Of a stretch of DNA of 64,000 nt, positions 1 through 64,000 are shown piece by piece (the first letter of the stretch is position 1; each line of letters starts with the position of its first letter). This stretch comes from Aptenodytes patagonicus (taxonomy: Eukaryota; Chordata; Aves; Sphenisciformes; Spheniscidae), in NCBI RefSeq assembly GCF_965638725.1, contig NC_134962.1, positions 5,897,501-5,961,500 on the forward strand, in the 5' to 3' direction. Both the position numbers and the translations under genes were made by a program. The notes beneath the pieces are model-generated. The model did no database searches, was not told where the DNA came from, and saw only the letters and a list, made by a program, of their open reading frames with translations.

Positions 1-1762
1 CTGTTCAATACAGCATTTAGAGACTCAGATGTACCTTGACCTTTCTGGAGACTCTTGCGTACTGTTCTGCATGTCACCACGTCCAGACTGGATCACACTT
101 GCCCTAATGAGAAAGCGCATCAAAGACATTTTAAGCCTTGTTTAGCAATAGCTTGGTTTTCACGTTACTCTTCACACTGATGTTTGCCTCCTACTTTTTA
201 TGGGGCTGCTAATCAAAAAAATGTTTAGGAGTGTTGGTGCAACTGTACTGTTACTCTCAGCTAGTAACATTGGTACTGGATGGTGTGTAGCTGTGTTGTA
301 GGAATATGATATGCTGGTGTGATGTTTAATGCAGGAGTGCCGGCAAGAAGTCCTAATGTGACCAACTGAGAGAAGTCTGGAGCAGGATAACGTGTTACAG
401 CTGACCAAGAATGAAGAGAATAAAGTGGGCTAGCATTATCTCTTATCAACACAAATGTGTTCAGCAAAATTGAGAGCTATTGTTTCTCCTTTCCTGCTTT
501 TTCCCTCCACCCATTTGAGTTTCTTAAGAAACAAATCCAACATTCAGAAAACTAACACCTTGATAGCCATGCCAACACACAGGAACTGTGAGTCATTAGA
601 AAGCAGTTCCAGCTTCCTGTGCCAGTGCACTAGAAACCTCTGTGGGAAGATGAGGTTGCACCTACGATATTCTTGCGTTTCATTTTTAGGCAGCTCATTT
701 GGCGAGTGGAAGCTGGCAGAACATTCCCTTTTTACCGTGTGTACACAGCATTTCCTGCACAGCTCCTGCCAACATCAGCAAAGTACACAGCCCTTCTTTA
801 TCAGGTACAATACTCGAAGAGTGATAATTACATGACTAAGAGTGACGCAGAACAAAGCACAGTTGCCACCTAATCCCATCTTAAAAATGGAGGTGGTTTT
901 GTTGTAAATTCACAGCCTTGGGGAACACAGAATCATGAAGGCAGCTTGCCTGCCATTCATGGATCAGTACTGGTCAGCCACGCACATGCTATAGAGGGAC
1001 TTATTCCCCTTACTATTACCAACAGAAGCAAACACAAATGATTCTTTCTTAAGGTTGGTTTTTTTTTTTTGGGGGGGGGGGGGGGAAGGGAAACACATCT
1101 GGTTTCATGGCAGGTGCTATAGCCATTCACTTTCTGACTACTGCTAGGCAATACATGGCTGAAAGAGGAAGTTCCCGTGTCAGACAAGGTCTTAAAATAA
1201 AACTCCACCTGGCTGTCATTTGCCAGAACTTTATGATGATGAAGCGCATACAGATAAAACATGTTCATATGGTCAGTTAAATCTATCTAACCTGACTTTG
1301 CAACACACTAACTTGGTATAATTCGTATAACGTTTGCAGGCGATTTTAATGTACCTGCCAGTGTCACATCCGCTTCCTACTGAAATGGGACAATAATGGT
1401 ATTTGGAACAGAAAAGGAAAGGCACAGGGACTGAGTAGGCAAGCTCTGTAAGTATGCCGGAGACCATGAGCAGAAGGGCCAAGAAACATGTTTAAAAGGG
1501 CGCTGGCCCCGGGTTCCGTAAAGGACTATCTGTCCTACCACATTCCTTACAGACACACCAAATCAGGCTTTTGGATGCCCATTTGTTTGGTGCAGACACA
1601 CAACATTTTACTTTGGATTGGATCAATCCTTAATTTTTCTTTGCACAAGGAAATCAAAAGGGATAACATAGCGCATAGCTTTTCTGAGATATCTGGTTTT
1701 GAGGCCTATTGAAATTTAAATGGCAGCATTTCTTCCATTGCGTGTTTCTGTTGCCTTGCAAG
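1..1762. other. Left flank of the PIEZO relic, no clear gene
   Basis: No secure coding exon. The segment 690-804 has an acceptor (catttttag) and donor (tatcag|gtacaa) and reads AGRTFPFY and LPTSAKYTALLYQ, faintly like the N-terminal PIEZO blade (AGR/K ... LPS.TSSVY), but too weakly to call. Confidence 0.4.
1059..1085. repeat. Poly-T / poly-G tract
   Basis: Twelve T directly followed by fifteen G. Simple sequence, prone to length error. Confidence 0.85.
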
Positions 1763-2025
1763 TTTGGAGCATCGCACATTACAGCTCTTTGACTTTTGTT
1801 CTGCTGATTTGGTCCTGCATCATTTGGATGGCTCGTGACCAGAGGCGTTATGCCCTGCGTAGTTCCCCATTCCTTCCTGCTTATGGGAACATCCTGCTTG
1901 CCCTAAGTTTCTTTGCAGGGCTAAATACCTCCCCGGAGGAATTCTCCCCTACAATCCCACAATCAGTTCTCATCAGCTTTGGCTTAAAACCATACTGACT
2001 GCCAAGCATGCCTCTTGGCATGAAG
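1763..2025 (+). pseudogene. PIEZO relic exon, N-terminal blade, one in-frame stop
   Basis: After a strong pyrimidine-rich acceptor (ttgcaag) the reading frame gives VWSIAHYSSLTFVLLIWSC and later SSPFLPAYGN, matching the PIEZO segment VWSITYHSWLTFVLLLWAC and the following SPF/LLYGN-like stretch. The exon ends at a good donor (atgaag|gtagg). A TGA at 1996-1998 interrupts it 9 codons before the donor. The ATG at 1720 has an in-frame stop just upstream and is not the true start of this segment. Confidence 0.9.
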
Positions 2026-3389
2026 GTAGGAATTCCACACTTTCTCATTCCCTAGTTAGGTGAGACAGTCTTTGAGAGAAAAGGAAAACTGTATTTTTAT
2101 TCTTGTGCTGTATTGTACTCTCCCGCAACCTGCGACACCCAGCTCCATCTGAGGAATGATACAAGGGACAAACCAAAATTACTCGGCGAAAGCATTCATG
2201 AAATACATGCACAGTTTGGCGTGTATGTTTTCAACCTCTGAGGGCAGGCCACCTGCAAAGTCCAATTCCCGTTGTTAAAGCCTGGAAGCTTGTTCCAGGC
2301 CTATCAGTTTATCGTAGTACAAGAATCTGGCTTTGTAAGAGAGCCCAGAGCAGTGAATCTGGAGTCCTGGAGTCTGCACGGGAGAACGCTGTGTTGTTGG
2401 GAACACTTGTCACTTGATCTGTCGAAGACACTTCAACACGGGACGTGGAATTCAGAGGGGATCGTGCTCTATAGCCAAGTTAAACTTTCGTATTCCTATG
2501 CTAACTTAATTAACTGTTAGGGAAAACAGTCATTTGCTGCTACTGAAGAAAAGTGCAGCAATTAGACTTCGCCCCCCATTTTCTGATAATGCTCAGACTC
2601 ACAAAGTTCTGTGCAACACTGACACAAAGCAACTCTTGCCTCCAAAAGCCTTTGCAACCCGAACTCCCTAATTTACACATATATGACATAGCCACTGGCT
2701 CCCCTCTAAAGCATCCTACTTTTTTGACTTCTTTAGATAGAGATCTAGATCCTTACAATCAATTAGTAAACAAGGAAAGGTGTTGCTTGTACACATCTAC
2801 AAGTTCTGTGGAAAAAAATAAGGTGCAAATGTGGTTTAATTGCAGATTCTCTATGAATTCACAGTCTGGCTGTTGCTAAGGCAACATGCGATTGAGAGAC
2901 ATACGAAGGATAAACAAGAATCTCTCCAAGAAGCAATATTGAATGAGAACAGTAAGGAAACAACCCAAGTTCATCCTAGTGTGGTTCTCTGACCTTCTCT
3001 TTAGCGATACGGGTAAGCATTTAGTCTTGCTAAACTAAAGCTGGAACCTGTTATCAAAATACTCTAAGGATTAGCTTTACTAAATATCAGTTGTGCAAAC
3101 ACGAGCACTTGATTTGCGTAGACAGCTACCTGGCTTGTCCGTGCAGTTGCACATGTGCTTTTGCAAACAGCTCAGCCGTGCCTTTGTTTCACAGTATTGG
3201 AATGAGAACAGACTTCTCGGATATCACAAGCTTCCTAACAACATGCGGGGCAGAGATGGGTGACGCATGGATGCTCACAGTAGAGACCTTCCAGCCATTC
3301 TGCGAGCAACACAGAGTATCGTTAAGGACCGTACACAGCTCCTGAAGCAGCAGTTTCTGCTCCCAAGGGCATACCTTTGTTTCCACCAG

Positions 3390-3419
3390 TTGTTCCGCTC
3401 ACTCTGGTTGCTGTTTCGA
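3390..3419 (+). pseudogene. Possible short PIEZO relic exon (LTFWLLLR segment)
   Basis: Between a polypyrimidine acceptor (tttccaccag) and a consensus donor (cga|gtaagt) lie ten codons reading LFRSLWLLFR. This resembles the PIEZO segment LLYTLTFWLLLRQ, which should come next after the 1763-2025 exon. The match is short, so the call is tentative. Confidence 0.35.
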
Positions 3420-3689
3420 GTAAGTGGGTTTTGGACAGACAAGTGGAGGCCTGCCACGTGGAGTAGAAGAAAGCATGTTCTGTGTATTCAGGAGCAGCGA
3501 CCACTTTATGGGACTGCCAGCCTCCTCTGCATTTTTGGCCTCCGTTGCTAGGTAACAATGTTTAAGGCAAGATAAGTCACCTACAAAGAGAGGCATTTGC
3601 AGCCGTAGGCAGGGATAATTATAAAAAAGGTGTCAAGACGGTACGGTGATAGCATCATGCCCAACAGATTTGTTTTCTTCTTATTACAG

Positions 3690-3871
3690 AAGGAGACAAA
3701 CCATATAATCTTCTTTTGGAAGTCCTTGGCTCTCTGCTTAAGGGAATGCTAGTTAAATACTGGAGCTATTTCTGTGTTATCATGTTTTTAATTCTCAGCT
3801 TCAATGGCAGCATAGTGGCATATGAAATACTCTACACTGTGCTCTTTCGGTTCTGTGTGGCTCACTATCAG
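3690..3871 (+). pseudogene. PIEZO relic exon, intact frame
   Basis: This 182-bp exon is fully open: two bases complete a split codon and 60 codons follow. It runs from a clean acceptor (ttattacag) to a perfect donor (tatcag|gtaagc). It reads GDKPYNLLLEVLGSLLKGML, then VKYWSYFCVIMF, SFNGSIVAYEILY and CVAHYQ. This aligns with the PIEZO blade segment containing LLxxLGxLxKGxxxKYWIYVC and SFxGxxVxYKIxY. No lesion is visible. Confidence 0.92.
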
Positions 3872-3985
3872 GTAAGCAGAAAATCAAACTAATAGTGTCC
3901 TTTAGCACAGATTTTCAGGCGGAGTAAACTGTCAAATCTCTATTGAATTTTGGGGGGGGGGGAAGAAAAGTTTCTTTAACTTCAG

Positions 3986-4115
3986 TTTAATTTACACCAT
4001 CGCGCCAGCCTGAATGAGCTGCTGCACAAATCTGTGCTGTGCCGTGCTCCTATTGATCCTGCAGACTGGTGCGGAGGGCTCTGGGAGCGCGATGACTCTT
4101 TTACCCTCTCTCAAG
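3986..4115 (+). pseudogene. PIEZO relic exon, intact frame (PVDPANW segment)
   Basis: Open for 43 codons between an acceptor (taacttcag) and a donor (tctcaag|gtagga). It reads LNELLHKSVLCRAPIDPADW and then CGGLWERDDSFTLSQ, matching the PIEZO motif LLYRGPVDPANWFG. It sits only 114 bp after the previous relic exon although roughly 300 codons of normal PIEZO lie between these two segments, so intervening exons have been lost. Confidence 0.88.
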
Positions 4116-4842
4116 GTAGGAGCCTTATTTTAACAACTGAAAGATTGCTGGAACAATGTCATAGGAGGTCCAAGCAGTACCAAGCTCTGCTGCGTATCAG
4201 GCTGTGGTGTTTATCAAGAGAAGGAAGTCCTTGCAGTATTAGCAGGATTCGCACTGATTTTTTTTTTTTTTTTTTTTTTAAACACAGTTGCACTAACTTT
4301 CATTCTTCTATTTTGTTTGGTTTTCTCTTTCAAAGAGAGCAGAAACATATTTGCCAGTTGGCTAGAAATCATTTAAATGACTTCTGGTTCAGTCAGTAGG
4401 CTGAATAATCCAGTATTTGCATGGGATAAACAGGGTGTAAAAGATACTTTAAAACAAAAATCCTGTTTAGGTCTTTGTGACAGCAAATGGAGGAGAGAGG
4501 AGATTTATGAAACAAATAGTATTTTCTTAGCTCACTTTGCTTTAGGCCCTCTCCCCCTAGGAGCCTTATCACACAACTCCAGAAACATTATTCCTTGAAA
4601 TTGCCACTGGCCCAAATCCTTTAGTTATTGTTACTGCAGTACTACGAGGAAGATCTTCCCATATCACGATATTGCACGTGTTCCAGGCTGGGAATGGGCT
4701 ACAGGTCATCCAGTTCTCACTGGGCTCCTGTTCCTAAAAACAGCCCCAGAGGGCGGTAAACAGAGTTTTGTTTCCTAGCAGAGGAGAGCACAGAACAGCA
4801 TTTTAGACGCTGTGAATTTTGACTATCCTCATCTTTTCTCAG

Positions 4843-5109
4843 TACTTCTTGCTTAGTGTCGCATTTAGGATTGCTTTACCTCTGAGAGCATTTCACACCG
4901 ATCTTGAAGAACCACACAATTATTTTGGGGCTAATGGCAATGGAGATGACAGCGTATCGCCTTCAGTTTGTCTACTAGGGTCAATACCAGCTGCCGCCAC
5001 GACGACAGGGATCGTATTTGAGAGCATTACTTGGGAGCACTTGGACGATGGGTTACTCAGCCGTGTCAAATATTTTGTCAGCTACAGTTTTTACAAATTT
5101 GGATTGGAG
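4843..5109 (+). pseudogene. PIEZO relic exon, intact frame (YKFGLE segment)
   Basis: An acceptor (cttttctcag) at 4842 opens an 89-codon frame ending at gag|gtgagg. The C-terminal half reads VFESITWEHLDDGLLSRVKY then FVSYSFYKFGLE, matching the PIEZO2-type segment ending HLDDG...VKYFINYFFYKFGLE. The N-terminal half is more diverged, and the exon start is less certain because its phase does not match the preceding relic exon. Confidence 0.88.
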
Positions 5110-5697
5110 GTGAGGAAATGTAAGGAGAGGAGGAGTCTGCTTGGGAAGTGGGCACCAGCAGCAGTTTGCTGAGGCATTAAAACATCCGTAGCAAACTCAG
5201 TTAAACAGAAGCCAATTTCTGATGCTGTAAGCATACACAGCAGCAGCAAGGTACAGATGTCTTCTCTTCCCTTGCTCTCTCCCGTAGGGTATCAGTGATA
5301 TCAGACACTGCAGGTGCACACTGTACTCTGAGGGTTGCACAACACAGCAGGAGGAGGATTACGGTATCTGGGGTTGTCATCAGTTCTCAGGGCTATCACC
5401 CACTTGTACAGAAAAACAGGATATTGCTTTTAATGTTTCACTCTGTAAATAACATTGCTTTCTGACTTCTGTAAGCACAGGTCTCACTAATATGGCAAAA
5501 TTTTATGCCACTGTATTTATACAAGTAAACTCCAAGTATAGACACTCTTACTCCAGGATTCTTTTTTTTTTGCTTAAGTGTTTCTTAAAACTGTTCTCAA
5601 GCTGCACAAGCCAAGTCAGGGTAATTTTCTAAATGACAGTACATTGTAACCTACAAAGCATGCCTTCTTGTTTACTTGGCTCACTGCGTTCTTGCAG

Positions 5698-5902
5698 ATG
5701 CGCCTCACTGCTGCCATCAATGTTATACAGCACCATATGGGTTTCTATGTGCTGCTCCATGTATGTTGGGCGATCTATCTGTTGTGGCACCAGAGGAGGA
5801 AAGCAGTGGCTGAAGTCCAGCCAAGATATTATTGTTTCCTGGCCACTGTCATGGCCTTCCAATATTTTCTGTGTCTTGGTCTGTCTCCTGCTCTCTGCAA
5901 AG
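5698..5902 (+). pseudogene. PIEZO relic exon, intact frame (LCLGxPPALC segment)
   Basis: An acceptor (cttgcag) at 5697 is followed by 68 open codons plus one base before the donor gcaaag|gtttgt. It reads MRLTAAINVIQHHMGFYVLL, then RRKAVAEVQPRYYCFL and QYFLCLGLSPALCK. This matches PIEZO (FLMAVNVIGQRM..., RRxxAIAxxWPxYCxFLA, QYLLCLGMPPALC). Phases at both ends agree with the neighbouring relic exons. Confidence 0.93.
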
Positions 5903-7249
5903 GTTTGTGCAGTGCAATTTTTAGGTTTGGAAAACTAAGAACGCAGAAAAGACCCAAGAAAGAACTGTGCAAAGCACAGCAGAGAAGGGCTGGACGGTTA
6001 CTGCCCTTCCAGCTCTGCAAGAGGAGAGCACCTACAGGGCAAAGCAAGAGCAGGAGGCAGGATCACAGTCAATAGTGCCCCTTGCTGTTCTTTGAGCTCC
6101 CACGGGATGCTTGTTCAAGAGCAGTGGCAGGCAGGTGAGAGGACCCCACCAGCAAGTGGTTGCAAACAGCCCTCCAAGCCTCAGGTCACCAAGGCAGTTT
6201 CCTCAGGATTCGTTTTCATCTGCCCAACAGTCAGAAAAGCAGCAATCAACTGTGATCTGCATGATAGTCACCAAAATCTGGTCATGCTCCGGAGACATGC
6301 TTTTTCTCTCTGTTCCCCTTCAAGCAGCCTCCCCTCCCTTTCTCCCCTGCATCCTAAGCACCCATGTTTAAAGAGGGGTTAATTCCTCATGGTAGAAAAT
6401 CACCATCCAAATCAAAAGTTTCCAAAGCCGACAGCTAAGACGTTAGGCTGAGGCCCACATACAAAAATGAGTCAACAACACTATTATGCTCCTGACAACT
6501 TTAAGGCCACAATTAAAATGTCTCTTTGCACGCCACATTCTGCTGGAAGCAAAGGACACACGGTGCATTTTGGAAACCTGTAACCCAAGTGTATAAAATA
6601 GCAGTCACTGCTGTAACCCATTCTCCCATTGGTAGCCTTTCTTTCCCTCTACAAAGCAAAATGAGGAGCGTAGGACTGAGTTCCTACTCTAGCACAGCTG
6701 ACTCCGAGTCCTCTCCCTGCCCACAAGCAGCCTGGACACCAGCATTCAACCACCATTCCGTAGAGCCCAAAGAGTGGCAGAAGGTGGCAGCCACTGCAAT
6801 GAAATGTTTAAAGCAAGGAAGAATAAAGGGGGAAGGGATATCCCAGAGCTCAGTTAGCAACTGGCAGAGTTCAGCTAGTGCTAACTAATGACAAGAAGAG
6901 ACCAGAAAGCATCTTGGAATAGACCCCAATGAGCTCCTCCTATTATCTCCCCAAATCACCAGTTGCTAGGCACTGAACCGCACGCAGAGCATGCAGCTGT
7001 AAACATCCATCTTCCTTTACAAAGGCTCCTGTTGGCTTTTCCCAGGGCTGAAGTGGACTCACATAGCATCTCCCATCACTTTTCACCGGCATTAGAGCAC
7101 TGTGAAGGTAGGTGCATGTTTACGGGCAGCTCTGCATGTCTCACCAGACACATCTTTTTCCTGTAGTGAAATGTCCGTGTTCCTACATTACAAGTACAGA
7201 AACTGGTTTGAGGCATTGTATGTGATGAATAAAACCCCTCTGCTAATAG

Positions 7250-7341
7250 CTTACCTAGGGAGGGGCTCTCCCTGGCCCATCCATTCCAACCTGGTTGAAT
7301 GGCTCTACCTGCCTGATTTTGCAGACAGACCTGAAGCCACC
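7250..7341 (+). pseudogene. PIEZO relic exon truncated by a stop (WLYLPDF segment)
   Basis: After an acceptor (tgctaatag) in the expected phase, the frame reads AYLGRGSPWPIHSNLVEW then LYLPDFADRPEAT, matching PIEZO DYPWRW...IKWLYLPDF. A TAG at 7342-7344 ends it and no donor is visible, so the 3' part of this exon is decayed. Confidence 0.88.
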
Positions 7342-7403
7342 TAGCGCAATCCTACAGCTAAAGCTAAACTGCGACATGCTCTCTGGCTCTTCTGTCTTTC
7401 CAG

Positions 7404-7569
7404 CTGACTTTTGACTTCTGCTTTCTGCCTCCCTCCAGTGGCAAGTACTGAAGGACAACAGTAAAGCTTGAGTAAGAACACGGGCAGGAGGCAATGTGGA
7501 GATCGGTCATGATTTAGACCTGGCTGCTCTCAGCCACTACAGTCCTGCACCAAACGTGGTGCACTGCAG
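7404..7569 (+). pseudogene. PIEZO relic exon with two in-frame stops
   Basis: Acceptor tctttccag, donor tgcag|gtgaga. In the aligned frame it reads DF, TGA (7412-7414), LLLSASLQWQVLKDNSKA, TGA (7469-7471), VRTRAGGNVEIGHDLD and SPAPNVVHCR. PIEZO has DFMLLLCASLQ, NKAAVRIMAGDNVEI and NPVPDFIHCR at the same places. Both stops fall inside an otherwise gap-free alignment, which makes them convincing nonsense changes. Confidence 0.9.
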
Positions 7570-8862
7570 GTGAGAGCCAGGGAGCTGTTACAGGTGGAGA
7601 GGAAGGATCTTTTGGTACTGACTGAGGACATTGCAGAAGAGAAAGGCAAATACTACCAGCTCAGCCAGGACTAACTGAGAGACTGCTGTTCTGCACAGCA
7701 GATGCTATCATGGACTCTTCTTTCTTCCATTATCTCTCATAAGATGTTTTTTAGGCTAATTTTACATATGTTTTGTGATTTTGTGTGGGTGGTTTTTTGG
7801 TTTTGGGGTTTTTTTTTCCCCATTTATCCTGGATATCCTACCATATCATTTCCAGAAAAATCAAGAACTGATTGCAATTTTCTTGAGTCATTACCTTACA
7901 TTTGACAGCTGTATCTTCAACACATAGTCTTAGTCTGAAGAAATTGGGAGACGCTCCCATTTCTCTTGACAGTTCGCTCTACCATTTAATGACTTTTCTC
8001 CCTTTAAATAAAAAGGTAACCCAGTGTTTTCAAGCTCTTCTCCCACACCGCAGTTCTAGTATTAACAATCCAGCAGAGTGCCCATGTCTTACATACTTTG
8101 GAAACAGGCAAATCACCATCTAATTATGTGAAGCCATAATATCAGAGAATGGGCTACTAAAGAATCCCCAATGATACATCAAAACAATATACCATACAAA
8201 AATTTTGAGCATTTTTAGGTATAGCTCATGCTGCATGGAAAGTTTCCAAACAGCACTTTTCTCTATACGACATGTCTACAATGAGTAGATAAAAATATTT
8301 ATGAAATCTAAGTAATCTTTAAAAGCAGCATGCAAATCTTTGAACTCCTTTTGCTCGATGGTAGTGCTGTCTTGGGATCACAATTCCGTAATTCTGAAAA
8401 GTGGAAGGGTTTGGCAAGCGTATTGTCACAATTAGGAGTATATTTATGCATTCAGAAAACAGCAGCGTTTAAAAAAGAAAACCCCACCTGTTCTATGAGG
8501 ACTATTGGGGAACATCGTCTGAGCCCTTCTATTGGGCTCCTGTGATTTACCGCAACTTGTGCGGCTTACTACAAGTCTGGTTCTTCCCTCTCTCCTACTA
8601 CTAGTCTGTTCTATTGGTAGAATCTAACACCTAATGCCAGGCTTTTGTCATCAGACTCTATCAACGAGCAGACTAACGTTATTGCGAAATCTCCCAATGT
8701 ACTGCTAAGAGCTAGGCTAACGGTCCTGGAATCTACCAAATTGATAACCATAGTCAACTGTTCTGGTTTAGCATGGTCAGCTCCTTTGTGGCAACCCAGG
8801 GGTGGCTGCCCACTACCCAGAGGAGCATTTCACGAGCAGTCAGACTCGTTTCACACCTACAG

Positions 8863-8956
8863 AGGAGCCGAGCTGTTTGCAATCAAGCTGAAGAAAGATG
8901 TGTTGCACAGAGTGGAGGAAGAGAAGAAATCCCTACAGGCTATGAGAAGACAGCAA
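8863..8956 (+). pseudogene. PIEZO relic exon (RGAELF coiled segment)
   Basis: Open frame reading RGAELFAIKLKKDVLHRVEE then EKKSLQAMRRQQ, matching the PIEZO cytosolic segment RGAELF...ARIEEEKKSMDQLKRQM. The acceptor cacctacag is reasonable; the donor (caa|gtctcc) is weak. The several PIEZO exons expected between 7569 and here, covering multiple membrane helices, were not found. Confidence 0.8.
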
Positions 8957-10910
8957 GTCTCCTGCTCCTTTAAAACTGAATTGTAGAATACACTGTGTAT
9001 CCAGCTGGTGAGCATTTCATCTTTTTGCTTCTCCCTGCCTGTTTGCTTCTTAGAGTGTAGCTGGCTCATCCCTGGTCCCATTCGTCCCTCTGACCTATCC
9101 CCGAGCCACAAGCTGTTAGCCTGGCATGGTGGCTGCTACCTCGGAGGATCTGTCTGTGCTCACCAAGGTGCTGTTTTTCTGCTAGGAGACACCTGTCTGT
9201 TCTGTCCAAAGGGATGGTGGCTTCTTCAGTGATTTGCAGCCAAGGGCAAGCGGCTCAGTGCTCAGATCGAGGCCATCTGCACATTAAGGCTTTAGTTGAT
9301 ACCATAATTGCACTGGTGCAAACAGCTAGCATAAACACACTGCGTTAGCGTAAACTGGGATTGACCCCTGTATTTTCTGTCACGGGCTCTCCAAAAAGCC
9401 CTGGCACTAAGACAATATGTTCTGTAGACATACGGGTGTGAAAGCCTTACAATAAACAGAGCCCATTAGAGTCCTCCATTGGAGATGCCTCTCTGCAGAT
9501 GAAGAGAAGGCAAAGTAGTAGAACTTCCCTTGAAGAGCGAGGGGAAGAATGTTAGATCAAGATCTGCAAAGTGACCCTGATCCGTGGCCCAGCAGGGATG
9601 GAACAGGGTTGTCCTGGCCCGTGTTTGCCTGCCTGGGCGCTACACCACCATTTCTTGGCAGAGCACCATTAGGGACAGCATGTGGGCTTTCCATGTTGGA
9701 ATAACGAGGCGCATTTTGATTTTACAGTTAAGACTGAGTGAAGCCTTCTCAATGCCTTTCTAGGTGAACAAAGATTGACCAAACATTTCACGTTATCTGC
9801 TGCAGAATCTCACAGATGTTTCCTTGCAGAAACCTTAGGCAGAATACCAAATGTTTCAACATCACATACAAAGCTGGTCCAGAGCCAAACCTTTACGCTG
9901 TTGTTTTGTGTTTGTCTATAGTATGGCATGTGCCTGTCAAATCCGCTTCCTGTTTCGGATATTAGATCTCGGGATGGAGAGCTTCCAAATACTAGCCAGG
10001 TCCAAAGTAAGCTGTGCTCCGCAAAAATAAAAACAATAATATCAGAAGAAGTATAAATACGCAGATGAATAATTGTCTTTTTATTATTTCCTGGCTTGCA
10101 AGCTTACATGTATTCATAGGAGGGGGGCAATTTTAAAAGACATATGCTAAGTTCGTGCTGGCCAAAGAAATGAAAGTCTCTGTTACTCTCACAGCCTTTA
10201 TATCTTACATGTCAAAGTGATATCCAACAAAATATGCATTTAAGACCCATCCCCATCCCTTACGGTATTCATACAATGGGCTTTGGATTAGGTTTGCGAG
10301 TTTGTCCACTGCTAAGTCTGTTGAAGACAAAGGGAATGCTATTTTGCTGTCACCGGCAGTATTTCAGACAGATATGAAGAGTGGCTAAGTGTTATGAAAT
10401 TGCTTGTGAAGTACGATTCAGAAAGTAGCATGTTGGTGGCATACCCAGTCTTATGAGAAAGAGTGTGACAGTCCGATGGGGAAGAAAGTTATGCGTGTGA
10501 ATGAGAATGCCCATAACAAACGAACAACTGGTATTTTAAACACCAGACCTAGAGCCAGCGTCTCCTTGGCTTTAGTCTTAACCTTACGTCTTTGGGAAAA
10601 ATACTTCCAGATTTGCAATCTGGATTTATTCATTAGGGATGGTTTGACAGGAAATAAAAAATGTTGTAAAATACAATATAATAAAAGTATTTGACTAGTT
10701 GAAAAAAATTTTAGAATAAAAGATTAACATTTCTCACTTCTTAAGTAATTTCTAAATCAAATCTGAGTTTTCTGATCATTTCTATAACACTGAAGTCGCA
10801 GACTCTATCCCACAGAGTTGTCACGAGGACAGTGTTTGTAAGATACTGAATTCAGATAAAGTGCACACCTGATTTAGAGCACTTACTGCCTTAATTTTGT
10901 TTTCAACCAG

Positions 10911-11014
10911 CGGGATTAAACTAATCAAAATAAGAGAGAAGAAATGTGAGAGCTTGAAGCAAACCGCTAGCCCTATGATCCCGCCAGAAGAAGAGCAGCA
11001 TCTCCAAGATGCAG
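10911..11014 (+). pseudogene. PIEZO relic exon (basic intracellular linker)
   Basis: Acceptor tttcaaccag and donor gatgcag|gtaaag bracket an open frame reading GIKLIKIREKKCESLKQ and PPEEEQHLQD. The basic start resembles the PIEZO segment DRIKARQQKYKKGKE followed by an acidic stretch. The match is short but its position just before the WWxPW exon supports it. Confidence 0.6.
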
Positions 11015-11071
11015 GTAAAGCAGCAGCATCATGTTGTGTCTCTGTGCCCGTTGTCTCCTTGGGTTCTGCAG

Positions 11072-11135
11072 AAAAATGATGGCAAAAAGAATTGGTGGCA
11101 ACCCTGGCTGAACCACACCTCGGGGAAGTTAAAAG
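11072..11135 (+). pseudogene. PIEZO relic exon (WWxPW motif)
   Basis: After an acceptor (gggttctgcag) the frame reads NDGKKNWWQPWLNHTSGKLK, a clear match to the conserved PIEZO linker motif KKKQWWRPWVDHASMVRSGD. No convincing donor is seen, so the 3' end is approximate. Confidence 0.8.
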
Positions 11136-11651
11136 CCAACGAGCCGTTACTAGTAGGAAAGATGATGTGTAGAAGTGGAAGCAACACACCCTGCCGGAGA
11201 CGTGTCTCTGCACGCAGCCATGACCTGCGGGAACGAAACCCTGCTGCTCTCCAAGAGCTGCACCAAGAGCTGCCCTCATTTAAGGGGAGTGTGTGTATTT
11301 TAGCAAGATGTGTACAATTTTCCACTCTGTCCCTCCCAAACACTACCGTTGCCCAACATACTTCAATGTACGTGGAAAACTATTTTCTTCCCAGATGTTC
11401 CTATTTAGAGCTCAATAACTGCCTTAAACTATATTAAAATGACATTAAAATACTAATAAAGAGAATAAAAACATTAACTGTATGTTCCATTATGCTATAG
11501 TTAACTTGTACTGTAAAGTTAAACATATGCACTAAGATGGCCTACAGCACACGCGTGATTTACAGGCACAGTTCCTTTGGATTTTGAGGAAAACTGTCTT
11601 TCTAAATCATCTACACAACTCTGAACTCCACTGTTTTTCAAACTGTTTTAG

Positions 11652-11724
11652 CGATTTGAACTGGTGGTTAGCACCTCTTTGAGGCTGAGCATGAGGAGGA
11701 CCCAGGGCACACAGGAAAGCACAG
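11652..11724 (+). pseudogene. PIEZO relic exon (STVLRIE segment)
   Basis: Acceptor ctgttttag, donor agcacag|gtgaga. The 24 open codons read RFELVVSTSLRLSMRRTQGT, resembling the PIEZO2 segment ISTVLRIERCMLTREIKKG. The identity is modest, but splice sites and order support it. Confidence 0.6.
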
Positions 11725-11807
11725 GTGAGAGATTTGCCACTTGGCAAGAGCCTTCTGTTATCTCTGTCGAAAATTATCACCGTCTATTAATTTTTTTTTC
11801 CTGGTAG

Positions 11808-12086
11808 GTTCAGAGGTGTCCAAAAGAACACATTTGAGCCACGATGCTGAAGAAGTAGAGGAGATGAAGTGGCAGAAGAGATGGAAGGTGAAGACAGCGT
11901 CAAAGGCAAGATGCCAGAGATGAATCCTTCACCTGCTTCCTCTGCTCGGTTTCCCAGCCTGGAGAACTGTTCATTAGCTGCAGCAGATCATATCCTTTCC
12001 CCATCAATTCAGAGGAGCGAAGAAGCAGGCAGGCCATTAAATGAAGTTCCTGTTACGATCGCTGCCAGTGAACTGTTTCTGAACAG
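11808..12086 (+). pseudogene. PIEZO relic exon with frameshift and GC-type donor (TASELLL segment)
   Basis: An acceptor (cctggtag) is followed by an acidic stretch and, at the end, EVPVTIAASELFLNR. This matches the PIEZO2 segment LTASELLLKKM that precedes FHDDELEE. The frame entering from the previous exon hits TGA at 11921, while the frame reaching the donor is shifted by one, so an indel lies near 11850. The best donor is aacag|gcaaga, a GC-AG type site, and the phase then joins correctly to the 12796 exon. Confidence 0.75.
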
Positions 12087-12795
12087 GCAAGAACAACCTA
12101 AGAGCAAACCCACCTGTTGCAATATGCATGTAATCAGTGCAAAACATCTGAAAAAAAAAATATTATAATAGCACTTAATAGTTTCCAGTCCTCCAAGAAG
12201 GACTTGACTCACGTCTGGACAAAAAAGACGGTGTAAATCAGTTGTCCTAAATCGGCGTTACTGCATTGACAGAGCACGTGTGCCAGTTGTGAGCGCACGT
12301 CCGCCTCTCAGGACTACAGCCTCTGCCAGGGCTATCGGCAGTGCCATGTGCAGGAACTGATGCTCATTTTCACGCTGTACATTGTCTCTATGGCCTTTTA
12401 AAGAAAATTAAACTTTTGACAAAGTCATCTGGCAACTGTTTAGTGCCCTGTTTGCTGTGTAAGTGTAAACACACCCTTGTAACTTAGGAGGGTTACTGAG
12501 CAGGTGGAATTTAGATGATTTAACTCATATCCTTTTAGTACCTATAAATCAGCCTACTATAAATCTAGTATCCTGGACTGTAATTATCAGTGACTGAGTC
12601 AGCAAAAGCTTTTATGAAAGACTTGAGTAACATGCTGTTACCACCTCACACCTGCAGTTCTTAAGAAGTTCCATTATGCCATCCCCTCGTCTGATTTATT
12701 TAATCATCTGGGTTAAAAAAGCTGTTTAGCAGTCTCACACCCTTTTTCCTAGAAAATAAAAGCGATTCATTTGAACTCCCCCCCCGGTGGTTCAG

Positions 12796-13029
12796 GATAT
12801 TTCATGACAATGAACTGGAAGAGTCAGAGAAGTTTTATCAGTCTGCCTTGTATAATGCTATGGTGTCCAAGTCAGGAAGGCTTTGCTATTGCGTGATCAT
12901 TCTGAATCACAGGATTTCTGCTTCAATTCTCACTTTGGTTCTACCCATTATTTTTTTTTTTTCTGGGTCATTTTGTCTGTTCCAAGGCCAACAGACTCCT
13001 TCTGGATGACAGCTATTATTTATACACAG
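12796..13029 (+). pseudogene. PIEZO relic exon with poly-T frameshift (FHDDELEESEKFY segment)
   Basis: Acceptor ggttcag, donor acacag|gtacat. It reads IFHDNELEESEKFY, then LYNAMVSKSGRLCYCVIILN, SILTLVLPII and, one frame over, WVILSVPRPTDSFWMTAIIY. PIEZO2 has FHDDELEESEKFY, CYFVIILNHMVSAS and WAMLSVPRPSRRFWMMAIVY. The frame breaks in a 12-T run at 12951-12962, and about nine codons are deleted after FY. Confidence 0.9.
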
Positions 13030-13404
13030 GTACATTTTTCTTACTACTGCTAAAGTTTTTCTTAGTATTGAAGTGAGTAACTTTGCAAACAAGACATTTT
13101 TAAAGTACAATGAATGTCCTTTAGGACCAATGTTAGAGTGGATTAGCAAGACTTAAAACATTTTGTTCGTGAACTGTAGATAATTCATTGACTTGAAAAT
13201 GACACCTAAATTGAGTAAAAAGAGAAAATATTTATCTACTCTAAAGTTTCACTGGCTTTCAGAGCAAGAGTTGCTCTCCAGAGTTTCAGACCATTAAGAA
13301 TGTCTGTTGGAACCATCCCCTGTACTTAAAAGATCTGCAGATTCCTCTGAGAATAATTATAGTCCAAAATTCCAGCTATTTTTTTATTATTTTTCCCTCT
13401 CTAG

Positions 13405-13594
13405 ATAACAGTAATTGTCAAATATTTTCAGAGTTTGGATTTTTTTTCCCTGGACCACTGAATTGTATTGTGCCATCAATGCAGAAGAACCATTCGTTCT
13501 GCCAAATATTGTTGGGATTGAGAAGGCGGCTGGCTACGTGCACTTTGATCTCATCCAGCTGCTTGCTTTGTTGTTTCACAGGTCAATCCTGAAG
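13405..13594 (+). pseudogene. PIEZO relic exon with poly-T frameshift (DLIQLLALFFHRSILK segment)
   Basis: Acceptor ccctctctag, donor ctgaag|gtaaat. The first part reads TVIVKYFQSLDFF. After an 8-T run (13440-13447) the frame shifts and continues FFPWTTELYC and PNIVGIEKAAGYVHFDLIQL then LALLFHRSILK. This is almost PIEZO2-identical over GYVLYDLIQLLALFFHRSILK. Confidence 0.92.
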
Positions 13595-14061
13595 GTAAAT
13601 TTTCATACATATGGAGAGGAATTTACTTTTTCTCTTAACTCCGATGCACGTTTGCAGTTAAATGTACTTTGTCTTAATTTTTGTTCTAAATCCAAAATAG
13701 ACTTTTTTTGCTTTAAGGAATATGGCCTCAGCATCCAAACTTTGATTTGAAAGTGAATTTTAGATCTGTAAGAGGCTAAATCACATACCTAAGCAGCATT
13801 GTCCCTCCTTCTCATACTACATCACAGAGAGACCTGAATAAGAGATACACTTTATGCCCTTTAGCTGACTGCTTTGCTCTACCTCTAGGGACATGATGGG
13901 AGTTTCCTCTGATCTACAGCCACGCTTCTTTGTCTGCTTGCTTTTTGAGTCAGCCTTAACAAAGAGGTCAAATCTGTTACTTTTAAGTAGTCACATTTTT
14001 TTTCTTTAAAATGAAATTCTGTAAAATACTCCAGCAAATCCTATGCTCTGCTCATTTCCAG

Positions 14062-14215
14062 GAGTTTAACAGAAACCACGTGGCTCGGCTTTGGTACTTG
14101 GTCAAATGCATCTATTTTGGTTTGTCAGACTGTCGGATCAAGTGTAGCTATAGCCCAGTCCAGTCCTAGGCAACATTCTGATGGAGATACAGTGGCATCA
14201 ACCCTTATTTCAGGG
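14062..14215 (+). pseudogene. PIEZO relic exon with two stops (WYFVKCIYFGLSAYQIRCGY segment)
   Basis: Acceptor catttccag. It reads EFNRNHVARLWYLVKCIYFG then LSDCRIKCSYSP, matching PIEZO FSQNLVAQLWYFVKCVYFGL and the QIRCGYPTR stretch. TAG at 14167-14169 and TGA at 14179-14181 follow in frame where PIEZO continues LGNFLTK. It ends near caggg|gtaag. The preceding several exons of PIEZO (last blade unit and beam region) are missing. Confidence 0.9.
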
Positions 14216-15625
14216 GTAAGCACAGCAGTGACATTCAGCTTTTACAACAGAGTATGAAAACTGCAAGCCCAGTCCTACCCCCGAAGGAGCCCACAGTACA
14301 GTCCTGCCGTAGGTCAGCCCAGGACATTTGCAATTTATGGAAAGTGCACCAGAAATTCTTTGCAGAAAACAAAAACTATGTCTGAATGCTATTGTCTGAC
14401 CCCTATATAACAACCACGTTTCTTACTGCTATGGCAAGCCTTCCCTCTTCCTTCATGGAGGACTTGTCCAATTCTAAATAATTCCTCCACGAGTATTTCA
14501 GACACACGGTCTCATTTCTGGCAGCCTCCCCTACGCTAAATTCTCTCTGGTGCCTGGAACAGCTGCTTATTCCTCCAGCTTGGGCCTTTGAGATGTAAAT
14601 AGTGTAATGCGACTTCAAGAGGCAAGGAAATATTAGCAGAATTTAATGTAAATATTGTATAAATCATCCCAAAATAGCATGGCCACGGGATGAGCCAAAG
14701 ACACTAACTGAAAGTTAAACAGGCTAAGTAAATACAGACTAAATATATTCCCCTCCTGGAATTGCCACTGGAATGGATCCAGAGAGGAAATAGGTTAAAA
14801 TGCAGTCTTGTGGCAGTGATATTAAAAACCCATTGGCCCATTTGGTGACATTTATAATGAATTTTATGTACTCCATACATTTTTAATACATGCCGAGTTA
14901 AATATTATCAAATCTATAAAAAGATTATGGAAAAAAATATGTCTGGTTTCATATGGATGGACACTGCCTGGAACTCTCTCTGTGGGTTTTGTGTAAGAGA
15001 AGTGTTTGAAAGAAAACATGAAAGGAAAAAAATAAAAAAAAACCCCGCAGTGCAGTTTTTGAAAACTGTTACTTGCCCATTTGGAGCCTAAAAGTCATCA
15101 CACATCAAGGCAACAGAATTTCCAGGACGTGAACCACAACGGGGACCAAGGAATGAGATGTATTAATTCCATCCCTTGGACGTGCAAATGGAGAAAAATG
15201 AATTTGATTGTCTAGCGTGGCTTTGTGCAGCTTCTGATTCAGTGTAGTGTAAGTATAAAAGGACCCTTTTCTTCTATGGATGCTTTTTTAGCAGGTCCCT
15301 AGCCGCTGCTGTAGCAAACATGATTAACGGTAGTTCTGTGCATAGGTACTAGAAGATAAACAGATGCCCTAACTCACCTAGAACAGTCCTGGAATACAGG
15401 CGCTTGTCTTGATGTCCCAAAGACTACTTTTCAAAAAGTTACTTTGTCCAAAATTTTGTCCAAATTACAAACAGGATGGGATTTCCATGCCTGCCACTCT
15501 CATGCTGTACCCAAAGAAAGCAGTAAGCCCCCAGACACCCAGCCTGGCTCAGCTACCCAGCAGAATCCAAACCAGAAGCTACAGGTAAAGTCCAACACAC
15601 CCAAAGGGAACCAAGATGGGTCTGA

Positions 15626-15718
15626 ACTGACCCAACTCAGCTTCTCTAGCTGGACCTGTGTGGATAAGATTTATATGTTAACATTTTCATTATGAAAGGT
15701 TGGAGACACTCCAAGAAG
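15626..15718 (+). pseudogene. PIEZO relic exon (SLSSWICVEDIYA segment), frameshifted
   Basis: Reads ELTQLSFSSWTCVDKIYMLT, matching PIEZO TTLSLSSWICVEDIYAHIF. Two extra bases near 15690 shift it into KGWRHSKK, the counterpart of KCWRESEK, right before the donor aag|gtgagc. The 5' boundary is approximate. Confidence 0.85.
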
Positions 15719-15804
15719 GTGAGCGACTCCTGTTGTGCAATCCCTTTTCACAAAAGCTTCTGAGACAGCTGTGGCAAATTAACTAAAATTTTCTTTTTTT
15801 GCAG

Positions 15805-15994
15805 AAATATCCTCAGCCTACGGGGCAGGAGAGGAAAATGATTGTGAAATGCAGAATGGGGGGCTGCATTATCCTCGTACTGATCTGTACCGTGTGGCCT
15901 CCTTTGCTCCTTATGCCACTTCTTCAAGTCCATGGCAGGGGTGACCAACCAGCCCCTGGACGTCTCTGTCAGACCCACAAGGAGCGGTTACAGG
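15805..15994 (+). pseudogene. PIEZO relic exon: outer pore helix and start of cap, frameshifted
   Basis: Acceptor tttttttgcag, donor acagg|gtgagg. It reads KYPQPTGQERKMIVKCRMGG, CIILVLICTVWPPLLLMPLL and, one frame over from about 15930, MAGVTNQPLDVSVRPTRSGY. PIEZO has RYPQPRGQKKKKVVKYGMGG, the outer helix, and VAGVINQPLDVSVTITLGGY. The pore-proximal segment is thus recognisable but broken once. Confidence 0.93.
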
Positions 15995-16427
15995 GTGAGG
16001 GGTTCCTCTGACCGAAGCGTAACACACAACTATGAGTTCAAAACTCAACAGCTAAAAGACAACACAGGAGAAAGTCCTTCAACCTTCCTGCTAACTGCAG
16101 GCTGTTCAGTCCTACGTATAAAGCAGCAGGGAGGAAAATGACAGAAGAAAGGCAAGGGAGAATGAGAAATGCGGGTGCAGCGAGTCCCACTTAAGTTTCT
16201 TTCTGCCTTCCAACATCACAGATTTTGTTTGCTTTAGTAAATGCTGTCCCAGATGCAGGAGGAAGTATTTGCAAACACAGTTGGCAGTCAGACCACAGCA
16301 TTCTCCAGAATAGCTTTTTTCACTGTATTTCTGGTAAGGGACTGGCTAATTCACCTCCTCAGGCTACATGTAGCCCTGGTGCTATGAAGGCTGCACTTAA
16401 GAGCACCCTGTCAGACTCTTCTCCGAG

Positions 16428-16520
16428 TCATCATTCACCATGAATTCTCAGCAGAGGGCTTTGATCCCTTTTACTCAAGCAGCATACAACAACCTGACAA
16501 ATCACTATATCCTTCGCCTG
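16428..16520 (+). pseudogene. PIEZO relic exon: cap domain, intact frame
   Basis: All 31 codons are open, reading SSFTMNSQQRALIPFTQAAY then NNLTNHYILRL, between acceptor tctccgag and a perfect donor cctg|gtaagt. It matches the extracellular cap of PIEZO1 (FTMSAQQPSIIPFTAQAYEE) better than PIEZO2, which differs after SAQQ. Confidence 0.9.
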
Positions 16521-17145
16521 GTAAGTGCTGTCCAAGAACCTGACACATATAACACGCGAGTGCAGGACCCCTGTATGATTTAAAGATGCGTACACAGCAC
16601 AGGTCTGGTATTCGTGCATGGCACTGCGCTCACTCCTCTACCAGAGCTCTTGCAGGTATGTTGGTACCATACTCAACCTGGCTAACACACCGCATCCAGC
16701 AGCATACGAGACGCTGTGAAGTGCCGTATCGGCGCATCAGAGGGAGCACACTCATCTCTACTGCACCATGTGAACGCTCTCCCAGGGTCAGTACTGCCCA
16801 GCAAGAATTAATCCCTAAGCAATGTTTTGGGTAGGTCCATCTTTCCTCAGGGACTGAGCCCTCAATAAGACTCTGGTGATGTGCCTGCCCCCAGTCCCCA
16901 ATTCAGACAGCATTTAGTAGTGCCAAAATGTGGTAAAATATGCTCTTAGCTTAATTTGCTCCAAACAAAATACAGCACAGCCCTATGGTAAGGTTTACAA
17001 GTTGAAGATAAATCAAAACATCACAGACAGGTTTTTCCCTGACTGAGCACGTTGGTCTGGGACAATCCATAAAACACCAACTCCTCTTTGCTTTAATAAG
17101 CGAACCAGATCACCCTTGTCCTCCTCTCCCGCGTCTGCCACACAG

Positions 17146-17302
17146 TTCATAGCAAACTACTGCCCAGAGGATGTTGTTGTCACCAAGGTAAAGAGCAGCA
17201 CTGGTCTGCTGGGGACCATCAGCCCCCAGAGCCGGGTGGCCATGGCAGAGGAGTTGCTAACTCACCTGCTGCCTACTTCAGCTTCCACTAGACCATCCTC
17301 AG
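17146..17302 (+). pseudogene. PIEZO relic exon: cap domain, intact frame
   Basis: Open for 52 codons between acceptor tgccacacag and donor tcctcag|gtaaca. It reads FIANYCPEDVVVTKVKSSTG, LLGTISPQSRVAMAEELL. This matches PIEZO1 FISQYSPEDIVTAQIEGSSG, LWRISPPSRAQMKREL. The frame also runs upstream through SATQ (compare LAMQF), so the acceptor may differ. Confidence 0.9.
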
Positions 17303-17899
17303 GTAACAGCAGTACAGCTCCAAGAAGGAAACGAGAAGAAGGAAACGAGAAGACGGAAATCTCCTGGGTGACTGTATTAGCTTGTGCCCAATTGTCAATC
17401 TCCTCTTAAAAGTGCTGGGCCCACAGCTGTAGTAATTTAAGCTCTAATTCCTAGAAAACAACCTTTAGAGGCACCTCCCTGGCTTTGTACTGCTTCTGGA
17501 GCCTGCTCCCAGGTCCTGCGTGACCCTGCTCCGTCTCCTGTGGTTGCTCAGAAGGCAGCCAAGGAGTGGAAGGACATCTGGGAACCTGGAGCTCGGGAGC
17601 CCCCAAGTTTCAGTTCTCTGCTTAGATACTGAGGTGATCTTCAGCAACTCACTGAGCCCTGTGCTGCTTTGTTATCTTTGAAGGGTTGCTCCAGGGTACC
17701 CGGCGGCGTGGAGGACTTGGGCCCTAGCAGAGTTTCAGGAAACGATGCAGGTGCACGCTGCCCACCGTAGGATCGTTTCTATTTCAAGCTGCTTAAGTGG
17801 TACCAGAGGATACTCCAAGTGTAGTCACCTAAACCCACTGAGGTCAACCTCTGGTGTCTGGATCTGTTTCCTGTGAATAACCGTGCTGCTTTGTCACGC

Positions 17900-18110
17900 G
17901 GAGGGGACTGTAAAGCTAAATGTGTTAGTAATTGTAGAGCACTCGGTCAGGACGGCCACAGAGGCAGTAAGAACATCAGACAGCATTTGCAATATGCTCA
18001 TTTCAGGCTGCACAGTGATTAGCAGAAGTGGGTAGCAGCTGCAGAGACCAAATTCCAGCTTTGCTGCTCGATGCAGGCTTATTTCTCTTTGGTAACTATG
18101 CCACATAGTA
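17900..18110 (+). pseudogene. Probable PIEZO inner-helix / C-terminal remnant
   Basis: One frame reads GTVKLNVLVIVEHSVRTATE and later SDSICNML, resembling the PIEZO inner helix and C-terminal start GLYASVVLVIGKFVREFF and HSIMFEE. About 100 bp on, another frame reads AETKFQLCCSMQAYFSLVTM P, weakly resembling the terminal RETGELELEEDLYAKLIFLY. Position and order fit, but the match is degraded and contains stops. Confidence 0.5.
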
Positions 18111-20731
18111 ATTTCTGACACTGAGCATCTGCTACTTCTAAGGCAGTTTTGGGATCTCCCCTTCTGTAGATTGCCTCCAGGTCTCATACCAAGTGCTTCA
18201 GGGCGAATGCTGCAGCAGAAGCTAAAACTGCCCATTGCCTGAAAGTAGGTAAGTAAATCCAGGTGGTGGAAACTGGTCTTGGAGGAACTAAAGTTCTACT
18301 CGTTAGGGGCTTAAGAAACACTGTGAGCTTAAGGGGAACGATCCCCGTGCAAGCTCTGTGAAACACAGAAGAGAAAGAATGATTTATTTGGTAAGTACAG
18401 CTCACAAATCACTGTCTTGTGTAGGTCCTAAGCTTCTGCTCTAGAGAATAGACCTCTTACCTAAACAGAAGGAAATAATGATGTACATTGGGAACAGCAA
18501 GTGATTCTATTATGGAATTGGGGGGAAAAAAAAAAAGCCTTGATTTTTATTTTGTATCTCTGAAACAGAGGAAGCATCGGACCTTTTTACTATTAGGTGT
18601 TGGATTGATTTATTTTAATCTGCTTAAGCAAACTTAACCTGGTTTTCAGTTTTTGATTTCCTAAATATTTATCCCGTTTGCTTTTCAGGTATTTCATATT
18701 AGATTTCTTTAATACTAGATATTTCTTTTTTAAAGATGGCTTCTATTAAGTGCCTTCCAAATTAAATCCAGCAGAATGATATGCTTTGAGACACAGCAAA
18801 ATCAAAGAATATGATAATCAGTCATCAAAATCTAATTTCTGCTTTATCTGGGCTTGCTGCATTCGGTGAGTAACATTAGAATTTAGCCTTATGCCACAAA
18901 ACCGCAGGCTACTTTCTATGTAAAAATCTGCCTCATCTTGGCAAAACACTAAAATTCAAAATTAGAATTGATTAATTTGAAGAGTGTTTCTACAAGATGG
19001 AGATTGAAGACTTGATTTCAGAGCACTGAAATTAGAACATTTTGCCATTAGCTTCAGTGGTCAGACTGAGTCAGCAATGACAATAACTCTTCATCAACAC
19101 GTTTCCCACAACAGTTGTTGGTACCAGAGTGCGCTTGTACCAAGTGTCTAAAATGACCAAAGGCAGAACTCATTTATATATAGATTTCCTAGAACTATGA
19201 TCCTGTGGACCAGGGAACCAAAACAGCAAGGGAGAAGCAAATACAGGAAGTAATGAAGTTCTGGGTTTTTTATTTAAAAAAAAAAAAGAAGTTACATTCT
19301 GCCCAAGAATCAAGTATAGCCACAAAACCAAAATGAAAAACGTTGCTGCTTCTCCCTTCTGCATTAAGCTTTCCATGAGGTCTTTAATCAAAAAGACTCA
19401 TGCCTAAACCAGATGTGTACCTCATTGTTGGAACTCCATCTAAAACCTAGCACCAGTTCTCTCCAGAGATCACCTCCGACACAGGGAAAGGTGTAATTCA
19501 TCAGAACTCAGCTTGACTTTATCTGCAAAGCAGCCAAAAGTGTGTGCTGGGTGGGATTTTTCACCATCAACACTGGTTGAGCCAAGAAATGTTTCCACAG
19601 GCTGACGCTTGAACCACCGGGCAGGGACCAGCACTGATTAAAACTTGGTCACTCTGTTCCCAACTCCGCTGCAGACATTACATAAATTGGGGCAAGTCAT
19701 TTTCCGTGCGTGTCCAAGCCAAACTAGTGCTTCTAAGCTCCTTGTGACTGGCTTATACAGAAACTAATGCTATGCATCCCTGATTACCGTTGAATCAAAC
19801 AAACGAAGTGAATCAGTGTAAGTTCTTCAGAACTACCACAAACCATTCAGTATAAGCTGTTGCCCTGCTAGGTCTGTTTTCAGACGCATGAGTGCTGGGA
19901 AAAGGAATTTGAACGGAGTAATGATGTCGCACACAAACTTTTGGAGCACTCGGTGTTCTCAGAAATGTAAATAACACCATGAAACACCACATGGGATATG
20001 TAAGCTGCTTTAATAATAATAAATTTATGAAGTGGCAAGAAGCCACTCTGCTTTGTAAACCGATTTTACTCAATCACAGTCCCTCTATTTTTTTCCTCAT
20101 TTAACATGAATACATTCTGTAATTTGTATGTGAAAGATTTACGTAGAGATATGTTCTGGACCACTCTCGTTGATTTTACTGGTCAGAAAAACATTAAACA
20201 TGCGGAAACAGCACCTTATTAAAACTATAGGCCTTTTCTCATTACATCTCCTTTGCTGCTAAGCTAAATTGTCACTGAATAAGCCAAGTCTACAGAGGTT
20301 TTTTTCCTTGTCCTGTGTTCTGAGATGTAGTGGGGCCTGCAGAAACGTCTGATAAAACCTCACGTATAATAAGTAATTCAGAAGGCTTTGTAAGCAATAG
20401 CTGCAGTCGCTTCTTCAGACTAGAGAGAGCTTCTCATGCATTAATGCACTTAGTTAGGTCTTGTGAGGAGCTCAGAGGAGGACGTGTCCTCTTCCTGATA
20501 CAGTTAGTTGAGCCTGGACTCTGCACCACTGATATTGTTCAGCAACTGTGTGCACCAATAATTTAAAAACACCAAGAAATCAGGCTGTTTTTATCAGAAA
20601 CAAGTAATAAATCTTATCATGATAGTAAAAAAAAATGGCAATTTCTGATGTGTGACATTTTCATTGCTTGAGAATGAATCAGTGCAAAGTGAGGTAACCC
20701 ATGCACCCCGTCACTTAGGGCTGGGGGCGCA
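18111..20731. other. Interval between the PIEZO relic and the NPEPL1 stop
   Basis: Contains the presumed NPEPL1 3' UTR on the minus strand and AT-rich unique sequence. I see no coding exon, RNA gene or recognisable repeat. Confidence 0.5.
20009..20014 (-). other. Candidate NPEPL1 poly(A) signal ATTAAA
   Basis: The first ATTAAA on the minus strand I found after the NPEPL1 stop, about 720 bp downstream. I found no AATAAA nearer; one lies further on at 19269-19274. Which is used cannot be told from sequence alone. Confidence 0.3.
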
Positions 20732-36414
<15,683 letters not shown>

Positions 36415-39400
36415 CTTCCTGCCCCCGGCCCAGCCCGGCTCGGCTCGGCCCGGCCCGGCCCGGCCGCACGGCTCCGCCCCGGCGCCCGGCGCCGGCTTCG
36501 CGGGGCGGGCACCACGGCGGCGCGGGCGGCCCCCGGCGGCCGCGCCGGGCACCGCAGGCGGGCAACGCGCCGGGCCGGGCGGGGCGCGGGACCCGGATGC
36601 GGCGGAGGGAGCCGGCCCGGTTCGCGGGGGCCTTCCCGACCCCTTCCGAAACGCCTCCCCCCCCCCCCCCCCCCCCCCCCCCCCGCTGCGGCCCCTCACA
36701 GCCCCGACACGGCCCGGCGGCCTCGGCTCCGCGCCCAGGCACGATGTGCGGCTCGTTCGCTTCGGGATTCCCCCGCACAAGGCACGCGTGTAACGGCGGT
36801 GTTCCCCCCTGCGCCGGGAGCGCTAGGCAGGAGCAAGCCTTGTGCCGGGCCTTTGTGTTTGACCCGAGCTTCACAAAACAGACGAGTGGATCAGGGGGTT
36901 TTACGGTTTCACGGGTTGTAGAGGAAAATGAAAAACCACCACACGGTGACACTGCTGTGCAAAGCGTGAGATCCCCCGCGTCCTACTGCATGCATCAAAC
37001 CGTACAGAGCGTTTTCGGAGAGGGGACGGTGTAATACTAATCCGGCTCCCTCTGTGTACAACTGAAATGCAATTGTATCAAGCTGAAAGTCTCCATTTCC
37101 CCTTCATGATACCACTTTAGGATGGAAATGCTTCATTTTGAAAGTGTGAAGTTACATAGGGACAAAAATGGAAAAAGCTGAATTCCTCTTTTCCTCGTGA
37201 AGTTAAATATTGGATAAAATGTACTGCTAAAAAACATTCCAGAAACAGAAAAAAGCCAAAATATGCTCTAAGGTACAGCATGGGGATCCATTAAAAGGAA
37301 ACAATGTTTTCCAAACACCAGCTTTAACAGTAAATTTAAATGTTTGTTTTAAATATAATAGGGTATTTTCCCTCATTTTTTTTTATATTTGCCAATCACC
37401 TCCTATTAATGTTAGGCCAGTAGGGAATCGATGCTCGTTAATCTGCAGCTATGAAAGCTAGGAAAATCTGAACATCATGAAGGGAGTGCACTTCCACTTA
37501 TACTGGAAACGTGAATGCTGATGCATATAATGGAAATACATCTAAAAAGAAACAAAAATATTAGGTTGAATTGCAGAAAAAGCCTTAGAGTAAGGTCTTA
37601 TTTGGTCTCTGAAGGGACGTTATGGAAACTTTATTGCCCAATACATTTAAAATTAGCCTGAATAAAAGATCTAGCAAAATCTGTTGCAGGGGTCAGTCGT
37701 GCACCCTCACAGACTGGACAGCATTCTTCAATAAACAAGCTCCGACTCCCAACTTTTATGAGTCTTTACTGAGCAACAGAACATAAACCGTTTAGGGACT
37801 CACTATTATTCCAATACATATAGTCAGGATGGGAGATATGAAAGACAGTAACACACAGCAATTATTTCAGGATTGAGACATTTGAAAGATTCAACCAGGC
37901 AGTAAGCTGCTAGACACTGAGTACAAATGCTGCTATTCCTGCTACTGCAAGAGTATCAACACAGCGCTGTCCCCGAACCCACGTTATCTGAAAGGTAAAC
38001 AAAGCAGTAGGAAATACTCATCTAACCCTCGATCCTTCCTTCATTAAAGTTAAGGACAGCAGAGGAGAGTCCTACCCAAGGCAACAGACTGACTGGGAAA
38101 ATCAGTTCTAGCTACAGCACGGAAACTTTCTATGTATGTTCCGCTAACAGTAGCTGCAAACGTTTCTACTCATACGAGCCGCAGTGGAAGCTGCAGCATG
38201 GACCAGCCTTCCATGGCCACTCCAATTAGAGATCCTCTACAAGTATTTATGGATTAAGCCACTCAAACATAATCCATCATAATTAATATGCAACATCATA
38301 ATGGATTCCCTGTTTTAATGAATTTTAATTTCTCTAGGAAGGCTGTTGGGTTTGGGTTTCTTTGGAGATACTAAATACACATTTTTTCCAACAAAATAGT
38401 TTCACTGTCACCTATCCAAGAACTTACATTTTGCAAGGCTGAACCAAAAGCAAGGTTTCCAAGGATTTAAGCAAAGGAGATAAGACCTTTGTGTTGTGGT
38501 AAGTTTCGTAAAAGCAAACCTTAAATCAATACAATCTAGGCAGCCTCAGTGAATGCTGCATCAATTATATTCATTCCAATTTTTAGCACATTCCAAAAAC
38601 TACCAAGCAAGAAACTAATTCTTCCATTTTGCTTTTCAGTTTCTAGAGAAGGCTTGCAGTAGAAATAAATTTGCTATTACAATGCTTTTAATACTGTCAT
38701 TTTCACGTATCACTAGAATTAACTTGTTAACAAGGAGTAGCAGCTCCTTTTTGCACGCTTGCATGCATTTCAATGGAGAAATTCTGTACAAGCCAACAGC
38801 TTTATAGGTCATTCCCACCAGGTGAAGAGCCACGGATGCTCTAGCAATGCCGTTCTGTTCCTTTGTAAGGAATCGGAGGTTGAGTACAAGCAGAGAAGAA
38901 TCCAGCAGCCACGAGGAGGCCACAATCTGCAGGACAGCGTACCAGCTTTCTCTGCAGCAGAATACAGATACGATTACGGGGCTGGACAGAAGCGCAGTCA
39001 GTAGGTTTGGGCAGCTCTTGCTCCCGTAACACCCGAGTAGGCAGCAGCCACTATTAAAGCCAAGCTGCTCCTCAGTTGCCATGGCTTTTTTGGGCTTTCA
39101 TTGCCCAATGGCACAGATAGTACCCCTTCTGTAATGCACCATGTAGAGATATTCTTACAAACACAGCGTAAGAGTTTTAGCTGCTGGTAGTTACTCAGAC
39201 TGACTCCTAATAAACTAGACACCCGCAGGGATTTAGAAGCCTGTTGTTGTGGGGTTTTTTCCCCTCGATATAATCAGTTTCAATAAATTCCAGCTCAAGT
39301 AACACAGGACAGTTGACATCCGAGTTTAACTTGTCCAATGCCTATTAAAAAAGCATTTCCCTTTTACAGAATTTGGATAGAAAATATGTAGCCAGTTACT

Positions 39401-41501
39401 TCAGTGGAGTTAAGATACCATGGGCATAACTCATGGGAAATAACTCTTGACAATCCAAGTTACATTGTGCTACAGAAAGTTACATTATTTTTCCCCCCCC
39501 CAAGATATTCATGTCACTGCTGCTTTCGTTTAATTATGAAGACTATATCGAGACGCATTACCATCACACGAGTATGTTTCAGTTTATACTTTTTTTAAAA
39601 AATGAGTGATTGCCCAATTAGGTTGGAAGTGTTTTATTACTTCTTTGAATTCATTAGCCATGATAAAATGTCAAAAGCACCAGTCAAGACAGAAATAAAT
39701 AACACGATCTCATGTTAGAGAGGAAGTTGCAAATACAGTATATTAAATTATAGCAATACGCTGCTTCACACCAACCGATGTAGACAGCACACTAGGGAGA
39801 CAGTAGTTTTACTCACGATCATTGAAAAGATCTATTACCAGAACAGGGGAGCTGCACACCCAACTACAAGCATCATTCTTTCTTTTACCAGTTTACTTAA
39901 TGAATTTAATCAAGGGTTTGAACTGGCAGTTTTGGAAGTTCAACATCCCCTTTGTCTAGAGGTAACAAGAGTGGTACAAAGCTTTTCACAATAAGCCACA
40001 GAAAAAGCCAAAGCTTTCACATCTTTGTAGTCTTTGCTTTCAGGTCCATTCCTGCACCAAGCCAGTTTAAAGCCACATCTTAAGTCCTCCTTAGTACATA
40101 GTAAAGATAAACTCAGGGCAGGCAACATATGCAACATTAATATCATAATATTATGAAACCGCACTTCAGGGGCCTTGAGCAGAGCATCTCTGCAAGTTTA
40201 TGGGAAGCACTGTGTCAGTCAAAATGAAGGAAATAAGTTACAGTCCCTTTGAGGAAAAAATCCATACAGAAAAGCCATATTAAAAATATTAAGGCAAGGG
40301 CTCTACAACTGCACACCACTTCAGGCCTGAATTAAATCATGAGTATTCTATTACTTAGATGTTTCCTTAATTTCTCTTTTATGGCCTACAGCAAAGTTTT
40401 CCACTGAAGAAAACCCCAAATTCTTTGCTGAAGGCCTAGTAACATGTCATTTGCATGACATCTCTCACGGTCAGTAAAAGCCCACAAACACATCCTCTTC
40501 CAGGCAGGCATTTGAAAGAAATAATCTTCTGTCATGGAAAATGGATGTAATATATACTGTAGTGAAGTCACTTATACAAATGGACAGATGCACTGTAAAA
40601 TAAACAGCTATTACAGCAACTAAATTCTGAAACATCCGAGACCCGCTACAGCAGGTCAGAGGGAGTAGAAAGCCAAAAGAAGAATCTCTATTTTTTAGGT
40701 TTAACTTCACCACTGCTTTAATGTAGTGTCTGAACTTCAAACAAAAAAAAAATTGTACATGAAAATATATGATCATTCTGGTGAGGAAAAACATTCCCAT
40801 GATTACTCAAACTCAGAAAATTTTTTTAATTAACTGTGTTAAATTATGCCAGTGATTAAATCTTGTTATTTACAAGATCAAGTACTACTCTGATTCTTAG
40901 TAATGGTGCAGTATCTAAATTAAGATCACAGGGGTTGGATTACATTCTGGTTGCTAAAAGCTTTCTTTTTTAGCTGTCTATCCAGTTCTTTGGAGTTTTT
41001 GAGTCTGGAAGAAAGGAGATGAAATAAAACATTTTTGTGCCTCAACACATTTTACATCTAGATCGATTTTTGTTATCTACTCCTATGACTCAGTAACATG
41101 GTTTAAATTTGAAGCCTGTAACAATTGTGACATAAGAATACAGAATACAACACATTTTTGTTCACAGTAACATCCTAATTACTGTACTCACTGGTAAACT
41201 TCAATTTTGTAATTATTTTTCAAGAGTACTGTGTTTCCAAACACCTCTGCATAGAGCACCAAATTATTTGTGTGGGAGCATCAGGTTTCCTGACGTTTTC
41301 CTGACATTTTCCATATAATCCTTACAAACACCTCACAGATCACCAAACTTGTACTTTGAAGAATTCTACAGAAACATTGCACAGACTTTGCACCACAAGG
41401 GCTTATACATTCAGAGGCAGCTTTCTGGAGTGCAGGTCCATCCATTCACATTGGGGAAAAAAGTTCACATAAACTCCAAAAATGAGAAAATGAAGTGAAA
41501 C
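36415..41501. other. Intergenic interval between STX16 and NPEPL1
   Basis: Holds the NPEPL1 promoter at its left edge and, on the minus strand, the presumed STX16 3' UTR at its right edge. I see no further coding exon. The 148-aa open frame at 38636-39082 has no recognisable domain or codon conservation cue and probably lies beyond the STX16 3' UTR. Confidence 0.6.
39633..39638 (-). other. Candidate STX16 poly(A) signal AATAAA
   Basis: The first canonical AATAAA found on the minus strand after the STX16 stop, about 1.86 kb downstream. A long 3' UTR is plausible for this gene, but no GT-rich downstream element is obvious. Confidence 0.35.
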
Positions 41502-41606
41502 CTAGTGTGACTTTACACCAATAAGAACAACAATAAGGACAATTACTATAACAAACAAAATTAAAATAACAAGCATCTTCCGATTCTTCTTCTGATATTG
41601 CTCTGC
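41502..41606 (-). CDS. STX16: STX16 coding exon 9 (membrane anchor and stop)
   Basis: [10 protein letters not shown] followed by a 21-residue Ile/Val/Leu-rich anchor and VKSH, with a TAG stop at 41504-41502. The tail-anchored topology is that of syntaxins. Confidence 0.97.
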   Translation of the reverse strand, partial: AEQYQKKNRKMLVILILFVIVIVLIVVLIGVKSH

Positions 41607-44600
41607 CTATAGAAACAGAAAAGAGAGTTAATACTTAGATTTCTGCAAAGCTACAAAGTACAGGCTCTTGTTTAGTATAAGTGAAGTACATTTATCTCAG
41701 AACTGTTCTTTGGTAACTTGACATTTCATACAACATATATTGCAAGCAACTCCCACAAAAAAACTCCGGTCTGCACCATAGACTTCACTGCAGGTAAGTG
41801 TACACTGAAGTCATTTATCTCTATTAAACAGCAGACTCTATAAAGAAGAATACATCCTCATGTCGGTTAAGCAACCTAACTGTGACTTCTTTTCAGCAGT
41901 CCTTGAGAGGGCCCTATACCTCCACAGGACGTATGAGCTACGCAGAAGAATGATACTCCGTTTGGAAGAACACCTAGCTATGAAGACCATGGAAACAAGA
42001 TCAGGCAACTGGGTACGTGAAAGTCTGAACAGTAGAAGTTGGTAAGATGTTCTAACTCATTTTTGCTGATTTGATTCCGGTATTATATTTGAAGGACATT
42101 AAAATTCACAACAAAACTTCATTTTTGAATAGGCATTTTTGTTGTACCTGATTCAGCTGTGCATTTTCATTTAATTTCAATTAGAACTGAAAGCTTTCTT
42201 TCTGATTTGGTTCTCAGTTTTCTGCTTCATTCCTTCTTTCTTCTAACCACACTTTCTCATCCCTTTCCTCTTTTTCCCAGGGGAATTAAAAGGAGGCAAC
42301 GTGGAGAAAACTCTCCAAAAGCCAAATGAAAGTCTGCTAATAGAAGCTAAACAAAACAAAACTTGTATTTAATTCTTTTACAATTAATAAACCTTCAAAA
42401 TTTAAAGGGAAAAATATATTAATTCTTCTCCTTTATAGTCCCTGGAAAGTAATTATTTATTATCAGATCTGCTAAAGAGGAGTTTTTGACCTGAAACTAT
42501 GTAACATGCAACCACAGTGATTATTTACTTAATTAGGCTTTAAGTATCAAAGCCTGACAAAGTATCACAACTGATTCCAATTTTCATGTGAAGCAGGAAT
42601 TGGTAACTCATGATTCATATCACCAGACTTCTGCAGTGAATTAATGCAATTTCTGTGAAAGTACTGTCTCAGTAGTTTGTAATAATTATGCCAATTAAAA
42701 CAGAAAAGAAAATTGGCATTATAGATATTACAGATATTAAATCAGAATAAAGCTAGCAACAGTATTAGAAACAGCAAGGTATCTGTGTTTGATATTACTA
42801 TTCAGACCTGTGTGTACATCTTCCATGATAGGTGAAAAAATTCCTATGCTGTACTGAAAACAGGTACATATTGCATCAAAAATCCATACTCTAGTCAGCA
42901 ATCCAAAGAGGGGTTTGCTGACAATTCATTAACTGCCACTAGACTAGGAATAGCATTGATTCCAACTGATTCATTTGTTTCCAGTTCAGTTTGTGCAAAT
43001 TGCTTGCAATTACTTAAGGCATTGACCATTGGTGAACAAGGCTTAATTTTAGTGATCTCAAATTTACTTTTATGTATAACAAGAATAAACTTATAACCAA
43101 TTTATTTTGCTTTTCCTCAAATGGCATTTTTTTGCTGTCCATATATTAGAAGTCTACCATAATATGAAGAAGTTGAGTGTGTAGTAGTAAGATGTCCACG
43201 TTTCCAAAACAGAATGTTTTACTTAAGAGGCTTTTGCATAAATCTCTCATTCTACTTTATTTCCAGCAACGGAAGGACTGAACTGAGCTGACAAGTCAGA
43301 ACTTAGCTTAAAATCAAAACAAAACAAAACAGCCAACAAAACAAAAACAACCACAAAACTCTGTTCTGCTGCCAGTTCAAACTTTTCAGATGTTCATAGT
43401 AGAAGCTTCACATTAAAAACATCAGGTTGGACCTAACTTCTGACAAGTGTCAGGTGGTAAAGGAAAACATTAAAAATTATTCTTGCTGCTCACACTATTG
43501 AGATAATGTTTTCAAACTAGGATATATCAACTGACCAAAATCTATAGTGAGGTACCCAATAACCAGTCCTACTTCACAAGTGCTGGGCTCTCCAAACAGA
43601 GAAGGAATTGCAGATCAGTCCCACCAGGTCAGCAAGATCAAAGCACATTGCTTGGATGCCCAGAAAGTTATTTAATAAATTAACACTAGGCATCAAGTAT
43701 GACATTAACAGAAGTCATATGGAAAGTTCCTACTACAGTACAGTTGGACATTTCATACTGTACAGCAATCATTTCTAAAAGAGACAATGTGCAATTGAGA
43801 AAGGACTAACTTAACGGCTATTATAAAAGATCATTAGAAATGCAAAGCAGCTTAAGTATTCTGCCAGCTTACCTTATGTAGTTGTTTTAGACCCTCTTCA
43901 GTTTTCATACATGACTGTTCGACATTGTAGTCAATTCTATCTAGAACTGTTCCCTAAATAAAATGGAGACAATGAGCACCAAATTGAACCTAAATGAACT
44001 TCATAAAGCAATTATTATTATGAGCAGCAGAGTAATTAACAACACTCACAAACAGCTAATGAACTATGTAAACTATGAACTTTTACAGGAGAACTAGTTA
44101 GGACTTCATTAAACGACCTCCTTGCTCAGTATCTAACTGGCAGCTCTGTCACCATCTCACATCACATCCCTTAATAATTACTTAATAATTACCTTACTTT
44201 CAGTTCAGGTGCTTTTGGCTGACACATTTAACCTAAACTGAATCTCTGGAAGAAATAACCAACAGAACTTTGGCATTCTATGTTTTTTTTTTAGTCTAAC
44301 ACCCATAACCAGTTGAATTTTTATTTATTTCTTTTCATTAACTCATCTTCTGGCAGATTTCAAGCAGAGGAAACCCGAGCCTGAAGAGGTAAGTTAGGAA
44401 AAACGAGAAGCACATGAAATCAGGATGTTACAACAGGAAGAGTCAGTAAGTTGGAATCTCCTATTTTTTACTAACACCGTGATGACAGTGTACCTGTTCT
44501 ACTATCATTGCTCCCAGGTCCCTAAATATTTCATTGAGATCAGAGATTGACTGTACAATCTGACGGATTTCTCGTTCCCGCTCTTCTACCATTAATGTGT

Positions 44601-47600
44601 TTTGCTCCACCAGTGCTAGCTGGTCATCTGTAAAACCCTGTTGAAATAAAAGATTTAGATGTTGAGCTAACATTAACAGCATGAAAACACTAGAAATTAT
44701 AAGGATTATAAGATTTCATAACACAACAGTCCTTTTGGAATTTCTTTAGTAGACAAGTTTCTAAGAAAAAAAAATTGTATTTTAAAAACAGTTTCAGGGT
44801 CACTAAAATAACCTGGACATCTATTTATGGTTTGAGCAGAGAAAATTTAAATTGCATCCTGCCCAAACACACAAACAACTTTTTAAAATAAGGTCTGTTC
44901 TAAACCCATGTTTTTATTGGTGTACAAAACCAATACGTGCAAGTGTCTAGTAGTTATGGAATATCTACTGATTGATCAGCGTTACAGAAAGTCCCATAAT
45001 GGCAATGTGTAAAGACACAGCAGCAATTCTGATTTTTTTTTAAATAAACTATAGACACCATACTGGTTTTGTCTCCCAAGGCCATTCACAAGTGAACACT
45101 ATCCTTTCCCCATCGCTCTTATTTAGAGATAAGTGAAAAACCTCTTATACACAAGATTAGCTGAAAAGTTGCCTTGACTTTTTCGGTAAGTTTTCAGTTA
45201 AACTTTGAGCATTATAGTTAAGAGTATAACAGCGCTGCAGAAGCAGCACTGTTAGATAGGACACAATAGAACAGATCAAACCATTGCTTAGAAATGCCGT
45301 ATCCCCAAACTCCACAAAGTAAAAAAAAAAGTGGGTCTGATACAGCTCTACAACATAACAACTTAACTGTGCAGAAACAAATCATTACACCCTTATTTGC
45401 AACAATTTGTAATACTGAAAGTTTTCAGTTACACTTTAAATTTCATTTTAAAGAGTGCCACCTTCCACCCAAACTCAGAATCACACAGTTTTCTAACAAT
45501 TACTCTTGCATCTGCCCAGAAAGGTGGTATGACAAAGGACAGCACTATATTTACAGACCTTCTAGTCCCTTGCAGTCATGTAAGGAGAATTCAGTAGTCA
45601 AACTGAGTTCCCTCACACTGCAACAGAGGCTGATGGCACAATCATCTTAACATCACAACAGCAATACTAATTAGGAAAATGCATCACAAATCTGCAGAAA
45701 TAGAATTTCCATGTAGCTTGGTGCTCATGGCATACCACTTTGATATTTTCATACTAAAATTAAAGGTACATTAAAAAGCTTCTTCGTATTGAATTTGCGT
45801 AATAATATCTTAACTTACTCTGTCATAAAGTGTATCATCCTCCCCATCATCCATCAGTGGGACTGAGGTGTCGAAGAAGTGTTTGGATCTTTCTTCTCTA
45901 TTCTTCATGCCTGTAAAAGACAAACTATGTTTGAGCATAATATTTATGCACAGTAAAATCAGAGTAAGAGTAAAATCTGGCTAATAAATGACAAATAGCA
46001 GTATCTAAATTTTAACTGTCACACAGGCTTACTATTTAACAAAGCATAACAAATTCAACCAGACTTGCAAGACTCCGATTAAATTGGTGATTTTAAGTCA
46101 TCACATTCTATAAAGTTAAAAAAATTAGGTAAGTTAAGAGCTTTAAAGTGTGATCACTCTAGGCTATTTCCTAACAAATTCTCTTAGGAACATCCCTTGT
46201 CTGAATTGTGATCAGATAATCAAAGATTAAAGAGTGCCACCTTCCACCCAAACTCAGAATCACACAGTTTTCTAACAATTACTCTTGCATCTACCCAGAA
46301 AGGTGGTAGTTCCACCTTTGGTGGAACAGATGGTTCCACCTGTGCCATTTATACCATGGGAGGAAGAAATGTTATGTCAGTATTAAATTTGAAGATCAAG
46401 TTTTTGTGGGTTTCTTCAAAGATTAAAATAATCTTACTTAGCTGAAAATGGAACTGCACACAAAACACTAGAGTTTTAAACAGAGGATATTCCACTTCCG
46501 ATCTGTTTATAGATGCAGAATTTTAATTTATCACAGACTACCTTTTGAAGTTTTATCTATCACAGACTACCAATCAACAGCAGGTATCATGTCTGAAGAC
46601 CAATGGCTGCTTCACCACTGTAACAGAAGTAGCTTTGCAGACCACAATTTGAGAAGCAATGACACATTAAAAGTATGGATGGATGAAATACACTGGTTTT
46701 GTTGATACACTTAACCATGAAATTTCTCCTTTAGCAATATGAAAGACAGGTAGAATAAAGCAGTTTGAACATGGGCTGTGAACCAGAAACTCCCAAATTC
46801 TAACCTCCACTCTAATATGCTTCTGGTAGTCCTGTGTGCATCACTTAACCCTTCTGTGCTTCAGTTTTCCCAACCAAGAAAATAAGCACACCTTAATTAG
46901 TGGTTTCCACAGAAGGTGCCCATGTATTACTGTATCTCTTATGCTTACGTTTGAGATAGTCAGACTGTGCATGCCTAAAGTTGGTGGATAGGTCCTGAAG
47001 GGACTGTGCTAAGGAAGACACTACATTCCTGAGAACACGTGCTTCTTGTTCTGTACAACTACGTGACCTGCTCTGCAAGACCTGGACTGCTCTCTGACAT
47101 CTGTGAAATAACTGAGAAAACAATTTCATTAGTAAAAAACATACAGCAACACACACTTTAAATATCACATTGCAAAAGTTCCAAATGGAAGACTTAATAT
47201 TTAATTTAAAAAATCTAGAAATCAAATTTCTTACTGCCCAGTGCAATGTTTAAAAAGGTATGGAAACACAGAACATAAATGAGCAAGCAACTTAAAGCTA
47301 CCAGGGTAGCAGAGTAACACAACTGCTTCTGACCAAAGACATTTCCTTCGTTATAACTGCTTGGACCCAAAGCCTTAGAAAATATATATCTGTATGTCCG
47401 AGATATCCGTAAATGTGATTTGATTAAGTCTCCCAATCCTATTCCAAGTAGAAAAGCAAACAGGTTAAGTAGAAGAACAGGGAGGTTAAGTGACTTGTTG
47501 AGAAGTTCACCGAGTCAGTGAGTGCAGTACCAAGCATAGAACCCAGGACTTCTGGCTCGCTCTAATACTGATTACAAAAGAAATGCTTTACTCAAAGCAA

Positions 47601-50600
47601 GCCACTGCCTCATCATGATTCATTACAGATACGTCAAACCGTAGGTTTAGAATTGAAAGCAGCCTGTACCTGTGTGATCTCTTGGGTTGTTATTTCTATT
47701 GCCCGTTCTTCTTCACTGCTGTCATCCAGTGTTGGTCTGTTTAGATGTTTATCATGAAGACTGGCTAATTCCTTCATCTTCTGTTTAACCCTGGCGATAT
47801 CATACTGAATCTAAAACAGAAAGCCCAACAATGAAGAAAGGGAAGTGACTAATGTTTCAGAGGAAAATGTTCTGACAAATGCTAGACAAAAATCATTGAA
47901 AGAAATCTATATAACATAAAAAGCAGACCAAAGATCATTAAAAAAACCCACATAAAAAGCTGAATAAGAAGTAACTGAATACTTTCATGTATTTTGAGTT
48001 TACTACTTTTTAAACCTACTCTTGTTAATCTTAGGCAAGACTGCTGTTTTCAAATATGCTTCATTAAGTTGGAATAATATTTTTATCATTATATAATTAA
48101 TATCATGATAAGAAGGTTTAGCCAACTTCTAAAAACATAAATGAAAATTCAGGTCACACCTTCAACTCTGTCAAACATTGAATAGCCTGAACTTAACAGC
48201 AGAAGCTAAATTACATGCTTTCAAACAAGTCATTAGAAATAAATCTGTAAGAATGATTATTATCATAGTAAAAAGGAGACTTGATCACCTTTTTGCACAA
48301 TGGGTTCTGTACACACAAACTGATGAGCCAACGTGTGTTCCAAGAGTGCATTTTAAAAGGATTTTTTGAAAGTCAAGAATAGCTTCACACTCCAAATACT
48401 GGAAAAGGTTTTTAATTGGATGCCTCTAGAATCATTCCCCTCGCATTTGTCCAAATATTTCCATAACTTGCAAGGCATCAGTACTGCATAGGCAGGAAAA
48501 ATTCTCCTGCTAGAAGACACTGACACTTTGTTTTCAAATATTAAACTGCTAATCTCCACCATTTTCGGGTCTATGCAGTTGGACCCCTCAACGGGTTCAA
48601 ATAAAAAGTCTACTGGAAGTGCTAATTTTTTTGTACCCTTCCTTCTAAGTTTCAAACTGAGAACAACTTTGCTTTGCTAAGAGCTTTAGGACCTTCCTGC
48701 AGTCTCAAGTCTAAACAGTCAGCTATGGCATGTCTATCCTAATGGTCCCAGTGTACTGTTAATACTGGGCTCCCACAGATGATGCAAACCCAGTCTCCTG
48801 GAATTTCCAGCCCTAGATAATCTCCCTTTTTTTCACTTGCAATATATCCTTCAAGATAATAAGTCACAGCTTGCCTGATATTTTCCTCTAAACAAGGGTG
48901 TCAGTTTAGAAAACACACTTACTTAAATCTTTCTTCTATACTACTTCTATTGTAAAACTTACAGCATTGAGAATGTAACTGGCAACACTAATAAATCTCT
49001 ACATGAGAAATCAAACTCTGTGTTGGATTTGCCACACAACTTACTTCATCTGCTCCATCAACCCATTTGGGAGGTAAGCGTTTTGTTACTCCAATTGCTG
49101 CTTCGGGATCTAAACTTATTCCTGATACCAGTGCCATACGATCATCAGCAAGCTACAGAAGATAAGAAAAGACAGCAAATTAATTTTACACAAATTAGAT
49201 CCAAATGCTTGAGCATTAGGAAAAAGTGCATGTATGCCTTCCCATAAAAATTAACCTCAAAAATGTATTTGCACATGATGCAGGTATGATCAAGATGCAC
49301 ATCTCCTGGTTTGTCCCTATATGCTAATGACCTACATCCTCCCACTTCCTACAGGATCTGAAAGATGAAAGTTACCCTTAGAATAAATTCTTAGTGGATT
49401 TTCAAGGAGAAAATATGGTATTGCAGTGAGAATTCAAGTAATTCTCATGTTGGTACATTTCATATTAGACAGTGATTCACAGCCAAGGGATCCCTAATCA
49501 ATGGTGTAGCATGGTTTATGTTGGGCCAGGCAAGTCTGAAAATCTCATTTGGGAAAATCTCCAAATAAAAATGTTTATTATATCTCCAAGAAATAAAAAT
49601 AGCATCCCATGATTGTTCTCAAACAATGTTGTATTTAGCCAGACACTCACCTACTAGGCAGCTGAAGAACAAACACTCTTGCAAACCAACATGCAACTAA
49701 AATTGTTAAATTATTTATTTAACAGAAATTAAAAGGTGCTAAACAAAAATAGCCAAGGCAGTGACCAATCCACGCTTCCCTATATCACAATGATACCTGC
49801 TTGCTGCTTCAGCTATATGGTCTGAGGCAAAGAAACTTGCAGGAAAATAGGTGGGATAATTCTCCAGAAAATTCCAGAGACTGTCAGAGAATAAATAAGA
49901 CGATGTGCCAGCCAGCTTATAGACAGCTTTCCACAGATCCAGAGGAGGGCTGGAGATAGGGAAGGAGTAAAAGAAACCCTTTATCACAATTAATAGTCAT
50001 AATTTGAATAACTCAGGTGCAACAAATCAGGGGTTTATATTACTGGAGACTGATGCACACTGATGTACAGCAGCACAGTCATAGTTGCAGAAGGGTATGA
50101 TACACTTTTTGGAGATTATTTTTGGGAACAGAATCCAATTTGTAGGGTTGAAATATTAAAAGGTTTTAGGGAAAAAAACACATGACTAATTAAAAGTAAT
50201 TTTTAGAGTCACAAAATACCTGTGATAAGATTGATCAATCTTATTTTTCAAATAATACTTTTGGATGCAGGTTGAATAACTTCAACCTCAAGAGAGCTTA
50301 AAACATGACAACTGTGAAGGAATAAGAACAGAATGTGCAGGGCATTTGTTTTGGTTGGTTGGTTTTTTTAAAGCTCAGTTTCGCAGAAACCAAAAGCCAC
50401 GGTCTGATCTTGAATATATAGGTACAGATTTATTTATCTGCTTTGATATCATTACCAGTAAGATGTGCTGTTCACCCTCAATAAGAATTCTTTTAAGGAC
50501 AGTATTAGTGTGACTGACCTTTAAACAGATCAGAATATTTTTCTTGGTAGGGTTTAGAAACTTATGTAAATAGACTCAGTGCTATAGTGCAGGTACAAAA

Positions 50601-53600
50601 AAACCTATTTCTACAACGGTGCAGTGTTGGATGAGGTTGTCCAGAGAAAGTATGGTATCTTTGCTCTTGGAGGTTTTCAAGACTTGGTTAAACAAAGTCA
50701 TGGATGACCCTATATAGCTTACCAATCGTCCTGTTTTGAGCAGGAGCTTGAACTAGAAGATCTCCAGAGGTTCCTTCCAACAAGCATGCCTATGATTCTC
50801 CAATTTAAGGCTGAGTATGATACACATCTAACAGTGTGCAGAGTCACAGAGCAACATTTAGCACTAGGGCCATAGATGCTTCCAGTCATCTTCCTCCTCT
50901 GAGAGGAAGGCAGGGGAATGGGTGGAATTGGAACAAAAATATAGATCTTGTTGCCAGTTGAACCAGGCTTTGTAATTTCAGACATAAAATAATCTTCCTT
51001 TACTGGAGACAGAAAGAGGTGGTGTCATCAATGGTACCACTTGAAACATACCCAATTACTTCACTGTTTGTTCGCAGGGAAAGATTTCATACAAAAACCT
51101 CACTTCCTAGTTTCTCCCAGATTTCTAAATTTTCCTTTATCAGGCCTGGAAAGCTTTGTGGTTCCCCACCCCCTCCCCTTTTAGAAAGCAATCCCTCTTC
51201 CTTCCTGGGCAATTCTTTCCTGAAAGCCTGTTTTTTATCCCTGACCTTATTTCCTGACCAATAAGGTTTGTACAATTTATGCATAGCATAAAAAATAGTT
51301 AACAGCTTCATCGTACAAAGTCACTATATCCCATATGTATACAGTAAGTCAGACTAGTTTATACAGGTATCTATTAACAATGTAACATTATATCACAAAA
51401 TGCTTGTCTTCATGCAGCCTCGTCCTTCTACTGTGCATGGAGACACTCAATCCTATATAATGAAATTTAATAATCTAGAAGAATAAAGAAAGGAACACTT
51501 TAGCTCAACGATGTATGCTTGATGCAGAATAAAATGTGAAAAACAATACCTCATCCAGCTCCTGAAGTGATTTGTGGATCCCATCAGCCCCATCCAGTTA
51601 GAAACAGCAAAAGGGAAAAGGGAAAAAAGAGACATAGGGCAGATATAGGCTATGGTCAGTTAAGAAAATACTGATTTTTTTTTAAGCATGACAGTTTACC
51701 AAGAACAAAATAAACTGGCTTTTAAAACATGACTATTCAATAAATACATCATGATATTGTACTTTTTAAGTCAGCATCTTCCTTGATGCACAAACTTTTA
51801 AAAAAATATTTCAGTTGCTTGGTAAACAGAAAGAAGATAAGAGGTCAAGTTATGAGCTTGGTTTGTTTCCCAAAGTAACTGCACAGTGAAGTTTCTAGTT
51901 ACTAAAATTTCAGGTAGAAAAAATGAAATAGAATATATTGAAGTGTGACAGCAAGGGCAATTTGACTGCAGTATTCAACATCCACTGGTGAGTTAGAAGG
52001 TTTGATTATGATTGGAGGACGCACATACAAGCTTTTGCAAGACATTTATTGACAAGCACCCCAGTTATCACAGGATAAAACAGACAGTAGAAGACAAAAA
52101 GCGAAAGCAAATATACTGTACTCTCGCTTATGTACACACTTCAGTTATGCTCTAGTTTCAGGTAACATTAATCCTACATGCATCTGAAAAAATACAAAAG
52201 GCTAGTATCCGCAACATATCTGCACCTTCTCTATTCATCAGTTTTTGTACTGTAGAGTGTATGTGTGAGCAATAGGATATTTCACTGAAAGATTAATAAA
52301 GCAAGCATATCAGATCTAAAACAAGGACAAAATACTTGTGGTTTAACAAAGCAGCAGGCTTCAACTAATGATCTCTTTTATCATATACCAAGCTTTTGAA
52401 ATAGGACTATACTGTTAAGAATGCCACTTTGATTATCTGAGTTTAAGGAGCGGTTGACTGTCCACGTGAGAATGCATCTTCCAGGGCAGAACACAATTTT
52501 TGACAGAGAGCTCTCAGAGTAAAGGATTTCTTCAGAAGCCTGGAGAGTGAACTAAGGTAAACCAAAGTACTATGAGCTAGAATTTGCAACACTGCCCTGC
52601 TGATACGCAGCAAGCTCTGCTCTGGGGACTCCACCCAAAAGAAAAGGTTATTAGCTGCAACTCTGACAGTGACAGGCACCTTAGAAACATGAAAGGTGAA
52701 TAGCTCACACTACCATCTTTACACTTCTTGCTAAAATAGTACACTTGTAGCAAGTAACTACGGAACTCTCAACTGTCCACCAGGATCATGATTGAGCCAT
52801 TGACTAACTTCACCCACTGCACAAGAGCGACAATTTCCAATCACTGTTAGCTTTGATTGCATTTGAATGAGCATCCTAGAAGATAGCTTCAATTAATGTT
52901 AACAAACACCGTAAATAAACGTTTTATGCAAGCGCTAAGTGTTACTGCACTCACTGTTGACTTAAAGTGTAGTTTCACTGCTCAGTAGCCTGTATGCGAG
53001 TTTAAACTATCACTAAATTTTCTAGGTGATATTTTAAAAAAATCCAAGGATCTAAAAAAAGTGATATTGATATTGGCAAAAACCCACGTTAACAAGAACT
53101 AAACGCAGTGCCAAATTAAACACGTATAATACACATTACTATTGACATTTCCTGTTCTGCAAATGCAATTTAATACATAGCTTGTTAGACACAGGTGTAA
53201 CAGAGTTAACAATGAAGACAGACCATTCAACAGCAACTCATCAGCTGAAATAAAATTTGCAGCACAAAGTACGGCTTTTCCTAACAAAAATGCATTAATG
53301 CAAAGCAATTTAGAATGATGAGACTGCCAGCAGATATTTACTGGTGACTATTACAAATAAATGATAAGTTTTAACAGAAAGTGTAAAAACCTCAGTAGGG
53401 CTGAGCTGCCAAGCAGTCCATCACAGTCTGACTAGCTCAAAACTTAGAAAAAGCTGCATAAACTGCCACTGAACAAATGGCTTTTTGAAGTTTCTGTAAT
53501 GAGGACTCATACTAGAATCTACTGACTCCCCTCTCTCACAGATGACTTTCAGTATTATTTGTATTTGGGGGAAAAAAAAAAATAAAAAGGGCAATGGACA

Positions 53601-54244
53601 TCAGAGCAAATTATGGAAAAATTCAAGCAATGGGAATAATCTACACTAGTGTATTTAACAGTGCCCACGCTGAAGTGAATAGAAGAGTTCTGCTCTATGA
53701 AATAACTTGGATTTTTTTCTTTGGGGAAAGGAGACATCAAAAAGCACAGCGGACAAAAAACCTCATGTCAATGCTAACATGAGGTTATTAGAACAATAAC
53801 TGTATTTATTATTCATGAAGTGAATAGAGACGTGATCAGCACAAAGACAGATCTCTTCTATTCATTTTACGTTAAGTAGTAGGAGAGAGGGATCAACAAG
53901 GTGGGGAGGGAGGGGCAGAGGGGGAAAGTACAGAGGACGGTGGGGTTTTGAGGAGAGGGCTCACAGAAAGGGAGCTAGGGAGAGCCGGGGCAGGTGAGGG
54001 GGGATCGGGGAAGGCTGGAGGGCCAGACGGGAGGAGCGGGGCACACAGCTCGGCTGCCTGGCAGCCCCAGGCGCAGCACGGTACAGTAGGATGAAGGGAG
54101 GAGACTCACCGCAGCAGCCATGCTACGTGAACTCAGAGGGCTGGAGGAGCCGTAACTACTCACTTGCTCGGCCAGCAGCTGCCGGCTCTGCACCGCGTTG
54201 TTCCGCAACAACAAGAATGCGTCCGTTAGACGCCGGGTGGCCAT
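41502..54244 (-). CDS. STX16: STX16, syntaxin-16 t-SNARE (326 aa, 9 coding exons)
   Basis: Syntaxin-16 is a Qa-SNARE of the trans-Golgi network that pairs with VAMP4, VTI1A and syntaxin-6 and is controlled by the Sec1/Munc18 protein VPS45 (family knowledge). Coding exons (minus): 54110-54244, 51550-51561 (12-nt microexon), 49045-49152, 47670-47810, 46949-47111, 45819-45910, 44494-44637, 43873-43953, 41502-41606. Phases join exactly to 326 aa, one more than the human long form because of an extra alanine at the end of exon 1. The N-terminal peptide [10 protein letters not shown] (VPS45-binding type), a helical Habc region, a SNARE motif (about 229-291) with the central-layer glutamine Q265 in IVEQ|G, and a C-terminal membrane anchor (about 303-323) ending VKSH are all present. 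The promoter is a CpG island. No damage seen. Confidence 0.97.
43873..43953 (-). CDS. STX16: STX16 coding exon 8 (27 codons, SNARE motif)
   Basis: [27 protein letters not shown], the second half of the SNARE helix. Acceptor tttatttag, donor aag|gtaagc. Confidence 0.97.
44494..44637 (-). CDS. STX16: STX16 coding exon 7 (48 codons, SNARE motif)
   Basis: [20 protein letters not shown] to [11 protein letters not shown]. The last codon is the central-layer glutamine that defines a Q-SNARE. Phase 0 at both ends. Confidence 0.97.
45448..45529. repeat. 82-bp direct repeat, copy 1 (STX16 intron between exons 6 and 7)
   Basis: Near-identical to 46227-46308, with one mismatch (tctgccc versus tctaccc), offset 779 bp. 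The two copies flank STX16 exon 6. Confidence 0.95.
45819..45910 (-). CDS. STX16: STX16 coding exon 6 (92 bp)
   Basis: Completes the split arginine and reads [20 protein letters not shown] then [10 protein letters not shown], the linker before the SNARE motif. Two copies of an 82-bp repeat lie in the introns on either side. Confidence 0.96.
46227..46308. repeat. 82-bp direct repeat, copy 2 (STX16 intron between exons 5 and 6)
   Basis: Second copy of the 45448-45529 segment, followed directly by a small inverted repeat (46308-46326). Confidence 0.95.
46308..46326. repeat. Short hairpin next to the duplicated segment
   Basis: GTTCCACC and GGTGGAAC form a perfect 8-bp inverted repeat around a TTT loop, with another GGTTCCACC just after it and GGTGGT just before. 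Confidence 0.7.
46755..46888 (+). mobile_element. MIR SINE remnant
   Basis: Contains the MIR core-like run ctgtgtgcatcacttaaccc followed by ttctgtgcttcagttttccc, matching the MIR consensus order in forward orientation. Located in an STX16 intron. Confidence 0.7.
46949..47111 (-). CDS. STX16: STX16 coding exon 5 (54 codons plus 1 base)
   Basis: [20 protein letters not shown] to HAQSDYLK and the first base of an arginine codon. Acceptor gttttctcag, donor caaac|gtaagc. Confidence 0.96.
47462..47570 (-). mobile_element. MIR SINE remnant
   Basis: Reverse-orientation MIR: gggaggttaagtgacttgtt ... agaacccaggacttctggct. It lies 100 bp downstream of STX16 exon 4 on the gene's strand. Confidence 0.72.
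47670..47810 (-). CDS. STX16: STX16 coding exon 4 (47 codons, Habc start)
   Basis: [20 protein letters not shown] to EITTQEITQ, the first helices of the regulatory N-terminal bundle. Acceptor ctgttttag, donor cag|gtacag. Confidence 0.96.
49045..49152 (-). CDS. STX16: STX16 coding exon 3 (36 codons)
   Basis: [20 protein letters not shown] to KWVDGADE, phase 0 at both ends. Acceptor tcttctgtag, donor gaa|gtaagt. Confidence 0.96.
50625..50800 (+). mobile_element. Old CR1 LINE 3' fragment
   Basis: Diverged copy of the CR1 3' region: gaggttgtccagaga, then cttggaggttttcaagact, agaagatctccagagg and ttccttccaac, ending TATGATTCT like the CR1 8-bp 3' repeat. It lies in an STX16 intron, antisense to the gene. 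Confidence 0.8.
51550..51561 (-). CDS. STX16: STX16 12-nt microexon (ELDE)
   Basis: Twelve bases coding Glu-Leu-Asp-Glu sit between acceptor cacttcag and donor gag|gtattg. Human syntaxin-16 carries ELDE at exactly this point in the isoforms that include it, and the flanking exons join in phase 0 with or without it. The pyrimidine tract is poor, which fits regulated inclusion. Confidence 0.9.
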
Positions 54245-54560
54245 GGCCTACCGCCCCGGGGCCCCTCGCCCCGGGGCCGCTCGGCGCCTCGCTGCCGGGC
54301 CCTCGGCCCTAGCTCAGCCCGGGGCCCGCGGGCAGAGACGGCGGCCGCCCCCGGCGACGCCCGCTGGCCGCTCACAGGGCCCGGGCGGAGACCCCCAGCG
54401 CCGGGCCCCTCCGGCCGCCGGCCCCATCCATCCCCCCCCGGATCCGACCGCAGCCCCAGCAACGGCCCGGCTCACTTCCGCGTTGTGCATCGCTCAGCGC
54501 CTTCCGCCCCGCCCGCCGCCCCGCTCCGCCCGGGCCCGCCGGCCGCCGCACCAGCGTTCC
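54000..54560. promoter_or_regulatory. CpG island / STX16 promoter region
   Basis: GC- and CpG-dense sequence around the STX16 start codon (54244), extending upstream on the minus strand. A 20-base C run (54615-54634) lies about 370 bp upstream of the ATG. Transcription start is not determinable from sequence alone. Confidence 0.85.
54110..54244 (-). CDS. STX16: STX16 coding exon 1 with two nested donors (aa 1-45)
   Basis: Begins [21 protein letters not shown] full consensus donor inside it (gagcaa|gtgagt) would end the exon at 54164 after LLAEQ (27 codons); the distal donor (gcggtgagt) ends it at 54110 after SMAAA (45 codons). Both are phase 0. Human STX16 has matching long and short isoforms. 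Confidence 0.95.
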
Positions 54561-56219
54561 GACCCTCCTAGGGCCGGGCAGCAAAACCCCACATCCAACG
54601 CAAACGGCTGTGAACCCCCCCCCCCCCCCCCCCCTTAGGGCTGACAGACCCCAGCCCTCTGCCTCTCCTGGCCTTAGCGGGGTGCGTCCATGGGCGTTAG
54701 TGCCATATATGTTGGTTGCCCATAATGACAGCCAGGTGTGGGCCTGTGAGAAATGGCAGCCTCCGTGTCTCCCCGCCTGTCCCTGGGCCCCCTCGCTGGC
54801 GGCTGGGCCGGAGCCCTGCCTTTCCCCTGCGGGGAAACTTGGCGAAATGGCTGCGTGCAAAGAAGCCCTGACATTTCCACAGCTTTTTCAGTTAACTTGC
54901 TCCTTCTCGCTGCTGTGAAGCATCCTCAAATAATCCTCAAAAGGCACAAGTTTGGTTCAAAGCAAAATACTGTCGCACGACCATTTTGGTTTGATGGCTT
55001 CCCTTTTCCCATTTTTTTTTTTTCCCCCTGAATCCCCCATCACCTTCCCCCCAATTTCCTTTCAGTGAATTTTCTGTTTTCCAAAAAACCTTGCACAGCT
55101 CTTTTTGCTGGGGCTGACCATTCAAAAATCAAGATGTTCCCTGCAAATGAACAAGCCGTTTAAAGTGACAATATTGAGTTTGACTTTCTGGAAGAGGCTT
55201 TTTAATAGGGTGAACTGAAACTATTTTTTCCCTGCTGCTCTGTCAGGCTGGTCTGGGTCCCCGCTGCGTGGGGCTGGCGTGACACGAGGTGGGGCTCAGG
55301 CTCCCTCCTGCGCACCCCACGCCAGGTCCGCACCTCGCGCCTGCACCCCAAGGGACGTCCGATATGTCCCTTGTGAAAACAGCAGCAGCCGCTGCCCGGC
55401 ACGGCCAGGGCAGCTGCTGCACGCCGGTCGTCAAGAGACTCCCTAGCTTAAACTCTCAAAAGAAACCCCCAAAACAACTAGTATTTACACATATGGTAGG
55501 AACAGTGACTATAATCACAACCACATTTTCTGGAAATGTTACCCTGTTTTATCTAACCGCCTGGGCAAACTTGTACAGTGAGAAATAGAAAAAAGTATTC
55601 CTTTGCTATTATAAGACATTTGGGGAGTTTTCTTGAGCAGCCCTTCTGCCTCAGCGGGAGAGACCCGAAACTTGGAATTTAGCAAGGAAATAAGCTCCAG
55701 TCATACAAGGACTAACGCACGCGTTTCATTTTTCGTGGTCTGGTGAAATCTGTTTTCATTTTGGCTGCCTGACAGAGGGTTTAAAAATATATGTATGTAC
55801 TTCATTTCTTCACGCTAATTTTTAATCTACTGTAACAATTTTTTATTCTATGAGAACAGTTTCAGCTAATGACCTTCCAGCCTTCTCTTGGCACCGCTGC
55901 TGTGGCTGTAGGTCGAGAGGAATGTCTCCTGCCATCAGCAGTCTCCCCACGATCTTTTAGCTCTGGATGCGTGCACGGAGAAAACCGGTTGGAACATCTC
56001 ACACGGTGGGATGGTGAACATGAACCCAATGGGAAGCCTAATGTGCTGGAAGTTGGTATATGCCAGCAATTAATGTCTTTTACTTCCTGATTTTTGACAG
56101 CTTAAAAAGGTTTGAATGTTGGGCAGGCTTGGAATTTAAGCAGAGGGTATAAAAATATTTGGGACTTGTACACAGAGGGATAAAACTCTGTAAGGAAGGG
56201 GTCCAGACCTAACGTGGTG

Positions 56220-56625
56220 AATAACCACTTCAAAGTGGATATTAGGAATAAGCAAAGGGAGTAGAAGGAATGGAAAAAAGGATTAATCAAAGAAAATTAC
56301 ATCTTAGGAAGTGTAGGCATAAAGGGAAACGTGCCAGAAGCAAAGCTGAGTTAGACCTCGCAAAGGAAATTAAAACAAATAGCAAAATGTTCTTCAGGCG
56401 TACATACCAGGAGACGAAGGAGAGAAGAGGCAGGGGTGATGAAAGGGGGAGAGGCAGGACACAAATTAATGCATAATATATAGCGGAAATATACAAAGAA
56501 GAAATGAATGTATGGAGATAGAAATTACCTCATCCAAGTGGCACAAATCATAAAGATCATAATGCGATGATAATTTGGACTAGATGATCATTATAGGTCC
56601 CTTTCAACTGAAATATTCTAATTTC
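56220..56625 (+). mobile_element. Ancient CR1-like LINE fragment
   Basis: A segment reading like the reverse-transcriptase tail of CR1 (gcaaaggaaattaaaacaaa ... caggcgtacata) is followed by a CR1-type 3' end (ggactagatgatca, ggtccctttcaactg). Heavily diverged and internally deleted. Confidence 0.6.
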
Positions 56626-56845
56626 TGACCCAGACATCTAACGGCACTGGCCTATCAAGATTATGTCTGGCTGTGTAACAGCATCACTGCTGGAGCAACA
56701 CAACACAATTTAAGAGCAGGAAAAATTGTTCGAGCATTTAAAAAGAGGAAAAATGATTAAAGTCTGATCCAAATAAAATACAAGACTTTTGGATAAATTT
56801 AGCAGGAAAGAATAATACCAGACATGATGGTAGATAGAAATGGGC

Positions 56846-57060
56846 TAAAATACAACACGCATTTACTGAAGGTGGATAGTGCCAGACTAACCTGATGACT
56901 TTGTAAGGTAACTAGTTTTCTAAACAGAGAAAAGCTAGTAGATCTATTCTGTCTGGTAATAAATAAATGTAGGCTGGAAATGAGAAGAAAATGTTTAACC
57001 ATCAGAGGAATGAGGTCCTGGTATATCTTTCCTACAGGCATGGCAAGGGCAAACAAATAC
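56846..57060 (+). mobile_element. Second ancient CR1-like LINE fragment
   Basis: The stretch tgccagactaacctgatgac ... ggtaactag ... agatctattctgtctgg resembles the CR1 ORF2 3' portion. Highly diverged; family assignment is by recall. Confidence 0.55.
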
Positions 57061-59609
57061 ATTATAAGGTAAGACTTGATCCGTTCATAAAAAGGATCAT
57101 ATTTTCCCCTCCTAAGACAGCACATATCCCTAAATATATTTTTCTAAGCATATACTGTTAATATTTTGGGCTGTTGCTTCTTGATGCTGAAGTTCATTGC
57201 CATAGCTTTGGAGCCTGTGTCTTCCTTTGCCCTTTTATCTGCTTTTTAAATGCCTGTTCTTTTCTGCTGTTCTTAATGAGCAATGATAGCAATGCTGCCT
57301 GCGCTCGCACATTCCTGCACCCACTGCCTCCCACAGCCAGGGCCTGATCCCAAATGGTGGGAACTTCCCAGTTACTACCGTGGCATTTGGATCAGGCTTC
57401 TGGAGGAAGGCAACAGTACTCCATATTTCAGAAGAACATTCTATTTTGAGGTGAATAGCTAAGCTTTTTTTTTTTTTTTTTTAAATGGGAAGATAATCAG
57501 AGCCATATTTCAAAAGCCAGCTTTTAAACTGTGCTTGCAAACTCCTTTCTCGCAGTCCAGTCCCTGTATCACCACTGTTCAGCTACCCAGGCTAAGTCAA
57601 GGGCAAACAGACCTTATGCTTCGGTGATCAGATGAAGGTCAATCTCCACGACATTTTATCTTGTGTAATTGAGTAGATACACAGAGGAGGTGAAATACTG
57701 CAGTCTTTTGAAGCCTGAACAATCAGCTTGTGCCAAAGGTAGGATTAATGGACCATTAAGTGCATTTTGCCCTGGAAAATCCCACCATCCCTTTGCAGCT
57801 GGGACACTTGGCTGCCAGAAAAGTCCTTCTGCAGGAAAGTTTCTAAAGAAAAAAACAGCAAAGTGGCTGGGTGCATTTTCTGCATGGGAATTCAGGGGCT
57901 TTTGGAAAAATAGACCATATTCTTGCCTTTATCCTGCAGCAGAAGATTTTCAGGCTTCAGGGCTGTCAAACTCACGGTTTCCAGACTGTGTTAATCACTG
58001 AACCAGGATTTGGTTGGCCAGTGGAGTTGCCCGAGTTTTGGCAGTGGGTGTGATTCTGACAGCCTCTCTGTAGGTGGTGCTGCAAGGCAGTGAGATGTGG
58101 GTAAGAATTGCCTATGCCGTTTTTAAAATTCAGTCCCTTGGTTTCTTAAACAGCTCTTGGTATTCCAACTTTCTTGAAAGAAAATTAGACATAGTTGCCC
58201 ATAATGTCTTTATTTTGATGAGCTATAATCTGAATGCCCCCACTGGAAATATGAACAGAGGAGAACTGTTATTTTCTCTGGGTTCAAACTGTTGGCATTA
58301 TGTACTCTTCCTGGAAAATTGCAGTTGAACAAACTGTCTTTTCATATTGATCTAACTTTAACAGAATTTTAACAGCAGACTGTAGAATCTAATGAATTAG
58401 AGAAGAACATCTGAAAAAGAATAAGTTGGTCATGCAGAGACCCTAAGTAATGGATGTTTAAATTACGAAGAGAAAGAAATTTACATCTCTCAGTGGGCTC
58501 TGTCCCCTTTTGCTCTACACTCAGATGTTGCCTTGAGTTCAGCTGCTCTTCTGCACACTGAAAAATGGTAGAATGGATCCTGCAAATGTGTCTGTACTCC
58601 TCCCCTGCTACTGAAATGCAATCAATCCAGGTGGAATCAAGTTTTCCTTCAAGCTGGGTAGGCAGTGAAGACTGCTGTGTCTGCTTGGAGGGGTGCGAGG
58701 AATTTTTTAATCAAAATTCAGCTGCAAAAATTTGGTGTTTACAGGCAGACATACTTCACATACATAATTAGACAGGCAACCTTGTTCAAAAGCAGATGTA
58801 AGAGTTACAGTCTATAAGCTCGTACCCCAGTCTCGTGACAGGCTAATAATGCCTATGGTACTTAAACAATGGAACAAGTTTGTCATCTAATATTGTGCAA
58901 AATTCCTTTCCTCAGCTGGGCACTATATTAAATCTTCTGTGTCACCATGGTGTTTGGTCACCTCTGCAGCAAAGATAAAATATTGCTCATTGTAGGCATT
59001 TATATCTCTGCTTATCCCAATTACCTCTCCAGTAGTCATGTGAAGATACTCTGTATTCAAATTGATGTATCAAATGTAAAAATTTGTCACTGATCTCTTT
59101 CTTGTAAGACATATATACACACACAAACATTTTAGCTCAAGATGGGATGCCTAGCTGTCACGGATGTATGGTTTAGCTGAGCAAAAGTTTTGGAGCTGGA
59201 TGTATAGCAGTGGTTAGATGTTCATTCACAGAAATAGCAGTGTGAATTCAAGAGGTTGCTGTCCCCTAGCTGTTTGCTATTGACCATAGCAATGATGTTA
59301 CCCTGCAATTTAGCTAGCACAGTACACTCTGTGAGTGCTTCTCATGTGCTTTAGTGCAAGCCGATCAGTTTAGTTACTAATATAGCAGCTTTCCTTGAGA
59401 GGTCAAGCCACCGCAGCTGACACACTGGAGTACTGAGGGGAGTTAGCTCGAAACCACCCTGCAAACCCACATTTGAGGGTTGAACAGTACCATGTCTGGA
59501 GTAAGAGAGGAGTGAAATGTGTTGTTGGCATACTGTGGCAGAGTCCGACAGTACTTCAAGTACACGCATACATCATGAAGAGATTGTAATCAAAATAAGT
59601 AGACAAGGG

Positions 59610-59690
59610 AAGTATTATTATTCCTCTTTAGAGATGAGGAACCAAGCCATGAAGAGGTTCAGTGAGCAGTTCCCCTGCAGAGATGCGTAA
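59610..59690 (-). mobile_element. MIR-like remnant
   Basis: The sequence attcctctttagagatgagg followed by gaagaggttcagtgagcag resembles reverse MIR. Weaker than its neighbour at 59723. Confidence 0.5.
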
Positions 59691-59722
59691 TGTAAGAGCT
59701 GGCAATAAAACACGGGATTCAT

Positions 59723-59846
59723 CATTACTGCCATTTTACAGATGGAAAAACCAAGTCACAGAACAATAGTGGCTTGCTCAAGGTCACACAGGGTATTTAT
59801 AGCAACCCCAGGACCTGAATCTGGAGCTGCTGAGTCCTGGTCAGCA
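59723..59846 (-). mobile_element. MIR SINE remnant
   Basis: Clear reverse MIR: ccattttacagatggaaaaa, gcttgctcaaggtcacacag and ccaggacctgaatctggagc, in consensus order. Confidence 0.82.
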
Positions 59847-61086
59847 TTTTTCCCAAGGGAATCACGGATAAGGAGATTAACGTCAATAGTTTCTCCAAAA
59901 GCAGCAGAATTTCAGAAAGAGGCGGAAGACTGTTCCAGAAAAAGATGCCTGTGCTTGTGTTAGAAAAAGAAGCTTAGACTCCAGTATCCCCAGCAACTCA
60001 TACCTATGTTCTTGTTATCCTAATTAGTGGCAATGTTCCACTTCCAGAAGGTTTTATCTCTTTAAATTAGGTGGTGTTTTTTCCAACTGATAAAATTAGA
60101 GAAGGCAATTCAGAAAGATGTATTACAGTAGATCACAGTCTGACATTCATTCCAGCAATAACAACTGTTATCAAAGAAAGATCTTTTTCATAAACGTAGG
60201 AAACAAGTCAGGCTAATAAAGACATGAATAGGTTTTTGCACAGTACAATGTAAAAATAATCAATGAAATAGTGAAAAAAAATCTAGTCAGAAAGTCTGCA
60301 TAATGAGTATTATCTTGCATAGAAGTAGTCTCACTCTGCTTTATAATTAATAGCATTTAGCCATAAATCTTTCTGAAACGAGGGAAAGAAGGAATGACCC
60401 TGCTAATTTCAATGCCATTTGGGAGCAGCAGAGGGCACATGAGAGCAGGTTCCTACTTAACAAATCTTCACTTTTTTGGCCTGGATTTTCCTGTAGAATC
60501 AGGGACTGTAAATACTGATTTTCCTAATGAACCAGTGCCAAGTGGCTAGCAAGTGGGTACCCTCTAAAGAAGGAATCGTAGATTTCCAGACTGGTTTTCT
60601 GTCACTTAGGACTGCTGCTTGCAGCTGATGTATTATGCCAAGATACTGCCGTTCATGGTGTTTATTGCTATTCTCAGAGGTGCTTAGAAATGGGAAATGC
60701 TAGAATCTGAGATAAGTACAAAGATGATGTAAGAGTGCAAGGAAGGAAACTAGACCAAGCAAAAAAAAAAAAGTTTATTAGATGAAGTGGAGCAAGGCGG
60801 GGAGGGGGGGGGGTCAGAGCTGCAGCTGAGAATGGCCATGGGGAGATGATGAAATCCCCTTTCTGCCTTAAATAGCATCACAGTTAAAAAAAAAAAAAAA
60901 GAGCAAACCATACATCTGAAATCAAAACAAAGGAACAGCAGAACAGCAGCTCCAAGAAAGGAACTGCTCTTGTTTCTTTCTCTTTTTTTCCTGTTGCTCA
61001 GATAAAAGAATTACAGTGTCTCTAGAAACACTTTTACCACCATCTGTGAACTTCCACTCCACAGAGCAAGGCCTCACGGGAACACG

Positions 61087-61132
61087 TGTTATTGTCCCCG
61101 GTTTATACATGAAGGAACTGAGGCAAGGGAGC
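61087..61132 (-). mobile_element. Short MIR remnant
   Basis: The run ttattgtccccggtttatac followed by atgaaggaactgaggcaagg matches the 3' part of MIR in reverse orientation. Confidence 0.6.
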
Positions 61133-64000
61133 GTGATGCTGATTTGAAAATCAGTTTTTCTCCAAGGTATCCTCGTTTGATCCCTCTGAAGACATGGATG
61201 TCCGACCTTGGGTGACTCATGCAGCCCAGACCCAACTGGTTTACCTCCCACTGATGTCCCAGTGGCTGGCTTTAGGCCAGGACCCTTCAGCTGTTGCCTG
61301 TGGGCTCCAGCTGGTCTGCAGCGGTAGTGAATATCCCCTTCAATCATCTGTGCCCTGAACTCCCCACTCACCCCCATTGCTGGGAGAGGATCATCCAGAG
61401 CACTGTGAACGATGGCAGCAGTGGTCAGAGTGGGCAGGGAGTTATTTTGATCTCCCAACTCAGTGCTGCCTCGTATAGGCTGAGCTGGGAGGCTCTGTGG
61501 TCTCCAGGGTGTATGGCCCCATCTTTGTGCTCTGCTGTCCTTGTTGCATCCCTGCTGGGAAAGATAGTCCAGTGCCCTTTGGCTGTGCTTTGCAGGGGTA
61601 GTCACATCTTCCCATGCTTGGAGTACATGCACCATTGACCATAAAGGGTTCAGGATCCTTGGAACCCTGAGCTGAGTTGCAGGAAAAAAAAGAGACCCAC
61701 GTCCAAATTGTTGTACCTGAAGGAGGGATGGATCCAGCCTGTGCCAGTCCAGGTGGGCTGGTTATCCTGACACAGCCACCCCATTTTCCTCGCATGGGAA
61801 TGTCCGCCCTGGCTTCTGTCCACTGCGTCCCCCTTAAAATCCATAGAAGAGGCCATCAGAAGCACTCAGCCAGCAGGAAACACTGAGCACAAGGACCACA
61901 AGTGGAATTTAGGGTGCCTGAATCTGGGTTGTCCTTGGTGCTTCAGTGTCCCAGCTAACAGCAGTGGCTTTCTCCACCATTGCAAATGAGAGCACATTAG
62001 AGACCAGGAGGTGTTCAGTAGCAGGGGGCCTAGGTAATGGTCCAAATGCTGACCTGCTTTCCCTGCAGCATAGCTGTGGAAGATGGTGGGCTCGGAGATG
62101 TTAATGGGACATAATTTAGCTCTGCATGTTTTCTTGAGGTATTCTGTCTAAGTAGGCTCAGCAGCTTTGCCTATCCCCATCTCGGTTTCCTGACCAAAGA
62201 TGAGGTGCGAGGAACTGAACCGCATTCCCTGGGAAGAGCTGATAGAGCCTCCCCCGCTTCTCCCCCTCCTCTGGCGCTTCAAACCAAAACAGCTGCAAAC
62301 TTCTTGTGGCTGGAGATGTGCTGAGTGGCCTTGGCAGGAGTTCAGGGAGAGGTAAAGGAATCCCACCCATCAGTAGCAAGGGCTCTGCACCACCACCAGC
62401 CCTTGCGTGCCCTAAATCCTGGCTTCCTGGTAATTGCTATCTCCATAAATACCAGTCAGCCAGCAAGAGAAGGGACTTGCATCACTGGACTGTGTTGTAT
62501 CGTGTGAAATATGAGGTGACACACAATACACTGGCATTAGGCAAAGGAGTTGTCTGCTGATGTGGTGACACGCTTGAGGCAAAACTGGAAAATTTGATCC
62601 CTTCCTGCCCGCGGTCTCCCAGGCGCTGTGGTAAGGCACGCTTCACTCGCTTTGCTTGGGGATGTCAAGGGAAATGGTAAAATGAAACACGCGGGCCAGC
62701 ACCATCTGCAGTTCATGAACTCAGACGTGTCAGGTTGGCAAGTGCCCGCAAGGCCGTTTGGTTTGCTGAGCTTGGGTCCTACCACAGTTGGATTATCCGA
62801 GCTGAGCACAGCCCAGCCAGGTTTGTTCCTGGTGAAGCTCAAGGGAGGTGAAGAATGCTGAGCTGCTTTTGGCAGTGTTATATCAGAGGCGACTTTGGCC
62901 AACAGTTAGTCTGGCTCTAGATCCAGCTCAAAATGTCTCCCTCCTGCATGGATTGCCAGTTACCCCATCCTCCTCCCCACAGGACCAGCTGCCTGCTTTC
63001 CTATTGAATCGAAGAATGACAGAGCGGCATTTGTGTTTGATTCTCCTAAATGTGTGGTCCAAGGGCGACAGAGACCTGCGGACACCTTTCTGTGCTCCCT
63101 GCGTTTGCTTCTCCACCTTTCTCTCCCTCATTTCTGTTTCCAGATAACTTTTCTCTTTTTTTAAGCAAGATGGCAGCTGTGTTACAGAGATCAAACCCCC
63201 GAACAAAGAAAATTTGCCCTCTCCTGCAGCTCCGTTGTTAGTTTCTTTTTGTTTTCATGGCCCCAGCTCCAGAATGATGCTGTCTACAGGGTGACCGTGA
63301 AACCGTATCACTGCGGTGAGAGCTAATAGTTGTAGACCCAGAATTGCATATCTAACCCACGCATGGTCTGATAGCAGAGCAAGCACACGGGGGTGGCAGC
63401 AGACACAAACAGCTGGTGGGTGAGAGGAGGAATCTCCCTCCTGCTGGGGACTGTGTTACGAACCACACCTCGGTGAGATGCCTCCTGTACCGCAGAGCAG
63501 TCCTGCAAATATCTGCCTCCCTCCAAGTGCCACTCCTGAAAGCATCTCTGTTCCTAACTTAACCAAAAGCTAGGCAATTTTCTTTGGGTTCCCATGTGGA
63601 TTTTGTAAAACCAATTTCCAAAACAGCCCAACAAAGCCACACAACGAATACTAATTTCTGTCAGTTCTAGCACAGCACTTGCACAGGGAAATGAGAATCT
63701 CCGACATGTCTGCGACACTCCCTTGGGTGGATGTGTACACACACACTCATCCAGAAGGGTTTCTGGTTGTTTATGTAACACAAGTGTCTTGAAACAGATC
63801 TGTTTGCTCTGAAGAGCAAAGGATTAATGAATAACGTGCAATTAAAGCCTACACAGGAGGTAGCACGTAAGAATAGCTCCAGCTCTGCTCCCTTTCCAGG
63901 GCTTGTTTCATGTGCACATTAAGGAGTGCTTGTTTAAGCTAATACCTCTCTTTCTATTGTTTGGGACAGATTTTTCAACAGGGCTTTAGAAAGGCAGCTA

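Follow-up and report, generated by a model that had tools for sequence, protein, structure and literature searches.

The locus and its neighbours

The window analysed here, a 64,000-nucleotide stretch of Aptenodytes patagonicus DNA, contains the relic of a PIEZO gene. The relic is on contig C14 at 5.8993–5.9167 Mb on the plus strand, and consists of 18 segments (E1–E17 and E19; window positions 1763–19217) that follow one another in PIEZO order. Convergent with it on the minus strand is a gene with M17 aminopeptidase domains (22506–34988), which we take to be NPEPL1 from its domains. The next gene, also on the minus strand, displays a SNARE domain in two halves (41526–43950) and is presumably STX16, a name assigned by domain and gene order. 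The coordinates of both genes denote the span of the domain matches only. GNAS exons are found on the same contig at 5.7216–5.8203 Mb on the minus strand, and the relic lies between NPEPL1 and GNAS. APCDD1L has no domain match within the window and is found 87 kb beyond it. Rfam and tRNA scans gave no matches.

No PIEZO gene is known between NPEPL1 and GNAS in mammals, where PIEZO1 and PIEZO2 are located elsewhere. The initial annotation had proposed a PIEZO relic adjoining NPEPL1, and this is supported by the ordered homology, the convergent orientation and the presence of GNAS at the other side.

Segments of the relic

All segments are on the plus strand, and residues are given in PIEZO1 numbering. 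E1 (1763–2025; residues 433–519) has an in-frame TGA at 1996, and is followed by E2 (2846–2968; residues 520–562) and E3 (3690–3871; residues ∼555–617), the latter with acceptor and donor as in the PIEZO2 of the same genome. E4 (3986–4115; residues ∼897–928) is uncertain at both ends; it is 114 bp from E3, and with the PIEZO1 probe residues ∼618–896 are absent between the two. E5 (4910–5109; residues 930–997) displays a stop at 4976 and a frameshift near 4994–5000. E6 (5698–5902; residues 998–1065), E7 (7250–7341; residues 1066–1098) and E8 (7404–7569; residues 1101–1152, with stops at 7412 and 7469) come next. E9 (8863–8952) corresponds to the PIEZO2 RGAELF exon and has its donor changed from GT to GC. 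The 13 codons of E10 (11084–11122) encode a WWxPWxxH motif, a weak match when taken alone (E 0.34).

E11 (12796–13029) is the PIEZO2-like FHDDELEESEKFY exon, with a frameshift in a T-run near 12950, and E12 (13412–13594; residues ∼1740–1801) is frameshifted at ∼13438. Residues ∼1802–2055 are absent ahead of E13 (14062–14215; residues 2056–2109), which has indels or stops beyond 14148. E14 (15617–15718; residues 2124–2157) carries a stop at 15623 and frameshifts. E15 (15805–15970; residues 2158–2212) is the outer-helix exon and has a frameshift near 15922. The cap starts in E16 (16428–16508; residues 2221–2247; weak alone, E 0.018) and continues in E17 (17137–17302; residues 2253–2294 and on), which is frameshifted after 17256. 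What is left of the C-terminal exon is E19 (19173–19217), its last 15 conserved codons (E 0.001 with the last exon of the same genome's PIEZO2); the inner pore helix and most of the CTD are gone.

The count thus agrees with the approximately 18 ordered plus-strand segments described initially. The 3′ end, formerly placed at 18110, has to be moved to E19, the last coding piece; the region at 17.9–18.1 kb has no significant match and is unsupported as an inner-helix exon.

Homology to the PIEZO family

A tblastn search with human PIEZO1 (2521 aa) gave collinear plus-strand matches that begin at 1750 (residue 429) and extend to 19173 (residue 2505), with a best E of 3e-14. The reversed probe gave nothing below E 0.44. 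Drosophila Piezo produced 11 matches at E ≤1, eight of them at ≤0.005, ordered and on the plus strand. Pfam profiles Piezo_TM1-24 (5.6e-28), THU_Piezo1 (3e-17) and Piezo_THU9_anchor (1.3e-9) match the relic, and profile searches of the minus strand of 1–19801 showed no Piezo family. The reversed probe and the Piezo-free minus strand rule out chance similarity. PIEZO1 and PIEZO2 chains in the PDB match several six-frame translated stretches of the relic, one of them weakly; frame 3 of 1–14999 has no match to PDB chains at E 1. The joined exons match human PIEZO2 at 2.7e-108 and 2.3e-91. By homology along the blade, anchor and cap, which follow one another in a single order, the relic belongs to the PIEZO family. 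PIEZO2 probes revealed probable N-terminal exons as far as 4.4 kb upstream of the window, where PIEZO1 probes had shown none.

The same genome has a separate PIEZO2 on contig C2 and a separate PIEZO1 on C11. The relic is therefore a third PIEZO locus, and not this genome's own PIEZO1 or PIEZO2. A whole-genome search with Piezo_cap did not detect the relic itself and, as this was the sole whole-genome profile search, further PIEZO relics may be present elsewhere.

Splice boundaries

Of the 34 boundaries of E1–E17 we were able to place 24, and every one of these coincides with a boundary of the C2 PIEZO2; the other 10 are lost, shifted or uncertain. A script located 23 of the 24 in both genes, and the 24th (the E7 acceptor) was read from the letters; equivalence was judged by eye from flanking codons. 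As these boundaries coincide with those of PIEZO2, the relic is not a retrocopy; it retains the introns of its parent, as an unprocessed (duplicated) pseudogene does.

Synteny and phylogenetic position

GNAS, the relic and APCDD1L on C14 are arranged and oriented like GNAL, PIEZO2 and APCDD1 on C2. GNAS/GNAL and APCDD1L/APCDD1, the two pairs that the comparison covers, are thus flanks of the kind expected of a 2R ohnolog.

The relic is 53.7% identical to the C2 PIEZO2 and 47.3% to the C11 PIEZO1. In the best tree it is sister to human and A. patagonicus PIEZO2 together (SH-aLRT 97.8, UFBoot 97), although its branch is long (0.68). The four-taxon tree keeps this topology in all six models and in 18 of 18 leave-one-exon-out runs. 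According to the best tree, the relic would have split from PIEZO2 before the human/bird divergence; the evidence for its age is this tree, which has a single outgroup, together with synteny.

Nesting inside PIEZO2 is rejected by the AU test, and other deep placements are weakly rejected. It is improbable, but deserves most weight among the alternatives, that the relic is a third deep paralogue, sister to PIEZO1 or split off before PIEZO1 and PIEZO2 separated. The PIEZO1-sister (AU 0.042, SH 0.47) and basal (AU 0.019, SH 0.45) placements are not rejected by SH, and their AU values exceed 0.05 in some models or exon subsets. Parsimony-informative columns number 16 for PIEZO2, 14 for the basal position and 9 for PIEZO1, and the short segments E16 and E7 are nearer PIEZO1. 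The constancy of the PIEZO2-sister tree across models and jackknives and the GNAL/GNAS and APCDD1/APCDD1L flanks nevertheless indicate PIEZO2.

Decay and past constraint

The PIEZO relic is a dead gene and cannot make a channel as it stands. It has stops, frameshifts and missing blocks, and no uninterrupted reading frame spans a complete channel, pore helix and CTD included. Homopolymer sequencing errors are ruled out as the sole cause of damage, since just two lesions, the frameshifts near 12950 and 13438, are in T-runs and the five clear stops (1996, 4976, 7412, 7469 and 15623) are outside them.

Neutral decay to ∼60% identity would be expected to leave ∼16 stops, as against the five clear ones seen. 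Differences from the C2 PIEZO2 at the three codon positions are 0.33/0.23/0.57 (699 codons). The codon-position pattern and stop density show that, through most of its evolution, the sequence was constrained at the protein level. By a rough estimate, its death looks late relative to the duplication.

These properties bear on whether the relic is a later segmental copy of PIEZO2, made in amniotes or birds and decaying neutrally from birth, as its closest similarity to PIEZO2 might suggest. That origin is very improbable: the stops are too few and the third-position bias too strong, and grouping with the A. patagonicus PIEZO2 (AU 4.7e-5) or with human PIEZO2 (AU 3.7e-5) is rejected by the AU test, though SH gives 0.08. 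Human and A. patagonicus PIEZO2 are also 90.5% identical over the same columns, and the relic shares a long E1 loop with PIEZO1 and Drosophila, in contrast to the short one of both PIEZO2s. That the locus is still expressed, as a shortened gene or a non-coding RNA, is hardly credible, for while many splice sites are canonical, stops and frameshifts are spread across many exons and the pore and clasp blocks are lost.

Origin and significance

The relic is very probably an unprocessed pseudogene of a third vertebrate PIEZO ("PIEZO3"), a 2R ohnolog of PIEZO2 that was long selected and then lost. The duplication, which we infer to date from 2R, would have left PIEZO3 in the GNAS–APCDD1L block, the sister block of GNAL–PIEZO2–APCDD1. 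By analogy with the family, the ancestral protein was presumably a mechanically gated trimeric cation channel. The gene remained constrained for most of its history; stops, frameshifts and the loss of blocks of exons, including the pore helix, then inactivated it.

Compared with PIEZO2 (human and mouse PDB chains, and the C2 gene), the relic shares exon order, the placed splice positions, the FHDDELEESEKFY exon and the flanks. It differs at ∼46% of compared residues, in the longer E1 loop and in being dead, with stops and missing blocks. It is homologous to PIEZO1 (human, mouse and the C11 gene) along its preserved length and resembles it in the size of the E1 loop and in a portion of the cap, but identity is lower (47–48%) and the contig is different. 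Zebrafish piezo2a and piezo2b are usually regarded as PIEZO2 duplicates. Like the relic, they represent a third vertebrate piezo gene, and either of these genes is a candidate for its live orthologue (both are named in PMC10801085).

As the death of PIEZO3 appears late relative to the duplication, live orthologues are expected in other vertebrates. It seems somewhat more probable than not that jawed vertebrates inherited three PIEZOs, and that PIEZO3, head to head with GNAS, functioned over hundreds of millions of years. On this reading it would still be active in some living lineages (perhaps as piezo2a, piezo2b or piezo2-like), and would have disappeared from mammals and, at a late date, from the bird-like lineage studied here; changes in mechanosensation may be linked to the loss.

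The vertebrate family is described in PMC11526382 as two genes from a single duplication. A third PIEZO ohnolog changes this history, and the NPEPL1–GNAS interval provides an address at which to seek live PIEZO3 orthologues. The findings suggest a larger set of PIEZO channels in early vertebrates than the present pair, and comparative work on touch and proprioception would need to consider a lost channel.

Homology to PIEZO

The window (C14:5897501-5961500; C14 is contig NC_134962.1) belongs to an assembly of 1.352 Gb in 618 contigs. The three plus-strand frames of positions 1-20000, with stops written as X, were compared with Pfam and PDB. Pfam matches lie in order along the relic between NPEPL1 and GNAS: Piezo_TM1-24 (5.6e-28 and 9.3e-18), THU_Piezo1 (3e-17), Piezo_THU9_anchor (1.3e-9) and, weakly, Piezo_cap (0.003). 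The Piezo family is absent from the minus strand of ~1-20000 in Pfam. Frames 1 and 2 match PDB chains of PIEZO1 and PIEZO2 (best 1.5e-42); frame 3 of 1-14999 has no PDB match at E 1. The PIEZO relic proposed in the initial annotation is borne out by tblastn: human PIEZO1 gives collinear plus-strand matches that start at 1750 (residue 429) and reach 19173 (residue 2505), and reversed human PIEZO1, the control probe, gives no match below E 0.44. With Drosophila Piezo, eight of the 11 matches (E ≤ 1) reach 0.005 or less, in order; the others are one at 19173 (E 0.34) and two out of place. Joined N-terminal exons score 366 bits against human PIEZO2 and 283 against human PIEZO1, and joined C-terminal exons 310 and 281 bits, respectively. 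Sequence and introns together make it as good as certain that the relic is an unprocessed PIEZO pseudogene.

Exon map and splice sites

Frameshift-tolerant alignment to PIEZO1 and PIEZO2 is sensible for 18 of 19 candidate segments (E1-E17 and E19). The approximately 18 ordered segments first described thus stand, but not the endpoint at 18110: 17860-18100 gives no sensible alignment and is rejected, and the last piece, FIYRFPRTMILWTRE, is at 19173-19217 (plus strand; E 0.12 with PIEZO1, 0.001 with the last exon of the genome's own PIEZO2).

Exons of own PIEZO2 are on the minus strand of C2 (58.36-58.46 Mb stretch) and those of own PIEZO1 on the plus strand of C11 (1.952-1.970 Mb); these are separate genes, which excludes the relic being either. 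Among the 34 boundaries of 17 relic exons, 24 were placed (23 located in both genes by script, the 24th read from the letters), and each coincides with an own PIEZO2 boundary, equivalence being judged by eye from flanking codons. Intron phases agree at those boundaries of E6 to E9 that were compared, also by eye. The E9 donor is GC, and indels of 1 or 2 bases adjoin the E1 and E13 acceptors. The other ten boundaries are lost, shifted or uncertain (donors of E2, E7, E15 and E16; acceptors of E14 and E17; both ends of E4 and E10). A 14-bp unit is repeated 2.7 times at 17322-17359, directly after the E17 donor.

Human PIEZO2 residues 1-509 (plus 11) were searched against the 8 kb before the window together with E1. 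Four plus-strand pieces appear in the human PIEZO2 order (positions in window coordinates): residues 1-19, with Met as the first, at -4383 (C14:5893117; E 0.17); residues 35-54 at -2080 (E 0.009), ending in a GT donor; residues 50-79 at -1585 (E 0.020), flanked by a TTTCAG acceptor and a GTAAGG donor; and residues 111-147 at -352 (E 0.044). The chain scores 125 bits, reached by one of 200 block-shuffled probes, and the reversed probe scores 56 bits. Against the whole 144 kb region, the pieces have E values of 0.14 to 2.7. Each is weak alone, and they are probable N-terminal exons of the relic; counting them in, the relic spans ~C14:5893117-5916717.

Loss of function

The relic is dead, as stops, frameshifts and missing blocks attest. 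In-frame stops are at 1996, 4976, 7412, 7469 and 15623, and frameshifts occur in E5, E11, E12, E13, E14, E15 and E17. Those near 12950 and 13438 sit in T-runs, whereas other lesions do not, and these two could be sequencing errors. PIEZO1 and Drosophila Piezo probes find no equivalents of PIEZO1 residues ~618-896, ~1153-1324, ~1802-2055 and most of 2300-2504, a list that leaves out poorly conserved linkers around E10. In the window extended by 50 kb upstream and 30 kb downstream, own PIEZO2 exon probes for ~1153-1324, ~1802-2055 and ~2300-2504 find nothing in place except the last 15 codons (best out-of-place match, E 0.009). The inner helix and C-terminus share one exon in own PIEZO2, and the relic retains just its end.

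Phylogenetic position

Over 747 complete columns, identity of the relic is higher with PIEZO2 (own 53.7%, human 53.0%) than with PIEZO1 (own 47.3%, human 48.1%). Between the human and own PIEZO2 sequences it is 90.5%, and between human PIEZO1 and human PIEZO2 58.6%. The best tree places the relic as sister to human and own PIEZO2, with support 97.8/97; the two PIEZO1 sequences pair with each other, and Drosophila stands apart. A sister position to PIEZO1 has an AU value of 0.042 (SH 0.47), and a basal one 0.019 (SH 0.45); nesting inside PIEZO2 fares worst (AU 4.7e-5 and 3.7e-5; SH 0.08 for both). The SH test rejects none of these four placements. In a four-taxon version, the sister position to PIEZO2 comes out best under all six models, with a subset of 11 strong exons and in all 18 leave-one-exon-out runs; AU values for the two alternatives are 0.018 to 0.097. 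Parsimony-informative columns are few (PIEZO2 16, basal 14, PIEZO1 9). In the relic, as in PIEZO1 and Drosophila, the E1 loop is long; in human and own PIEZO2 it is short. Any long-branch attraction would draw the relic to Drosophila rather than to PIEZO2.

Selection and time of inactivation

Over 699 codons, including two short, poorly matching pieces (16 and 7 codons), differences between the relic and own PIEZO2 are 0.332, 0.227 and 0.565 at the three codon positions. Such a pattern marks selection at the protein level. In neutral simulations, a count of about five stops in ~810 codons agrees with 0.05-0.08 substitutions per site after inactivation, an estimate that may be biased downwards because segments were picked by detectability. 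Neutral decay alone to 60% amino-acid identity is expected to leave ~16 stops, and none of 200 runs had six or fewer. Stop count and codon-position pattern thus point to most divergence while the gene worked, and to a late death. The avian neutral rate is near 2e-9 per site per year, which roughly dates inactivation to some tens of millions of years ago.

Synteny and origin

On C14 the order is GNAS (minus; exons at 5.7216-5.8203 Mb), relic (plus), NPEPL1 (minus, facing the relic), STX16 (minus) and APCDD1L (plus; 6.0483-6.0519 Mb). GC-rich bins (0.58) at 36001-38000 and 54001-56000 may be the CpG-island promoters of NPEPL1 and STX16. A stretch like a G-alpha first exon (E 2.6e-5), ending ...KREYKQTHRLLLLG, lies on the minus strand at C14:5880058-5880171, about 17.4 kb before the window begins; it differs from canonical GNAS exon 1 (C14:5820185-5820346) and is similar to an alternative first exon of the XL-alpha-s type.

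On C2 the order, leaving out genes between PIEZO2 and APCDD1, is APCDD1 (minus; 58.0296-58.0486 Mb), PIEZO2 (minus) and GNAL (plus; 58.9958-59.1215 Mb). Inverted, this becomes GNAL minus, PIEZO2 plus and APCDD1 plus, matching GNAS, relic and APCDD1L in order and orientation. The GNAS/GNAL and APCDD1/APCDD1L names follow sequence similarity, domain content and the order of these genes in human.

Among 5.39 million papers, "piezo3" as a whole word occurs in two: once in PMC10854220, where the context is PIEZO2, and in PMC3297154, on a tactile sensor array. Zebrafish piezo1, piezo2a and piezo2b are named in PMC10801085. A third PIEZO ohnolog is unmentioned in the available parts of PMC7016824 and PMC6779468, in a survey confined to open-access papers. 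Other species may already have this gene annotated under a different name. Tree and paralogon lend good support to the relic as a putative ohnolog of PIEZO2, dating from the two rounds of whole-genome duplication.
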